Assembly (NCBI GenBank): GCA_002731275.1
Contig: PCBK01000052.1
Span: 474,724-538,723 of the forward strand
Reading direction: 5' to 3'
Origin: Deltaproteobacteria bacterium
GTDB taxonomy: Bacteria > Myxococcota_C > UBA6777
Length of the DNA: 64,000 nt
Shown here: positions 1 to 64,000 of the stretch, in pieces
Numbering within the stretch: the first letter of the stretch is position 1
Layout of the letters: each line of letters begins with the position of its first letter
The notes under the pieces: model-generated
What the model saw: only the letters and a program-made list of their open reading frames with translations
The model's database searches: none
What the model was told of the DNA's origin: nothing
Position numbers and translations under genes: made by a program

Positions 1-3000
1 CGTCACAGGCACCAAAGTCACCCTCAACGGTGAAAAAAGTGTCAGCGTCGAAGGTAAAGACCTCAAGTATAGTTGGACACTCAAAGGTCCAGATGGCAGC
101 AAAGCCACACTTGATGGTGCGGATGCCAAAGAGGCGACCTTCACACCTGATGTAGAAGGTACGTACAACGTCACGTTAGTCGTCAATGACGGCAAAGACA
201 GCGAAGAAGACAAAGCTGTCATCAACGTGATTCGTGCCAACAAAGCGCCCAAAGCAGACGCAGGCCAGAGCCGCCGCATCGAGCTTGGAACCAAAGTCGA
301 CCTCGACGGTTCTGCAAGCTCCGATGAAGATGGTGACAAGCTTGACTTCAAATGGGAGATCATCACCAAGCCCAAAGACAGCTCCGCGTCCTTGAGCAAC
401 AACGCAGAAGCCAAAACAGACATCACTCCCGATAAACTCGGAACCTACGGATTCCAACTGACTGTCAATGATGGTCGTGAATCTGATAGCGCGACGATCT
501 ACGTCACCGTTGTTGTCAACAACCCCAAACCTGAAATCACCAAGTTGACTCCCGGATGGGGACCTGCAAAAGCTTCGAGCTTCGAGATCACCATCGAAGG
601 AAAGAACTTCCTCTATGGTGTGACCGCAAAACTTGGCGATCAAGACGCCAAATCCCTGCTCTACCAATCCGACACATCCCTCGTCGCGACCTTCGACCTC
701 AGCGCACTCTCCATCAAAGAGTACGACCTCGTTGTGAAAAACCCCGACGAAAAAGAGTCTGAAGCCGCGAAATTCAAAGTACAAGACGCCGCTGCACCGA
801 ACATCAAGTCTGTCACTCCAGACCTCTTGATTACAGGTCAATCTGTTGAGTTTGTCATCACTGGTGAGAACTTCCTCACTGGCGCGATCGCGAGCTTTGA
901 CGGTAAAGAGTTGCCCACGCGCTTTGTCAACGACACAGAAATCCGCGCAACGCTCGCGACGGCTCCAACAACCGGCAAATACGCCATCAAAGTCAAAAAC
1001 TCCGATGGCAAAGACTCCAACTCCATCGACATCACCGTCACAGGTGTCCAGGCGATCGCAAGAAGCCTCTCACTTGAAAAAATCGGTGTTGATTGCGCAA
1101 GTGAAATGATCACCATCACTGGTGCCAACTTCATGAACGACGCGACTGTCGAGTTCCGCGCAAAATCCGATGGTAAGGTCTACAAGCCAACAAAAACAAC
1201 TGTCAAATCATTGACAGCGGTTGAAGTAGAGTTCGACTTCACCAAACTTCCTGTTGATGAGTACGAAGTCTTCGTTCTCAACAAAGGAACCCAAGAGAGT
1301 CCTGGTATCCCCTTCCATGTCACCAAAGCACCAGGAAAGCCCAAGATCATCAGCGCTTTCCCCAAAAAAGTCCTTGTTGGCGATACCGGCAAGATCTACA
1401 TTATGGGTCTCGCGCTCGACAAATCCACGCAAGTTGAGATCGGCGGAAAGACTGCACAAGCACGTCAGATCAACGACACAACTTTTGAAGTTCCAGTAGA
1501 TGCGACACAGATCACACAAGCTGGCAAACTGCAGATCGCGTTGACCGCTTCTTGCAAACGCAAGTCGGATCCACTGGAGATAGAGATTGCTGAAGAAGGA
1601 ACTCCGGAAATCTACAATCTCACTCCTTCGACTTTGAAATCTAGCGCTCTTGTTGATCTCCAAGTCGTTGGGGCAGGTTTTGGAACCAAGGCAAAAGTTA
1701 ACGTAAACGGTACAGCTGTCGCGAATGCAGTAAGACAGAGTGCTGGCCTCTTTGTCATCCCGAAATCCAACTTCCCAAGCAAAGGGACCTACAAGGTTCA
1801 AGTCGAAAACGCAAACGGGAAAAAGTCGGATGAGCTTGAAATCGAAGTCGCCGACTACGATCTCAAAATTACACAACCTTGTAAATCTTCTGCAAGCAGT
1901 AGCTATATTTACTTCAGAGGTGAAAAACTCCGCACAGACGAAGATCCAGGAAAAGGTGGTAAACTCTTCTTGGTGATGAAAGATGATCAAGGACAAGAAG
2001 CCTGTAAAGCAGGTGGATTGACAACCATGAGCAACTCGGTTTCGTATGGTGCTGCGATCGATGGCTATGTTTACAGTTCAACAAACTGTGATTCTGGAAA
2101 GTCTCTTTCAAGAACAGCCAAATACGACCTCCAAATTGTAAAAGAACTCAACGGAACCAAATACGTTTCCAACGTCTGGAAAGGATGGGTACAAGATGGT
2201 GGTCCCCTCTGTTCAGGAAGTGGAGGAGGAACGACCAACACAGTCGATCTCCCACGTCTTTACTACTTCCGCTATGAAAGAGGTCCTGGTTTTGAGGCGA
2301 TCGATCCCAGCAATACAGCACAGACCAAGACCGTCAAGATGGAAGTATACGGCTCCAACCTTGGTGCAACTTCTGAACAACTCGATTTGTTGATCGATGG
2401 CAAAAAAGTCGACGCGACGACAGACACCAACTTCAAAGTGGACTATCGAAGCACATCCTACGTTCGTTACATCATCTCCCGAAGAGCTGCAGGCGTACAC
2501 TCCGTCGAGTTGTCCAACAAGGCAGGAAAAACCAACACACTGTTCATCAGCTTCGACGCCAAACCAGTCTACCTGACTACAGGCACCTCTTGGAACGACC
2601 TGATCAGCGAAGTCGGCGATTACATGTATCTCTACATGTATGGCTTCTACCTTGCTCCACGTAAGGACTTCTCCATCTTCTTTGATGGCAACGAGCTCGA
2701 TTTGGGCACCTCTACAACCTACTACTTGTACAAATACCTCTCAAGCTCCGACGCTTTGGTCAAGAGTTTGAAAGCCGGTGAGTACAAAATGTACGGCTAC
2801 CACAAAACCAGCCAAACCAAGACCAACGAATTGACCTACCGCATCATCGAAAAGGGTGCATGGGGCTCACTCGCGCTGAACTTCCTCGGAGTCAGCGAGT
2901 TGGCAGTTCGTGTAGGCGACAAAAAAGAGCTCGAGTTGGCACACACAGGCTTTGTCGTAGATGACGGAAACGGTAAAAAAGGTGAAGTGTGGTGGAATGG

Positions 3001-3733
3001 TCAGAAGTTGACTGATTTCACCAACACCAACCCCACCTCAAGTTATCTGGCTTACCTAACGCTTAAAGACAAAGTCTACAATGAAGTCGGGCACCATGTG
3101 CTCCAACTCAAAAACCCTGATGGAAAAACCAGCGAAGAACTCTACTTCTCTGTACTCCCGACAGGAAATGGCATGATGTTGAGCGGGTATGGTGATCCAA
3201 CAAACAAAAACAACATCGTTCGCGCAAACAGCCAAGTAGGTTTGACTCTGAGCACTACAAACACAACCAAAAACACAGAGGTTTACTTTGCAGGTCGCCC
3301 CACAACAGTCGGCACCATCGAGAAAGAATCTCTTGATGTGACATTGGATACACGTGGCATGAGTCCAGGAGTATACCCCTTGTGGCTGTGGGACAAAGAC
3401 AAAGGAGCCTCTAATACAATCCTCGTGAAGGTTGTTGGTGAAAAGTACAACGCGGATATCCCCAAGTTCTACTCCTTCTACCCAACGCTGCTTCGTGGAA
3501 CCGCAGCCATCCAGGCCGCAGGCAACAAGGTCCGCTTCTTTGTTTACGGTTCGAATCTGCACGATGGTTTGATGCTCAGCGTCAACGGCAAAACGTACCC
3601 CACCAAAAAATCTGGAAACTACCTCATCTCCGAGGTCGACCTGACAGGTGTGACAAAAGGTATGTATGATGTCTTCTTGACAGAGCCCAACTCCGGCTTT
3701 GTCTCCCCCAAACTGAAACTCGAAGTTCAGTAA
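1..3733 (+). CDS. PKD and IPT/TIG repeat surface protein, 5'-truncated by the window edge
   Basis: The reading frame is open from base 2 with no stop, so the gene begins left of the window; the GTG at 227 lies in the middle of a domain and is not a start. About 1,243 residues are visible. The N-terminal part holds the end of one PKD-type Ig-like domain and then a complete one (from about base 240; motif LDGSASSDEDGD, typical of the K319L/REJ-like PKD group). The rest is a chain of roughly ten IPT/TIG-like domains, each with an opening like P-x-I-x-x-x-x-P, a G-x-N-F strand and repeated x-S-N-x-x-x-x-x-x-V endings (for example near 540, 810, 1340, 1600, 3460). There is no enzymatic motif and no C-terminal anchor, so attachment, if any, would be by an unseen N-terminal lipid or signal. 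PKD and TIG domains act as extracellular spacers or adhesive modules; an adhesin or scaffold role is inferred. It stops at TAA 3731-3733. Confidence 0.85.
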   Translation, partial: VTGTKVTLNGEKSVSVEGKDLKYSWTLKGPDGSKATLDGADAKEATFTPDVEGTYNVTLVVNDGKDSEEDKAVINVIRANKAPKADAGQSRRIELGTKVDLDGSASSDEDGDKLDFKWEIITKPKDSSASLSNNAEAKTDITPDKLGTYGFQLTVNDGRESDSATIYVTVVVNNPKPEITKLTPGWGPAKASSFEITIEGKNFLYGVTAKLGDQDAKSLLYQSDTSLVATFDLSALSIKEYDLVVKNPDEKESEAAKFKVQDAAAPNIKSVTPDLLITGQSVEFVITGENFLTGAIASFDGKELPTRFVNDTEIRATLATAPTTGKYAIKVKNSDGKDSNSIDITVTGVQAIARSLSLEKIGVDCASEMITITGANFMNDATVEFRAKSDGKVYKPTKTTVKSLTAVEVEFDFTKLPVDEYEVFVLNKGTQESPGIPFHVTKAPGKPKIISAFPKKVLVGDTGKIYIMGLALDKSTQVEIGGKTAQARQINDTTFEVPVDATQITQAGKLQIALTASCKRKSDPLEIEIAEEGTPEIYNLTPSTLKSSALVDLQVVGAGFGTKAKVNVNGTAVANAVRQSAGLFVIPKSNFPSKGTYKVQVENANGKKSDELEIEVADYDLKITQPCKSSASSSYIYFRGEKLRTDEDPGKGGKLFLVMKDDQGQEACKAGGLTTMSNSVSYGAAIDGYVYSSTNCDSGKSLSRTAKYDLQIVKELNGTKYVSNVWKGWVQDGGPLCSGSGGGTTNTVDLPRLYYFRYERGPGFEAIDPSNTAQTKTVKMEVYGSNLGATSEQLDLLIDGKKVDATTDTNFKVDYRSTSYVRYIISRRAAGVHSVELSNKAGKTNTLFISFDAKPVYLTTGTSWNDLISEVGDYMYLYMYGFYLAPRKDFSIFFDGNELDLGTSTTYYLYKYLSSSDALVKSLKAGEYKMYGYHKTSQTKTNELTYRIIEKGAWGSLALNFLGVSELAVRVGDKKELELAHTGFVVDDGNGKKGEVWWNGQKLTDFTNTNPTSSYLAYLTLKDKVYNEVGHHVLQLKNPDGKTSEELYFSVLPTGNGMMLSGYGDPTNKNNIVRANSQVGLTLSTTNTTKNTEVYFAGRPTTVGTIEKESLDVTLDTRGMSPGVYPLWLWDKDKGASNTILVKVVGEKYNADIPKFYSFYPTLLRGTAAIQAAGNKVRFFVYGSNLHDGLMLSVNGKTYPTKKSGNYLISEVDLTGVTKGMYDVFLTEPNSGFVSPKLKLEVQ

Positions 3734-4104
3734 AGCCTCCCTATCCTTCGCTCTTCCCCCCTCTCAACTTTTCCCAAACAATCTTCCAGCAACACCCACA
3801 ATTCAGCGAACGCTGTTTTGTCACGGGTTTGTCGTAGGATACCATTCCCTCTCAAGGTACAGGGCACTTTTTCAGATAAAAACTCCCTGTGTGACGTTTG
3901 GGGCTTGGTGTTCTGGAGTGTTGTGTATTGGTGGAAGACAATAAAGCAAGTCCCCGGTCTTACTCTCGCAAAGTAGGCGTACGTCATCACGATGTGGCAT
4001 TTTTTAGCAGGCTCAGGTCTTATCTCTGAGCATAATGTCGTACGTTTGTTGCGCGAAAAATTTCGTGCAAGGTTCACTTAAAAGCAACAGAAGAACTGGC
4101 ATAC
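3734..4104. other. convergent intergenic region, no gene seen
   Basis: This 371-base gap separates two convergent repeat-protein genes. The first 75 bases are C/T-rich and G-poor. Near the other end, 4049-4070 is a nearly perfect inverted repeat (TTGCGCGAAA / TTTCGTGCAA, one G-U pair, A/T core) that could end transcripts from either side, though it lacks a clear T run. Short ORFs here have no coding character. Confidence 0.5.
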
Positions 4105-6843
4105 TCAGTCAAATTCGACCCTCCGAATGCGATGATTGGAATAGTCAACGAAGTAAAGTGTGTCACCCACAACAAGAACCCCTCCGACTTCACCATCCAT
4201 ACGACTTTGGAGAGCAAGACCATCTTTGTATCCATCCACACCACTCCCGACTAAGGAGTTCACGAAACCTTGTGTGATATCCACCAAACGAATCCGTTTG
4301 TTTCCACGATCGACAACAAAGATAAAAAGACCTGTTTTTCCTTTAAAGGTCGAAGTCATAAAACAACTTCCGACAGTATGATACCGTGCAGAGGGAAGAG
4401 GGGTCATATCTCTGTAATCAGGATTTGAATCACCAGAGATAAGCCCTGCACTTCCACCACTTTTTGAAATCCGAAAAAGTCCATGTCCTCCAGAAAAGAA
4501 TAATTTTGAAGTAGAAGATTCCCAAGCGAGTCCTACAGGAGCCGTTTGTCCCGTCATGTTTACATGAGTAGATACGACACCTGAAGAGGTAATCTTTCGA
4601 ATGGAATGGTTTGCGGAGTCAGCGACATACACATCTCCAGTGTTCTTATCCACAGCAACATAAGAAAGCTCCATGCTGAAGCTCGCCTGATTGCCAGCTC
4701 CGTCTTGGTTTCCTTCTTGACCATCTCCGGCCAATGTCGAAACAACACCCGCAGGCGTGATCTTACGGATGCGACGATTCCCTCTATCAACAACATACAA
4801 ATTGTCACTTCGATCAAATGCCAGTCCATACGGATATGAAAACTGTGCTTGTGCTGCGCTTCCATCTTTGAAACCGGAAACACCAGTCCCTGCATATGTC
4901 GTGACATTGCCAGCAGTGTCGATCTTGCGGATCCGATGGCCACCATACTCCGACACGTAGATGTTTCCTTTAGAGTCAGCTGCGATCCCAACGGGATTAT
5001 CAAACTGAGCCTGTAATCTCGCTCCGTTTTGCCCTCCAGCAACACCTGTCCCTGCAAAGACCATCACACAGCCTTCATCCACACGACCATCACAGTCGTT
5101 GTCCTTCGCGTCACAAGCTTCGGCCTTGGGGGTCACCTCACCCACACACGCACCTGAGAATGAACCGCTCACACAGGCTTGTTGACCCCCTGCACAGGTC
5201 CCCTTCCCAAGGGTCCCTGCGGCACCCGTGTAACAAGCCTTTGTCAACAACTCATCGACACTCCCGTCACAATCATCATCCTTGTTGTTACACGTCTCCG
5301 TCGCAGGGAGCACCTGTCCCGTACAATTGATCCAGTTCCCTGCGTTACACGTCTCTGTTCCGCCCTTACAAATCCCTTTCCCTGATGTCCCAGAAGGCCC
5401 ACTGTAACAAGATCGCGTCAAAGATTCATCCACACTCCCATCACAATCATTGTCGCGGCCATCACAGGTCTCCGTCGCAGGAAGCACCTGACCAAAACAC
5501 GTCCCCCACGCGCCAGCACGACACGTCTCCACTCCACCTCTACAAATTCCTTTGTTCGATGTCCCAGAAGGTCCACTGTAACAAGGTCGTGTCAATGACT
5601 CATCGACGCTACCGTCACAATCATCATCTTTATTGTTGCATGTCTCTGTCCCTGGTCCAATCTCACCAGAACACGCCCCCCACTGCCCTGCTCCGCTACA
5701 TGTCTGTGTTCCCTTTTGACAAACACCTGTGTCCGTCTTACCACAGCTCTGTTTCGTCCCAGGTGAACAAGCACAACCTTCGTCCGTCTGACCATCACAG
5801 TCGTTGTCTAGCTTGTCACAGGTCTCTGTCGCAGGTACCACCTCACCAACACAAGTCCCCCAAGCACCGGATGCACAAGTCTGTGTCCCAACGCGACAGA
5901 TCCCGACATTCTCTTGTTGTTTGGTACCACCAAAGCAGGATTTGGTGAGGGATTCATCGACCTGTCCGTCACAATCATCATCTTTATTGTTACACGTCTC
6001 CACCGCCGGAAGGACTTCTCCGGCACACGCCGACCACTGCCCCGCAGTACACGTCTGGGAACCACTCTTGCAGTTTCCTTTGTCGGCAGTCCCTGATGCA
6101 CCTGTGTAACAGGTCTTGGTGAGGGATTCATCGATGCTCCCGTCACAGTTGTTGTCCAGGTTGTCACAGATCTCCGTCTTTGGCTTGGCCTCAGACGCAC
6201 ATGCCGACCACTTCCCGGATGCACACGTTTGTGTACCCGATAGACAAAGACCCACATTCTCCGTTCCAGCAGGGCCTGTGTAACAAGAGCGGCTGACCTC
6301 TTCATCGACTTTACCATCGCAGTCATCGTCTTGATCGTTGCATTCCTCTGTTTGTGGTGTGGTCGGCTGCAAACACCGAGACCAGATCGCGCAGCCCACT
6401 TCCACGTAACAAAACTGTGTCCCTCCCTGACAAGTGCCCGTACAATTTTCCCCTTTATCATCACATCCTGTCGTGTTGGAAGGATAACAAGAGCGCTTCT
6501 CTCCAGGCGTACACTCCGGCTTGCAAGTCTTTTTGTCCGTTGTCTGTGTGTCTGGTTGGGTGGGTTCTGTGCTCTTGTTGTCGACGTTCCCCTGGCCATC
6601 GACGACCTTTCCGTCCGCAAACTCCGTGTAGGAGCGCTCTGTTCCCTGCCCTGCGTCGGTGTTCTTTTCGCTATCGCTCCACTCGACAAAGCCTTTGGGT
6701 ACACACCAATTGTTGAGACAGATCATTTGTTCGGAGCAGGTCACGTCAGGACCACACGGATGTGAATCTCCCACAGTGATACACGCGACAAACAGGCAAG
6801 AGAGCAGACATACCAACAGGAATCCCTTCTTCGTCCCCATCAT
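4105..6843 (-). CDS. MopE-motif and NHL-repeat lipoprotein
   Basis: A 912-residue exported lipoprotein. The N-terminus has a short basic stretch, a hydrophobic core and a lipobox ending LFVAC (Cys about residue 20). A low-complexity Thr/Asp/Lys linker follows. Next come eight copies of the Cys/Asp-rich MopE-type motif (pattern C-N-x-K-D-D-D-C-D-G-x-V-D-E), each paired with a CYTGP...GxQTC...W.xC module, over about residues 105-590. The last 320 residues are NHL repeats (for example GNIYVSEYGGHRIRKID) sufficient for one six-bladed propeller. The MopE motif is annotated as a putative metal-binding motif (PF11617); its DxDxDG-like acid spacing would also suit calcium, which is inference. Two in-frame ATGs open the gene; the first has GAGG five bases upstream. 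It is a paralogue of 38605-42078 and shares the Cys-rich part with 43121-46393. Confidence 0.88.
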   Translation of the reverse strand: MMGTKKGFLLVCLLSCLFVACITVGDSHPCGPDVTCSEQMICLNNWCVPKGFVEWSDSEKNTDAGQGTERSYTEFADGKVVDGQGNVDNKSTEPTQPDTQTTDKKTCKPECTPGEKRSCYPSNTTGCDDKGENCTGTCQGGTQFCYVEVGCAIWSRCLQPTTPQTEECNDQDDDCDGKVDEEVSRSCYTGPAGTENVGLCLSGTQTCASGKWSACASEAKPKTEICDNLDNNCDGSIDESLTKTCYTGASGTADKGNCKSGSQTCTAGQWSACAGEVLPAVETCNNKDDDCDGQVDESLTKSCFGGTKQQENVGICRVGTQTCASGAWGTCVGEVVPATETCDKLDNDCDGQTDEGCACSPGTKQSCGKTDTGVCQKGTQTCSGAGQWGACSGEIGPGTETCNNKDDDCDGSVDESLTRPCYSGPSGTSNKGICRGGVETCRAGAWGTCFGQVLPATETCDGRDNDCDGSVDESLTRSCYSGPSGTSGKGICKGGTETCNAGNWINCTGQVLPATETCNNKDDDCDGSVDELLTKACYTGAAGTLGKGTCAGGQQACVSGSFSGACVGEVTPKAEACDAKDNDCDGRVDEGCVMVFAGTGVAGGQNGARLQAQFDNPVGIAADSKGNIYVSEYGGHRIRKIDTAGNVTTYAGTGVSGFKDGSAAQAQFSYPYGLAFDRSDNLYVVDRGNRRIRKITPAGVVSTLAGDGQEGNQDGAGNQASFSMELSYVAVDKNTGDVYVADSANHSIRKITSSGVVSTHVNMTGQTAPVGLAWESSTSKLFFSGGHGLFRISKSGGSAGLISGDSNPDYRDMTPLPSARYHTVGSCFMTSTFKGKTGLFIFVVDRGNKRIRLVDITQGFVNSLVGSGVDGYKDGLALQSRMDGEVGGVLVVGDTLYFVDYSNHRIRRVEFD

Positions 6844-6901
6844 GAAAACCTCATATGATTGTATTGTTGTAAAAAATAGAAACCATTTAGGATATTTTGG
6901 G

Positions 6902-6930
6902 AAAATACGGATATTTGTTCATCCTGTCAA
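6902..6930 (-). promoter_or_regulatory. sigma70-type promoter for the 4105-6843 gene
   Basis: Read on the minus strand, a perfect TTGACA (-35, 6925-6930) is followed after 17 bases by TATTTT (-10, 6902-6907). This predicts a start near 6895 and a leader of about 50 bases. Confidence 0.6.
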
Positions 6931-7036
6931 CGATGTATGGTCCATTGGTGAGAGCGGACGAATTTTTTGGACACAGGGTATGGGAGATATGCTACAACAA
7001 TCGAAAGAGCGACAAGAACAGACACAAGGAAAAAGG

Positions 7037-7915
7037 ATGTTTAAGCTAGCCCATCTAAGTGACGTACATGTTTCAGCAGTCTGGCCGACCCTTTCACGTA
7101 TGTGGAGAGGCAAACGCATGTTGGGTGGTGCCAACATGATCTTTCGCAGGCGCAACGAGTTGCGGACACAATATGTGCCTTTGATCACCAAGCATATCGA
7201 GTCACAACAGCCCGATCTCGTGTTGCTCTCAGGTGACATCAGCACAACAGCGCTTCACGAAGAGTTTGCGCTCGCGAGAGGATTTTTGCAGGGCTTCATA
7301 GACCGAGAGCAGCTCGTGATCATCCCCGGAAATCACGACGTGTACACAGCAGGCGCGATGAAAGAGAAGCGCTACGAGTCCCACTTCTCCGACTGTCATG
7401 GCGAGACGCTTCCAGATGAGATGTATCCATTTACACGCTTGTTAGGCGATGACATCGCGATCATCGGCCTCAATTCATGTGTCCCAACAGGGCTCTCTGG
7501 TTCATGGGGAGTTCTGGATCCCGAGCAGATCAATCGACTGCCGGAGTTGTTGTTGAAGTATTCGGACCGGTTTCGCGTCGTGATGATCCATCACTTTTTG
7601 CAGGATAAGCACGGAACACCCGGCTTACCAAGACGAGGTTTGCGTAACAGGCATGACTTCTTGCGGATCATCCAAAGTTACGGTGCAGAGCTGATCCTAC
7701 ATGGACATGAGCATGCCTGCTATCAGTATATGATACCCGGTAACAATCACCCCGTCCGCGTAATGAATCCAGGGCCTGCGACCCGCCACACACAGTATCC
7801 CAACGCGCAAGGTGGGTACCAAATCTACGAGATCGAAGGCAAAGAGCTCAAGCGCGCCTCACGCTTCCACTACGATCCCACACAAAACACCTTCCACAAG
7901 AAAGATCTCCTGTAG
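7037..7915 (+). CDS. calcineurin-like metallophosphoesterase
   Basis: A 292-residue cytosolic protein with all signature motifs of the binuclear metallophosphoesterase fold in order: SDVH near the N-terminus, GDIS about residue 63, GNHD about residue 90, a His in the MIHH segment, and GHEH about residue 220. Family members hydrolyse phosphomonoesters or phosphodiesters, including cyclic nucleotides (class III phosphodiesterases); the substrate cannot be read from sequence. I chose ATG 7037 because the first metal motif begins six residues later and an AGGAAAAAGG stretch precedes it. ATG 6979 in the same frame would add a polar 19-residue leader and is less likely; the frame remains open further upstream into the neighbouring gene without coding character. 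It is divergent from the MopE/NHL lipoprotein gene and followed by a 258-base gap, so probably a single-gene unit. Confidence 0.85.
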   Translation: MFKLAHLSDVHVSAVWPTLSRMWRGKRMLGGANMIFRRRNELRTQYVPLITKHIESQQPDLVLLSGDISTTALHEEFALARGFLQGFIDREQLVIIPGNHDVYTAGAMKEKRYESHFSDCHGETLPDEMYPFTRLLGDDIAIIGLNSCVPTGLSGSWGVLDPEQINRLPELLLKYSDRFRVVMIHHFLQDKHGTPGLPRRGLRNRHDFLRIIQSYGAELILHGHEHACYQYMIPGNNHPVRVMNPGPATRHTQYPNAQGGYQIYEIEGKELKRASRFHYDPTQNTFHKKDLL

Positions 7916-8021
7916 AGCAGAGAGTTGAAAAGATCGGTCAGTTGTGATACAAGCTCTTAAGTTTACAGACGAGCTTTCCTTTTCAAACAAAGCACAACAT
8001 GCGCTTTTGATCATGAAAGTC

Positions 8022-8047
8022 GTTGTGATTGCGATAAAAATCACAAC
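8022..8047. repeat. inverted repeat after the metallophosphoesterase gene
   Basis: Nine-base perfect arms GTTGTGATT / AATCACAAC with an 8-base loop. A further GTTGTGAT copy lies at 7941-7948. There is no T run after it, so a regulator-binding dyad or a transcript-end hairpin are equally possible. Confidence 0.4.
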
Positions 8048-8126
8048 AGGTTTACACTTACTTTTCGAAGCACGAAGACAACACAGCCCACTTTTTTGAG
8101 TGCCGTTGTGCGTTTTTTGTTAGAAG

Positions 8127-8150
8127 CGCTCTGCAGATAGAGCGTATATT
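8127..8150 (+). promoter_or_regulatory. dyad next to a -10 box upstream of the DUF3857-type gene
   Basis: CGCTCT (8127-8132) and AGAGCG (8139-8144) form a 6-base dyad with a 6-base centre and abut TATATT (8145-8150), a good -10 box 24 bases before the ATG at 8174. No convincing -35 lies at 17 bases, which suggests an activator- or repressor-dependent promoter. Confidence 0.4.
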
Positions 8151-8173
8151 TGTCGGTTGCAAGGGAGTGAATT

Positions 8174-10420
8174 ATGCAACGCTGGATGCCTCAGACATTC
8201 CGAACGTATTGTCAGCGCGCCCTCTTTGGTGCGTTCTCTGTGTTGATGTTAAGTGGTTGTGTCCCAACATTCCAGGGATTACGCCCCATCACTAAAAAAG
8301 AATTGATGCCCAAAAAGCGCTCCAGAAACAAGGCCGAGATCCTGTTTCTGCAAGACTACCGCAAGCATCGATATGCCCAAGTTGGCGAGTCCCGTGGCGG
8401 GACAACATTCTGGCGTGTGTACAAACGCATCCGCGTCAATAACCGAAAAGGCCTGACCGCTGCGACACAAACCCTCGGCGGCGGCACACTCAACAAACTC
8501 GAAGTCCGCACAGCTTGCCCTGACGGGCGTGTCTCACGCATGGACCTCGACGATGTCCAGCAAGTTACAAAGTCGACGACATCGAGTAGCGTTTGGTCCT
8601 TCACCCGCAAATCCTACAAATTTACAGCGCCCGGTGTAAGTGTCGGCTGTATCGTCGACTTCTTCTGGGAAATGGAGCTCTCAGGTCAGCGCAATCCAAA
8701 GTGGCGCATCCTCCAGCGCTACCCGGTCAAAAAAGCCAAGTACACCTTTGAGTACGGCAGCGGCGCAGTCTACCGCGCACGTCTCGCCAACATGGAGAGT
8801 GTCTGGATTCGTCTCGCCAAACGCATCAAAGGCGCAGACTCCATCCCCAAAAAACTCAACGTCAAAGAGCAAGAGCGACGTGTTCGCCTTCGCCACGACC
8901 AAGAGAACCGTATGATCTCCCTTGAGCTTACGGACATCCCACCAGCCTTTTCGCCACGTGGATTCAAAAAGCAAGTCGTCTCTCGACTTTTGCCTCGCAA
9001 GTTTTATCTCCCCGCGATGGCTGTCGTCGATGTGATACGTATCGATAGCATCTTCAGCGTCGATATGTACCTCGCGTGGAGCAACGTCGATCGAGCGCTC
9101 ACTGGCCGAAGCTACAAACAAGACGAAAACGAAGAGCTGAAAGAAAAAGACAGCCTCGCGGAGATCGCCAAAAAAATCACAGCGAAGTCCGCTGGCCGTA
9201 ACGGCAAACTGTGGGCACTTTACAATCACCTGCGCCAACGTATGACCCTCTCCAACACACGTAGCGCAAGAATTGGCTCACGCAATAAATTGCGCAGAGT
9301 GTACGACCTCGCGATCGGGACGAGCTACGAAATCAACATGCTCTATATCCTGATGCTCCGTAGCCTCGGAATCCGAGCCTATCCAGCCATGCTCTCCAAG
9401 TACAACCGCACCTACCAAAATGAAGCCCCCGCATACACCTGGAACTGGGTCGCGACCTACATCGCCCCCAAAAAAGAAGGGAACTGGGCAGGCCTCAAAC
9501 AAGAGCGACAAAACGCCAAAAAATTCCTCCAAGAAAAAGGGAAAAATTACGAAGGTGGACGTATCGTCAAAGTTGGCGTTGTCGTCGACCCCTCACAAAA
9601 AACACTCCCCTTCGGCGTCTTGCCTCCCAAATACAGCAAAACCTGGGCTTTCGTTCTCGACTCCATGGGTGGTCGCTTCTTTGAGACCAAAGAACTCACA
9701 GCGAAACAAAACACACAGATGGTCAAGCTCGACATCAATGTCGCCGCTGATGGTAAGCTCTCAGGTACAGCGAACTTCTCCTTTACAGGACAAAAAGCCT
9801 TCTCACGTCGTAGCCGCCTCCAATCCATGGCACGTCACACGTGGCTGAAGAGAGGATACGGCGCGACGATCAAGCGAGCATGTGGTGTGCACAGTGAACT
9901 ATCACTGAGCAAGCAACCCAACCTCGACCTGGTCAAACTCCGCAACCCATTTGCGTACGCGTATACATTCAAGACACCTTCTTGTGTCCCCACGAGCAAA
10001 CGTTACATCCTGCTCAGACCTGTTCCCACATGGTTGTTCTCACTGCCATCTTTGCGCAAAAAGCACCGCCTCGCGGCGATCGACTTTGGTACACCTCGAC
10101 ACCATGTATACGAAGTACACTACACCTTCCCCAAAGGATACAAGCTCAAAACAAGCCTCAAAAGCGGCACGTTGACAGGCCCATCCTTGCAAGGTGCGTT
10201 CAAAAGCACACCGACCGCAAATGGTTTGCGTATCAAAGTCAGCTTCACCATTGAAAAGCGTATGCTCCCAGCCAATATGTACTCCAAAGTCAAAGATTTC
10301 TACGCAAAGCTAGGCAAGTTGACGTCCCAAAAGACGTTCCTCATGAAGTCCAACGCGACCGCGTCATTGCCCCCCTCTGGGACGAAAGTGGCTTCCAACT
10401 TCAACGCCACAAGCCGATAA
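8174..10420 (+). CDS. DUF3857/transglutaminase-like lipoprotein with lost catalytic residues
   Basis: A 748-residue lipoprotein: signal sequence ending in the lipobox MLSGC (Cys about residue 29), then a region resembling DUF3857 (about 60-290), then a transglutaminase-fold region (about 330-500) and a C-terminal beta-rich part. Aligned by eye with the next gene, the catalytic Cys is replaced by Ser384 (GTSYEIN instead of GDCKAKA) and the catalytic His by Trp425 (WNWVATY instead of FNHVINY), while an acidic residue in VLDS is kept. The domain is therefore probably a pseudoenzyme that binds rather than cuts or crosslinks peptide. The start ATG has GGGAG five to nine bases upstream. The downstream gene begins 13 bases after the stop, so both are likely co-transcribed and may act as partners at the inner or outer membrane. 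Confidence 0.8.
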   Translation: MQRWMPQTFRTYCQRALFGAFSVLMLSGCVPTFQGLRPITKKELMPKKRSRNKAEILFLQDYRKHRYAQVGESRGGTTFWRVYKRIRVNNRKGLTAATQTLGGGTLNKLEVRTACPDGRVSRMDLDDVQQVTKSTTSSSVWSFTRKSYKFTAPGVSVGCIVDFFWEMELSGQRNPKWRILQRYPVKKAKYTFEYGSGAVYRARLANMESVWIRLAKRIKGADSIPKKLNVKEQERRVRLRHDQENRMISLELTDIPPAFSPRGFKKQVVSRLLPRKFYLPAMAVVDVIRIDSIFSVDMYLAWSNVDRALTGRSYKQDENEELKEKDSLAEIAKKITAKSAGRNGKLWALYNHLRQRMTLSNTRSARIGSRNKLRRVYDLAIGTSYEINMLYILMLRSLGIRAYPAMLSKYNRTYQNEAPAYTWNWVATYIAPKKEGNWAGLKQERQNAKKFLQEKGKNYEGGRIVKVGVVVDPSQKTLPFGVLPPKYSKTWAFVLDSMGGRFFETKELTAKQNTQMVKLDINVAADGKLSGTANFSFTGQKAFSRRSRLQSMARHTWLKRGYGATIKRACGVHSELSLSKQPNLDLVKLRNPFAYAYTFKTPSCVPTSKRYILLRPVPTWLFSLPSLRKKHRLAAIDFGTPRHHVYEVHYTFPKGYKLKTSLKSGTLTGPSLQGAFKSTPTANGLRIKVSFTIEKRMLPANMYSKVKDFYAKLGKLTSQKTFLMKSNATASLPPSGTKVASNFNATSR

Positions 10421-10433
10421 GGAGACGAATTTT

Positions 10434-13103
10434 ATGAAACGCATACACACTTCGTTGATGGCAGGCTTGTTTTCGGCGCTTTTGGTCGCTGGCTGCGCAA
10501 GCACTCCCAAAGAATTTGTCATCAAAAAATCGCCCACAAGTCCAAGCAGCAAGGACTTTCCCAAAGCCGATCTCGTGACACTCCTTCGGAAAGTCAACGT
10601 CGTCATCTCCAATGATGGTTACAGCTTCAAGGAAGACACACACATCCAATACAAAGCACTCACCGCACGTGGCGCCAAACGACTCCGCCGCATCGGTGTG
10701 CGATACAGCAACAACCGACAGCTCAAGGACATCCAGGCACGACTCGTCCGCCCCAACGGGTGGATCTCCCGTGGACAGATGTTTACAGATGTTCCCAACC
10801 TTTACGGCCGCCAATACTTCAGCGCAAGTCGCTGGAGAGGAACAGGCTTCAGCGCTGTTGTCCCTGGCTCCGTCCTGGAATATCGTTACACTCGCACAGG
10901 AAAGAGTTGGTTTATCCCCTCTCACTACATCCAACGCACTATGCCTGTGATCAAAACGGTCTACTCCATCTCCGTCCCAGACGGCGTTGGCTTCCGCCAC
11001 AAAGTGTACAGTGGTCCGAGCTTTGCCGCGAGCAAAGTCAAACACAGCAAGAACGCCTCATCAGGTCGCACCATCCACACATGGACCGCTGAGAACGTCC
11101 CCGCTGTCGAGATCGAGCCCGGTATGCCCGCATGGATCAACAGCGTCGCGCGCCTCTCCGTGATCAGCCAACGCCTCGCAATGGGCGAATACAAAGGCAG
11201 CGGTCGTGACTGGAACAGTATCGCGAACTTCTACAAAATCCTCGTCGGAAAACGCAACCAACCCACACCTTTCATCACGACGTTCACTAAGAAGCTGATC
11301 AAAGGTGCCTCCTCCAACGATGACAAGATCCGCAAAATCTACGACTTCGTCAGAAAAGAGATCCGTTACGTCTTTGTTGGCTTTGGACTCGGTGGATGGC
11401 AGCCACAAGCTGCAGAGTTTACACTGAAACAACGATACGGCGACTGTAAAGCAAAGGCCACCCTGCTTCAGGCGATGTTGCGCGCTGTCGGCATCCGTTC
11501 ACACCAGGTGCTCGTCCGCACTCGACACGCAGGGAAACTCGACAGAACCTTCCCCGTCGATAGCTTTAACCACGTCATCAACTACATCCCCTCTCTCAAC
11601 AAGGGAACCTTCGTCGATGCAACGACAAGTGACAACCGCCTGGAAGTCCTTCGACACGATGACCAAGGCGCGTCAGCGCTGATCGTCAGCCCCAAGAAGT
11701 CACGCTTCACAACGATCCCTGCGTTCACTCCCGATCACAACCTCAAGCACACAAAAATTACCGTTGTGCGCGGAAAAGAGAACGTCACAGGAACCATTAA
11801 ACTTCGACTTGGTGGCAACTTTCGAGTACGAGTGGATGGCCTCCTGGAGCAGGGGCGCCTGAAAAAACCAAAGGCACGTAACATGTGGGCCGCCAGAACA
11901 CTCGGTCGACTCAAGCTCAAAGCGCTGCTCAAAGGGTTTAAAGTCACATCTGTCGACTTTTCTGGGCAAAATGAAAAATACCTGAGCACGATGATCAAAT
12001 TTAAGGCAGCGTCGCTGCAAGGAACACTGCGCAAAGGTAAAACGATCTTCTTCAACGCGGGTAAATTTCTCCAATCCAGTCCCTCTTCCAAGTACCTCAA
12101 GAAGAGAAAACAAAACCCCATCGTTTGGAATCAAAAAGACAGCCACGTCAAAGAGATCGACTTCAAGGGGTGGTACTTTGTCGACGGACCCAAGTCGTTT
12201 AAGACGAGCAACAAGCACGTCAACTACTCCCTGAAGGCCATGCACAAAGGAAATCACGTCGAGCTCGGTAGCAAGCTCAAGTACAACTCGGACTACATCG
12301 GCCTCAAGGATCACGAAGTCTTCCGTAAAACATTCGAAGATATCCACAAACACGAGTACAAGCTGCTTGTCTTGAGCACCGTCCCCCCCGGCGGTAACTT
12401 CAAGAAAATCCCTCCCTCCAAGCCCAAAAACATCAGCGTCACCTACCCCAAAAAATGGCGCGGTGTCAGCCTGGGTATCGACGCAATGAGAGGTGGCGAA
12501 GACAAGGGTGTTGTCGGTTGGACGTATGTCTCTTCGAGCAAAGTCAATTTGCAGCTCGCGAACAAAGTCGCGTCCCACCTCAAAGCACAAGGGAAACGCG
12601 GATACAAAGTCGCGATGAGTCGCAAAGATGACACAGATGTCGCGTCCAAAAAACGCGTCTCGACGTTGCGTCGCAGCAAACTCTTGCTCCAAATCGACAT
12701 GGGTAACGGTCTGCAAGAGTGGAAAAAGAACAAGGCCTACGTCACCCAAGACGGAAAAAAACGCTGGTTCAACGACGGTGTCGCAGGATTCCAGATCGTT
12801 TGGTCCAAAGACAACAAGAAGAGTAAACAAACCAAGAAGTGGGCAACATGTCTCGGAAAATCACTCAAACGTGCAGGCTACGTCGTACGCAAAGCACGTA
12901 AAGGTGAGAGCATGACCTCTTCCTCTTTGGGGATCCGCCCTGCAACTGACGAAGATCCAGTCCTCTCAGGAAAAACACCTGCAGTTCGCGTTGTCGCGGG
13001 ATACCTCACGCACCGCAAAGAGGCCAAAGCCTTCGCCTCTAGCCAACACATCTTCTTTGCCAAGGCCATCGAAGCCGCGCTCGTCTGCTACCAATCCAAA
13101 TAA
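10434..13103 (+). CDS. DUF3857/transglutaminase lipoprotein with a degenerate amidase_3-like C-terminus
   Basis: An 889-residue lipoprotein (lipobox LVAGC, Cys about residue 22). A DUF3857-like region (about 60-300) precedes a transglutaminase-like core with an intact triad: Cys338 in GDCKAKATLL, His380 in FNHVINY, Asp395 in FVDAT. The last 210 residues (about 676-889) follow the fold pattern of N-acetylmuramoyl-L-alanine amidase (amidase_3): GIDAMRGGEDKGVVG, then SSKVNLQLANKV, YKVAMSRKDDTDV, LLLQIDMGN and TPAVRVVAGYLTH. Each expected zinc or catalytic position is changed (His to Arg686, Glu to Ser701, His to Asp755, Glu to Val854), so it may bind but not hydrolyse peptidoglycan. The start ATG has AAGGAG eight to thirteen bases upstream. 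The amidase assignment is by motif reading only. Confidence 0.78.
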   Translation: MKRIHTSLMAGLFSALLVAGCASTPKEFVIKKSPTSPSSKDFPKADLVTLLRKVNVVISNDGYSFKEDTHIQYKALTARGAKRLRRIGVRYSNNRQLKDIQARLVRPNGWISRGQMFTDVPNLYGRQYFSASRWRGTGFSAVVPGSVLEYRYTRTGKSWFIPSHYIQRTMPVIKTVYSISVPDGVGFRHKVYSGPSFAASKVKHSKNASSGRTIHTWTAENVPAVEIEPGMPAWINSVARLSVISQRLAMGEYKGSGRDWNSIANFYKILVGKRNQPTPFITTFTKKLIKGASSNDDKIRKIYDFVRKEIRYVFVGFGLGGWQPQAAEFTLKQRYGDCKAKATLLQAMLRAVGIRSHQVLVRTRHAGKLDRTFPVDSFNHVINYIPSLNKGTFVDATTSDNRLEVLRHDDQGASALIVSPKKSRFTTIPAFTPDHNLKHTKITVVRGKENVTGTIKLRLGGNFRVRVDGLLEQGRLKKPKARNMWAARTLGRLKLKALLKGFKVTSVDFSGQNEKYLSTMIKFKAASLQGTLRKGKTIFFNAGKFLQSSPSSKYLKKRKQNPIVWNQKDSHVKEIDFKGWYFVDGPKSFKTSNKHVNYSLKAMHKGNHVELGSKLKYNSDYIGLKDHEVFRKTFEDIHKHEYKLLVLSTVPPGGNFKKIPPSKPKNISVTYPKKWRGVSLGIDAMRGGEDKGVVGWTYVSSSKVNLQLANKVASHLKAQGKRGYKVAMSRKDDTDVASKKRVSTLRRSKLLLQIDMGNGLQEWKKNKAYVTQDGKKRWFNDGVAGFQIVWSKDNKKSKQTKKWATCLGKSLKRAGYVVRKARKGESMTSSSLGIRPATDEDPVLSGKTPAVRVVAGYLTHRKEAKAFASSQHIFFAKAIEAALVCYQSK

Positions 13104-13266
13104 GCCCCCTCCCCCTCTCCTCTCTGCCCCCACAAAACCAAACGCAACGACTTTTGCTTTTTTGCCGAAAAGTGTATAACTACATTAGGTATACATGCGC
13201 CATTTGGGATGGCTTTGGACCCTCTCAGCCCAAAAATGGCTTCCGCAAAGAAGAAGGATTGTTTTG

Positions 13267-15534
13267 ATGCGCTGGATGATTCACAGCTTGATGATTGTTT
13301 TGTTTTGTGTTGTTGGTCCCTTACAAGCCAACGCATTTGTTCACAAATACGCCCCAACTGGACGGATCTACCACTGGCAACGCAGCAAGCTTCCAGTCAA
13401 GTTCCACCTCAGCACACAAATGCCCACAGATGTCACCGCGCCCGATCTGCTCTCAGAGGTCAAGAGCTCGATCCAAACGTGGAACGCTGTCACCTGCTCG
13501 CTCCAGCCGCTCTTGGAGCTCGCGAACTCCAGCTCCACTGAGACCAAGAAGGGACAAAATGGCACCAACCTGATTCTCTTTATCACCGATCCCAACGGAT
13601 GGGCAGGCTATGCGACAACCGCCATCGCCATCACCGAGCACTGGTACAACCTGCAAACAGGCGAGATCGTAGAAGCTGACCTCTCCCTCAACGGTTGGAA
13701 CACACAGAACGTCAAGTGGGGCAAAGGTGTCTCCACAGCCTACGACATTCAAAACACCATCACACACGAGCTTGGCCACGTCCTCGGATTAGGACACTCC
13801 ACCAACGCCAGCGCTGCGATGTTCGCGAGCGCCAACCCAGGCGAGACCAATAAACGAACGCTCCACCAGGACGACATCTCAGGGATTTGTAACATTTACC
13901 CCAAGGTTCCCTGCGAAGAAGGAAAAGACCAAGGTTCTGGTTCCTTCTGCTACAATGGGCGTATCACATCGGTCTGCTCGGCCAATCGTATTGTGTGTTC
14001 TCCGTGTAGTGAGAGCAACAACAGCACGGATTGCCCTGGCGAAAAGAACTTCTGTCTGGGTTTTGGTGGTGGTTTCTTTTGTGGGTATGATTGCTCGGGC
14101 ACCCAGACATGTCCGAGCGGATGGACATGTCACCCTGTCCAGGGTGCAGATCAAAAAATCATCGGGCACAACTGCCTACCAGACACCAAGCAATGCCCCA
14201 CGACGAGCGCTTTTTGTTGCATCACAGATGACGACTGCTTGAGTCCCTACAAGTGCGTCAAAGGTTCATGTGTCCGCGACGGGACACAGTGCATCAAGGC
14301 AGACCAACCCTGCTCACCAAGTGGTACATGTTGCAGCGGCCTGATCTGCGCAAATGACGGGACAGGCGCCAAGTGCCGGACCCAATGTGATCCACTCGCC
14401 CCACAATGTCCAGGCACGCTGCGCTGTGGAGTCGTCTCAGGCACCACGTCTGGCGCCTGTATTCCTCCAAACAACGGAGGTCTCGAAGGGACTGCTTGTA
14501 GCGCGAGTAAACCTTGTGAACACCAACTTCAATGCCATCCCACAGAGAAGATCTGCTATCTACTCTGTAAGCCCGGTACGACCAACACCTGCCCGACGGA
14601 TTATCGCTGTGTCACACAAAATACATCTCCCCCCATCGGGTTGTGTGAACGTGTAAGCTCAGGTCAATCTTGTACGACACAAGCCGACTGCGCTTCTGGG
14701 CAGTTGTGCAAGGGTGGTAATTGCGCTTCGTGTACTGACAGCGTTGAATGTCCCCCGCAATACAAATGCAGTGGAGGATTGTGCCTCGCTCCATGTGGCT
14801 CAGGTGGGGTTTGTCAATCCAGACACACCTGTATCAACAATCTCTGCACCCCAAGTACGACCTGTGTATACGACAAAGATTGTCCCTCTGGTCGCGCTTG
14901 TAATGGCGGGACATGTGGCCCACCTGTCGGAAAGTCCTGTGTACAAAGCACCGATTGTGTGACTGGACAGATCTGCAAAGCAGGTCAATGTGTCGATGCC
15001 TGCAACAACGCCTGTGTTGGTGGAGAAGTGTGCATCAATGGACAATGTGCGCCAAGCTCGTGCAGTACGGACGCACAGTGTGGACAAGGTCTGATCTGCC
15101 ATGACAACCAGTGTAAAAAGCAAGACTTTGCTTGTGGCGGAAACCCCTGCACCTCGGGACAAGTCTGTGTGAACGGTCGATGTCTCGCAAAGATCGGTTA
15201 CTCCTGTACAGGAAACGAGAGCTGCGCGAGTGGATTCTGCGTTGCAGATGGCGAACTTAAGATGTGCTCACAACAATGCAGTCCAACAGATCCCAAGTCG
15301 TGTCCAAGTACACCAAGTAGCTATTTTTGTACGACCTTCCCCAATGTAGGGCTGGCCTGTTGGCCAGCAGATCGGACCGTCTGCACAAACGGGACGTGTA
15401 AACCCAAGCTCCCCCCCAAAGGAACAGGCTGTAGCTGTAACAGCGTTCACCCTCAACCTGAGACCGCGTTGATGTGTATGTTGGTTCTGCTCGCGCTTGG
15501 TCTCGTACGGCGTAAACACAGGCGTGGACACTGA
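13267..15534 (+). CDS. matrixin-type zinc metalloprotease with Cys-rich repeats and MYXO-CTERM-like anchor
   Basis: A 755-residue exported protein. A signal peptide (about residues 1-24, ending ANA) is followed by a metzincin domain with the zinc site HELGHVLGLGH (about residues 166-176) and a Met-turn in SAAMFA. The remaining 500 residues are Cys-rich short repeats (patterns C-x-x-x-x-D-C, G-x-x-C-x-x-G-x-C) like those seen in myxobacterial surface proteins. The C-terminus has GCSC, about 20 residues later a hydrophobic helix (MCMLVLLALGLV) and then RRKHRR, matching the MYXO-CTERM sorting pattern. Function: secreted or surface-anchored peptidase; substrate unknown. I chose ATG 13267, which follows AAGAAGGA and starts the signal peptide, over ATG 13195, which would add 24 residues without a good ribosome site. 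Confidence 0.85.
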   Translation: MRWMIHSLMIVLFCVVGPLQANAFVHKYAPTGRIYHWQRSKLPVKFHLSTQMPTDVTAPDLLSEVKSSIQTWNAVTCSLQPLLELANSSSTETKKGQNGTNLILFITDPNGWAGYATTAIAITEHWYNLQTGEIVEADLSLNGWNTQNVKWGKGVSTAYDIQNTITHELGHVLGLGHSTNASAAMFASANPGETNKRTLHQDDISGICNIYPKVPCEEGKDQGSGSFCYNGRITSVCSANRIVCSPCSESNNSTDCPGEKNFCLGFGGGFFCGYDCSGTQTCPSGWTCHPVQGADQKIIGHNCLPDTKQCPTTSAFCCITDDDCLSPYKCVKGSCVRDGTQCIKADQPCSPSGTCCSGLICANDGTGAKCRTQCDPLAPQCPGTLRCGVVSGTTSGACIPPNNGGLEGTACSASKPCEHQLQCHPTEKICYLLCKPGTTNTCPTDYRCVTQNTSPPIGLCERVSSGQSCTTQADCASGQLCKGGNCASCTDSVECPPQYKCSGGLCLAPCGSGGVCQSRHTCINNLCTPSTTCVYDKDCPSGRACNGGTCGPPVGKSCVQSTDCVTGQICKAGQCVDACNNACVGGEVCINGQCAPSSCSTDAQCGQGLICHDNQCKKQDFACGGNPCTSGQVCVNGRCLAKIGYSCTGNESCASGFCVADGELKMCSQQCSPTDPKSCPSTPSSYFCTTFPNVGLACWPADRTVCTNGTCKPKLPPKGTGCSCNSVHPQPETALMCMLVLLALGLVRRKHRRGH

Positions 15535-15610
15535 GCTACCGCCTCCCCCCTTTCAGCTCCCCCAACCAGATGAGAACAAAGAGCTTGCCGGGGTATGAGA
15601 AAACACACAA

Positions 15611-15616
15611 TATAAT
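15611..15616 (+). promoter_or_regulatory. perfect -10 box upstream of the 15690 gene
   Basis: TATAAT lies 74 bases before the ATG at 15690. No good -35 is present at the usual distance (TTGCCG is 20 bases away), so strength is uncertain. Confidence 0.35.
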
Positions 15617-15689
15617 GAAGTGAACAGGATGCACAGCGCATTTTGATCCACCAAGAAAGAATCAAAACCACCCGCAAAGAGGAAATATC

Positions 15690-16376
15690 ATGCGATATCT
15701 TATGTGCTTCTTTTGCTTGATGTATGTGATCAGCGCAGCGAGTTTTGCAGAGGCTTCGATCGTCGTGAAACTCACCGAACAGCAAATGTCCCAAAAAGCA
15801 GATCGTATCGTGCATGGCAAAGTCGTGCGAAAATACACGAAGTGGGACGCCAAGCGTCGACGCATTTACACATACGTGATTGTTGCGGTCCTGACAAACG
15901 TGAAGGGAAAACAATCGACACAAGAGGTGACCATTCGTCAGCTCGGTGGTGCACGTGGGGAGCTTGGGATGAAGGTCTCAGGGACAGCCAAATTTGCGTT
16001 GGGAGAGGAAGTGTTTGTCTTTTTGGAAAAAGATCGCTTCGCGACCAAACAAACGATCCACCAAGTGATGGGGATGTCTTACGGTAAGTATCACGTTGTG
16101 CTCGACAAAAAGAGCCAAGAGCGTTACCTCGTCCGCGATCTGAAGAACCTCTCCGTCGCGAGCTGGAACAAGAAAGGGAAGTTCCAACTCAACGACTCAC
16201 ACAACATGAAGACGTTGGTGCAGCCACAAAAGCTGCGCACATTTGTCAAGAAGATTCAGACCTTTGTCGCGCTTCCCAAGACACAAATTGTGCCCAAACC
16301 ACAGCTGAAAGTCACTCCCACACTCAAGGTCGCGCCAACAGTGAAGCACCCAACCCCCACAAAGCAAGCAAAGTAG
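15690..16376 (+). CDS. small secreted protein of unknown function
   Basis: A 228-residue protein with a clear signal peptide (cleavage likely after FAEA, about residue 22). The mature part contains LTEQQMSQKADRIVHGKVV, then an all-beta-looking core with GEEVFVFLEK (about 115-125), and a Lys/Pro/Thr-rich C-terminal tail (PKPQLKVTPTLK-like repeats). I do not recognise an enzyme. The ADRIVHGKV opening resembles secreted proteins that I have seen beside matrixin genes in Myxococcota, so a chaperone, inhibitor or partner of the upstream protease is a reasonable guess only. GAGGAAA lies just upstream of the start. The cmk gene begins 13 bases downstream, so the two probably share a transcript. Confidence 0.7.
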   Translation: MRYLMCFFCLMYVISAASFAEASIVVKLTEQQMSQKADRIVHGKVVRKYTKWDAKRRRIYTYVIVAVLTNVKGKQSTQEVTIRQLGGARGELGMKVSGTAKFALGEEVFVFLEKDRFATKQTIHQVMGMSYGKYHVVLDKKSQERYLVRDLKNLSVASWNKKGKFQLNDSHNMKTLVQPQKLRTFVKKIQTFVALPKTQIVPKPQLKVTPTLKVAPTVKHPTPTKQAK

Positions 16377-16389
16377 AAAGGTTTCGTTG

Positions 16390-17070
16390 ATGAAAGACGG
16401 ATTGATCATCACATTGGATGGTCCAGCAGGAGCAGGAAAGAGCAGCGTAAGCCGCCACCTCGCAAAGCATTTAGGGTATACGTACGTCGACACAGGTGCG
16501 ATGTACAGAGCGATCGCGCTTGCGGCCGATCGTGCTGGAGTCAGTTGGGACGCGCCAGAGGCGCTGGCGCCCTTACTCAAGACCCTCACGATCGAGTTTC
16601 GCCAGGTGGAGGGTGACAATCACATCTTCCTCAACGGCAAAGATGTAGCGTCCTCGATCCGCACCCCTCATATCAGCTCAGGTGCATCGAAAGTCTCCGC
16701 TCACGGTGTTGTGAGAGAGCACTTGTTGGGATTTCAACGCTCACTCGGCGAGCGAGGTGGCGCGATCTTCGAAGGTCGCGATACGGGGACAGTCGTCTTC
16801 CCCAAAGCCGATCTCAAGCTGTACATCGACGCATCATCACGTACACGTGCGGAAAGACGATACAAACAGCTCGGAGAACCAGAGGAACTGTCGATCGACG
16901 ATCTGCAACGCGAGATAGAAACGCGAGATGAGGCAGATAAAAGTCGCAAGATCGCTCCACTGTGTTGTCCAGAAGATGCAGTGGTGATTGACACCTCAGA
17001 GCTGCGTTTTGATGAAGTGATTCAAGAGATTTTGGGGCACATTCAGGGGAAACTTCAGCCTGTCGGCTGA
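16390..17070 (+). CDS. cmk: cytidylate kinase
   Basis: A 226-residue CMP/dCMP kinase that transfers phosphate from ATP to CMP or dCMP for nucleotide synthesis and recycling in the cytosol. The P-loop GPAGAGKSS sits at residues 11-19, followed by YVDTGAMYRAIAL (nucleotide-monophosphate binding), FEGRDTGTVVFP, the LID-like RYKQLGE and the C-terminal DEADKSRKIAPLC and VVIDTSEL segments. The length is typical of bacterial Cmk. ATG 16390 is preferred to TTG 16387; AAAGG lies upstream. The order cmk-rpsA-ihfB is conserved in proteobacteria and supports all three calls. Confidence 0.95.
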   Translation: MKDGLIITLDGPAGAGKSSVSRHLAKHLGYTYVDTGAMYRAIALAADRAGVSWDAPEALAPLLKTLTIEFRQVEGDNHIFLNGKDVASSIRTPHISSGASKVSAHGVVREHLLGFQRSLGERGGAIFEGRDTGTVVFPKADLKLYIDASSRTRAERRYKQLGEPEELSIDDLQREIETRDEADKSRKIAPLCCPEDAVVIDTSELRFDEVIQEILGHIQGKLQPVG

Positions 17071-17093
17071 CACACAAAAAACGAAAAAAACCC

Positions 17094-17122
17094 TTGACGA
17101 ATCAGGAAAATCTCTCTATATT
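17094..17122 (+). promoter_or_regulatory. strong sigma70-type promoter for rpsA
   Basis: TTGACG (17094-17099), a 17-base spacer and TATATT (17117-17122). The start would lie near 17129, giving a leader of about 190 bases before the rpsA start codon. Confidence 0.7.
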
Positions 17123-17181
17123 CCTTTTCCTGTAAATTTTGAGGCGGCACCCCATCCTATGATTCCAGTGGATGAACCCCA

Positions 17182-17263
17182 AACAATTTGTCCAATTGTT
17201 ATGTGGTAAGTGTCTTCGACTTCGGTAACCCTGCCGCAAGTCGTTAACTGCCCAAGTGCAGTT
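17182..17263 (+). promoter_or_regulatory. structured rpsA leader
   Basis: The long leader has two simple hairpins: AACAATT/AATTGTT (17182-17188 with 17194-17200) and AACTGC/GCAGTT (17246-17251 with 17258-17263). In enterobacteria a folded rpsA leader mediates autogenous control by S1; a comparable role here is inference. Confidence 0.4.
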
Positions 17264-17321
17264 GGACAGATCGCCGGCCTCGACGCCGTTTATTTGGAAA
17301 CAACAAGGGAATGAAAACAGT

Positions 17322-19079
17322 ATGATTGACGTGGATACGCAAAACGAAAACTCCAACGACCTTCCATTGGAAGAAGACTTCGCAGCTCTTTTGCAAGAAA
17401 GAGAAGAATCAGAGGCGAAAATCAAAGAGGGTGCCATTGTAACTGGTACCGTCGTAAAGATCGAAAAAGACAAAGTTGTCGTGGACATCGGCTTCAAGTC
17501 TGAAGGTGAGATCTCGCTTCGTGAATTTAATGGTCCAGATGGTACAACCACCCTCGCGGCTGGCGACGAAGTGGATGTACTTGTCGAAATGCTCGAAGAC
17601 AGCGAAGGCCTTTGTCGCCTGAGCAAAGAAAAAGCCGACAAGCTGAAGATCTGGGAAGAAATCAGCAAAGCCTGCGAAGAAGATCAGGTCGTTGAAGGTG
17701 AGATCGTCGCACGAGTCAAAGGTGGGCTCTCCGTAGACATCGGCGTAAAAGCCTTCCTCCCCGGCTCACAAGTCGATCTGCGCCCCGTGCGTAACCTCGA
17801 TAAACTGATCGGACAACGATACAAATTCAAAGTCATCAAGTTCAACAAAAAACGCAGCAACATCGTACTCAGCCGCCGCGCGCTCCTCGAAGAAGAACGC
17901 GAAGCGATGAAAAAAGAGACGCTGGCCAAACTCCAAGAAGGTCAGATCCTCGAAGGTGTGATCAAAAACATCACCGATTACGGTGCGTTTGTTGACCTCG
18001 GCGGAATTGACGGACTCCTCCACATCACTGACATGTGCTGGGGACGTATCAACCACCCAACCGAGAAATTCAACGTTGGTGACCAAATCAAGGTCAAAGT
18101 CCTCAAGTTTGAGCCCTCTTCGGAGCGCGTCTCTCTCGGACTCAAGCAGATCACAGAAGATCCATGGACCAACGCTGATGACCGTTATCCCCCAGGGACA
18201 CGTGTCAAAGGTCGCGTTGTCAGCTTGACTGATTACGGTGCATTCGTCGAAATCGAAGAAGGTATCGAAGGTCTCGTTCACATCTCCGAGATGAGCTGGA
18301 CCAAACGCATCAAGCACCCCTCCAAAGTCGTCAACGTTGGCGATGAAGTCGAAGCGGTTGTCCTCGACCTCGAAGTCTCAAACCGTCGCATCAGCCTCGG
18401 TATGAAACAAGTTGAGCCCAACCCCTGGAGCTTGCTGCAAGACAAATACCCTGTCGATAGCAAACTCGTCGGTAAAGTACGCAACATCACCGACTTCGGT
18501 ATCTTCATCGGTATCGAAGAAGGCATCGATGGACTCGTCCACATCTCCGACATCTCCTGGACACACCGTGTCAAACACCCCTCCGAGCTCTTTGAGATCG
18601 GACAGGAAGTCGAAGCTGTCGTCACAAACATCGACGAGCAAAACCAACGCTTCTCCCTCAGCATCAAAGAGTTGAGCGCTGATCCATGGATGGAGCGTAT
18701 CCCCGAGCGTTACCGACCCGGCTCCGTCTGGCCCGGTACCATCAAAAAACTCACCGACTTCGGCGCGTTTGTTGAGCTCGAAAAAGGTATCGAAGGCCTC
18801 GTCCACATCTCCGAGATCTCTGATGACCACGTGAAAGATCCACGCGAAGTCCTCAACACTGGACAAACCGTGAATGTAAAAGTGATCAGCATTGATCCCG
18901 AAAAACGCCAAATCGGTCTCTCCATCCGCTCCGCTGATGAAGACTCCAGTGGCTACCTCGATCACGAAGAAGCTTCTACAAACCTCGGCTCCCTCATCTC
19001 CGGTCTCCAAGGCCTGACTGAAGGAGAAGAAAGTACTGAAGCCGCTTCCTCCGATGCAGACTCCGAAGGCGAAGCATAA
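17322..19079 (+). CDS. rpsA: 30S ribosomal protein S1
   Basis: A 585-residue protein with six S1 (OB-fold) RNA-binding repeats at about residues 34-105, 122-190, 207-275, 292-362, 379-449 and 466-535. Repeats three to six carry the classic G-x-V-x-x-x-T-D-Y/F-G-A-F-V and GLVHIS-E/D-x-S-W motifs; the first two are more diverged, as in the ribosome-binding domains of other S1 proteins. It recruits mRNA to the 30S subunit and helps unfold it. The ends are acidic (DSEGEA at the C-terminus). The start chosen is ATG 17322 (AAGGGA upstream); the GTG at 17256 would add an implausible 22-residue leader from the structured 5' region. Transcribed from its own promoter, with possible read-through from cmk. 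Confidence 0.95.
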   Translation: MIDVDTQNENSNDLPLEEDFAALLQEREESEAKIKEGAIVTGTVVKIEKDKVVVDIGFKSEGEISLREFNGPDGTTTLAAGDEVDVLVEMLEDSEGLCRLSKEKADKLKIWEEISKACEEDQVVEGEIVARVKGGLSVDIGVKAFLPGSQVDLRPVRNLDKLIGQRYKFKVIKFNKKRSNIVLSRRALLEEEREAMKKETLAKLQEGQILEGVIKNITDYGAFVDLGGIDGLLHITDMCWGRINHPTEKFNVGDQIKVKVLKFEPSSERVSLGLKQITEDPWTNADDRYPPGTRVKGRVVSLTDYGAFVEIEEGIEGLVHISEMSWTKRIKHPSKVVNVGDEVEAVVLDLEVSNRRISLGMKQVEPNPWSLLQDKYPVDSKLVGKVRNITDFGIFIGIEEGIDGLVHISDISWTHRVKHPSELFEIGQEVEAVVTNIDEQNQRFSLSIKELSADPWMERIPERYRPGSVWPGTIKKLTDFGAFVELEKGIEGLVHISEISDDHVKDPREVLNTGQTVNVKVISIDPEKRQIGLSIRSADEDSSGYLDHEEASTNLGSLISGLQGLTEGEESTEAASSDADSEGEA

Positions 19080-19102
19080 ACCGCTTCCCCTTCCCTCAGG
19101 AC

Positions 19103-19135
19103 GATTCATCATTTTTTCCTCATCAATGATGAATC
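19103..19135 (+). terminator. hairpin after rpsA
   Basis: Eleven-base perfect arms GATTCATCATT / AATGATGAATC with an 11-base loop, 24 bases after the rpsA stop. The T run is in the loop rather than after the stem, so it may be a 3'-end stabiliser rather than a classic intrinsic terminator. Confidence 0.45.
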
Positions 19136-19176
19136 TTCCCGTTCCCAATCGCATCTAAGGAACGAAACCAATGTGT

Positions 19177-19216
19177 GATCGCGGCGCGAACATCGTTCGT
19201 ACCGCGCGCCGGCATC
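19177..19216 (+). other. GC-rich hairpin between rpsA and ihfB
   Basis: CGGCGCG (19182-19188) pairs with CGCGCCG (19205-19211), with an inner GAAC/GTTC stem and an outer GAT/ATC. A second pair, GGTATCC (19217-19223) with GGATACC (19270-19276), encloses the following 46 bases. The region upstream of ihfB is thus unusually foldable. Confidence 0.4.
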
Positions 19217-19298
19217 GGTATCCTTCCCGCTTCTCATCAGCAAGATACGCTTGCGCAGAATATGCAACCGGATACCCTGAGTACATCCTAGCTGCTCG

Positions 19299-19327
19299 TT
19301 GCCATACCCCATAACTCACTGCAGAAT
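19299..19327 (+). promoter_or_regulatory. candidate ihfB promoter
   Basis: TTGCCA (19299-19304), a 17-base spacer and CAGAAT (19322-19327). It would give a leader of about 34 bases. Confidence 0.45.
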
Positions 19328-19367
19328 ATATATAAACTGTAGGCCTTCATATAAAAGGAGCTCTCCA

Positions 19368-19658
19368 GTGACAAAAAGTGAATTAGTTGCCGCTATTAGC
19401 GAAAAACGTACTGATTTGTCCAAAAAAGATATTGAGCAGGTGGTGAATACCATCTTCAACAGCATGAAAGATGCCCTTATTCGTAACGAAAGAATCGAAA
19501 TTCGCGGATTTGGTAGCTTCACCGTCAAGCACCGTGATGCTCGCACAGGACGTAACCCCAAAACAGGTTCACCTGTCCACATCCCCGCGAAACGCATTCC
19601 CTTCTTCACCGTCGGGAAAGAGTTGCGCGAGCGCGTCAATCACGAATTCCAAAACTAG
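19368..19658 (+). CDS. ihfB: integration host factor beta subunit / HU-family DNA-binding protein
   Basis: A 96-residue DNABII protein. It opens with MTKSEL, has the family core GxGSF (IEIRGFGSFTVK, about residues 42-53), the DNA-arm signature RTGRNPKTG (about 59-67) and the C-terminal FxxGKELRERV helix, all close to IhfB. It bends DNA in nucleoid structure, replication and transcription control. Translation starts at GTG 19368, with AAGGAG (19355-19360) seven bases away; upstream in-frame codons encode no conserved sequence. Its position directly after rpsA is the normal place for ihfB in proteobacteria. An alpha-subunit gene is not in the window; it could act as a homodimer or with a distant partner. 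Confidence 0.9.
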   Translation: MTKSELVAAISEKRTDLSKKDIEQVVNTIFNSMKDALIRNERIEIRGFGSFTVKHRDARTGRNPKTGSPVHIPAKRIPFFTVGKELRERVNHEFQN

Positions 19659-19688
19659 GCTCCTTTCCCCTCCCCTATCCCCCTTTCG

Positions 19689-22600
19689 TCACTCGCTCCT
19701 CTTCCTCTTCTCGATCAATGTAGGCTCCTCACCGAATAACTTCCTGTACAACGCCATGTGACGACGCCTCATCGATGATGTTCCCGACTCTTCTTTGATC
19801 GCCTGAAGCAGATCTTGTTTGGCCTGCGTCTTCTTCTTCATTTTGTGGTAGATCTGTGCGCGGATCACCAAAAATCGAGGCCAACGAGGTCGCTCCTTGG
19901 CTGCCTTGTTGATCGCACGTAGTGCCTTGTCGAGCAGCTTCCCTTCCTTCATGAGCGCTTGCGCATACAAAGCATACGCAAAATACCACTCAGGCTGCAT
20001 ACGCAATCTCGACGAAAACACACCCCACGCCTTGTCAGCAGCTCCCAATCTCACATACACCCGCGCAAGGGTCGTGAAAAAACGGCCTTCATTGGTATAA
20101 GGCTCCTTCTTCAGCGCACGACGCAACCAGATCTTCGCATCCCTTGGCTTGCCGAGCTTCATCAACACAATCCCCACCATCCCCATCACCTCCACATCGC
20201 CAGGGATTGTACGCTGAAGCATACGCAAGATCTTCAGCGCTTCCTTGCTCTTACCAAGTTTAAACAAACACTCAGCGATCCCCAAGTGGCTGATCTTTTT
20301 GTGCATGAAGGTCACCATCTGCTTGCGATCTGCTGCCGCAAGGCGAAACTGTCGCAACGCTTCGTGATACTGATGATGTTCGTACAACATGTTCGCATAA
20401 AACACACGAAAGGACGACAAACCCAGCTTAAATTGGAATTTGCCTTTGTACGAACGCATTCGTGTACGTTCGGCGTAGTGATCCCAGAGCTTGCCCTTCA
20501 TAAAACGAAGCAATTGACGACGGTAGGTAAACTGCAACCGATGCGCCAACACCCGCAAACGATACACCCCACGACGATCCCCGAGCAGCGCCAACTGAAT
20601 CGCCATCGCGACAGCCTCTTTTGTTGGCAACATACGGGACGCGAGCTGCAACGACTTGCGCAAACTCTCCTTCTTGATCCCCTTTACATCGTCTTGTAAC
20701 AACAAATGGGATAATCCCGCGATCGCATACCAGCGCACGATCCGATCGCGATCCTTTCGCAATGTCTGTAGCGCTCCGACATCGTTCCTTGTGAGCAAGC
20801 CACGCCACTCACCATAGCGATAGGTGTCCCAACGCACCAAACGCCGCATCACCGCGCGCCGGAACTTTGGTTCTCTCGCAAAAGAGCCGCGTTTGGGTTT
20901 GATCAAGATGTCAAAGAGCCGCTTTCTCCCCTGACCATCTCCCCACATCGCCAGCGTGTAGGCTGCGAGCACACCCACTCCGGGGAAAGGCAACAGCTTG
21001 GCCAAAAATCGCCTCGTCAGCTTCGCGTCGTATCTCCGAATGTAGTAACCATTGGATAACATCAACAGCTTCTTCCAGCTCGATACAGTCGGAGAGAAAA
21101 CTCTCTTACGATGTCTCCACAAGCTCATCATCCAACGCACCTGAAACGCCTCCTTGTGCAGGAAGGTATACCCAGACGCACGACGAGTACGAGATGTCGC
21201 ATAGACCGAATACGCTCTGATGTTCTGTGGCAGGATCGCGTCCAACGTCTTCAGATCCTTGAGCAGGTCACTCCCAGATGAGAGGTAAGCATACGCCCAA
21301 CGCAACCGCTGCGCCTTTGACAGGGCTTTGTTGCGACACAAAGACAAAAAGTATTTGCGAAAAGAGGCATCGCGAATGTCCACAAATAAGCCGGGCAAGC
21401 TCGCATAAAACATCCGATGTTTCTTGTACTTTTTGCCCAACTGCACGAGCGTCCCCATCGCCTTGTCGTTGTCCACACGGAGCGCCAAACTCGACACAAA
21501 GAACTTCTCAACGCCACCAAACCAGCCGAGCCACAAACGATCGCGTCCCCAAACAGGCTCGGTGTTGGCTTTGACGATAAAGTGGACACCCTTGTAGTTG
21601 TAAATCTGCGCAGGGAATTGCATCGACCAACGCAAACGTCCAGTGCGCAGTGACAACACCGAAAGACTACCAAACGATCCCATCACCGCAACAGAGCGCC
21701 CCGACGGAGAGACAACAGGACGCACCGGACCAAAGTCCGCGAGATGAGCCCTCCACTGCAACTTTCCGTCCTTCGGATGGTAACTCGACAGATACCCATC
21801 CTCTCCCCAAAAGAGCAGATGCGTTCCCCAAATGACAGGTGTCGAACGATATTGATATCTCGAAGAGTAGCCGATCTCCCACTGCCGATGATACCGTCCA
21901 ACCCCTCCAGGCAGGCGTTTCTTCCAGAGCATTTTCCCACGATCGACCTGCAACACATGCATCATGTCGTTGTCGTTGACCACGTAAAGACGCGCGCCCT
22001 TTTTCGCCAATGAGTAGATCGTTGAAGGCATTCTTCGCGACCACACCTTCTTGCCCTTTGGATCGACCTTCAACAACCAACGTCCTAACACTGAGACGAC
22101 AAACCCACCGTCCACTGCGAGCTGAGGAGCGAGTGGCTTCTCGTCAAAAAGCCAACCGCCAAAACCTCCAGCGAGAGGATACTCCCACTGGGTTTTTCCA
22201 GTCGCCAACGACAACGCCTTGTACGTCCTCCCCCTGTAAGTGAGCAGTCCATGTCCAAATTGCAGCCTCCCAAGCGCAAAGTCACCCTTGCTTTTGTAAT
22301 GCCACAACAACTTTCCGGTCTTCGCTGAGAACTTCAAGATGTGCAACATCTCGTGGAAGCCAGCTCCCCAATCCCTGACACGCTCAAAGCGGGAGGAAAA
22401 CGCCGCAACATACAACGCCTGTTTGTGGATCTTCATATCGGCGATCCAGTAAAACTGTCTGTAAAAAGGAGCGGTCTTAAAGCGGTTTTGGAACGACGAA
22501 GAGACTGGGAGTTCTTTGCGGTAAGGTAGGACAGGCAACGCGTATGACCATCGGACCTTTCCACTTTGTTGTCCCAACGCAAACAGACGACCACGACAAT

Positions 22601-25600
22601 CGTTCGTATAGAGTCGCTTACCAAATGATACGACGTGACGCTCGCAACGTATCACCTTGTCATCTTGTTTGCACCGCTCACCACCTTTGCGCTTACTAGG
22701 CGTGCAAAAAGACGGAATATACGCAGACCAGCGAAGTCGTCCGAGGCGCGTTCCACGTCGAGAAGAGACCTTCACGACCGCCTTACGCTGTTTGGAGCGT
22801 AAACGTCGGCGTAATTGCGTCATACGTTTGCGCGAGACGTGTTGATGAAGTGTAGGTAAACCAGCGAGCAATTCGGTGAATTGACGCGCGTCATCTTCGC
22901 GGCCTACACGCAAGGAGAGCTTCGCGAGGGTGTACAGGAGTTTGGGTTCTTTTGGGTTCTTTGGCCACGCCTTGCGAAGCATGAACAACGCGAGCTGTGG
23001 ATGTCCTTTTTTCATCAGCTCTTTGGCCAACGAGAAGCGGCTCTTCCAGTCCGTCAACCCACCAGGTCGAAGAGCCTCTCCATCGCACAAACGTCCGAGC
23101 CCTTGCATGTGCCAAAAATGGCATAGGTTTCGGTAGCTCCCAATGCGTGCAGTGTTCCCAGAGCGCCAAAGCGCCTGCCAGTAACAATACTCCGCGCCGA
23201 TCGTATACCCAGCCTCTCGCAGGATGCGCGCAGCCCGCTGTGCGCCCCAATGACTCGCATAGTTGTTCCACACGAGTTCAGCGAGCAAGGTGCGGCGCTT
23301 TTTCGCTCTCCCCATCCCCTTATAAATCTTGGCAAGAATCCCGATATACTGGACTTTGTGAGTCAACAGGTAATGTAGGGAGTGACGACTCGTCCCTCTC
23401 TCGAAGACCTTCAACGCCGCCGCAAAATCCTTCTTTGCAATGAGGAAACGGAGTGCTCGACGGATTTGATAGTCAGAGCGATAGGACGAAGCCTTGAGAG
23501 TCGATGTGTACATGTGCAGCGCTTGCTGTGTCATCCCCGCGAGCACGACACGATCGCCGACAGTAAATCCACAGCGAAACTTGGGGTACTGAGAAAAGAG
23601 CTTCAAACAACCTGCAAAGTGTTTTTTCCAATAAGCGAGCGCCATCTTTTTGCGACCGAGATGGACGTAAAAATCCCCCAACCGCAACGCCATGTCCTTG
23701 GGTTTATTTGTACTGTGTTTGTAAAGCTTGTTGAGCAACGCGATCGCCTCTTTGTACTTCCCGTACGTCTCATATGAGAACAACAGCGCGCTGAGTAAGG
23801 AGTGCTCATCAGGTCTACGTTGCAGGATATGTACGAGGATCGCCTGGTACTTGTCGTGATCCCCCTTCACCTCGTATGCAAAGCGCAGTAACGAGAGCAG
23901 GTGGAGTTGGTCTGGAGTGGCCTTTAAGCGTTTTTGCCAGGAGGCAATAAACCTCGACAAGCGACCACTTTGTGACAACAGCCTCATCATCTCTTTGACC
24001 ATCGCTCGGTAACGATAGCTGGAGCGGCCACTTTGGTTCACGAGACGAACACCAGAGAGTGCCTGCCGCAAGAAAAATTCGATCCTGGCGCTGTCCTGAC
24101 TTGGCATCAAGAATTTCGCCATCTCAAGCGCCTTGTACGCACGCCCTAACCCGTATCTCTGGTAGTAACGCATTGGGTATTGGGACTTCTTGCGCTTGAT
24201 GTAGAGGCGATAGTGGACAATCGCCTGTCTGATCTGCAGACGATCGCGGTAAGACTTGGCGAGCAATTGATCGGCGACACCATCTTTATGTTGGCGGGAC
24301 AGTCGCAACAACACAGCGTGACGACGTCTGACATCACCAGCTCGCTCAAGTAGATAGACCATCCTCCACAAGATCACCTTGCGCTGCTGTTTTTTACCGG
24401 AGAGCAAACGACGATACAACGCGAGCGCCTGCCTGACATTCCCCTTTGCATCTTCCAACGAGGCGAGATATTGCAGTAATTCTCGTCTATTTGAGTATGG
24501 TTTCTTCTTGGTGAGATCGCGCAACATCCCGAGCAACGCGGTCAAAGAAGACATCTTCTTGTTCGTCGCCCAGTCGAGCGAATAGCCTGCGAGGACATAA
24601 TACGTGCACAACTCCTTCACGGAGGAACGCACTGCGCTGCTTTGCTTTTGAAGCAAGAGATACAACAAACGCGGCGAATGTCCCGCTTCGCGATAAAGTG
24701 AGAAGAGCGCACGAAGCTGGTCGCGCACACGTGCGAGCCGTCCGTTGAGTTGAAAACGACGTCGCAGCCCTCGTCGACGCCATCGACGAGAAAAACGAGA
24801 GAAACGAGAAAGACGTCTGCTGTACCGTCGACGGAACCGAGTCGAGCTTGCTTTGCGTTTGAGGAAAGCGTGTCTACGCATCTTCTCTTGCAAGACACGC
24901 CATCCCTTGTCGAGCAACCGCCCGTAATACTTTTGCGCCATCCTGTCGTTACCGTAACGCTTGTAGGCGCGGGCGAGTAAGAGGACGAAGAATTTGTCCT
25001 TCCGAAGCGCGCTGCCTCCAACCCATCGACAACGTTCCAGCCACCAGATCGCGCGCCTGTGGTTGCCCCAAGCGAGATAACGAGCGCCCAAACGTCGGAC
25101 GAGGATCTTCCAGTACCCACTCTGAAGATCCTTCAAGCTCATGAGTTGTTGTTCCAAAAAGCGACTAAATGAGCGTGGCGGTACAGTCGTGCCCCGGTTC
25201 GAGAAGAAGTTGAGGACTCTGCCCAGGTACATCATTTTGCGGGCGCGGTCTTTTCGACGTTTGAGTTGTTGTCGAATCAACAGCTTCGCGATGTCGTAGC
25301 GTCCAATCAAGAAGAGCTCACGTGTTTTTCTCTGTAGAAAATAGCGATCACGGTAGTGGTGCTTTGTCGAAAGTCCCCACAGGGCAGGGAGATACTGAAG
25401 TGATGCTTCAGCTCCTTTTGACTCGTGAAGGACGACGTATGCATCGATCAGCGCGCGCCTTGTCTTGGAAGGCACTTCGTTGAGCGAAGCGTTTAACAGG
25501 ACCTCTTCGCTGTGTTGTAGGAGCTTGACACGCTGCGCCTCACTGAGAAGTGGCCACAACATCGACAAGATCTTCTCGCGACGTTTTTTGATAGAGGAGA

Positions 25601-28600
25601 TGGGGTTGGTGTACCGCATCCTCGCTTTAGGACGGGTCCACTCCTTCCACAAAACAGCGCGCGCCTTCTCTCTCATGTTCATGACGCGGTATAAATTCAC
25701 CATTTTCCTGATCAAAAAGAGTCTGTCACCGCCGGTCCAGTAGCGATGGGCCCACTGCAACATCTCCAGCGCGAGCGCGTACTCTTTTCTCTTCTCCAGC
25801 AAAGTCAAAATGTAGTGATAGCTACCAGAGATACGGGAGTGGTTGTGTAAAAACTCCTTGAGCATGTAGCGCAAGCGTGAACGATCCCCCATCGCCAACA
25901 AGACCTTGATCTTTGAGGCGAGATAACGCCCTTTCTGTCCGGGCCGACCTCGTTCGAGCTTTGCGTACAGACGCAAGGCTTTGCTGTGTTGCCCCTGCTC
26001 GCGATATGTCCGCGCCAAAAGTTGAATCCAGTACGCGTTACGTGGTTCGAGTTGGTGCGCCCGTTCGAGCAGCGCCTGTAGTGGTTTAAACCATTTTTTC
26101 TTCTCGTAGTGTTCCGCGACGAGTTTCATCAGAGAGCGCTGGTCTTGTGCGTTTGGGTCTTCGAGGCGCATGGCAAGACGTCGCTCCCACTGGGCACGTA
26201 GACCTTGCTTTTGATAGAGCTTCATCAACTCCAGAAAAGCGAGACGACGGCGCGCGAGCAACTTACTCGCGTAATAACGGCGTCTACGACGTAGATAATA
26301 CGGAAGTTTGCGTTTTTTTCGTTTGACTTTGCGCTTCACGCGCTTCTTTTTTTTGCGGATGGGGACATGTGTCTCCCTCCACAAAATCGACTCATAGATC
26401 CCGATCGCAGCGTCGCTTTGCCCGATGTCGCGATAGAGTCCGGCGAGCCGAAAACGAATGGTAGGTGTGTCGGGCTCCAACTCCAAGAACAACTCGTATG
26501 CGCGGATCGCCTCCTTCTTGAGGCGGTTTTTGTAGAAGAGCGTCGCAACTTTTCTCAGGATACGCAAAGAGTTGGGGTTTTCGTTGAGCAGGCCGAGCAA
26601 GATCTTTCGTGCGTTGCTCTTGTCGTTGACCTCAAGATACAGCCGAGCGAGCCGGACCTGGTCTTGCGCGGACGGATTCATCGACTCTTCGATCATTTTG
26701 CGAAAGTAGATAATCGCGCGCTTTGTGTTCCCCTGTTCCAGCGCCGTCTCGGCGAGCGTTCTGTACACCTGAGACTTTTGATCGACGGTCGTTGCGGCTT
26801 TCAGGTAGGCGACGCGGTACTCCTTCATCCGTCCTTGTCTTTTGTACAACTGCGCCAACGCCCGAAAATACGCGAGCTCACGAGGGTACGTATCCGCGAG
26901 ACTTTGCAGCCGACTTTCGAGCAGCTTCATCCCACGTTCGCGCTCTTTGGTCTCAAATTCACCGAGAACATCCATGATCTGCATCACGGAGTCGTAGATC
27001 GTTCGCCCGTCTTTGGTGCGCTTGAGGACAAACTGGTAGATCGCGAGCGCCTTTCGGAGCTTGCGCAGCCGCTGCAAGATGCTCGCGAGCGAGAGGCGAT
27101 AACCAAACGCGTGGGGGCGTAGACGCACGGCCTCTTCGTAAGATGAAACCGCGAGCTTGAGGCGTCCAGACTTACGATAAATGCGCGCAAGCTCTGCGTG
27201 GGCAGAGGCGTCATCGGGGTTAAGCTCGACGACTTTCCGTCCGTAGCGAATCGCTTCTTTGTAATCGCCGAGCTTGATGCTGTAGTTATAGATTCTGCGG
27301 TAGTAATTACGCCGTCCGACTTTGTGGGCTTTCACGAGCCGCAGCAGCAAGCGACGAGCTTCCGTCCAGCGACGCCCACGGGAAGCGAGCTGCTCAAGTG
27401 TGAGTAATGCGTCGACATCCTGGGGATCGTGCACGAGGATCTTCTGAAACAGGTTTTTGGCTTGCAGGTAACGACGTCGGCCACGGCGTTGTGAACGCCA
27501 CAACTCATACTCTCCAAGAAAGCGAAGAGCTTCGATGGTCTGTTCGCGTTGTTTATTGGTGCGTGGGTTGTCGTAGATCTTGCGTTTGTAACGTGCAGGC
27601 AACCGGTACAATGTCCCCTGTGCCTGGTACAGATCGAAGAGTTGGTGGATAGAGCGCTTTTTTCGAGAGCGTAGACGTGCTGTTCTGTAGATTTTCCACC
27701 AGATATCGATGGCTTGTTTGCGCAGCTTGGGGGTCAGATCGGATTCGTTTTGAAGGAGTTGATAGATCTCACCGAGTTGCAGTAAGTAGCCGAGCTGTTT
27801 CGGTTGTCGCTTGACGGCGTTGTGAAAGGCCTTGTGTGCCTTCCAGAGCATATCGTGCTCGCGGTAGATTTGGCCGAGTGCAGCGTAGGCTTGATGTGCA
27901 GGCAAACCACTGCGCAGGAGTCCCTGCCAGATCTTGAGCGCCCTCTTTGTGTTCCCCTGTTGGTAATAGTATTGGCCGAGCACTTGGCGGTGAGAGACCA
28001 CGCGAGGTTCGAGTCGGATCAAACGCTTATAGAGCTTGATCGCTTCCTTATTCATCCGGCGACGTCGATAAAACTGTGCGAGGCGTGTGAGGATCTCAGA
28101 GTGTCGGGAGAATGAGCGCGCGATACGTGCCATTTCGGCGAGCGCCTCTTTGGGTTTCCCGACGCGAGAGAGCATCTCGGCGAAGGCGAGGCGGTGTCTG
28201 GGCTCTGTCGGTTCAATACGGATGAGCGATTTGTAGGCGATGATCGCGTCTTTGACGTGATTGTTGACCTCCAGGAGGGTGATGTACTTGCGCCATGTTC
28301 GGACATCTCGTCGATTGGCCTTCAGTGCACGTTTGTAGTACACCTTGGCTTCTTTGTCCTTCCCCATCTCATCGAGGAGTCGGGCGAGCATTGCCAGCTC
28401 TGTGTGATGTTTACGCTTGCGCTTCTTGAGGTGCGCAGCAAGTTCACTGAGCTTTCCGTTTTCGCGGTGAATTTGCAGGATACGTCCATCGAGCTCACGG
28501 CGCAGCCAATGCCCTCTTTGGGTGTAGCTGATAGCTTTTCGATAAGCCGCGACAGCCTTTCGCCATGAGCCTTTCAATTCATAGACGCTCCCAAGTTGCC

Positions 28601-29330
28601 GAAGGACATTGGAGCGTGCCCCACGTCGACGGGTGCGCTTGAGGACGATGCTCCACTGTCGTATCGACTCGTCGTAGAGTTTGTGGCGCGCGAGGCTGCG
28701 CGCGATTTCACCACGTGCGCTTGTATTGCGCGGGCTCAACGCGAGGAATGTCCGCCAATAACGGAGCGCTTTTTTGGGCTTCTTGTTGAGCAGACTGAGT
28801 GTACCGAGGGCTTTCAGGCAGCGACGACGAAAGGCCGTCTTTTTGGCGAGTGAGAGCGCCTTCTCATAGTGTTTAAGGGCCTCATCGTAACGTGCAAGGC
28901 TGCGAAAGAGTGAGGCCAGATAAAAATGAGCGAGACGATGGTTGGGTTTTCTCTTGATAACCTGTTGATACGCGAGGAGTGCCGCCCCCTTTTGACGGGT
29001 GAGTTGTAGGAGGTGAGCGAGGATCAAGCGGTAGTTGATCTTACGAGGTGCGCGCTTGCTCTTCTTGCGGTAGGACACGATTAACCTGTCGAGGCCGGGG
29101 TGACGTCGTGCGAGCTTCACCATCCGTTTAAACGCGAAGCCCCTATTGGGGTTACGCTCGACGAGTTTTTGGAAGCGGCGCAAGACGATCTTATGGCGCC
29201 TTGCTCTGTTACGAACGCTCCAGTTCTCGGCATGGACCTCTGGTGTGCCTCCAACAACACAACATGCCCAAAGAAGGACACACCAAAAGCATCTGAAGAC
29301 ATATCTCGAACGTGGGTCCTTTGTGTTCAA
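19689..29330 (-). CDS. giant exported TPR / PQQ-propeller / HEAT / TPR protein
   Basis: A 3,213-residue protein. A signal sequence (hydrophobic stretch about residues 12-30, ending VHA) leads into some 2,150 residues of tandem TPR helices, with many textbook units such as YDEALKHYEKAL. About residues 2190-2630 form a PQQ-type beta-propeller (repeated G-x-x-x-W motifs such as GKVRWSY, GKLLWHY, GKTQWEY, GRLRWSM), followed by helical repeats resembling HEAT (about 2700-2960) and a final TPR block (about 2990-3200). It is very rich in Arg and Lys. There is no catalytic motif: a periplasmic or envelope scaffold is the simplest reading. The start is TTG 29330, supported by GGGGAGG four bases upstream and by the signal peptide beginning there; no ATG gives a better start. 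It is convergent with ihfB, with only 30 bases between stops. Confidence 0.85.
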   Translation of the reverse strand: MNTKDPRSRYVFRCFWCVLLWACCVVGGTPEVHAENWSVRNRARRHKIVLRRFQKLVERNPNRGFAFKRMVKLARRHPGLDRLIVSYRKKSKRAPRKINYRLILAHLLQLTRQKGAALLAYQQVIKRKPNHRLAHFYLASLFRSLARYDEALKHYEKALSLAKKTAFRRRCLKALGTLSLLNKKPKKALRYWRTFLALSPRNTSARGEIARSLARHKLYDESIRQWSIVLKRTRRRGARSNVLRQLGSVYELKGSWRKAVAAYRKAISYTQRGHWLRRELDGRILQIHRENGKLSELAAHLKKRKRKHHTELAMLARLLDEMGKDKEAKVYYKRALKANRRDVRTWRKYITLLEVNNHVKDAIIAYKSLIRIEPTEPRHRLAFAEMLSRVGKPKEALAEMARIARSFSRHSEILTRLAQFYRRRRMNKEAIKLYKRLIRLEPRVVSHRQVLGQYYYQQGNTKRALKIWQGLLRSGLPAHQAYAALGQIYREHDMLWKAHKAFHNAVKRQPKQLGYLLQLGEIYQLLQNESDLTPKLRKQAIDIWWKIYRTARLRSRKKRSIHQLFDLYQAQGTLYRLPARYKRKIYDNPRTNKQREQTIEALRFLGEYELWRSQRRGRRRYLQAKNLFQKILVHDPQDVDALLTLEQLASRGRRWTEARRLLLRLVKAHKVGRRNYYRRIYNYSIKLGDYKEAIRYGRKVVELNPDDASAHAELARIYRKSGRLKLAVSSYEEAVRLRPHAFGYRLSLASILQRLRKLRKALAIYQFVLKRTKDGRTIYDSVMQIMDVLGEFETKERERGMKLLESRLQSLADTYPRELAYFRALAQLYKRQGRMKEYRVAYLKAATTVDQKSQVYRTLAETALEQGNTKRAIIYFRKMIEESMNPSAQDQVRLARLYLEVNDKSNARKILLGLLNENPNSLRILRKVATLFYKNRLKKEAIRAYELFLELEPDTPTIRFRLAGLYRDIGQSDAAIGIYESILWRETHVPIRKKKKRVKRKVKRKKRKLPYYLRRRRRYYASKLLARRRLAFLELMKLYQKQGLRAQWERRLAMRLEDPNAQDQRSLMKLVAEHYEKKKWFKPLQALLERAHQLEPRNAYWIQLLARTYREQGQHSKALRLYAKLERGRPGQKGRYLASKIKVLLAMGDRSRLRYMLKEFLHNHSRISGSYHYILTLLEKRKEYALALEMLQWAHRYWTGGDRLFLIRKMVNLYRVMNMREKARAVLWKEWTRPKARMRYTNPISSIKKRREKILSMLWPLLSEAQRVKLLQHSEEVLLNASLNEVPSKTRRALIDAYVVLHESKGAEASLQYLPALWGLSTKHHYRDRYFLQRKTRELFLIGRYDIAKLLIRQQLKRRKDRARKMMYLGRVLNFFSNRGTTVPPRSFSRFLEQQLMSLKDLQSGYWKILVRRLGARYLAWGNHRRAIWWLERCRWVGGSALRKDKFFVLLLARAYKRYGNDRMAQKYYGRLLDKGWRVLQEKMRRHAFLKRKASSTRFRRRYSRRLSRFSRFSRRWRRRGLRRRFQLNGRLARVRDQLRALFSLYREAGHSPRLLYLLLQKQSSAVRSSVKELCTYYVLAGYSLDWATNKKMSSLTALLGMLRDLTKKKPYSNRRELLQYLASLEDAKGNVRQALALYRRLLSGKKQQRKVILWRMVYLLERAGDVRRRHAVLLRLSRQHKDGVADQLLAKSYRDRLQIRQAIVHYRLYIKRKKSQYPMRYYQRYGLGRAYKALEMAKFLMPSQDSARIEFFLRQALSGVRLVNQSGRSSYRYRAMVKEMMRLLSQSGRLSRFIASWQKRLKATPDQLHLLSLLRFAYEVKGDHDKYQAILVHILQRRPDEHSLLSALLFSYETYGKYKEAIALLNKLYKHSTNKPKDMALRLGDFYVHLGRKKMALAYWKKHFAGCLKLFSQYPKFRCGFTVGDRVVLAGMTQQALHMYTSTLKASSYRSDYQIRRALRFLIAKKDFAAALKVFERGTSRHSLHYLLTHKVQYIGILAKIYKGMGRAKKRRTLLAELVWNNYASHWGAQRAARILREAGYTIGAEYCYWQALWRSGNTARIGSYRNLCHFWHMQGLGRLCDGEALRPGGLTDWKSRFSLAKELMKKGHPQLALFMLRKAWPKNPKEPKLLYTLAKLSLRVGREDDARQFTELLAGLPTLHQHVSRKRMTQLRRRLRSKQRKAVVKVSSRRGTRLGRLRWSAYIPSFCTPSKRKGGERCKQDDKVIRCERHVVSFGKRLYTNDCRGRLFALGQQSGKVRWSYALPVLPYRKELPVSSSFQNRFKTAPFYRQFYWIADMKIHKQALYVAAFSSRFERVRDWGAGFHEMLHILKFSAKTGKLLWHYKSKGDFALGRLQFGHGLLTYRGRTYKALSLATGKTQWEYPLAGGFGGWLFDEKPLAPQLAVDGGFVVSVLGRWLLKVDPKGKKVWSRRMPSTIYSLAKKGARLYVVNDNDMMHVLQVDRGKMLWKKRLPGGVGRYHRQWEIGYSSRYQYRSTPVIWGTHLLFWGEDGYLSSYHPKDGKLQWRAHLADFGPVRPVVSPSGRSVAVMGSFGSLSVLSLRTGRLRWSMQFPAQIYNYKGVHFIVKANTEPVWGRDRLWLGWFGGVEKFFVSSLALRVDNDKAMGTLVQLGKKYKKHRMFYASLPGLFVDIRDASFRKYFLSLCRNKALSKAQRLRWAYAYLSSGSDLLKDLKTLDAILPQNIRAYSVYATSRTRRASGYTFLHKEAFQVRWMMSLWRHRKRVFSPTVSSWKKLLMLSNGYYIRRYDAKLTRRFLAKLLPFPGVGVLAAYTLAMWGDGQGRKRLFDILIKPKRGSFAREPKFRRAVMRRLVRWDTYRYGEWRGLLTRNDVGALQTLRKDRDRIVRWYAIAGLSHLLLQDDVKGIKKESLRKSLQLASRMLPTKEAVAMAIQLALLGDRRGVYRLRVLAHRLQFTYRRQLLRFMKGKLWDHYAERTRMRSYKGKFQFKLGLSSFRVFYANMLYEHHQYHEALRQFRLAAADRKQMVTFMHKKISHLGIAECLFKLGKSKEALKILRMLQRTIPGDVEVMGMVGIVLMKLGKPRDAKIWLRRALKKEPYTNEGRFFTTLARVYVRLGAADKAWGVFSSRLRMQPEWYFAYALYAQALMKEGKLLDKALRAINKAAKERPRWPRFLVIRAQIYHKMKKKTQAKQDLLQAIKEESGTSSMRRRHMALYRKLFGEEPTLIEKRKRSE

Positions 29331-29646
29331 AGTACCTCCCCTTATCTATGTAGCGCATAGTCTCCGATACCGCAGACAGCGAAGAGACCTTTTGCATGAA
29401 TCGATGAGCACCGGCACGATTGGTGTAGATATCATTTTGTATCTCTCTGATTGGAAAAACAAGACAGCACAAAGTTCCATTTCGATAAGAAGCGAATAAG
29501 TGTCATCCTCCGGTGGCGACAAACAAACCGCAAAAAGGGAGCAAAACCCCTTGACGAAGGAACAGTGACACGCCATCATGCCTCGAACCTAGAGGGCTTT
29601 TTGAGAAGCCATCACACACGCGAACACGAACAACAGAGGGTACATC
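29331..29646. other. divergent intergenic region, no gene seen
   Basis: This 316-base gap separates the giant TPR gene (minus) from the helicase gene (plus). It holds the ribosome site of the TTG start (29335-29341 on the minus strand) and a helicase promoter; short ORFs in it have no recognisable product. Confidence 0.5.
29551..29579 (+). promoter_or_regulatory. candidate promoter of the Rep helicase operon
   Basis: TTGACG (29551-29556), a 17-base spacer and CATCAT (29574-29579), about 60 bases before the start codon. Confidence 0.45.
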
Positions 29647-31659
29647 ATGGTCAGATTGATGGACTTGAACCCCGAACAGCGCGAAGCTGTCAAACACAGG
29701 GACGGTCCAATGTTGATCCTTGCCGGCGCAGGGAGTGGAAAAACCAGGGTTATCGTCAACCGCATCGCATATCTTATCGAGCAAGGTGTGAACCCAGAAC
29801 ACATCCTCGCGGTCAGTTTTACCAACCGCGCAGTTCGCGAGATGGAAGAGCGCGTCGCGGACATGGTCAACAACCGTAAGGTCGCGAAAAAGCTGACACT
29901 CAGCACATTCCACTCTCTCGGTGTACGCATCCTCCGGACGGATATCGATCTGCTCAACTACCCTCGTCAATTTACGATCTACGACCCAAGCGACCAGCTC
30001 GCGCTGATCAAGCGCGTCATGCGCGAAAAACGCATCGATGAAAAACGCTTCGACCCCAAGTATTTTCAGGCAGAGATCGCCAAAGCCAAAAACGAAGGGC
30101 AAGAGCCCAAAGATATCCGCGACATCATGTTACGAGAGATCTTTCTCGCTTACGACGACGCGTTACGCACGTGTGGTGCTGTTGACTTCGACGACTTGAT
30201 CCGCCTCCCCTGCCTGCTGCTCAAAAATCATGACTCAGTGAGACAACGATGGTCCGGTCGCTTTCGACAGATCATGATCGATGAATACCAGGACACCAAC
30301 GGCGTTCAGCTCCAGATGGTCCGAGAGCTCGCCTCCATTCACGGCAACCTCTGTGTCGTGGGTGACGACGATCAATCGATCTACGGATGGCGTGGGAGTG
30401 ATGTCGAAAACATTCGCCAATTCGACAAACACTTTCCTGGCACAAGGGTCGTCAAGCTCACACAAAACTACCGGTGCAGCGGAAATATTCTTGACGCCGC
30501 CAACAAAGTCATCGAGCAGGGTGTCGGTCGCTATCACAAACGCCTGTGGACAGAACAAGACAATGGCGCCCTCGTCGGGATGGCTGTCCTCGCAGATGAA
30601 GAGGGTGAGGCTCGCTTTGTCGTGGACCACCTGCAAACCACGCACTTTGAAGAGAAGCGCAAATGGTCCGAGTTTTCCATCATGTACAGGACCAACGCAC
30701 AATCGCGAGCGCTTGAGGAGTTGTTGCGCAACGAGCGCATCCCCTACAAAATGATCGGTGGGACCAAGTTCTTTGACCGTAAAGAGATCCGCGATCTCAT
30801 CGCCTACCTCAAGGTCGTCAACCAACCCAAAGACGAAATCTCCCTACGCAGGATCATCAACTACCCACCTCGTGGAATTGGAACGGCGACGATCGATAAG
30901 CTCAGCGCATTCGCCAAGCAGCGACGAAGCACGCTCTACGATGCCTGTCTACACATCGATGACTGCAGCACTGTGGGCAAAGCACAGCGCAACGCGATCA
31001 ACGACTTTACGGAGATGATCGAGAACCTGAAGGGCAAGGTAGAAGAAGGTCGAAGCCTCGCGTTGATCGCAGAGATGCTGATCAGCGCGGTCAAGTTTCA
31101 GCACGCCCTCTTCAAGGAGTACTCGGAGGTCAAAGAGGCCAAAAAGCGTGTGGACAACGTCGACGCGCTCGTCAACTCGATGATTCAGTACGAGGGCAAA
31201 GCCGATAAGCCCAGCCTGAGCGACTACCTCGACCGCGTCAGCCTCGAACCAAGCGGCGATAACTCCGAAGAGGAAGACGAAGACGCGGTCATGCTGATCA
31301 CGTTGCACGGCGCCAAAGGTTTGGAGTACCCCATCGTCTACCTCGTCGGGATGGAAGAAGGTTTTCTACCCTACTTCCGGATTTACGAGAGTGACACGGA
31401 TATCGAAGAAGAGCGCAGGTTGTGCTACGTCGGGATCACCCGCGCCAAACAAAAGCTCATCCTGAGTCGCGCACTACAACGTCGAAGATTCGGAAGAATG
31501 GAAGACCGAGAGCCTTCACGTTTCCTCGCAGACATCCCCCCCAAGCTCCTTCACCCGATGGGTATCGGTGGAAAGAAACCCGCTGTGACCGAAGAAGAAC
31601 GCGATGAGAAGTTCAAGAGTTTCTTCTCCGAAGTGTTTGGCATGCTCGAAAAAGATTGA
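29647..31659 (+). CDS. rep: ATP-dependent 3'-5' DNA helicase of the Rep/UvrD family
   Basis: A 670-residue superfamily 1A helicase. Motifs in order: Q-motif LNPEQREAV; Walker A AGAGSGKT (about residues 26-33); Ia SFTNRAVREM; STFHSLG; Walker B DEYQDTN (about 218); III GDDDQSIYGWRG (about 239); IV YRTNAQSR; V VMLITLHGAKGLEY; VI EERRLCYVGITRA. Length and details such as VDFDDLIRLPCLLL and DDQSIY-W-RG are closer to E. coli Rep (673 residues) than to UvrD or PcrA, which have longer C-termini. Role: unwinding DNA at stalled forks and removing proteins ahead of the fork. The ABC1-kinase gene begins 10 bases after the stop, so the two are likely co-transcribed. Confidence 0.9.
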   Translation: MVRLMDLNPEQREAVKHRDGPMLILAGAGSGKTRVIVNRIAYLIEQGVNPEHILAVSFTNRAVREMEERVADMVNNRKVAKKLTLSTFHSLGVRILRTDIDLLNYPRQFTIYDPSDQLALIKRVMREKRIDEKRFDPKYFQAEIAKAKNEGQEPKDIRDIMLREIFLAYDDALRTCGAVDFDDLIRLPCLLLKNHDSVRQRWSGRFRQIMIDEYQDTNGVQLQMVRELASIHGNLCVVGDDDQSIYGWRGSDVENIRQFDKHFPGTRVVKLTQNYRCSGNILDAANKVIEQGVGRYHKRLWTEQDNGALVGMAVLADEEGEARFVVDHLQTTHFEEKRKWSEFSIMYRTNAQSRALEELLRNERIPYKMIGGTKFFDRKEIRDLIAYLKVVNQPKDEISLRRIINYPPRGIGTATIDKLSAFAKQRRSTLYDACLHIDDCSTVGKAQRNAINDFTEMIENLKGKVEEGRSLALIAEMLISAVKFQHALFKEYSEVKEAKKRVDNVDALVNSMIQYEGKADKPSLSDYLDRVSLEPSGDNSEEEDEDAVMLITLHGAKGLEYPIVYLVGMEEGFLPYFRIYESDTDIEEERRLCYVGITRAKQKLILSRALQRRRFGRMEDREPSRFLADIPPKLLHPMGIGGKKPAVTEEERDEKFKSFFSEVFGMLEKD

Positions 31660-31669
31660 CAGGACAGAT

Positions 31670-33178
31670 ATGAGTCAGGACGAAAAAGACAGCACATGGT
31701 TGCCACCTCACCTCCGCGAATTACTCGGAGATGTCGGCTCAGAGAAGAGTCGTCATGTGATCAAAGAGACCCTTGAGAGCACGGGAAAGAAGATCAAGAC
31801 AGGGAGAATGGGGCGCGCATTTGGCCTCTCAAAAGTTGCACTACGTGGAGGGAGTCGTTGGCTCGTCGACAAAGCACGTGATTCGTTCTCCAATGAGGAG
31901 GAGAAGCAAGCGCGAAGTGAGCAACGTGGTGTCGAGATCGCGACGCAGATGCTTAAGACCTTCTCGGAGATGCGTGGCGCGGCGATGAAGATCGGCCAGA
32001 TGCTCAGCTATCTCGACGATATGCTCCCACCAGAGGGACAAAAAATACTCGCCCTGTTACAACGTGACGCGGCCCCCATGCCCTACGAAAAAGTTACCGC
32101 ACAATTTCAACGCGACTTTGGCAAGCCTCCAGAAGATCTTTACCAACACTTTGAACCGACACCCATCGCCGCCGCGTCGATCGGACAGGTCCACAAAGCG
32201 ATCCTGCACGATGGCACACCTGTCGCTGTAAAGGTCCAATATCCAGGGATCAAAGAGGCGATGGAGGCTGACCTCAAGAACGCCAAATTTCTAGGTCTCT
32301 TCCAACAGGTGATGTTCTTTCGCACAGACACCAAAGCGATCATGAATGAGATCCAAGAGCGTCTGATCGATGAGTGCAACTACCTGAAAGAAGCCGAATA
32401 TCAACAGATTTTCTACGATCGCTTTCAAGAACATCCTTCGATCGTCGTGCCACAAGTCCACCACGACCTCTGCGGTGAACACATTTTGACGACGACCTTT
32501 CACGATGGACTTGGTTTTTACGAATGGCTCGCGACAGATCCCTCCCAGGACGCAAGAGAGCGTGTCACCAAGTCTTTTTACCGCTTCTACCTCGGCTCTT
32601 TTTACCTCGATGGGCTCTTTCATTGCGATCCTCACCCAGGAAATTATACTTTTTTGGAAGATGGTCGTATTGTCTTCTTCGACTACGGCTGCACGCGCCA
32701 CTTTGAAGAATCCCGACGGCAACTGTGGATCGAGCTGTGCAAAGCCGCAATGAGAGATGACCGCGAAACCTTTCACAAGCTCGCTGTCCCGATAGGCTTT
32801 TTCCAAGAAGGACAATCCTACGATCGTGAGGCTTTTGAGGGCCTGATCCAGTATCTTTACAAACCCTATCTCAAAGACGAACCCTTTGACTTCCGCGCGC
32901 ATCCTCCTAGAGATACTTTTCGAGAGATGTTTGTGGAAAACGCCAACCTGTTTAAGCTCAATATGCCTGCAGATGCCGTATTTCTCAACAGAATTGGCTT
33001 TGGGCTTGTCTCTCTGCTCTCGGAGATCGGATCACCGCTGCATTGTACACACTACGCCTCATCCTACTTTGAGGGTTTCGATCCTGACTGGCCAGACGAT
33101 CCGCACTGTGTGAATGCGAACGTAAAAGAAATTGACAAAAAGATGACTACGTCGTCACCATCCACAAAATCATCCTAA
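31670..33178 (+). CDS. ABC1/AarF/UbiB-family atypical kinase
   Basis: A 502-residue protein with the hallmarks of the UbiB/ADCK group: the K-x-G-Q motif (MKIGQMLSYLDD, about residue 105), an Ala-rich loop in place of the Gly-rich loop (AAASIGQVHKA, about 162), the ATP-binding Lys in VAVKVQYPG, the ExD-like segment in DECNYLKEAEYQ, the catalytic FHCDPHPGN (about 320) and metal-binding FFDYG (about 342). Such proteins support ubiquinone or other prenyl-lipid metabolism at membranes; no other quinone gene is nearby, so the exact role is open. No obvious transmembrane helix is seen. ATG 31670 has AGGA seven bases upstream and lies just after the helicase stop; the earlier in-frame ATG at 31604 overlaps the helicase gene and is rejected. 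Confidence 0.88.
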   Translation: MSQDEKDSTWLPPHLRELLGDVGSEKSRHVIKETLESTGKKIKTGRMGRAFGLSKVALRGGSRWLVDKARDSFSNEEEKQARSEQRGVEIATQMLKTFSEMRGAAMKIGQMLSYLDDMLPPEGQKILALLQRDAAPMPYEKVTAQFQRDFGKPPEDLYQHFEPTPIAAASIGQVHKAILHDGTPVAVKVQYPGIKEAMEADLKNAKFLGLFQQVMFFRTDTKAIMNEIQERLIDECNYLKEAEYQQIFYDRFQEHPSIVVPQVHHDLCGEHILTTTFHDGLGFYEWLATDPSQDARERVTKSFYRFYLGSFYLDGLFHCDPHPGNYTFLEDGRIVFFDYGCTRHFEESRRQLWIELCKAAMRDDRETFHKLAVPIGFFQEGQSYDREAFEGLIQYLYKPYLKDEPFDFRAHPPRDTFREMFVENANLFKLNMPADAVFLNRIGFGLVSLLSEIGSPLHCTHYASSYFEGFDPDWPDDPHCVNANVKEIDKKMTTSSPSTKSS

Positions 33179-33671
33179 AACTGCGTTTTTGGAAAATATT
33201 TTTGCGACTCATGAGACCTGTATCTGGCGGATTACGCCGAATACCGATCTTTTGCGCTCTAGTTTTTTCTTGCAAGGTGTTGAAAAACAAACTACACTAT
33301 CGATTGCGTCGAGTTCATAGTTTTGAAGGATTTGTCGTCCGGGAGCCTTGCTGAGCAACCCAGCAAGAGAAAAATATACTACATATCCAAATGGTTACAA
33401 GACTTAAAGGATGTGCAGCATGACGAATTGATGGATGGGAGAATGCAGATCAACAAAGCCTGATCACTATATGTGTAAGGTTCGTTCCCACTCCTCCATC
33501 CACGATCCTATCTACTTTTTCCAGCTCACTCCACGGCAACATATCTTCTCTTGTTCCCAAGACAAATATGGCGCATAGATGACTCCTCGACGCCAAATAC
33601 ACCACAGTCGTTGTTTTTGATGGAGTTCACACAATCAACTACGACAACATCGTCGCAGCAAGAGTAGTAGG
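33179..33671. other. 493-base gap without a recognisable protein gene
   Basis: No coding ORF of convincing character on either strand. It contains a candidate promoter at 33270-33298 whose transcript would run about 365 bases before the next start codon, enough room for a small RNA or a long leader. Confidence 0.4.
33270..33298 (+). promoter_or_regulatory. candidate promoter in the gap
   Basis: TTGCAA (33270-33275), a 17-base spacer and TACACT (33293-33298). The element is moderate (four of six in each box). Confidence 0.35.
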
Positions 33672-34268
33672 ATGATTAAGATTCCACCCCACAAAAAAAC
33701 CGCTCCCGCCACGCAATACCAAGAAGTGGTGGTCCATCTCCAACAGCTCCCCAACGCCATGGGGGTATCGATGCTGCACGGTTTTTTGACTGGCATCGCG
33801 CTCGGACCGGCTTCAGTCCTGAGCAAACCATGGCTTGCGGACGCACTCGGTCTGCCTCCCGATACTGATATCCCCGACGCTGCAAAACGCGCCGTCGAAT
33901 CAGCGATCGATGAGCTCACCGACCAATTTCAAAACGGACAACTTCATCATGTTCTGAGAAACTGGAATGGTCAAAGTGTGTATACCCTCCAACAGTGGGG
34001 ACAAGGCTTTGTCAAAGCCTACCAACTCGCCACACAAGACTGGGATGCTCGTTGCCAACAAGATCTTGGCATTCGTGACGCAGTCAACCAGCTCAAAGCC
34101 CTATCTGATCCAAATACCTACGCGAATCTTATCTCCAACAGCGAACAGCTCACCCACGATCAACTCTACGCCCTCCACAAACGCACCCCCTCTCTCATCG
34201 ACAAACTCGTCGCTGCGATCCCCATGGAAGAGCCCGAAGAAGACCTCAACGCGCTCAAAACCCCCTAA
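33672..34268 (+). CDS. UPF0149 (YgfB/YecA) family protein
   Basis: A 198-residue cytosolic protein, mostly helical. The segment MLHGFLTGIALGP followed by SKPWL and an ALG near residues 35-60 is the family signature, and the spaced W-x-Q-GFVKAY segment (about 107-117) fits the second conserved block. Related YecA proteins often end in a zinc-binding SEC-C motif, which is absent here, so it is a YgfB-like short form. Function in most bacteria is unknown, although a YgfB protein of Pseudomonas is linked to gene regulation. ATG 33672 lacks a strong ribosome site (TAGG only two bases away). It is convergent with the ATP-grasp gene. Confidence 0.75.
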   Translation: MIKIPPHKKTAPATQYQEVVVHLQQLPNAMGVSMLHGFLTGIALGPASVLSKPWLADALGLPPDTDIPDAAKRAVESAIDELTDQFQNGQLHHVLRNWNGQSVYTLQQWGQGFVKAYQLATQDWDARCQQDLGIRDAVNQLKALSDPNTYANLISNSEQLTHDQLYALHKRTPSLIDKLVAAIPMEEPEEDLNALKTP

Positions 34269-34317
34269 GCTTCGCTCTCTAGTCTTCCAACATCCCCCCT
34301 CACTTCGCAAATGAAAC

Positions 34318-35829
34318 TCACCCCCCAAAACGCTCCGTCACCAACTCGACAAATGTCGTTTGCCGTTTGGATGCCTGTGCGAGATCTTCACCAAGCGTGA
34401 TCACGTCGATCTTCCCAGAGGGCGCAAGGCAACCAATGTTGTAAACAACGGCCCACCCCTCCCCTGTCTCAGCGTCGTACAAAATGTCATCCAGCGTACG
34501 CACAAAATCGTCAAATGACACGCCAACCAAACATTCACTGTGCATACTCCCAGCGAGATAAGGACGAGCCCGAAAATCACCAAACAACCGGGTCATCAAT
34601 GTCATCGGTGTGCTCGTCCCTCCCCAGCGTCCATTGCACTCCACATACTTGAGCGTCGCATCATCAAGGGATGTCCCGCAATAGATCGTATCAAAAGAAC
34701 AACGACCGAGGTAACCCAGTCGCTGAAAGATCCGTCCGAGCTTCAAAGAGGTCTGTGCGAGCTCATCCTGGAGAGGCTGTGGGAGCTGACTCTTGATGCT
34801 ACCTAAAAAGACATGGTCTTCGTCAGGCTGGAAAAGTTGATCGAAGACACCTTCGAGGACAGGTGGACCTTCGGACACTGGAGGAATCCACAGCTGTGTA
34901 CTTGGCGACGCCAGCACATCTGTCTCCCACACTTCGACAGAGAGTGGTGGATCGTGGTCGGCATCCCACTCCTTCTCCTTGCACCAATCCTCAACGAACG
35001 CAAGTAATGTCTCGGAGTCCATCTCTCGGATCTTTGCAGCCTCGAAGATCCCAGTCCCCATCCCCGTCGCGCTGTTGGCGAGCTTCAGTGAGACCTTCTC
35101 CACACCCTCTGCTATGGCTCTTAGCTTCGCCACGGCTTCGGAGACCGAACGCGCACCGACTGCTCGCATGGCATAGGACTCACCGAGCGCCAGCTTTGTC
35201 ACCTCTGTCAACCACACCTTGTCATTGGTTTGTTCGGTGATGTAGGGAAGCGGCGCGAGGATCTGTACATCCCCCCCACTGCGCTCCTTGAGCATCAACC
35301 CACACTCCCAAGCATCCCGCAAGCCCATATACGGGTGAAACCACACGCTGTTGTCGTTGTCCGCCATACGTTGGAGCAAAACACGCAGCGCTTCCTCATC
35401 CTCACGCAGTCCAGCAAAGCAAGCGTATGTCGGCTTGCCCTCCGCTGGTTCGATCTGGAGATACTCACAACGCCCAAGACCAAGGCGCGTATCGAGATAG
35501 TCTTCGATGCCTGGGATCGGTGCAAACGTACCTGCGACCAGATCGCCTTGCTGTGCACGTGTAAATGCCCGACTCGCATAGTAGGCAAGTCCCCTGACGA
35601 GATGGAGGTGCGCGATGATGGAGAAGTCATCGATGAGCAAAGAAAACGGAGGCTCTTTCGGCAGCGCTGTTGGAAACAGGGCCGCATACGTCTCACGCTC
35701 CTCATCAAATAGAGGATCATTCGCAGCCAGGTCTTCTGCGATCTCGTCCAGACGCTTCGACTCCTCCTCCTCCCAACAGGGAAGCACGGGAGCAGATAAT
35801 GTCATGACACCTGAGGTCCATTCTTGCAT
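34318..35829 (-). CDS. ATP-grasp superfamily ligase-like protein
   Basis: A 503-residue cytosolic protein. The C-terminal half has ATP-grasp features: a Lys-bearing strand before a Gly-rich loop (VSLKLANSATGMGTG, about residue 245), a long acidic middle, and the metal-binding VECNGRWGGTSTP segment (about 430), where Glu and Asn are the usual Mg2+ ligands. The N-terminal half with FAPIPG and LGRCEYLQIEP suits the pre-ATP-grasp fold of peptide-ligase-like enzymes (PGM1 type). It may join a carboxylate to an amine using ATP; substrates are unknown and no biosynthetic partner is adjacent. ATG 35829 has AGGA five bases upstream; the upstream in-frame codon at 35901 would add 24 residues from a promoter-like region and is not used. 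Confidence 0.65.
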   Translation of the reverse strand: MQEWTSGVMTLSAPVLPCWEEEESKRLDEIAEDLAANDPLFDEERETYAALFPTALPKEPPFSLLIDDFSIIAHLHLVRGLAYYASRAFTRAQQGDLVAGTFAPIPGIEDYLDTRLGLGRCEYLQIEPAEGKPTYACFAGLREDEEALRVLLQRMADNDNSVWFHPYMGLRDAWECGLMLKERSGGDVQILAPLPYITEQTNDKVWLTEVTKLALGESYAMRAVGARSVSEAVAKLRAIAEGVEKVSLKLANSATGMGTGIFEAAKIREMDSETLLAFVEDWCKEKEWDADHDPPLSVEVWETDVLASPSTQLWIPPVSEGPPVLEGVFDQLFQPDEDHVFLGSIKSQLPQPLQDELAQTSLKLGRIFQRLGYLGRCSFDTIYCGTSLDDATLKYVECNGRWGGTSTPMTLMTRLFGDFRARPYLAGSMHSECLVGVSFDDFVRTLDDILYDAETGEGWAVVYNIGCLAPSGKIDVITLGEDLAQASKRQTTFVELVTERFGG

Positions 35830-36052
35830 CTCAATCCTACCTTTCCACAAACGATTATGGGACAACGCAACCTTGACACATATGTTATCACCTGTCGACA
35901 CAATGCCTCAAAAAGGCGAGTATATAGCTTCGGCGTAACATCCCATACCCCAAACCCAAATTGAAAACAAGTACAGATTTTTGCAAACTTCTGATGATCC
36001 ATGCGAAAAGAAAAAGTGTGGAACCATCACACATGTGCGAAGGCGTTTGTCC

Positions 36053-36081
36053 TTGACAAGACCAAGGGCAGCCCCTACCCT
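36053..36081 (+). promoter_or_regulatory. candidate promoter of the fibronectin-III lipoprotein gene
   Basis: A perfect TTGACA (36053-36058), a 17-base spacer and TACCCT (36076-36081), about 100 bases before the ATG. Confidence 0.45.
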
Positions 36082-36178
36082 ATCCGGTGGAAGAGTCTCG
36101 ACTTTTTGTATACTTGAAAGACTGTGATAAGGCCCGCACCGCCCAATCCCCAATGATGGATGATAAGGAGTTTGTAGG

Positions 36179-37237
36179 ATGAATCGAATGTATATAATGT
36201 GGCGTGGTTGGATCGCGTTGACGATGCTTGTGCTTGTATTTGTCGCTTGTGGACCACCACCAAGACCTGAAACCCCCGGTGGATTGGCCACTGATCAAAA
36301 CCAAAATGTCAACGGCATCATCGTGATGACCTGGAACACAGTGGAAGACAAAGAAGTCATCGGATACCGCTTGTACAGAAGCACCTCCCCCGACAGTGGC
36401 TTCGAAAACGTATACGACACAGGCCCCGTCGAAGAAGGCAAAACAGTCGAAACCAAATACATCGACAAAAACGTCATCGTCGGCGAAAACTACGAGACCA
36501 AATACTACTACAAAGTCACGTCCTACAAAAAAGGATACGGAGACGGTGAATTCAAAGAGCGCAATGAGAGCGAGATGAGCGCTGCGGTCCAAGCCAACAG
36601 TATCAACACCTCTCCCCCCAACTCCACAACAGGTGTCACTGTCAAAGCCAGCAACATCGACACACCACAGATCGAGATCAAATGGAAAGCCGGCATCGAG
36701 CCTGACCTCAAAGGCTACTACGTTTGGCGTTCCGATGTGAACCAACCCATCTCCGTCGCAGACGAGAAAAACCGCGTGTCCCAACTCGTCGAGACCGGAG
36801 CAGGCGAAGCGCCACGCTGGGTTGATAAAGATGTCTCCCCCGGAAAAGAATACTGCTACAACATTCAGGCTGTCGACCGCGGTGGGCTCAAGAGCCAACT
36901 CGTTCCCTCTATCCGCAAGTGTGATCTGCTCCTCGAACGTATCGAGCTTGAAACACCCGCTAACGAGTCGACAACCACTGCAACACCCAAATTCCAGTGG
37001 AAGGAGTTGACCAATGCTGCAGGCTACATCGTCGCGCTGAAAGCCAGCCGTGACTTCGGTGGTGAGATCTGGCGCTCCAGCTACGTCACAGGCACCAGCA
37101 CCACATACAATGGCAAAGCACTCGATACTGGCTCCACGTATTACTGGTACGTTTACTCCTTCACCTCAAAACCCTCCAATCCTGCAGAAGACCTCGGAAA
37201 CTCAGTCTCCGAAATCCGCTCCTTCACCGTCCAATAA
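36179..37237 (+). CDS. lipoprotein with fibronectin type III-like domains
   Basis: A 352-residue lipoprotein: signal sequence, lipobox VFVAC (Cys about residue 24), a short Pro-rich linker, then three beta-sandwich domains. The first two are fibronectin-III-like (IGYRLYRSTSPDSGFE and LKGYYVWRSD, with YYYKVTSY and YCYNIQAVD near their ends); the third has FQWKELTNAAGYIVAL and YYWYVYSF, which also fits the fold. There is no enzyme motif; a binding or scaffold role at the outer membrane is likely. AAGGAG lies eight bases before the start. A C/T-rich tract follows the stop. Confidence 0.85.
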   Translation: MNRMYIMWRGWIALTMLVLVFVACGPPPRPETPGGLATDQNQNVNGIIVMTWNTVEDKEVIGYRLYRSTSPDSGFENVYDTGPVEEGKTVETKYIDKNVIVGENYETKYYYKVTSYKKGYGDGEFKERNESEMSAAVQANSINTSPPNSTTGVTVKASNIDTPQIEIKWKAGIEPDLKGYYVWRSDVNQPISVADEKNRVSQLVETGAGEAPRWVDKDVSPGKEYCYNIQAVDRGGLKSQLVPSIRKCDLLLERIELETPANESTTTATPKFQWKELTNAAGYIVALKASRDFGGEIWRSSYVTGTSTTYNGKALDTGSTYYWYVYSFTSKPSNPAEDLGNSVSEIRSFTVQ

Positions 37238-37530
37238 GCCCTCTCTTCCCTCCCCAAATATCCATTCTCCACCATTCAGCTTCCGAAAACATCCCATTAA
37301 AACACCAAGCCGATAACAAATGTCCCCTTTGTATATGTGATGGACATCATCGACTGTTGACATAGACAACAGCTTGGGTCTTCCGCAATGCACACAATGT
37401 CTTGTCCCTGTATCGCTAGATTGTGGTCACATCCCAAATCAGTCCCCAAGACAACGACCACAACAAGACAACCAATGGTTACGCGCTCCAAACACTAACC
37501 AACACTACAAGCTCTTTGTGTCTATTGACA
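37238..37530. other. intergenic region after the lipoprotein gene
   Basis: The region starts with a C/T-rich stretch and contains no supported gene. Together with the terminator and the 121-base tail that follows it makes a 450-base gap between convergent genes. Confidence 0.45.
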
Positions 37531-37566
37531 CAAAAAAACCCCCCCTGGTCTGCGTTCAGGGGGGGT
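37531..37566 (-). terminator. strong intrinsic terminator for the 37688-38353 gene
   Basis: On the minus strand a perfect 10-base GC-rich stem (ACCCCCCCTG / CAGGGGGGGT) with a 9-base loop is followed by TTTTTTT. It lies about 120 bases beyond the stop of the polyampholyte lipoprotein gene. Confidence 0.85.
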
Positions 37567-37687
37567 CACCTCATGGAAAACAAAAAAGACCTATCGTCGT
37601 GATGTTCCGAAGAGACAAATCAGTCGGAATAGGAGGCACTTAAAGTCACTTTTCCTCGGAAGGATGGAGAGAGTGACTCAAAGATCT

Positions 37688-38353
37688 TTAGATTTCATCG
37701 ACAGGTGGAAGTTCTTCACCTTCGTCATCTTTGTCACCTTTTGCAGGCGCTTTCTTGTCACTACCGTCGCCCTTTTTACAATCTTTCTTGGGCGCTTTCT
37801 TGTCACGATCATCGCCTTTCTTGGGCGCCTTCTTGTCACGATCATCGCCTTTCTTAGGCGCTTTCTTGTCATCGCCTTTTTTCTCACCCTTTTTGCAATC
37901 TTTCTTTTTCTTGGGTGCTTTCTTTGCGAGTTTACAACGACAAGCTTTTTTGGATTTCTTTGGCTCTTTTTTCTCGCCTTTTTTGCAATCTTTTTTGGAC
38001 GCTTTCTTGTCATCGCCTTTTTTAGGCGCTTTCTTGTCATCATCATCGCCTTTTTTAGGCGCTTTCCCTTCGTCATCATCGGAGGCTTTCTCGGCCTTCA
38101 TCGGACGTTTTGCGTCGTCATCATCGCCTTTTGCAGGCGCTTTCTTTTCGTCCTTTTCGTCGGACTTTTCTTCGTCTCCACAGGTACAGCCATCATCTTC
38201 GGACTTTGTTTTTGCGTCGTCAGAGTCTTCAGTTGCGGTTGCAGCGTTCGTCCCCATTGCGTCTTCGAGCTGTGAGTAGTCAACAGCACAACCTGTCATA
38301 AGAAAGAGTGCGCTCAGGATAGAGATGACAAAAGCAAGTTGTTTTGATTTCAT
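37688..38353 (-). CDS. Lys/Asp-rich polyampholyte lipoprotein
   Basis: A 221-residue lipoprotein with the lipobox FLMTGC (Cys about residue 22). After it comes a short acidic segment with a CTC pair, then about 160 residues built from imperfect repeats of the type KKAPKKGDDDDK, with DCKKGEKK inserts and a CRCK pair. Charge alternates strongly between Lys and Asp, so this part should be unfolded. Such tails could bind nucleic acid, polysaccharide or metal; no function is known to me. The start ATG 38353 has GGAG nine bases upstream; the earlier codon at 38401 lies in the promoter region. The repeat DNA is almost free of synonymous drift in places, which suggests recent expansion. Confidence 0.75.
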   Translation of the reverse strand: MKSKQLAFVISILSALFLMTGCAVDYSQLEDAMGTNAATATEDSDDAKTKSEDDGCTCGDEEKSDEKDEKKAPAKGDDDDAKRPMKAEKASDDDEGKAPKKGDDDDKKAPKKGDDKKASKKDCKKGEKKEPKKSKKACRCKLAKKAPKKKKDCKKGEKKGDDKKAPKKGDDRDKKAPKKGDDRDKKAPKKDCKKGDGSDKKAPAKGDKDDEGEELPPVDEI

Positions 38354-38604
38354 GTCCGATATCTCCAAATGTAAAAGGACAAACAACACACATTCAAACA
38401 ATGAATGCTTCCGGATACGTTTGCCAAGTAAGTGCCCCCCCTATTTCACTTGTTTCAATCTTTTTTTGAAAAAGTCACAACGACATGAAATAAAAGGACA
38501 AAAAAATCAACACAAAGGAAAAAATGGGAAAGAAAGGGGAGCAAAAAGAAGAGAAGGTGTACCAGAGGAAAGCTCAGAAGATGACACAGAGAACCCCGTC
38601 ACAC

Positions 38605-41600
38605 TCAGGGAGGACAGACCGGGACAAAGCGGACGCTGCGATTCCCTTCGTCTGCGACGTACATGTTGCCATTTGCATCAACAGCGATACCTTTCGGGTT
38701 GTCAAAACGCGCTTGAGAGTACGTCCCATCTGTGGAGTCTGAGCTTCCCATCTCCCCAACGAGCGTCGTCGTATTGGCCGTGGTATCCACAACACGTAAA
38801 GCGTCATTGCCCTCCCCAAGAAAGAACAAACGTCCCATCGGTCCAAACGCCAGATCCCACACATAGTACAGACGAGCTGCCGTCCCAATCCCATCGACCT
38901 TTCCCGAAGTTCCTGAGGTGCTTCCAATCAAGGTCGTCACATTCCCAGAAGTATCGATCTTGCGGATACGATTGCCGTTGAACTCGACGACAAACAAGTT
39001 CCCTATCGTATCAAATGTCAGGCTGATAGGACGCACAAACCGAGCTTGCGCGAGCGTCCCATCTTTATATGCCCGGTTTGCGCCTGTGTACGTCGTGACA
39101 TTCGCTGAGGGATCGATCTTCCGAATACGATTGTTGTCGGTATCTGCGACAAAGAGCGCGTCTTTTTTGTCGATCGCGAGTCCATACGGCGAATCAAATT
39201 GGGCTGATGTTCCAACGCCATCTCTTTTCCCAAGCGAGCGATAGCTCCCCGCAAACGTACTGACCTTTCCGTTTGTGTCGAGCTTACGAACCAATTCATT
39301 TGAGAGATCGGCGATAAACATATTCCCCTTGCTGTCCCAGACCACATCGACGGGTTCGTCAAATTGCGCCGAGAGTGCATCGCCATCACGTCCGCCACTC
39401 TCACCAGAACCAGCAACAACGCTCATGTAGCCATTTTGATCGACCTTTGCGATGACATGCTCTCTCACATCAAGAACATACAATGTACCGGTCGGATCGA
39501 GACGGACACGTCGCGGTGAATACATTCGCGCACACATACGCTTTCCATCATCATCCCCGGCTGTTGTGCGACCTGCGTAAGTGCGGATCTCTGTGCTCGT
39601 GAGCCTACGAATAAGATGATTCCCAGCATCCGCAAGCATCAACGCTCCGTCCGGTGCAAACGCCATCCCTCGGGGATCAATGACACGACCAAAAAACAAC
39701 GTCGAGTTGGTAGCTCCTCTGGAGTAGCGCGCTCCTGTATGCGTTGAAACAACACCTGTGGACGTGAGCTTTCTCACCACATGCGTATTCTCTTCGGACA
39801 CATATAACTCATCACCAGCCCCCACAGCCATGTACATAGGTCGGTCAAACTGTGCGGCGTTGCCGGGACCATCCTTGTAGCCAGAGGTTGTTCCTGCGAA
39901 GGTCGTGACGTTCCCCTGCGCGTCGATCTTGCGGATCTGATGATTGTCTCGGTCGGAGACAAACAACTCCCCTTTACTGTTGATCACCACATCCTGCGGA
40001 GAGTTGAATTCCGCAAGCGCGGCTTGGCCGTCTTTCTTTCCGGATTTGGTGCCCGCAAAGGTGCTGACATTCCCCTGTACATCGATCGCACGGATACGAT
40101 GGTTCCCCCGATCTGCCACGTAAAGAACGTGCTTGACCTTATCGTATACGAGGCCTGTAGGTGCGTTGAATCGTGCTGCAGTCCCTTTCCCATCCTTGTA
40201 CCCACTTGAGCTACCAGCGAATGTTGTGACGTTTCCCTGTGGATCGATCTTGCGGATACGATGATTGCTCTGATCTGCGACATAAAGATTGTCTTTGTCG
40301 TCGATCGCGAGTCCTGCAGGAGCGTTGAATCTTGCGGCTTTCCCCTGTCCGTTCCCTCTTCCTGAAGAGCCGGCTTTCCCCACAAAGGTCGTGACATTTC
40401 CAGCGAGATCGATCTTACGAATCACATGCTCTTGAAAGTCAGAGACAAACAATTCTCCCTTCGCATTGAAAGCCAACCCAAAGGGTTGCTCGAACAGTGC
40501 AGGCTTACAGCTCCCGACAAACCCCTCGGAGAAGCCCTGGTAGGCTCCAGGGATCAACACAGAGGTCTTGGGCTGCGCGCAGGTCAATGTACCACTCTCA
40601 CAGACGTTGTACCCTTTTGTACACCGGGGTGTTCCAGCCAGAACAGGTGTACACGTCGTCGAACCGTTGACTTCAATGTAGCCTTCATCGACCTGACCAT
40701 CACAGTCATCATCCTTGCTGTTACATTGTTCTTTTGTGGGAAGCACTTCTCCAACACAGGAGCCCCACTTGCCAGCGCTGTCGCATGTCTGTGTCCCAGC
40801 CTGACACGCTCCAACCCCGAGTGTCCCAGCTGGACCGGCATAACAGTTTCTCGTGTTTCCTGGTTTGCATGTACATTGTGCTTCATCGACAGTTCCGTCA
40901 CAATCGTTATCGACCCCATCACCACAAAGCTCAGCGCTCGCTGTATACGAAGACGTACACTCCTCTTTCCCTTGCGTACAGGTATATGTTCCGGCGGCAC
41001 AGGGACCGGATGTTCCACTGACGACACATGTCATCCCCATCTTTGCGAAGGTCTCGTCGGTCTGACCATCACAATCATCATCCTGACCGTTACACGTCTC
41101 GCTCTGGGGTTGGTATGAGGTTGTGCATTCGAGTTGGGCGGCCTGACAGTTTGTGTACGTGCCCTCTGCGCAGCGCCCTTGCTGGCCCTGTATGGAACAA
41201 GACTTCCCGATGGATTCGACGTTATTATCGACTTTTCCATCACAGTCATTGTCTTTTCCATCACAGATCTCTTTACTCGACGAGGCGGCCTGGCAAGTGA
41301 GCGTCCCCGAGGCACATGTGTATGTCCCCTTTGCGCACTCTCCTTGTTGGCCATTGGCTGTACAAGATTGTCCATTTTCGGGATACGCTTCATCAATTTG
41401 GCCGTCGCAGTTGTCGTCTTTTCCGTTGCACAGCTCCGTTGTAGGGACAATCTCACCAGTACAATCTCCCCAAGAGCTGTCGGCTTTGCAGAGCTGCTCT
41501 CCTTTTTTGCAGAGTCCTTTTCGGTCGGTCCCAACAGGGCCAGTGTAGCAGTCTTGCTTATCGCCCGGTGTGCACTTACAGGGAGGTCCATCGGCGAGCC

Positions 41601-42078
41601 CATCACAATCCTCGTCGATCCCATTCCCGCAGATCTCGGCGACTTTTTGGTGAGCGGAGACACATTTTGAGACCCCCTGCTGACAAAGGAGCGTCCCTTG
41701 GGCACAAGGTCCTTTTTCTCCAGAGACGACACACTCCGTGCCTTTGTTGGGGTAGTCCTCGTCAATTTGGCCGTCACAGTCGTCATCTTTCCCATTACAA
41801 ATTTCGGCGGACGGCGTGCAATCTGGCAGCTTGGACTCAGGTAATGTCTCGCTGGGTTCGCGCTCGCGAATGGCCTCCCCTCCGTCAAGAGTAGACTGTC
41901 CGCGACCTTCGAGAATGGAGCGATCCACACAGACCCCAATCCAGCACGTGAGCTGGCTCTGACAGTCAGCGTTGGTTTGACAAAAGTCGACCCCATCAGC
42001 CGAGGGCTTTGGGGCACATCCAAGGGCAACAAAGCACCCAACCAGCAACATACACCCAAACAGTCGTCTCAAACTCAT
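38605..42078 (-). CDS. MopE-motif lipoprotein with twelve NHL repeats
   Basis: A 1,157-residue lipoprotein (lipobox FVALGC, Cys about residue 21). The first half contains a CxxxxDC-type knot, then seven MopE-type motifs (for example CNGKDDDCDGQIDE) separated by Cys-rich partner modules (CYTGPVGT, GxQTCDSAGKWGSC). The second half has twelve NHL repeats of about 45 residues (core LYVADxxNHRIRKID, VTTFAG), enough for two six-bladed propellers. NHL propellers bind proteins or other ligands; the Cys/Asp part may bind metal. It starts at ATG 42078 with GGAG eight bases upstream, where the signal peptide begins; ATG 42111 is a possible alternative. An alpha/beta hydrolase gene ends 48 bases upstream and may be co-transcribed. 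Confidence 0.87.
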   Translation of the reverse strand: MSLRRLFGCMLLVGCFVALGCAPKPSADGVDFCQTNADCQSQLTCWIGVCVDRSILEGRGQSTLDGGEAIREREPSETLPESKLPDCTPSAEICNGKDDDCDGQIDEDYPNKGTECVVSGEKGPCAQGTLLCQQGVSKCVSAHQKVAEICGNGIDEDCDGLADGPPCKCTPGDKQDCYTGPVGTDRKGLCKKGEQLCKADSSWGDCTGEIVPTTELCNGKDDNCDGQIDEAYPENGQSCTANGQQGECAKGTYTCASGTLTCQAASSSKEICDGKDNDCDGKVDNNVESIGKSCSIQGQQGRCAEGTYTNCQAAQLECTTSYQPQSETCNGQDDDCDGQTDETFAKMGMTCVVSGTSGPCAAGTYTCTQGKEECTSSYTASAELCGDGVDNDCDGTVDEAQCTCKPGNTRNCYAGPAGTLGVGACQAGTQTCDSAGKWGSCVGEVLPTKEQCNSKDDDCDGQVDEGYIEVNGSTTCTPVLAGTPRCTKGYNVCESGTLTCAQPKTSVLIPGAYQGFSEGFVGSCKPALFEQPFGLAFNAKGELFVSDFQEHVIRKIDLAGNVTTFVGKAGSSGRGNGQGKAARFNAPAGLAIDDKDNLYVADQSNHRIRKIDPQGNVTTFAGSSSGYKDGKGTAARFNAPTGLVYDKVKHVLYVADRGNHRIRAIDVQGNVSTFAGTKSGKKDGQAALAEFNSPQDVVINSKGELFVSDRDNHQIRKIDAQGNVTTFAGTTSGYKDGPGNAAQFDRPMYMAVGAGDELYVSEENTHVVRKLTSTGVVSTHTGARYSRGATNSTLFFGRVIDPRGMAFAPDGALMLADAGNHLIRRLTSTEIRTYAGRTTAGDDDGKRMCARMYSPRRVRLDPTGTLYVLDVREHVIAKVDQNGYMSVVAGSGESGGRDGDALSAQFDEPVDVVWDSKGNMFIADLSNELVRKLDTNGKVSTFAGSYRSLGKRDGVGTSAQFDSPYGLAIDKKDALFVADTDNNRIRKIDPSANVTTYTGANRAYKDGTLAQARFVRPISLTFDTIGNLFVVEFNGNRIRKIDTSGNVTTLIGSTSGTSGKVDGIGTAARLYYVWDLAFGPMGRLFFLGEGNDALRVVDTTANTTTLVGEMGSSDSTDGTYSQARFDNPKGIAVDANGNMYVADEGNRSVRFVPVCPP

Positions 42079-42126
42079 ACCCTTTCTCCCATCACACAAC
42101 CGCACATCCATTCTTTTTCCATATCT

Positions 42127-42873
42127 TTACAACCGACCAAGAAACCCTCGAAGTTGCTCCATATACTCGGGACCATTGAGGAACATGATCGTATTGTGGT
42201 CCCCTCTCGGGAAGAGGTGAAGTGTCTTATCAGCACAGCCAGCCCACGCGATGTTGCGCTCTGCGTGGTCTTTATCGACGATGTGGTCGTGCTCTGTGTG
42301 CAAGATCAACAACGGCGCGCGGAGACGTTCGAGCTTCTTCTGGTGGTCGAGATACTCCGCAGCCTCTTCGGCCATTTGCGCCTCAGAGACACCCAGTTCA
42401 TCAGGATCGACGCGAAAAATGATGCGCGAGAGGGGATCGGCGATCCCGCTCTCTATCACCAACCCTGCGATATCCGGATATCGATCGGCAAACTCAAGCG
42501 CATAGATCGACCCGACAGAGCGACCAAAGATCACCAACTGTTCCTGTGGCAGTCCAATCGCGTCGAAGATCGCAGAGGTGTCATCGAGCATCTTGACCAA
42601 CGAAGGTGCACCCGTCGAGCCCCCATATCCTCTGTACTCAGCCAAAAAGACATTCACACCGAGCTGTAACAGCGCCTCCTGGAAGTCAGAGAGATAATCG
42701 GAGACGATCTCACCGTTACCATGGAAGTGTACAAGTGTCTTCGCCTGTGGATCACGGACGATATATGAACAGGCGAGTTGCGCTTCACCACAGTCGACCC
42801 AAAATGGTTCAGCAGGGGCACCTTCACGTGGAAAAAAGTATCGCCTCGATATTAACGGATGATCAAGCACCAT
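42127..42873 (-). CDS. alpha/beta hydrolase
   Basis: A 248-residue cytosolic protein with the alpha/beta-hydrolase fold. The oxyanion-hole segment VHFHGNGE (about residue 48) is followed by EYRGYGGS, the nucleophile elbow GRSVGS (Ser about residue 117), the acid in HTEHDHIVD and the catalytic His in PRGDHN. It resembles the small serine-hydrolase group that includes Bem46/ABHD13-like proteins, usually esterases or thioesterases, but the substrate is unknown. ATG 42873 is preferred for AAAGGA eight bases upstream; in-frame ATGs at 42891 and 42900 have weaker sites. It is divergent from the third MopE protein gene. Confidence 0.85.
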   Translation of the reverse strand: MVLDHPLISRRYFFPREGAPAEPFWVDCGEAQLACSYIVRDPQAKTLVHFHGNGEIVSDYLSDFQEALLQLGVNVFLAEYRGYGGSTGAPSLVKMLDDTSAIFDAIGLPQEQLVIFGRSVGSIYALEFADRYPDIAGLVIESGIADPLSRIIFRVDPDELGVSEAQMAEEAAEYLDHQKKLERLRAPLLILHTEHDHIVDKDHAERNIAWAGCADKTLHLFPRGDHNTIMFLNGPEYMEQLRGFLGRL

Positions 42874-42944
42874 TACACATATCCTTTCCATGCAAGTCAC
42901 TCAGAGACCTGACCTTCGTACCTCATGATAAAATGACAGACCGT

Positions 42945-42974
42945 ATCATAGCAAACTTACTCACGAATGACCAA
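42945..42974 (-). promoter_or_regulatory. candidate promoter of the hydrolase-MopE/NHL unit
   Basis: On the minus strand TTGGTC (42969-42974), an 18-base spacer and TATGAT (42945-42950). The -10 is good and the -35 is weak. Confidence 0.35.
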
Positions 42975-42995
42975 CGAACATAGTGTGTATGTGTG

Positions 42996-43025
42996 TTGCC
43001 CTAATGAGTGGAAAAAGTGTATACT
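42996..43025 (+). promoter_or_regulatory. candidate promoter of the third MopE protein gene
   Basis: TTGCCC (42996-43001), an 18-base spacer and TATACT (43020-43025), about 95 bases before the start codon. Confidence 0.45.
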
Positions 43026-43120
43026 CAAAAAGACATATCCGACACTTTCCCTCCCCACAACATCCACAGGGTGCGAGCAACCACCCAGACGGATGTCCAA
43101 GACGCAAAAGGATCGGCCAG

Positions 43121-46100
43121 ATGCCCCAACAACATCATCTCTCATGGCGTTCAGATCTTGGCACAACAAACCACACGCGACTGTCGACATACACAAGCTC
43201 ATTCATCTTCGGATGCTGCGCGTTTGTAAGCGTGTTGTTCTTCCACTGTGGACAGGACACCTCCGTTACATGCAAAGAGGACAAAGATTGCGGAAGTTGG
43301 TTCTGCGAGAGCGGAAAGTGCGTCAAATCACGTCAGGATGGTCACACTTCAAAAGACGGCAGCGCCACGAAAGAGGCGAATCAAAAAGAGACAGAGAACC
43401 CAGACACACCGACAACACAAGATACATCTCAAGTCGACAACCTCCCTCCCGAAGGCCTCTCGGAAGTCGCTTCAGAGCACCTCACAGAGCGCCCTCCCGA
43501 ACCTCCTCCAGTCACGGAAGATCCGCCCCAAGACGCAGCGCCCCCAATCTGTCTCAATGGACAGGTGCGCAATTGTTACACAGGTCCAGAAGGGACGCAG
43601 ACACGCGCTCCTTGTAAAGCCGGAACACAGCGCTGTATCAACCAGACATGGGAATCAACCTGTCAAGGACAGGTCCTTCCGCCTGCAGAGGTCTGCAACG
43701 GAAAAGACGACAATTGCAACGGGGCCATCGACGAAGAATGGCCCGAGAAGGTATGCACCAAAGGTCGCGCGCTCGGACCATGTAGACAAGGGAAACCGAC
43801 CTGTAAACAGGGACTTCTCTATTGTGAACCTGTCTATACGGCGAAGGCTGAGATCTGCAACAACGGCTTTGATGATGACTGCGATGGGATCGTTGATGGA
43901 CCACCTTGCTCGTGTCCTGCAGGAAGTTCACGGACTTGCTACACAGGCGCCACCGGCTGCACCAACAAGGCAGGCGCTTACAATTGCAACAGTCCTTGTA
44001 AAACGGGGACACAGACTTGTGACAGCAACGGAAAAGCAGGCGCCTGCAAAGGAGAGGTCCTCCCGAGCGCAGAGAGCTGTAACGGAAAAGATGATGATTG
44101 TAACGGGAACATCGATGATAACATCCCCAATCTAGGACAGGCTTGCGCTGTCCCCAACGCACAAGGAGAGTGTGCAAAAGGAAAACAAGCCTGTGTACAA
44201 GGACGCGCACGCTGCGAGGGAAGCAGTCCCACAAAAGAGATCTGCAAAGACCAAAAAGATAACGACTGTGACGGTCAAATCGACGAAGACTGCCAAACCG
44301 GTTGTCCCAACGGTCAGAGTCGCCCTTGCTACATCGCAACAGCTGGCTGCAGCGCCAAAGGTGCTTCTTTTGTCTGCACGGGCGAGTGTCGCGCAGGAAC
44401 ACAGCAATGCAAGAACGGCGTATGGCAGACATGCCAGGGCGCGGTCGCACCGAAAACAGAAGTTTGTCAGAATGGAAAAGACGATGACTGTGATGGCCAA
44501 ATCGATGAGAGTCCCCCCTGCACAACGGGCTGCACTCCAGGCCAAACCAAAGCCTGCTACACAGGCGCTGCCGGCACATCTGGCGTGGGCTTATGCCAAG
44601 GAGGTGTACAAACCTGCGCGAGCAACAGACAATGGGGCGCCTGCACTGGGGATGTCACCCCTTCGAAAGAGGTCTGTGACAAACAAGACAACGACTGTGA
44701 CGGCCAAATCGACGAAGGTAATGTCTGCGCTGTCTGTACCCCCAAAGCGATCCGAAATTGCTACGATGGCCCTGTAGGCACAAGAGGACATGGGATCTGT
44801 AAGGCAGGCGTCCAGACCTGTCTCTCAACAGGGCAATGGGGGACGTGCACAGGACAGGTCCTTCCTGGCCAGGAGATCTGCGACGGCAAAGACAATGACT
44901 GTGATCGCACAACCGACGAGACCTGTACAGGATGTAACCCTGGCACCATTCGAAATTGCTACGATGGCCCTGTAGGCACAAGAGGACACGGGATCTGCAA
45001 GGCAGGTATTCAAACTTGCCTGAGCGATCGCACGTGGTCAAAGTCCTGCCAGGGACAGGTCCTTCCTCAAACGGAGATCTGTGACAAACTCGACAATGAC
45101 TGCGATCGCACAACTGATGAAGGCGGTGTTTGTAGTGTTTGCCAGATCGGCGCGACGAGGATTTGTTACACAGGACCCACAGGGACACAAACACAAGGCA
45201 TTTGCAAGACAGGTGTAGAGACTTGTGTCGACGGGCAGTCTTGGGGTCCATGCCAGGGTCAACGGCTCCCAGGCCAAGAAGATTGCAACGGACAGGATGA
45301 TGACTGTGATGGGAGCATTGATGAGTCATTTCCTTTGCAAGGAAACGCCTGCACACTCACCAGCGGCGTGGGGGTTTGCAAACAAGGCACCACACAATGC
45401 GTCAATGGCACAATACGTTGTCAACCCAATCGCCCCGCAGCGTTTGACCGATGCGGCGACACACTTGACAATGATTGTGACGGAACTGTCGATGAATCAT
45501 GTGGTCCGGCTTATCACTTTGGTGTCCTCCGCTCCGATGGCCTCATTCGCTTTCAGCGTGGGTTAACACCTCCCAAAACACCACAGGGCGTCTCCGTCAA
45601 CCCAAGGACTGGGACAGGTGTGTACCGTTTCTTCTTGAAGGGCGTACACGCATACCAATACGGCCTCCCCATCGCGATCCCACTGAGCAACCAGGCACGG
45701 ATCATCACCTGGAGTCGGGGTGGCTTGCCCTCACTGAACTACGAGATGCTCGCGTTCCGCACCCGCGATCTCAACGGACAGCTCGTCGACACCAACTTCG
45801 CTGCGGTCGCCGCACAAGGTGGGATCTACTCCCGGATCGCGGCCGGTGGCTTGGTCGTCCATCCCTACCCCAACGCAAACGCGTTCAAAGTGCAATACGT
45901 CACAACAGGGCGTGTCCGTATCACCACCAGCCAATATATCTCCGCGACCCAAACCCCCGTCCTGCTGAGTGTCTTTGGTGAATCCTCCTATGGATATGCG
46001 ACGTACGGCACTGTCGGCACCAACACCTTTGAAGTGCAGTTGCGCGATGAGAAAGGCAATCTTGCCGACCTGACCTTTGGTTTTTGGATACCCGATCCAA

Positions 46101-46393
46101 AAACCGCGATCTGGGCGACCCTTCAGAATGGTGCGCTTGCCCAGCAAGGCCCAGAGTCAAAGTGTTCGGTCTCTTCGACCAGCGGACGAAGTATCATCTC
46201 ATCACAGGCGAACTACGTCTTTGGACAATCCATTGGCTTCGCAAGCCTCTCCACCAATGGATTTGCGACTTACAGTGGTCTCGACTCATCCACTGCGTTC
46301 CAGCTCTATCAATACCAACTCACCCCAACGAGTACAGGCGCAAAGGCCACAACAAAGACCGCGCTCGGGTGCTCATTCCTCCTCGTCCACTGA
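43121..46393 (+). CDS. MopE-motif surface protein with an unknown C-terminal beta domain
   Basis: A 1,090-residue exported protein. The N-terminus has a hydrophobic stretch ending VLFFHCG; the Cys could be lipid-modified although the lipobox is not standard (His before Cys). A CKEDKDCGSWFC knot, a Thr/Glu/Pro linker and then ten MopE-type motifs (CNGKDDNCNG, CDKQDNDCDG and relatives) with CYDGPVGT / GxQTC partner modules run to about residue 800. The last 290 residues form a beta-rich domain without recognised motif (AYHFGVLRSDGLIRF onward). ATG 43121 has AAAGGA eight bases upstream and starts just before the signal; the frame is open from 42983 but upstream codons look non-coding. It lies 43 bases before sanA and may lead that operon. 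Confidence 0.8.
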   Translation: MPQQHHLSWRSDLGTTNHTRLSTYTSSFIFGCCAFVSVLFFHCGQDTSVTCKEDKDCGSWFCESGKCVKSRQDGHTSKDGSATKEANQKETENPDTPTTQDTSQVDNLPPEGLSEVASEHLTERPPEPPPVTEDPPQDAAPPICLNGQVRNCYTGPEGTQTRAPCKAGTQRCINQTWESTCQGQVLPPAEVCNGKDDNCNGAIDEEWPEKVCTKGRALGPCRQGKPTCKQGLLYCEPVYTAKAEICNNGFDDDCDGIVDGPPCSCPAGSSRTCYTGATGCTNKAGAYNCNSPCKTGTQTCDSNGKAGACKGEVLPSAESCNGKDDDCNGNIDDNIPNLGQACAVPNAQGECAKGKQACVQGRARCEGSSPTKEICKDQKDNDCDGQIDEDCQTGCPNGQSRPCYIATAGCSAKGASFVCTGECRAGTQQCKNGVWQTCQGAVAPKTEVCQNGKDDDCDGQIDESPPCTTGCTPGQTKACYTGAAGTSGVGLCQGGVQTCASNRQWGACTGDVTPSKEVCDKQDNDCDGQIDEGNVCAVCTPKAIRNCYDGPVGTRGHGICKAGVQTCLSTGQWGTCTGQVLPGQEICDGKDNDCDRTTDETCTGCNPGTIRNCYDGPVGTRGHGICKAGIQTCLSDRTWSKSCQGQVLPQTEICDKLDNDCDRTTDEGGVCSVCQIGATRICYTGPTGTQTQGICKTGVETCVDGQSWGPCQGQRLPGQEDCNGQDDDCDGSIDESFPLQGNACTLTSGVGVCKQGTTQCVNGTIRCQPNRPAAFDRCGDTLDNDCDGTVDESCGPAYHFGVLRSDGLIRFQRGLTPPKTPQGVSVNPRTGTGVYRFFLKGVHAYQYGLPIAIPLSNQARIITWSRGGLPSLNYEMLAFRTRDLNGQLVDTNFAAVAAQGGIYSRIAAGGLVVHPYPNANAFKVQYVTTGRVRITTSQYISATQTPVLLSVFGESSYGYATYGTVGTNTFEVQLRDEKGNLADLTFGFWIPDPKTAIWATLQNGALAQQGPESKCSVSSTSGRSIISSQANYVFGQSIGFASLSTNGFATYSGLDSSTAFQLYQYQLTPTSTGAKATTKTALGCSFLLVH
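44753..45148 (+). repeat. two 198-base tandem units inside the third MopE gene
   Basis: Units 44753-44950 and 44951-45148 each encode one CYDGPVGTRGHGIC module plus one CDNDCDRTTDE-type motif. Their first 38 bases are identical and much of the remainder is close, unlike the other, more diverged modules, so this duplication is recent. Confidence 0.7.
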
Positions 46394-46436
46394 GAAGACC
46401 ACGCACATCCCAACACACATACAGAAATAGGAACAG

Positions 46437-47210
46437 ATGACCTCCAACAACCAGGAAGTAGACCCTTCTTCCACACAGACACCAGAGTCCCCTTTGGCAT
46501 CCAAAACCACATCAAACAGGCGCTACAGATGGTACTTGTTCTTTAGCGTCTTGTTCGTCTTGCCAGGGCTCGTGTTGCTCGGCTGCAATGTATGGATCAT
46601 ATTGAGCAGCCGCTCGCGACTTCATTCGCGTCTGAAAGACCTCCCACAGCGCGACGTCGCGCTTGTGCTTGGGACCTCCAAGTCCCTCGGCCCTGGACAT
46701 ACCAACCTTTACTTCACCTATCGAATCGAAGCTGCTGCCGCACTTTACAAAGCTGGCAAGGTCAAACATCTGCTGTTGAGCGGTGCCAACCGCGAGGGTG
46801 GAGAGAATGAGCCTCTTGAGATGAAAAAAGACTTGATGAAGCGAGGTATTCCGGAACACGCGATGACCCTTGATGGAGCAGGTTTTCGAACATTGGATTC
46901 AGTCATCCGTAGTAAGAAAATCTTTGGATTGTCGAGCTACACGATCGTCTCTCAACCTTTTCACAACGTCCGCGCTGTGTTTTTGGCGCGGGCATACCAA
47001 ATCGACGCGATCGCGTTCAACGCGAGGGAGGTCCCTTGGCGGCTTGACGCCTCATCAAAAGTGCGCGACTACTTCGCACGGGTGAAAGCGGTTTTAGACC
47101 TTTACATATTGAACAAAGCACCTACATTCTTGGGAACCCCTCGCCCCATCAAACTGCATACAGGGCCACGACAAACGGAATCAAACACGAAGAAAGACGC
47201 AAAACCATGA
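46437..47210 (+). CDS. sanA: SanA-like DUF218 membrane protein
   Basis: A 257-residue inner-membrane protein with one N-terminal helix (about residues 31-55) and a DUF218 domain facing outward. The strand-loop VALVLGTSKSL, then NLYFTYRIEAAAALY, LLLSGANREGG, NEPLEMKKDL, the AGFRTLDSVIR segment, VSQPFHNVRAVFLA and DAIAFNA follow SanA of E. coli closely. SanA affects envelope permeability and vancomycin sensitivity at high temperature; the biochemical activity is unclear. AGGA lies six bases before the ATG. Its stop overlaps the start of the ABC exporter gene (ATGA), so the two are translationally coupled. Confidence 0.88.
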   Translation: MTSNNQEVDPSSTQTPESPLASKTTSNRRYRWYLFFSVLFVLPGLVLLGCNVWIILSSRSRLHSRLKDLPQRDVALVLGTSKSLGPGHTNLYFTYRIEAAAALYKAGKVKHLLLSGANREGGENEPLEMKKDLMKRGIPEHAMTLDGAGFRTLDSVIRSKKIFGLSSYTIVSQPFHNVRAVFLARAYQIDAIAFNAREVPWRLDASSKVRDYFARVKAVLDLYILNKAPTFLGTPRPIKLHTGPRQTESNTKKDAKP

Positions 47211-49033
47211 CAAGCGAGTCTGCTGAACCATCAAAAGCACAAGAAGAACCGTCTCATCCAAAGACACAAGAGAACGCATCCAGCCACCAGTCGTCAGAGG
47301 AGAGCAATGTCAGCGTACAACGCCTGCTCGCGCTCGCCAAACCTGAGTGGAAGACACTTTTGGTTGGGTTCTTCTTTTTGATCATCGCCAGTGGTGTAAG
47401 CCTCCTTTACCCCCAAGCGATCCGCGTGATCATCGACAGCACACTCAAGACGACAAAGGACGTAACGCGCATCAACCAGGCGGCCCTCGCGATGCTCGCG
47501 ATCTTCCTGGTGCAAGGCTTCACAGGTGCCATGCGTTACTACCTGTTCACCGTCGCCGGAGAGCGTATCGTCGCGCGCTTGCGACAGAGTCTATACCAAA
47601 AGATCATCCTCCAAGAGGTCGCATTTTTCGATGAACGTCGCACAGGTGAGTTGACCAACAGACTCGCATCGGACACGACCGTCCTGCAAAACACCGTCAG
47701 CGTCAACATCTCGATGGCGCTGAGAAACTTCGCATCGGTCGTCGGTGGGATCGGGTTTCTGCTTTACACATCCGCATCTCTCACGACAGTGATCTTGTTC
47801 GTCATTCCTCCCGTCGCGTTGGGTGCAGTCTTCTACGGTCGCAAGATCAGAAAATACTCACGAGATGTCCAGGATGCCCTCGCCTCTGCAAGTGAGATCG
47901 CCGAAGAGACGATCTCTGGCGTCCGCACAGTCCGGGCTTTTTCACAGGAGAGTAACGAGAGCAAGCGATACGGTGAAGCCATCGATCACTCCTTTGAGTT
48001 GTCGAAGAAACGCGCACGTATCACCGCGGTGTTCTCCGCAGTGATCACCTCGGCAGGATACGGCGCGATCGCGCTGGTCTTTTGGTACGGCGGCCATCTC
48101 GTCGTCAAGGGTGGCATGTCAGTCGGTGATCTGACCTCTTTTGTCCTCTATACCCTGATCGTCGCGGTCTCCTTTGGTACACTCGGCGGATTGTACGCCG
48201 ACTTTATGCGCGCGTCAGGTGCTGCGGAGCGTGTCTTCGCGTTGATCGACAGGATCCCCACAATCCCCAACGAACAAGGTCAACAGCTCCCCAACCTCAA
48301 AGGCGAAGTCACACTCAAAGACATCGATTTTCGTTACCCATCCCGCCCAGACATCCCCGTCCTGAAAGGGATCTCGCTGTCGATCAAGCCGGGTGAAGTG
48401 GTCGCACTTGTCGGTCCTTCTGGTGGTGGGAAGTCGACCATCGCTGCTCTGATCAGCCGCCTCTACGATCCCGACAAAGGCGACGTCATCTTCGATGAAC
48501 ACAATGTCAAAGAGCTCGATCCAACATGGCTACGTAGACAGATCGGTGTCGTCCCACAGGAGCCGATCTTGTTCTCCACGACGATCGCTGATAACATCCG
48601 ATACGGCCGCGAAGATGCGAGTGAGGAAGAGTTGATCGCGGCGGCAAAAGCCGCCAACGCACACGACTTCATCATGACCTTCCCTGATGGGTATCAGACG
48701 ACTGTTGGCGAGCGTGGCGTCCAGCTCTCAGGAGGACAAAAACAGCGCGTCGCGATCGCACGCGCGGTCCTCAAAGATCCACGCGTCTTGCTGCTCGATG
48801 AAGCCACGAGCGCGCTCGACGCAGAGAGTGAGTTCCTCGTCAAAGAAGCGCTCGATCGCCTCATGGAAGGTCGCACCACGCTCGTCATCGCACACCGTCT
48901 CTCCACCGTAAAAGACGCAACCCGCGTCATCGTCCTCGACCAAGGCGCTGTTGCCGAATCTGGCTCACACGACGAACTCTTCCAAGAAGATGGCCTCTAC
49001 CGCCGCCTCGTCGAACGCCAGATGGTCGACTGA
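47207..49033 (+). CDS. ABC exporter, fused permease and ATPase (MsbA/ABCB type)
   Basis: A 608-residue half-transporter: a polar 50-residue N-terminal extension, a six-helix type IV ABC-exporter membrane domain (about 55-345) and a nucleotide-binding domain with Walker A GPSGGGKST (about 404), Q-loop VVPQEP, signature LSGGQ, Walker B VLLLDEATSALD and H-loop AHRLST. It should work as a homodimer. Sequence style matches lipid or multidrug exporters; MsbA-like lipid export is possible, and the overlap with sanA points to an envelope role. The cargo is unknown. A C/T-rich tract follows the stop. Confidence 0.9.
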   Translation: MTSESAEPSKAQEEPSHPKTQENASSHQSSEESNVSVQRLLALAKPEWKTLLVGFFFLIIASGVSLLYPQAIRVIIDSTLKTTKDVTRINQAALAMLAIFLVQGFTGAMRYYLFTVAGERIVARLRQSLYQKIILQEVAFFDERRTGELTNRLASDTTVLQNTVSVNISMALRNFASVVGGIGFLLYTSASLTTVILFVIPPVALGAVFYGRKIRKYSRDVQDALASASEIAEETISGVRTVRAFSQESNESKRYGEAIDHSFELSKKRARITAVFSAVITSAGYGAIALVFWYGGHLVVKGGMSVGDLTSFVLYTLIVAVSFGTLGGLYADFMRASGAAERVFALIDRIPTIPNEQGQQLPNLKGEVTLKDIDFRYPSRPDIPVLKGISLSIKPGEVVALVGPSGGGKSTIAALISRLYDPDKGDVIFDEHNVKELDPTWLRRQIGVVPQEPILFSTTIADNIRYGREDASEEELIAAAKAANAHDFIMTFPDGYQTTVGERGVQLSGGQKQRVAIARAVLKDPRVLLLDEATSALDAESEFLVKEALDRLMEGRTTLVIAHRLSTVKDATRVIVLDQGAVAESGSHDELFQEDGLYRRLVERQMVD

Positions 49034-49126
49034 ATCCCCCCCTCTCCTATAAGGCACCACCACACACACACCCACACTGGATGTGAGACCTCCCAAAAGG
49101 TTCATGCATCCAAGTATTCGCGGTCC

Positions 49127-49151
49127 TCCTCTGCACGCTGACAACAGAGGA
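49127..49151 (+). other. hairpin between ABC exporter and EF-G genes
   Basis: Seven-base arms TCCTCTG / CAGAGGA with an 11-base loop, about 95 bases after the exporter stop, without a T run. Confidence 0.35.
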
Positions 49152-49314
49152 ACAAAGATGTTTCGTTGAGAGTACCGAAATTACATAGGAATTTACGATT
49201 TTCATCGTACACACATAGAAAAAGACTCTTGCCAGTGGAATGGTTCCAAAGTATCAATGCAACCAGAAGATCTCACGAACCCCACTGAACAATGTGTTTT
49301 TGAGGATAAAAGTT

Positions 49315-51357
49315 ATGGCGAAAAAGAAACTGAAACAACAACGGGTTCGAAATATCGGTATCATTGCTCACATTGATGCCGGGAAGACGACACTCACCGA
49401 GCGCTTCTTGTATTACACGGGCAAAACACACCGCATTGGTGACGTCGACGAAGGCAACACAGTCACCGACTGGATGGAGCTTGAGCAGGAGCGTGGCATC
49501 ACGATCACTGCAGCGGTCGCAGACTGTCCGTGGAATGATTATGACATCCACCTGATCGACACCCCCGGACACGTCGACTTTACCATTGAAGTTGAACGCT
49601 CCCTGCGTGTCTTGGATGGTGCGATTGTCGTCCTCAACGCGGTCGATGGGGTCGAGCCCCAAACTGAGACCGTCTGGCGACAGGCCAACCGATACAACGT
49701 CCCTCGCATGGTCTTTGTCAACAAGATGGACCGTATGGGCGCGGACTTCGCGCACGCAACACAAACAGTCGTCGATATACTCGAAGGTAACCCCGTTCCC
49801 ATCCAGTGGCCCTGGGGAGCAGAGAACAACTTCAACGGCGTCTTCGACCTGATCGAGATGAAAGGTATCTTCTGGACAGGCGAGGAGCTCGGCGCGTCCT
49901 TTGAAGAACGCGAGATCCCCAGCGAGTACGAAGACGAAGTCAAAGCTGCGCGCGAAAAAATGATCGAATCCCTCGCAGATTTCGACGATGCGCTCGCCGA
50001 CAAGTTCTTGATGGAAGAAGAGATCACCGCAGAAGAACTGCGCGAGAGTATCCGCAAACACACGATCGCAGGTGACATCACACCAGTGCTCTGTGGGACA
50101 GCTTTGCGCAACAAAGGCGTCCAGCCTCTCCTCGATGCAGTTGGACATTACCTGCCTTCCCCTGCCGATCTGCCTCCTGTCAAAGGGATCGACCCGACAA
50201 CCGGCGAAGCAGCCTCGCGTGCCTCTGAGCGAAAAGAACCCCTCAGCGCGCTCGTGTTCAAAGTCATGATGGATGAAGGACGTCGACTCACCTATTTTCG
50301 GGTCTACTCCGGTGTCCTCAAGCTCAACGAGCAGGTCTACAACGCGACACGCGAGAAAGACGACCGCGTCGCGCGGTTGTTTGTCATGCACGGCGGAAAG
50401 AAACAACGCACAGATGAGATCCCCGCGGGCTTCCTTGGTGCCGCAAGAGGGCTCAAATTCTGTATGACAGGTGACACGATCTGTGACAAAGAGCACCCCA
50501 TTCTGCTCGAACAGATCAACAACATGGACCCTGTTATCATGGTCGCGTTGGAGTTGGAGTCGAGTAAAGACAAAGATGATCTGGATGCGGCGCTCAAGAA
50601 GCTCGCAGAAGAAGACCCAACATTCCGCGCTGCCGAAGATAAGAACACCGGCCAGCTCATCCTCTCAGGGATGGGAGAGCTGCACCTGGATATTCTCACA
50701 TCGCGATTGCAGCGAGAATTTAAGCTCAAAGTCCGCACAGGTAATCCACAAGTCGTTCACCGTGAGACCATCACCGCGACAGGAAAGTCGAGCGTGACCT
50801 TCGAGCGTGAACTTGACTCGGGCAACCTCGCTGCAGGTGTGACTATCGAAGTCGAACCCCTCGAAGAAGGGACTGGCAGTGTCTTCGAGAATAAATTGCC
50901 CGAAGACATGGAGTTCCCCTCGGCGTGGTTGGAGGCAATAGAAGAGGCCGCCGAACAAGTTTGGGACACGGGTGTTGTCGCGGGATATCCCATGGTCGAT
51001 GTCAAAGTCTCCTTGCTCGATGTCCAGGTCTTTGAAGGACAATCCCTTCCACCTGCATGGCGCGCAGCGACAGCACAGGCCGTACAAGAAGCCTTCCAAC
51101 AAGCCAAGCCTGTGATGCTCGAACCGCTGATGATGGTCGAAGTCGTCGTCCAATCAGACGCTGCTGGGGGTGTTGTTGGTGATCTCAACGCGCGACACGC
51201 GGAGATCAAGACGATGGACCACCGCAACAATAAGACCGTGATCAAAGCGGTCGTTGCACTGCGTCAAATGTTTGGATACACCACTGAGCTGCGCTCAATG
51301 ACACAAGGCCGTGGGATCTTCACCATGAAGTTCGACAGCTTTGGTCACACGCACTGA
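49315..51357 (+). CDS. fusA: elongation factor G, EF-G2-like
   Basis: A 680-residue translational GTPase. G1 [10 protein letters not shown]2 region RGITI, G3 DTPGH and G4 NKMD are intact, followed by domains II to V, including ELHLDI and the C-terminal [14 protein letters not shown]. The switch I region reads [18 protein letters not shown] and domain IV begins RETI; both are closer to EF-G2/mitochondrial EF-G2 proteins, which serve mainly in ribosome recycling, than to canonical EF-G. A second EF-G is therefore expected elsewhere, and str-operon neighbours (rpsL, rpsG, tuf) are absent here. ATG 49315 has GAGGA eight bases upstream; the frame to 49240 adds an unlikely leader. Confidence 0.85.
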
Positions 51358-51478
51358 GTCCACTTCAAAAAGTACAAGATACAAACCACCCTGGACGTGC
51401 TTGCAAGCTCCATTCATTTGAATCACCACACCAGCCCTCTCTTTTTCACGATATGTGATCCCCTATGACATGTGAGGG

Positions 51479-51492
51479 CCCTATATATAGGG
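51479..51492. repeat. perfect 14-base palindrome
   Basis: CCCTATATATAGGG, 160 bases upstream of the small membrane protein gene; it could be an operator but nothing else supports this. Confidence 0.35.
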
Positions 51493-51555
51493 TCAAACGC
51501 CGACCTTATTGTGCTCGTTTTCACAGTGAGGTGGTCACGTAAGATCCAAAAGGGG

Positions 51556-51585
51556 TTGACAATCTTGTCATGGGATCCCTTTTTA
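51556..51585 (+). promoter_or_regulatory. promoter of the 51655-53293 unit
   Basis: A perfect TTGACA (51556-51561), an 18-base spacer and TTTTAT (51580-51585), about 60 bases before the start. Confidence 0.5.
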
Positions 51586-51654
51586 TGTTACGAATACAAG
51601 CAGATAAAGAGAAAGCATGTTAAGCCCGTGCCAGGACATTTCAAGAGGAAAAGG

Positions 51655-52377
51655 ATGTTGAGACATAGGATGTTACGTATTCCTCCGTGGTGCGTCGTGT
51701 TGTTTTTTGGATTCCTGATACCGCAAGTGGCGCTTGCAGGAATCCCACGTCCACAGAGCACGCACAAACCAAAGCAAGAGTGGATTCAGGATCCAGGACG
51801 CGTCGCAGATATCAGTATGCCGGCAGGTACACTGATCGATACACAACTCTACCGTGTGTCTCTTCGGCCTTCTGAATCAATGCAAAGCACAAATGAGTTG
51901 GAAAAGATCGAAGACGAGATCTTCTACCTCAAGAGAAAACGCAATCGTCGTTATGGTTTGGCAGGCCCCATCGTCTACACAATCCTCGGTGGTCTCGCGA
52001 TGCTCACAGGGAGCATTATTCTGCTCACCTCGCTCGGAACTCTCGGCGCAGGCGATTCGGAAACAGCGCTCACCTTGATGATCGTCGGTGGGAGTATCCT
52101 CCTTGGGGGTTTATGGTTGTTCCTCAGCAACCTGGCCAAGTGGACACATAACATCAGAAGACGACGTCCATACGACCGTAAAATTCGTCTCCTTCAAGAG
52201 CGTCGTAAGATGCTCATGAGTGGTAAACGTCCAGTCGATCCTCCGCCACCTCGTATACGCAAACGTCCTCTGCCTCCGGATGGTCCACCTCCTGGTGGAC
52301 CACCTCCCGGCGGCCCCCCTCCAGATGGCCCCCCACCTGAAGGCTCCTTTGTCCCTCTCATCGGCTTCAACTTCTAA
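51655..52377 (+). CDS. small exported membrane protein with Pro/Gly-rich tail
   Basis: A 240-residue protein of unknown function. It has a signal peptide (about residues 1-28, ending VALA), a soluble stretch with an LEKIEDEIFYLKRK helix, two transmembrane helices (about 105-130 and 137-160), a basic loop and a Pro/Gly-rich tail of PPPGG and PPPDG repeats (about 200-228). ATG 51655 follows GAGGAAAAGG; ATG 51670 is a second possibility. It leads a three-gene unit with the NUDIX and [2Fe-2S] genes, 20 bases from the former. I cannot assign a role. Confidence 0.7.
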   Translation: MLRHRMLRIPPWCVVLFFGFLIPQVALAGIPRPQSTHKPKQEWIQDPGRVADISMPAGTLIDTQLYRVSLRPSESMQSTNELEKIEDEIFYLKRKRNRRYGLAGPIVYTILGGLAMLTGSIILLTSLGTLGAGDSETALTLMIVGGSILLGGLWLFLSNLAKWTHNIRRRRPYDRKIRLLQERRKMLMSGKRPVDPPPPRIRKRPLPPDGPPPGGPPPGGPPPDGPPPEGSFVPLIGFNF

Positions 52378-52397
52378 CCTATCAACAGGAACTCCCC

Positions 52398-52970
52398 TTG
52401 TCATCCAAACCACCCTCACTGCGCTGGCAGGTCACACGCCGCGAGCTCGCTGCGACATATCCAATCTTCACCATCCACGATCAACACGCCATCCACCCAG
52501 AGACAGGTGAAGAGCGTCCATTCGTCATCGTCGATTGCCCCTCGTGGGTCAACGTCATCGCCCTCACCCCCTCCGATGAAGTCGTCCTCGTCTCTCAATA
52601 CCGGCATGGTTCCGACAACGTCGAACTGGAAATCCCTGGTGGGATGGTCGATCCAGGAGAGGACCCCCTTCACGCAGGGCAACGAGAGCTCGCAGAAGAG
52701 ACAGGCTACGAAGCCAAAGAATGGTTGCAGCTCGGTGTTGTCAAACCCAATCCGGCTTTTCAGACCAACTTGTGTTGGACGTATCTCGCGCTAGATGCAC
52801 AACGCACACAGGACCCAACACCGGACGGTGGCGAAGTCATCGAAGTCACCACACAGCCTCTCTCCCTCATCCCCACCTACATCAAAGAGCAGACCATCGA
52901 TCATTCGCTGGTCGTTGCAGCGTTCACTCATCTGCTCCTCCACACCGGAGGCTGGAAACGTCCCTCATGA
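52398..52970 (+). CDS. NUDIX hydrolase, ADP-ribose pyrophosphatase-like
   Basis: A 190-residue cytosolic protein with the NUDIX box intact: GGMVDPGE followed by AGQRELAEETGY (about residues 76-99), the GX5EX7REUXEEXGU pattern. The upstream VVLVSQYRHGSDNVELEIPGG segment is typical of ADP-ribose or nucleoside-diphosphate-sugar pyrophosphatases. It probably cleaves a nucleotide diphosphate linkage to clear toxic metabolites. The start is TTG 52398, with AGGA seven bases upstream; there is no in-frame ATG before the domain. Its stop overlaps the next start (ATGA). Confidence 0.85.
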   Translation: MSSKPPSLRWQVTRRELAATYPIFTIHDQHAIHPETGEERPFVIVDCPSWVNVIALTPSDEVVLVSQYRHGSDNVELEIPGGMVDPGEDPLHAGQRELAEETGYEAKEWLQLGVVKPNPAFQTNLCWTYLALDAQRTQDPTPDGGEVIEVTTQPLSLIPTYIKEQTIDHSLVVAAFTHLLLHTGGWKRPS

Positions 52971-53293
52971 GACAAAACCCCGCGACAAGCTGCCTTGTTC
53001 ATATCTTTGTTTGCCACAACCAGAGACCACCAGGTGGGCTGCCATCATGTGGAGCTTCCGAAGGGCAGGCGATCATCGATCGACTTCGAGAGAGCGCAAC
53101 ACGGTACGGTTTGCGCAGCAGAGTCTGGCTGACCTCGTCGCAATGTTTGGGGTTATGCCACAAAGACGGTGTGACAGTAGCCGTCTATCCACAAAAGCAT
53201 TTCTACCAGGGTGTGACACAAGAGGACTGTCAGGAGCTGATCCAAAAGTACATTGAACCGTTGTGTATGGCTTCAAGAGATGAGGGCTGGTAA
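52967..53293 (+). CDS. thioredoxin-fold (2Fe-2S) ferredoxin-like protein
   Basis: A 108-residue protein. Four Cys are placed as in thioredoxin-like [2Fe-2S] ferredoxins: Cys in HIFVCHNQRP (about residue 16), Cys in LPSCGASEG (about 28), and two in QCLGLCHKDGV (about 60 and 64), followed by VAVYPQ. It is an electron-transfer or iron-sulfur protein; the partner is unknown. The start ATG overlaps the NUDIX stop by four bases, so it is translated by coupling. It ends 28 bases before the convergent gene. Confidence 0.8.
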   Translation: MRQNPATSCLVHIFVCHNQRPPGGLPSCGASEGQAIIDRLRESATRYGLRSRVWLTSSQCLGLCHKDGVTVAVYPQKHFYQGVTQEDCQELIQKYIEPLCMASRDEGW

Positions 53294-53321
53294 GTAGGTA
53301 TATTGGAGGGGAGTGAGGTGG

Positions 53322-54827
53322 TCAGGACTTCTTTTTCTTCTTTTTCTTTTTGGGACGCGCACCGTCACATCGCTTGAGTGAAGGTGTCGGTAGATCATTC
53401 CAGCCTGCAGGCCGACGTTTGTTGAGCTTATTGACTGCGTGTCGAAACAACAGCCCTTCCACTTCGTACTCTTCGCCGTCCGCTCCCTTATCTTTGCACA
53501 AGAAGCCAATTTGATAGGGGTCAAACCATTGCACAATCGCTCGGATCCATGCCCCATTGTAACCACGGAAATACAAGAATTGCTCTTTCTGCATGCTTTT
53601 TTCCAGATCAGCATCAGCCATCTCGAAGCGTTCGCTGCGATCACGCGAAGGAAGCTCTTGTTTTTCCAACTGTGCTTCTTCGACACGTACGACCTGACGA
53701 ATGATGGGTGCGGCTTCTCGCTCATAGAGCATGAACAAGTCGAGCTTGGAGAGTCGCTTTCGCTTACCGAGGTAAGGCCGAAAGATCACGTCGTAGACTT
53801 TGTTTTCGTGAAGGCGACCACGCCACTCGTTTTGGTTGAGTGTCCACGCACAAATCTCCGTTCGGTTTTCGGACAGCTGCTGGAGGTAGTTTGTACCTTG
53901 GAAAGCAGCGTTTTCCTCACGAAGCTCTGCGAGGCGCGCTTTTTTGCGACGAACAAAGCGTTTGTACCGCAGGTACTGTTTCTTTCGGAGTTGGTTGTAG
54001 GTGATGTTGTCCTGTTTCAACCTGTTGGCGATGTTGATGTCCATGCCGGGGAATTCTTTTTGGAATCCCTTCCAGATATTGTATCGCTTGACGCGGGCGA
54101 CGAAGCTCTTGTCACTCTCGTCTTCGCGTTTAACAGGTGGATACGGTTTGGGTCCGATGGGGATCGGACGTGAGCGTTTGGTAGGCAGTGGAGCGCTCTC
54201 TGTGCGCTTTTGTTTTCCACGCACAGTTGCCCGTTGTTTGCCACGTTTCTCTCGTGCGGGCCGTTCACTCTGTGGTGTGTTGAACAGGTCGTGCAGCTTG
54301 GAGAGGGCTCTCTCGGAGTTGGTTTGAGGGTAACGACCCCCCGCGCGTCCTCCGCCGCTGCTGCGTTCACTCGCACGACGGTCACTGCCACGACGATCAC
54401 CCCCATGACGAGGTCGTTGTCCGCGTTCTTGTCCACGGTCGAAAGAGCGCCCTTGTGGTGGGCGTCTGTCTTGTTGTCCACGTGGTTGCCAGCCACGCTC
54501 TCGCTGCTGACGGGGAGGTCTTTCATCTCTGTCGTGGCGTTGGGGGGGACGGTCTTGACGTGGAGTATCATCACGTCGCTCTCTTTGCTGCCTTCTCTGA
54601 GGGGGTCGATCTCTGCCCTCGGAACGCCTGCGGATCACCTTCCCGGAGTTGGCAAAAGTGTAAGGGAGTTCTCCAAGATCGCGGAGTTGTGCCTCTGCCA
54701 CTTGCCGCTGTGGAGGGGAGGGGCTCAAGCGCAAGACATCACGGTATGCGGTGATAGCCCCATCACGATCGCCTTTTTCGAGTAAGGTATTCGCTTCCAA
54801 TAAACGTTCATAAGCTAGTTGTGACAC
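53322..54827 (-). CDS. TPR / Arg-rich protein with two possible Sm/Hfq-like modules
   Basis: A 501-residue cytosolic protein. Residues about 5-45 are one TPR-like pair (LLEKGDRDGAITAYRDVL). Residues 55-215 are an unfolded Arg/Gln/Pro/Gly-rich region with RGG-like spacing. A helical basic region follows, then two segments that read like Sm folds: TEICAWTLNQNEWRGRL to FMLYE (about 318-368), and QFLYFRGYNGAWIRAIVQWF to GLLFRHAVNKL (about 412-467); the latter pattern, with RHAV near KHAI, is Hfq-like. The C-terminus is a run of Lys. An RNA-binding role is inferred. The frame opens with TTG 54833, but GAGGAG lies one base from it; GTG 54827 has the ideal seven-base spacing and is used. Confidence 0.65.
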   Translation of the reverse strand: MSQLAYERLLEANTLLEKGDRDGAITAYRDVLRLSPSPPQRQVAEAQLRDLGELPYTFANSGKVIRRRSEGRDRPPQRRQQRERRDDTPRQDRPPQRHDRDERPPRQQRERGWQPRGQQDRRPPQGRSFDRGQERGQRPRHGGDRRGSDRRASERSSGGGRAGGRYPQTNSERALSKLHDLFNTPQSERPAREKRGKQRATVRGKQKRTESAPLPTKRSRPIPIGPKPYPPVKREDESDKSFVARVKRYNIWKGFQKEFPGMDINIANRLKQDNITYNQLRKKQYLRYKRFVRRKKARLAELREENAAFQGTNYLQQLSENRTEICAWTLNQNEWRGRLHENKVYDVIFRPYLGKRKRLSKLDLFMLYEREAAPIIRQVVRVEEAQLEKQELPSRDRSERFEMADADLEKSMQKEQFLYFRGYNGAWIRAIVQWFDPYQIGFLCKDKGADGEEYEVEGLLFRHAVNKLNKRRPAGWNDLPTPSLKRCDGARPKKKKKKKKS

Positions 54828-54834
54828 ACCCAAA

Positions 54835-54840
54835 CTCCTC
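54835..54840 (-). promoter_or_regulatory. ribosome-binding site deciding a GTG start
   Basis: GAGGAG on the minus strand, seven bases before GTG 54827 and only one base before TTG 54833; it favours the GTG. Confidence 0.6.
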
Positions 54841-55501
54841 TACTCATTCAAGTGCTGTGTCGACCGGACTTGCGCGGCGCGTGGTGCCCAAGGAGGGACA
54901 AAGAGCGCGACAAAGCAAACGCGGTACACTTGATTTTATGCGGGGTGCTGCGGGATGGTGGGTGCTGCACGAAACACATCGTCAACGTGGACATCCCACA
55001 AAACAAACGGATGCTCTCACTCCACGGATTTGGGGCAGGAGATGCATCCCCTCTTTGCACATTGAAAACTTCGAAAAAATGATTACCCGGTCGGATGTTT
55101 TGACAGGCAAACCCATCGCACAAACCAAAACAATCCACAAGCCCCTGGTGTCCACACCCTCTTGATCACCTTGATCAATGAGTCTACGCGCCCGGACAAA
55201 GGCTTCTTTTGTTTTTCAGTGGAGCATTCAGGGGAAATGTGTGGCGAGATCAACGACCTCTCCACGCCTATCAATATCCTTTCTTACCACGCGCGAAAAA
55301 GAATAGCAAGAATTCTCTTTTCCACCACATTGACACTTTGGGACTTCATCGCGCAAAATGCAGCGCTCGGCACATACCACTTTGACAGCAGCGATGGATA
55401 TCCCCATACTGTCCGAAAAAAGCACGACACGTTTACACACCCACAGCGTGTTCGCCTGATCGCCCAATCCATACCACGATACCCCTGTAGGAGGTCTTAT
55501 C
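54841..55501. other. long divergent intergenic region
   Basis: About 660 bases between divergent genes with no convincing coding ORF. Two TTGATCA copies (55162-55168, 55171-55177) form a tandem palindromic motif, and an ALDH promoter lies at 55330-55359. The strong ribosome site TAGGAGG sits seven bases before the ALDH start. Confidence 0.45.
55330..55359 (+). promoter_or_regulatory. candidate promoter of the ALDH12 gene
   Basis: A perfect TTGACA (55330-55335), an 18-base spacer and CAAAAT (55354-55359), giving a leader of about 135 bases. Confidence 0.45.
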
Positions 55502-57088
55502 ATGTCCAACGATCCGCTTGCCTTTGCGACGCTCGATCCTTTCACATTAAATGGCGAGCCTCCAGCACAAATGTACAACCTCGTCAACGGACAATGGGTC
55601 CTACCCAAACAGTGCCGAGAGGTCCGCGATCCACTCAACGGTGGGCCCATGCTCACCGTCCCCCACACACAACCCGATGAGCTCGATCCTTTCATCGAGA
55701 GTCTCGCGTCTTGCCCAAAAACGGGCCTTCACAACCCCTTCAAAAATGTCGAACGCTACCTCATGTACGGTAAAATCTGTACAAAACTCGTCATGGCATT
55801 GCACACAAAAGAGGTCGAAGACTTTTTCACCAAGTGCATCCAACGTGTCATGCCCAAAAGCGAAGGACAAGCTCGTGGAGAGGTGATCATTACACGACAG
55901 TTTATCGAGAACTTTTGTGGAGACCGCGTCCGCTTCCTCGCGAGAGGATTTAGCAACCCCGGCGACCACCACGGACAACAGAGCAATGGATATCGCTGGC
56001 CTTACGGACCTGTAGCGATCGTCTCCCCCTTCAACTTCCCTCTTGAGATCCCCGTGCTGCAGTTGATGGGTGCGCTCTTTATGGGCAACAAAGTCGTCAT
56101 CAAAAACTCCACAAGCACGTGTATGGTCATCGAACAGTACATCCGCCTTTTGCATGCGTGTGGGATGCCCAAAACAGATGTCGACCTGATCCACTGCGGT
56201 GGTCCTGTTATGGGCGAATTGCTCGACCGTGCGCCCGTTCGTTCCATCCAGTTTACAGGGAGCTCCTTTGTCGCCAACATGCTCTCCGAGAAACACAAAG
56301 GGAAGGTCTTCATCGAAGACGCTGGATTTGATTGGAAAATCCTTGGTCCCGACATGAAGCAAGAAGAGCTCGAATACGTCGCCTACCAATGCGATCAAGA
56401 CGCCTACGCCGCAAGTGGACAAAAGTGCTCAGCCCAGTCTATCTTGTTTGCTCATGAGAACTGGGTTAAGGCCGGACTGTTTGAAAAAGTCGAAGCCCGC
56501 GCAGCCCTCAGATCTCTCGATGACCTGACAATCGGTCCAGTCCTCACAGTTGACAACGAGACCATTCAAAAACATATCGATCGTCTTCTTAGCATCCCTG
56601 GTGCGCGGATTCAGTTTGGCGGCAAACAACTCGAAAACCATCAAATCCCACCATGCTGTGGTTCGTTCCAACCAACAGCAGTCTTTATCCCTCTCGAAGA
56701 AATCCTCAAGCCCGAGCACTTCGAAGCAGCTACGACGGAAATTTTTGGTCCATTCCAGGTCCTCACAGAGTGGAAAGAAGGTCAACTCGACCTCGTCCTC
56801 GAAGCCTGTGAGCGCATGGATCACCACCTCACGGCAGCCATCGTCTCGACGGATATCCACTTCATTCAAAAGGTCATCGGTCATACAGTCAACGGCACGA
56901 CATACGCAGGTCTACGAGCACGTACAACAGGCGCGCCACAAAACCACTGGTTTGGTCCAGCAGGAGACCCACGTGGCGCAGGCATCGGAACCCCCGAAGC
57001 CATTCAGCTCGTGTGGTCCACCCACAGAGAGGTGATCGAGGACTTTGGCCCCATCCCAGATGGTTGGACCCCTCCTCACCCTACCTGA
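55502..57088 (+). CDS. ALDH12-type delta-1-pyrroline-5-carboxylate dehydrogenase
   Basis: A 528-residue aldehyde dehydrogenase. The segments GFDWKILGPDM, CDQDAYAASGQKCSAQS, LTIGPVL, EIFGPFQVLTEW, NGTTYAGLR and TTGAPQNHWFGPAGDPRGAG follow plant ALDH12 proteins almost word for word. Catalytic Cys309 lies in GQKCSAQ; the coenzyme-binding PFNFPLE (about 180) is present. The family oxidises P5C/glutamate semialdehyde to glutamate with NAD+, the second step of proline catabolism. It is distinct from the bacterial PutA and RocA/ALDH4 types. No proline dehydrogenase gene is nearby. GTAGGAGG lies seven bases before the start. Confidence 0.88.
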   Translation: MSNDPLAFATLDPFTLNGEPPAQMYNLVNGQWVLPKQCREVRDPLNGGPMLTVPHTQPDELDPFIESLASCPKTGLHNPFKNVERYLMYGKICTKLVMALHTKEVEDFFTKCIQRVMPKSEGQARGEVIITRQFIENFCGDRVRFLARGFSNPGDHHGQQSNGYRWPYGPVAIVSPFNFPLEIPVLQLMGALFMGNKVVIKNSTSTCMVIEQYIRLLHACGMPKTDVDLIHCGGPVMGELLDRAPVRSIQFTGSSFVANMLSEKHKGKVFIEDAGFDWKILGPDMKQEELEYVAYQCDQDAYAASGQKCSAQSILFAHENWVKAGLFEKVEARAALRSLDDLTIGPVLTVDNETIQKHIDRLLSIPGARIQFGGKQLENHQIPPCCGSFQPTAVFIPLEEILKPEHFEAATTEIFGPFQVLTEWKEGQLDLVLEACERMDHHLTAAIVSTDIHFIQKVIGHTVNGTTYAGLRARTTGAPQNHWFGPAGDPRGAGIGTPEAIQLVWSTHREVIEDFGPIPDGWTPPHPT

Positions 57089-57437
57089 GACACACCACCC
57101 ATATCCCATCTTTTTTCCACAACGCCCCCACCTTTGTAACCCCCTTCAAACTGGAAGGTTTTCTCTCTCTTCGAGATGATCCTTCGATCAGAACGTTGAC
57201 CTTCTCGGCAAAATATCCTACACCCATTAGGTTTGGATAGAGCGCGAGGATCTGCATATTCACCCGCAGGACCACTCTCAAAGGCGCTCTCCATCCTGAT
57301 ACATAAAAGATTGACAGAGCGGATGGGTGGTTCACGGATATTTCCAAACCCCTCCCCCTACCGAACCAACAGAGGCTCTGCTTACACATATATTTTAGAC
57401 TGCAAATGCAGTCTTCCCGATTGGGGTATAGAGATCG
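57089..57437. other. intergenic region with a C/T-rich start
   Basis: The first 60 bases after the ALDH stop are C/T-rich and G-poor. No gene is supported in this 349-base stretch. TATATT (57389-57394) may be a -10 box just upstream of the palindrome at 57397-57414. Confidence 0.45.
57397..57414 (+). promoter_or_regulatory. perfect palindrome at the probable transcription start
   Basis: AGACTGC (57397-57403) and GCAGTCT (57408-57414) with a 4-base centre, 23 bases before the ATG at 57438 and directly after a TATATT box. It may be a repressor operator or a 5'-end RNA hairpin. Confidence 0.5.
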
Positions 57438-60400
57438 ATGACGACCATTATCAATTGCTCGTATTGTGGCATGACCTACGATCTGACAGGCTATCCACCT
57501 TCGTACTACTTTAGCTGCCATTGCGGAAACACACTGTATCATCCAGAATACGTGAACTCCGCCCCCCCCGAGAGCGCTCCCCCTCAAGAAGCAGAGGAAG
57601 CCTCTCCCAGTGCATCTCAACACGAAGACATCGGACAACCCAGAACAAACGATCTAGGATTTCCAGTCTCCGAGAACCCTGAAATCGAAAACACTGCCGT
57701 CTCAGCGCTAGAAGAAGAACTCGACAACTTACAGGCACAGCTCGAAAAAGCCATCGAAGACAAAGACGCCCAGCAAAAAGAAGTCGACACTCTCCAACAA
57801 GACCTAAACGCTGTCACGCAAGAGCTCAAAGAGACGAAAGAAGCGCTTGAAGCGCTCCAAAAAGAAGGTGAGTCCAAACAGGCCGTCGCGCTCTCCAACG
57901 TCGAAAAAGACGAGAAAAAAGAACTCGAAGCGCTACGCAAGCAAGTCGAGAAAGAGAAAAAAGAGGCCGAGGAGGCCGCCAAAATCGCGCGACGAGAGAA
58001 AGACAAAGCGGTCTTCGCCGAGACGCGCGCCAAGCGAGAGCAAAAAGTCCTCGAAGACAAACAAACCTACCTTGAAAGAGATATCCGCGAACGTCGCGCA
58101 GAGCTTGAAAAAGAATTTGAGACGTTCGAAACCGAAATCAAGGAAAAGACCGAAGAGCTCAACAAAAACAGCGAAAAACTGCAAGAGCAACACGACGCGC
58201 TCAAGCAAGAAAAAGAAGCCACACAAAAGCTCCTCGATTCACTCGTCGCTGAAACACAACAAGTCCGCAAGGAAGCCCAAGAGCAAAAAACACAACGAGA
58301 CACATTGCAGAGCGAAGTCGACACGCTCACGACACGTCGACAAACACTGCAAGAAGAACTCGAACAATCCGAACAACAGCTCACAAGCGTCCAGGCAGAG
58401 CTCGTCACATTCAAAAAAGAACACGACGAAATCCACGAGCAACTCACCTCCTTGCGTGAAATCAAGGAAACCTCCGAGACTCTACTCGCGCAGCAACAAG
58501 AAGAACGCGCAGAGCTCGACCAAAAGATCGAAGCGTTTGAGACCCAACACGCTACGTTGCTCAAACAACAAGCAGAGATCGAGCAACAACAAGAAGAGAC
58601 AACACGTGCACTCGATGAAGCGACACAAGCACGTGAAGCCGCACGCGCCCTGAAGGAGACCTCCGAAGAGAACGCAGCCAAGCTCAAAGAATCCTCCGAG
58701 GCTGCTGCCGCCGAACTCAAAGAATCCTCCGAGGCTGCTGCTGCCGAACTCAAAGAATCCTCCGAAGCCGCCGCTGCTGAGCTCAAAGAGACCTCCGAGG
58801 CTGCTGCCGCTACATTAAAAGAAGCCTCTGAAGCAGAAGCTGCCCAGATCGTCGAGGAAGCCAAACAAAAAGCTGACACACTGCTCGCAGAGACGCAGGC
58901 CACGATCGACACACAACAACAAGAAGCGCAACAACAACTCGACGCAATCCATGAAGATGTCGAAGGTGCGCAACAACAACTCAAACAACTCCAAGAAGAA
59001 CTCGAACAAGTTCGCACCGAAACACAAGCACTGCAAGACGAGGCCAAAGAGACACACGAGCGCGCAACCACTCTCCTCGCAGAAGCCGAAGAGCGACAAA
59101 CACAAGCAGAACAGGCCAAGCAAGAAGCTGATGAAGCGATCCGCCTCTCCGAGCAGCGATTCACCGCCGCAGAGCAAGCACGCGAGGCGGCAGAGCAGGC
59201 AGAACAAGATGCCAAGCAAGCCGCGAAAGAGTCCAAGCTCGCCAAAATAGAAGCAGAGCAATCGATCCAAGAGTCCGAACGCCTCCTCGCCGAGATCGCC
59301 GAAAAACAAGCAGCGCTCGATACGCAACACCAAGAGGTCCAAGAGATCCTCGAACAAACACAACGTGAAAAAGCGGATGCCATCGAGAACTACGAGGCTG
59401 CAGAGAAAGAGCGTATCGAGCAAGAGAAGCAATTAAAGCTCGTCCAAGAAGAACAAAAAGACCTTCAACAGCTGCGTGAAGAAGTCGAAAAAGAGCAGGA
59501 AGCGCTCAAACAAGAGCAAGAGAAGTCGGCGACGATGCGCAAGATGGCCGATCAAGCCAAAGCCGACGCGAAAGCCGCAAAAGAAGAAGCGCGGGCTGAG
59601 AAAGAACAAGCGCAAAACACCCTCCGACGCGCAGGAACAGCGATCGCGAACGCTGAAAATGAACGCGCAGAAGCCGAAAAGGTCCAGAAAAAAACGCGCG
59701 AGCTTGTCGAGACTTCAGAGAAGCGACTGGCTGAGTTGGAGTCCTCATCAAAGCAGCTTGCGCAAGAGGTCAAGCAAGCACAAGAGGATCTCAAAAAGGC
59801 ACAAAAAGAAACGAAAACGCTTCGAGAGAGCGCGCAAAAAGAGAAAGAAGAGGCCGAAGCGCTTCGCGCCGACGCAGAGAAAAGCAAAGCCGAAGCTGAC
59901 GCGCTCAGCAAAGAAGCAAATGAAGCGCTCGAAAAGAGCGAAAAAACAATCGCCCTCGCCAAAAAAGAACAAGAAAAAGCCGAGCAGATCAAACGCGAAA
60001 GCGAAGAGAGCCTCGAAAAATCAAAGACCGCCGAAAAGGCCCTACAAAAAACCAGATCCGTCACAGAGCGAAGCATCCAAACCAACAGGCGCGTCCTCTG
60101 GACAACAGGGTTCTTCTCCGCAATCCTCGTCGCGATCGCAGCCGCCATCTTTATCTGGAAGTGGGATCCGACCTTCCTCAATTGGCTCCCCAAAAACCCG
60201 GCGCGCCGAGTCACACCACCAAAGCGTACAGTCAAACGGACAACCCCTCCGGTCAAACGACGCACCACCAAGCCGCTCCCAGCACATAAAAAGGCACAGC
60301 CACAACCCAACAAAAGAGTGTCGCCTGACCACAAACAAGACCTGGATAGACCCCCGTTCAAACGTTACCGCAAAACCGGCACCATGCCTCCAGACTTTGC

Positions 60401-60647
60401 GACACGACTCGCTCCACCACGTACCTACTTGCAACCAACACAGCCCCCTGTTCGCCGAAGGTTGGCTCCTATCCCACGTGGCTCATTCCAGCCCTTCCCG
60501 CGTGTCATTGCGCCCTCTTCACGTCCGACAAAAACGGACACTGGAGAGACCCATTCATCCTTCTCGACATCTAAACAGACAAACGCACCTGCGACGTCAC
60601 GTCCATCATCACCAACGTCCATACCGAGCCACAACGACAAAAAATGA
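57438..60647 (+). CDS. zinc-ribbon, long coiled-coil, single-pass membrane protein
   Basis: A 1,069-residue protein. A zinc-ribbon-like motif opens it (Cys7-x2-Cys10 and Cys27-x-Cys29), like the small zinc fingers at the start of several myxobacterial proteins. A Pro/Ser linker follows, then about 790 residues of uninterrupted coiled coil (about 95-880) rich in Glu, Lys, Gln and Ala, with an 11-residue (hendecad) repeat block. One transmembrane helix (about 888-910) and a basic Pro/Thr-rich C-terminal tail of 150 residues end it. Orientation: the zinc ribbon and coiled coil probably lie in the cytosol and the tail outside. A structural or cell-organising role is inferred. The start has only a weak ribosome site (AGAG). 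Its stop overlaps the exonuclease start. Confidence 0.8.
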   Translation: MTTIINCSYCGMTYDLTGYPPSYYFSCHCGNTLYHPEYVNSAPPESAPPQEAEEASPSASQHEDIGQPRTNDLGFPVSENPEIENTAVSALEEELDNLQAQLEKAIEDKDAQQKEVDTLQQDLNAVTQELKETKEALEALQKEGESKQAVALSNVEKDEKKELEALRKQVEKEKKEAEEAAKIARREKDKAVFAETRAKREQKVLEDKQTYLERDIRERRAELEKEFETFETEIKEKTEELNKNSEKLQEQHDALKQEKEATQKLLDSLVAETQQVRKEAQEQKTQRDTLQSEVDTLTTRRQTLQEELEQSEQQLTSVQAELVTFKKEHDEIHEQLTSLREIKETSETLLAQQQEERAELDQKIEAFETQHATLLKQQAEIEQQQEETTRALDEATQAREAARALKETSEENAAKLKESSEAAAAELKESSEAAAAELKESSEAAAAELKETSEAAAATLKEASEAEAAQIVEEAKQKADTLLAETQATIDTQQQEAQQQLDAIHEDVEGAQQQLKQLQEELEQVRTETQALQDEAKETHERATTLLAEAEERQTQAEQAKQEADEAIRLSEQRFTAAEQAREAAEQAEQDAKQAAKESKLAKIEAEQSIQESERLLAEIAEKQAALDTQHQEVQEILEQTQREKADAIENYEAAEKERIEQEKQLKLVQEEQKDLQQLREEVEKEQEALKQEQEKSATMRKMADQAKADAKAAKEEARAEKEQAQNTLRRAGTAIANAENERAEAEKVQKKTRELVETSEKRLAELESSSKQLAQEVKQAQEDLKKAQKETKTLRESAQKEKEEAEALRADAEKSKAEADALSKEANEALEKSEKTIALAKKEQEKAEQIKRESEESLEKSKTAEKALQKTRSVTERSIQTNRRVLWTTGFFSAILVAIAAAIFIWKWDPTFLNWLPKNPARRVTPPKRTVKRTTPPVKRRTTKPLPAHKKAQPQPNKRVSPDHKQDLDRPPFKRYRKTGTMPPDFATRLAPPRTYLQPTQPPVRRRLAPIPRGSFQPFPRVIAPSSRPTKTDTGETHSSFSTSKQTNAPATSRPSSPTSIPSHNDKK
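58656..58820 (+). repeat. five 33-base tandem repeats (11-residue hendecads)
   Basis: Units of 33 bases encode variants of AAAELKESSEA; the middle units (58689-58787) are nearly identical in DNA. Eleven-residue periodicity suits a right-handed coiled-coil segment. Confidence 0.75.
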
Positions 60648-61507
60648 ACCAACTTGGCCCCCTCTACAGTCTCCCCCTCAAAGAGCTCCCGATCGTGATT
60701 GTCGATCTCGAAACAACGGGTCTGCGACCCCAAATCGACGCAATCTGTGAGATCGGCGCAGTGCGCTTTCGAGGGGGACTCCTCGAAGAACAATTTACCA
60801 CTCTCGTCAATCCCCAACGCACCATCGATGAAGAGGTTGTCAAGATCCACAAGCTCACCAACGAGATGCTCGATCATGCACCGCTCCTCGACGAAGTCCT
60901 CCCAGACTTTCTCTCCTTTATCGACTCCAGCGTGATCGCTGGACATAATGCCGGGTTTGACATCAGCTTCCTCGCGCCCGCCGCGCTCAATTGGGGACTC
61001 GATCTCTACCGCTCCTCCATCCTCGACACCGCGTATCTCTCACGAAAGCTTATCCCAAAACTCGAAAGCTACGCGCTCTCCAACCTTGCGAAGACATTCA
61101 CGCTCCCAGAGACCCGCTTTCACAGAGCACTCGAAGACGCGATCACCACTGGACACTTGCTCGAATTGCTCTTCACAAAGGCCGAAGAGCAAGGTATCCA
61201 CACCCTCGCACAGCTCGAAGCGATCTACCCATTCCCTGGCACTCCGAGACCCTACAGCGATCTCAGCCCGCTGGAACAAACCATCTGGAAAGCCATCACA
61301 CACGGTTTTGACATTGAGATCGCTTACAGAAACCGAAAGCAAGAGGTCTCCATACGGCGCATCACACCCGATCGACTCTCCACCACAAAAGTCCACGCGC
61401 ACTGCCACCTGCGAGATGAACAACGTGTCTTCCTCACGGACCGTATCGAAAAATACAAGCTGCTCGACCCAACCAGCGAAGCCAACAAATCATCCGACCC
61501 CTCCTAA
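60644..61507 (+). CDS. DnaQ-like 3'-5' exonuclease fused to a WYL-like domain
   Basis: A 287-residue protein. The DEDDh exonuclease domain (about 14-175) has VDLETTG (Asp, Glu), AGHNAGFD (Asp) and FHRALEDA (His, Asp), as in DnaQ epsilon and related exonucleases. The C-terminal part (about 215-275) reads as a WYL domain: FDIEIAYRNRKQEVSIRRITPDRL, a short HAHCHLRDEQRVFLTDRIEKY end. WYL domains bind nucleic acid or small ligands and are common in transcription regulators and defence proteins. The fusion suggests nucleic-acid degradation controlled by a ligand. The start overlaps the coiled-coil stop by four bases with no other ribosome site, so translation is coupled. Confidence 0.82.
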   Translation: MNQLGPLYSLPLKELPIVIVDLETTGLRPQIDAICEIGAVRFRGGLLEEQFTTLVNPQRTIDEEVVKIHKLTNEMLDHAPLLDEVLPDFLSFIDSSVIAGHNAGFDISFLAPAALNWGLDLYRSSILDTAYLSRKLIPKLESYALSNLAKTFTLPETRFHRALEDAITTGHLLELLFTKAEEQGIHTLAQLEAIYPFPGTPRPYSDLSPLEQTIWKAITHGFDIEIAYRNRKQEVSIRRITPDRLSTTKVHAHCHLRDEQRVFLTDRIEKYKLLDPTSEANKSSDPS

Positions 61508-61546
61508 CACATTTCCTTCTCTTCCATCGCGCAACCCCACGAAGGA

Positions 61547-61576
61547 TTGACACCCCTGCTCACTTCGTGTTCTTAT
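61547..61576 (+). promoter_or_regulatory. candidate promoter of the cupredoxin lipoprotein gene
   Basis: A perfect TTGACA (61547-61552), an 18-base spacer and TCTTAT (61571-61576), about 63 bases before the start. Confidence 0.45.
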
Positions 61577-61639
61577 TCAATGATGGATAAGCGAGGCAAA
61601 CTCGCGTAGAGAATACACCGAATAGGAAAGGAATCATCG

Positions 61640-63064
61640 ATGTCCGGGGCAAGTATGTTTCGTCTTGGTTTGTTTTCACTGCTGCTCTTTTGTCACTGCG
61701 CAGCACCTCCCGCCCTCCCCACACCCTCATTCGAAGCCAACATCCAACAAACAGAGATCCACCCAGGGGAACCTCTCAAGTTGACGCTGACATTTACCGA
61801 CATGGTACTCCAATCCGCCAACATCGGTACGGTTCCCATCGCAGGAGAAGGACACTTCCGCGCCTACCTCGACGGCGAGACCGGAAACAAGTACCTACCA
61901 CACGCTCCTGACGACTTCTACACCATCCTGCTCCCTACGGACCTCGCGACTGGTAAACACTCCCTGCGTATTGTCCTCTTTCAAAATGATGGACATCCAT
62001 TCGATCCCAATGTCGAAAAAACGCTCCCCATCGAGGTCACCAAGAAGGTCATCATCGTCCCCCCAAAAACCCCCGTCATCAATGCAACACTCGCAAAGAC
62101 GAAGGTTTCGGCAGGAGACACGCTCGCGCTCAATATCGATGTCAAAAACTTCACCTTGAAAAAACCTTCCACCAACCCTCTCAACCGCAGCAATGAAGGG
62201 TATTACAAGATCTTCTTGGACACGACCACGGACACCAACCTCCTACACAGCGGAAATCTTCCCAGCGCGACAGCTACATTGCCAGCTGAGACGACACCAG
62301 GTGGACACAAGCTGATCGTCCAACTCGTACAAAACGATGGAAGCCCCGTTACCCCTCCCATCACAAAAGAGTTGAGCTTCGAAGTCCTCGCTCCTGTCCC
62401 CACCCTCTCACTCGCACTCGACATCGATGAAGTCGAAGCCGGAGAGACCCTGACACTCACCGTCGACGCCAACAACTTTGAACTCAGCCAAGCCAATATC
62501 GGCGGCGCCAACAAAAGCGGCCAGGGACACTACAAAGTCTACCTCGACAAGATCGCCGACAACCGCCCTCTTATCGCCAGCGCAATCCGCTACCAGCTCC
62601 TCACCGTCCCCAAAGAGACCACCGGAGGCACACACAAATTCATCGTCCAACTCGTTAACAATGACGGTACACCGAGAACGCCAGCGGTCACAGGCGAAGT
62701 CAGCTTCAAAGTCAACGCCGAACCCACGAATGCCTGTGCGCAAGAGTTTACAACCAACACAAAGTGCACGACCTTCACCGATCGGACTGCAACCTCCGCC
62801 AAGAGAGAGATCATCACCTCCGGCAACACATACAGCCCCAAGTGCATCAAGATCAAGGTCGGACAAAGCGTCAACTTCAAACACAACCTGAGCTCCCACC
62901 CCCTCAAGCAAGTATGCGGCCCTGCCAACGTCATCCCCGAAACCAAGAGTGGCACAAGCAAGGTCGTCAAATTTACAAAAGAGGGTATCTATGGTTATTA
63001 CTGCACCAGACACGGAAAAGTGTCCGGAACGGGAATGGCCGGTATGATCCAGGTCGTCAAATAG
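61640..63064 (+). CDS. lipoprotein with three beta repeats and a cupredoxin domain
   Basis: A 474-residue exported protein. The signal region ends LLLFCHCAAPP, and a Cys around residue 18-20 is probably lipid-modified (lipobox not standard). Three repeats of about 90-100 residues follow (each has G-x-x-L-x-L-x-x, GHYKVYLD-like and GTHKFIVQLVNNDG-like segments), resembling bacterial Ig-like solute- or polymer-binding repeats. The last 100 residues are cupredoxin: YSPKCIKIKVGQSVNF, then His in SSHPLKQ, Cys in YYC, His in TRHG and Met in MAGM, the type 1 copper ligand set of plastocyanin/azurin. It may carry electrons or copper at the outer membrane. AGGAAAGGA precedes the start. Confidence 0.83.
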   Translation: MSGASMFRLGLFSLLLFCHCAAPPALPTPSFEANIQQTEIHPGEPLKLTLTFTDMVLQSANIGTVPIAGEGHFRAYLDGETGNKYLPHAPDDFYTILLPTDLATGKHSLRIVLFQNDGHPFDPNVEKTLPIEVTKKVIIVPPKTPVINATLAKTKVSAGDTLALNIDVKNFTLKKPSTNPLNRSNEGYYKIFLDTTTDTNLLHSGNLPSATATLPAETTPGGHKLIVQLVQNDGSPVTPPITKELSFEVLAPVPTLSLALDIDEVEAGETLTLTVDANNFELSQANIGGANKSGQGHYKVYLDKIADNRPLIASAIRYQLLTVPKETTGGTHKFIVQLVNNDGTPRTPAVTGEVSFKVNAEPTNACAQEFTTNTKCTTFTDRTATSAKREIITSGNTYSPKCIKIKVGQSVNFKHNLSSHPLKQVCGPANVIPETKSGTSKVVKFTKEGIYGYYCTRHGKVSGTGMAGMIQVVK

Positions 63065-63182
63065 ACCACAACGACTTTTTCTTCCTACTTTTTCCTCGAA
63101 ACGCCCTCACCCTGGCGCGATTCGAAACAGGACAGCCCTCCCTTGTTCTTCCACTCTCCACCCAACACAGAGCTTTGAGAAT

Positions 63183-64000
63183 ATGATCATTCGTGTATTG
63201 GTGTTTTTAACGTTTATCTTCGCCCTTGTTATGTATCTCCTTTACAACATCAAGCTTCCGATCGATGGGCTCTTACTCGCCCTCGGGCTGCTGATGCTCG
63301 CGATCGTGGCGTTGTTTGCCCACTACCGCTACGTCGGAAAACTGCGAACTTCAGGGCGGTATCATGCCGCACTACGACAGCTGAAGTTCTGGTGGATGCT
63401 CTTACCCGGCGAAGCCTATCGACAACTGCGTATCCAAATCCTCATTGAGTCCAGCGACTTCAACGCCGCACGAAAAGCCATCGAAGATGCTGAAGCCAAA
63501 GGTATGGAGACCGCTTTTTCAGGCGGATTCAGAGCGGATATCGAACGCAGACAAGGCAATTACAAGATCGCAGAGCAGCACCTTCAGCGCGCGATTGATG
63601 CGACGCCTCCAGGACTTTTGCGCACAGGCCTCCTCACACAACTCGCGCGCCTGTACATCCACAACATCCCCACCAAAGCCAACCTCAAACAGGTAGGCTT
63701 CTTGCTCGATGAAGCTGAGTCGCTCACCAAACAACCTCCCCATAGCGATCTGATCAAGGCTGTGCGAGGTGAATGGTATCTCGTCAAACAGACTCCCAAA
63801 AAAGCCATCGAAGCACTGCAACCGAGCCTTGACGCCCTCTTCCTCTCCGCCGTTACGTACAAACCCTCGGGCTTCTTCAACAAGATCACTTACTTCCTCG
63901 CCCAAGTCACGTACAGTCAGCGCGACGAGCACCAGTATCCATTCTTCGCGGAGTTGTGTTTGTCTTTGGGCCGCGCCTACGCCAAGAGACGTGACTTCGC
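63183..64000 (+). CDS. membrane-anchored TPR-like protein, truncated at the right edge
   Basis: An ORF from ATG 63183 stays open to the last base (272 codons visible). It has two transmembrane helices (about residues 3-20 and 29-46) separated by a short loop with KLPIDG, then a cytosolic helical region with TPR-like features (SSDFNAARKAIEDAEAKG, QGNYKIAEQHLQRAI). I recognise no enzyme. Helices and TPR together suggest a scaffold or assembly protein similar to the membrane TPR proteins of envelope complexes. The ribosome site is weak (GAGAAT). It lies 118 bases after the cupredoxin gene, in the same direction, with a C/T-rich tract between them. Confidence 0.75.
   Translation, partial: MIIRVLVFLTFIFALVMYLLYNIKLPIDGLLLALGLLMLAIVALFAHYRYVGKLRTSGRYHAALRQLKFWWMLLPGEAYRQLRIQILIESSDFNAARKAIEDAEAKGMETAFSGGFRADIERRQGNYKIAEQHLQRAIDATPPGLLRTGLLTQLARLYIHNIPTKANLKQVGFLLDEAESLTKQPPHSDLIKAVRGEWYLVKQTPKKAIEALQPSLDALFLSAVTYKPSGFFNKITYFLAQVTYSQRDEHQYPFFAELCLSLGRAYAKRRDF

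Follow-up and report, generated by a model that had tools for sequence, protein, structure and literature searches.

What is a catalytically dead amidase doing at the end of a transglutaminase-like lipoprotein? The question is raised by an open reading frame (ORF 10434-13103, on the plus strand, as are all features of its product given below) in the 64,000-nucleotide stretch of DNA analyzed here (the window), which comes from an uncultured bacterium. The answer favored, with moderate confidence, is that the C-terminal 235 residues, a non-catalytic Amidase_3 domain, anchor an envelope lipoprotein by binding the cell wall.

The ORF, its translation, and Pfam matches predict an 889-residue lipoprotein in which a DUF3857 and transglutaminase-like core is followed by a dead Amidase_3 domain. 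A signal peptide with the lipobox LVAGC and lipidated Cys21 (10434-10496) was predicted by eye, and the orthologues in four related genomes (G001-G004) likewise have lipobox-like motifs. DUF3857 (PF12969; residues 65-225, 10626-11108, Pfam E 2.7e-19) precedes Transglut_core (PF01841; residues 283-368, 11280-11537, Pfam E 3.3e-11). In Lol sorting, an Asp after the lipidated Cys bears on which membrane receives the protein; none is present here, so that an outer membrane location is likely for this predicted surface lipoprotein. Pfam finds no OmpA domain (PF00691, no match up to E 10) and no Peptidase M23 (LytM) domain in the protein. Within the C-terminal segment its sole match is Amidase_3, with none to Amidase_2/PGRP.

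Family and fold of the C-terminal domain

A sequence-only reading of this locus held that the C-terminal 210 residues follow the segment order of amidase_3, and the profile match bears this out far beyond chance. PF01520 is matched with E 2e-14 by the segment alone and E 9e-13 by the whole protein; the score is 54.4 bits against a 27-bit gathering cut-off, and profile positions 3-171 of 174 are covered. The domain proper spans residues 682-882 (12477-13079), as placed by Pfam, an AlphaFold2 (AF2) model, and structure matches. The NCBIfam models closest to the protein, CwlD and AmiC/AmiA, all fall far below their cut-offs, and hhalign gives 97.5% for the dead domain against the active amidases of the same bacterial family.

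The AF2 model of residues 661-889 (pLDDT 85, pTM 0.85) was built from an alignment of 24 sequences of active amidases, viral ones included. Modeling from the window sequence alone, without an alignment, gave pLDDT 38 and was unusable, and the fold assignment is therefore one of homology plus modeling rather than of the model alone. Compared with solved structures, the alignment-guided model scores Z 24.8 to 4rn7 and 24.7 to LytH, with rmsd of 1.9 and 1.4, respectively. The top matches are all Amidase_3 enzymes, and Z falls from 18.7 to 11.7 outside that family. Homology and the alignment-guided model thus show a domain that descends from Amidase_3 and keeps its predicted fold, and the profile and structure comparison proposed earlier comes out in favor of an Amidase_3 origin. 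A whole-protein scan of genome contigs returned a single distant Omnitrophota amidase, and the matches in a viral structure library were active-type phage amidases only. Surface charge, tried as a hint of wall binding, was uninformative, every domain compared being strongly basic.

Loss of the active site in a lineage-specific subfamily

The window domain shares its sequence family, predicted fold, and motif order with the Amidase_3 amidases (CwlV, AmiA/B/C, Rv3717/Ami1, and CwlD), but all three zinc ligands (His, Glu, and His) and the catalytic Glu are replaced. The four changed residues singled out in the sequence-only reading align exactly with the H/E/H/E that is invariant in 5/5 active amidases of the bacterial family. 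Arg686 (12489-12491) stands at the first zinc-ligand His, Ser701 (12534-12536) at the zinc-ligand Glu, Asp755 (12696-12698) at the second zinc-ligand His, and Val854 (12993-12995) at the catalytic Glu. The family's own active amidases also have about 18 residues between the second His and the catalytic Glu that the window domain lacks. Profile, profile-profile, fold, and ligand evidence therefore agree on a zinc-less Amidase_3 fused to a transglutaminase-like lipoprotein.

The family comparison covers five genomes, the window's own (G000) and G001-G004. Each contains one active-type AMIN amidase with H/E/H/E intact (AMIN was shown for G000) and one standalone protein of ~510-530 aa with a C-terminal dead Amidase_3. 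Retention of zinc ligands in orthologues had been named as a point against a dead domain; the true orthologues carry no such domain, and the standalone paralogues, which have H, A, and D at the first three positions and V or I at the fourth, keep only the first His. Set against the R, S, D, and V of the window, this pattern makes it most likely that loss of the Glu and of the second His preceded the fusion and that the last His went afterwards.

In a tree, the window domain falls into a clade with the standalone domains, apart from the active amidases (100/100), within which the window tail groups with the standalone paralogue of its own genome (93/98). A horizontal origin of the tail was rejected on the strength of this last grouping. 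A profile of the dead subfamily scores more than 320 bits in the five family genomes, whereas none of 188 others exceeds 53 bits, which confines the subfamily to this lineage as far as sampled. Outside the bacterial family, the sampled genomes yielded no relative closer than "same domain," and a search of viral contigs for the dead subfamily found none.

Eighteen residues are invariant in 6/6 dead-subfamily copies and absent from active amidases. They include Asp755, His860 (13011-13013; Asn in active amidases), Cys806 (12849-12851), and Cys885 (13086-13088). The two cysteines, an invariant pair new relative to the Amidase_3 enzymes, may form a disulfide in the dead subfamily, as the alignment suggests. 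Eight of the 18 lie within 6 residues of ancestral active-site positions, a weak, post hoc enrichment (P 0.04) that is given no weight here. For the standalone protein in the close pair G002/G004, dN is 0.02 and dS 0.2 (dN/dS about 0.1). By these sequence measures the dead amidase is a conserved non-enzyme and not a pseudogene. The domain might instead remain an enzyme with a rebuilt active site. Asp755 and His860, both invariant in the subfamily and, in sequence, close to or at positions of the ancestral active site, could for instance form a metal or acid-base site. Such activity is improbable: no Glu replaces the general base, and the window copy has lost even the last ancestral His (now Arg686), which all standalone copies retain.

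Exchange of one tail for another

The order metallophosphatase, DUF3857/transglutaminase-like paralogue, this gene, matrixin-like gene, 15690 homologue, cmk, and rpsA is common to the window and to G001-G004, to the extent covered by the ORF map and the stretches compared. The positional orthologues of ORF 10434-13103 are 29-41% identical to it over residues 11-653, and in 4/4 related genomes they end in thrombospondin-type-3 (TSP3) repeats and an OmpA domain (detected by Pfam in G001 and G004, PF00691 E 5e-24 and 5e-21, and by sequence in G003 and G002). In a tree of the core domain, the window gene groups with those of G001 and G003 (97/96), and G002 and G004 fall outside (100/99). Both neighboring lineages carry OmpA, making it the parsimonious ancestral state.

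The window tail is 57% identical in amino acid sequence to the genome's own standalone dead amidase. DNA similarity to that paralogue begins at base 1963 of the coding sequence (residue 655, window 12396) and continues through a shared TAA stop, whereas protein similarity to the orthologues stops at residues 647-653; the two limits locate the joint to within a few residues. The acquired module, consisting of a linker and the dead Amidase_3, copied from the standalone paralogue and standing in place of TSP3 and OmpA, accordingly spans 12396-13103 by its similarity limits. The module placed earlier at 12459-13103 is real, with a start that needs to be moved slightly upstream. Synteny and trees thus show, in one genome, that the window lineage replaced an OmpA tail with a copy of its lineage-specific dead amidase. 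Several other proteins of the window genome still carry TSP3-OmpA modules, so the species as such retains the OmpA module.

That two genes were joined artificially in the assembly is extremely improbable. The assembly is incomplete, in 200 contigs, with 5.5% estimated contamination, but the joint is internal to a 595-kb contig and flanked on either side by conserved genes, and the two halves of the gene are alike in GC and GC3. Nor can repeat collapse explain the fusion, because the tail is only 57% identical to the sole other copy in the genome.

The fusion was found in one genome among those sampled, and the window copy has lost one ligand more than its donor. Both observations would fit a recent, idle by-product: loss of the OmpA tail and chance capture of one from a paralogue, with no role. 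The copy is old, however, as its divergence from the donor and a dS near saturation indicate, yet its frame is open. All 18 subfamily-specific invariants are kept, and dN between tail and donor lies well below dS (0.36 vs 1.69, rough values). An idle tail is accordingly scarcely to be expected.

What the dead domain may do

Inactive enzymes have repeatedly been turned into binding proteins, and the present one now probably serves to grip the cell wall. The proposed mechanism starts from an Amidase_3 domain stripped of its zinc ligands and its catalytic Glu, with the fold kept in the model, that was copied from the lineage's standalone dead amidase onto a transglutaminase-like lipoprotein, at the site of the sisters' TSP3 and OmpA. 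The remodeled groove would bind peptidoglycan without cutting it. With its lipid anchor in the membrane and its C-terminus on the wall, the lipoprotein would hold its membrane-anchored DUF3857/transglutaminase-like domain at the wall. There the domain, its triad intact, may act as a cysteine hydrolase or transferase on a wall-associated protein or peptide. That the module would place transglutaminase activity on peptidoglycan, as first suggested, is a further inference.

A peptidoglycan-binding groove is most likely because the dead domain stands in for OmpA, and OmpA-type domains are known to bind peptidoglycan via diaminopimelate (PMC8253398). The replacement of one domain by another suggests equal function, and the loss of OmpA at this very site is strong circumstantial evidence, from comparative sequence, for wall anchoring. 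Binding by a zinc-less amidase domain has a parallel in the zinc-less PGRPs, which bind peptidoglycan (PMC8124813). The substitutions could also abolish substrate binding, because the metal in zinc amidases helps hold the substrate.

Alternatively, the dead domain may be a protein-docking or regulatory module whose degenerate groove holds a protein partner, be it an autolysin, an amidase regulator, or some other protein of the envelope. There is precedent in the degenerate LytM proteins EnvC, NlpD, and DipM; the groove of DipM docks autolysins including AmiC (PMC10336132). The donor is a membrane protein encoded beside two Ser/Thr kinases, one with an FHA domain, which fits signaling, and the one active AMIN-amidase of each family genome is a possible partner. 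Docking has no known partner here, however, and the domain replaces OmpA, a peptidoglycan binder, in the same place in the same gene. Wall binding is favored for this last reason, and docking is judged unlikely. The non-catalytic wall-binding module of the sequence-only reading thus gains circumstantial support from four orthologues that end in OmpA at the same place, with protein docking remaining as its rival.

The transglutaminase-like core and its neighbor

Alignment with orthologues and outgroups places the Cys-His-Asp triad at Cys338 (11445-11447), His380 (11571-11573), and Asp395 (11616-11618). The triad is kept in the window protein, G001, and G003, and the transglutaminase-like domain of the window protein is probably active, as judged from these residues. 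The catalytic Cys is replaced by Asp (QQGDDRAKA) in the orthologues of G004 (L006, 1399-3966) and G002 (L007, 949-3516), which keep the His, the Asp, the lipobox, and the OmpA tail. By its sequence, then, the protein is retained in these two genomes without its nucleophile.

Adjacent to ORF 10434-13103 on the plus strand lies a paralogue (8174-10420), a DUF3857/transglutaminase-like lipoprotein identified by a Pfam match just below cut-off, alignment, and synteny. Its catalytic Cys and His have been replaced by Ser and Trp, respectively, and neither catalytic residue survives in the counterparts from three relatives (4/4 genomes examined). A conserved dead transglutaminase thus adjoins a mostly intact one and is a conserved partner gene in the relatives. 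The loss of Cys both in this paralogue and in G002/G004 indicates that catalysis is not universal in this protein pair.

Other DUF3857-transglutaminase proteins (PF12969 and PF01841, often with PF12970, DUF3858) have the same domain order and triad, and their genes are often neighboring pairs, as at the window locus. Those inspected outside the bacterial family have N-terminal TPRs, C-terminal membrane helices, or no extra tail. None of them has a wall-binding tail, which among the proteins inspected is found at the C-terminus only in this bacterial family and in the window is the dead amidase.

The donor and its kinase neighborhood

All five family genomes (5/5) keep the standalone dead amidase as a single-pass membrane protein. 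By eye, its N-terminal part, which has no Pfam match, looks cytoplasmic; a single membrane helix and a middle part follow, and the dead amidase lies outside. In G000, G002, and G003, genes for a Ser/Thr kinase and for a kinase with FHA precede the standalone gene; the kinase and FHA domains were scanned for in G000 and assigned by sequence only in the other genomes. Only the kinase-FHA gene lies beside it in the ORF map of G004, and the G001 contig is too short to tell.

The three-gene cluster of Ser/Thr kinase, kinase with FHA, and outward-facing dead amidase occupies L032 9374-14121, L033 8835-13754, and L034 7223-11897. The adjoining kinase genes point to a wall-linked signaling role for the standalone protein, and its gene content makes the cluster a candidate peptidoglycan-sensing signaling unit. 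More tentatively, the lineage may possess its own class of wall-binding domain made from dead Amidase_3, used as a kinase-linked outward sensor in every genome and swapped in for an OmpA anchor in one genus. The odds are somewhat against so broad a generalization. If it holds, the class would be a bacterial counterpart of the non-catalytic PGRPs.

Relation to known systems

The tail occupies the same position as the OmpA/Pal anchors (PF00691), at the C-terminus of an orthologous lipoprotein, and is proposed to grip the wall in the same way, but the folds are unrelated and the window protein has no OmpA domain. The degenerate LytM regulators (EnvC, NlpD, ActS, and DipM) are alike in being wall-hydrolase domains without metal ligands that are kept for binding, as is proposed here. 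They differ in having the LytM/M23 fold rather than that of Amidase_3, and those studied bind amidases and other autolysins. The non-catalytic PGRPs (PGRP-LC, -LE, and -SA) offer a model of how such a domain could work, a zinc-less amidase fold that binds peptidoglycan; they are animal proteins of an Amidase_2-type fold, and homology is not claimed.

The open-access literature yielded no paper with an Amidase_3-transglutaminase fusion, in keeping with the earlier statement that no named family has it, no described case of a dead Amidase_3 reused as a binder, and nothing relevant on DUF3857 with OmpA. Because the exchange of C-terminal modules took place in a single lipoprotein at one position in the gene, the tails of the orthologues can be set side by side in one assay, and the hypothesis of binding is open to a direct test. 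The conserved dead-amidase protein linked to the kinases likewise emerges as a candidate sensor of peptidoglycan.

Other genes in and beyond the window

Proteins with two Amidase_3 domains occur in two genomes of another bacterial family (L023 1-2319 and L122 305-2425). The first domain looks intact; in the second, the first His is missing and so, by eye, is the catalytic Glu. On sequence grounds this is apparently an independent case of a degenerate Amidase_3, here beside an active one. Within the window, 4105-6843 encodes a secreted protein with eight putative metal-binding motifs of the MopE type (PF11617) followed by NHL repeats. The conserved neighbor of ORF 10434-13103 at 13195-15534 is a matrixin-like metallopeptidase (PF00413). 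Its tail is long and rich in Cys, and its C-terminus, a hydrophobic segment with a basic end, resembles a sorting signal. On the minus strand, 19689-29330 is a 3213-aa ORF in which TPR-like repeats and, towards the C-terminal third, a propeller-like stretch can be seen by eye.
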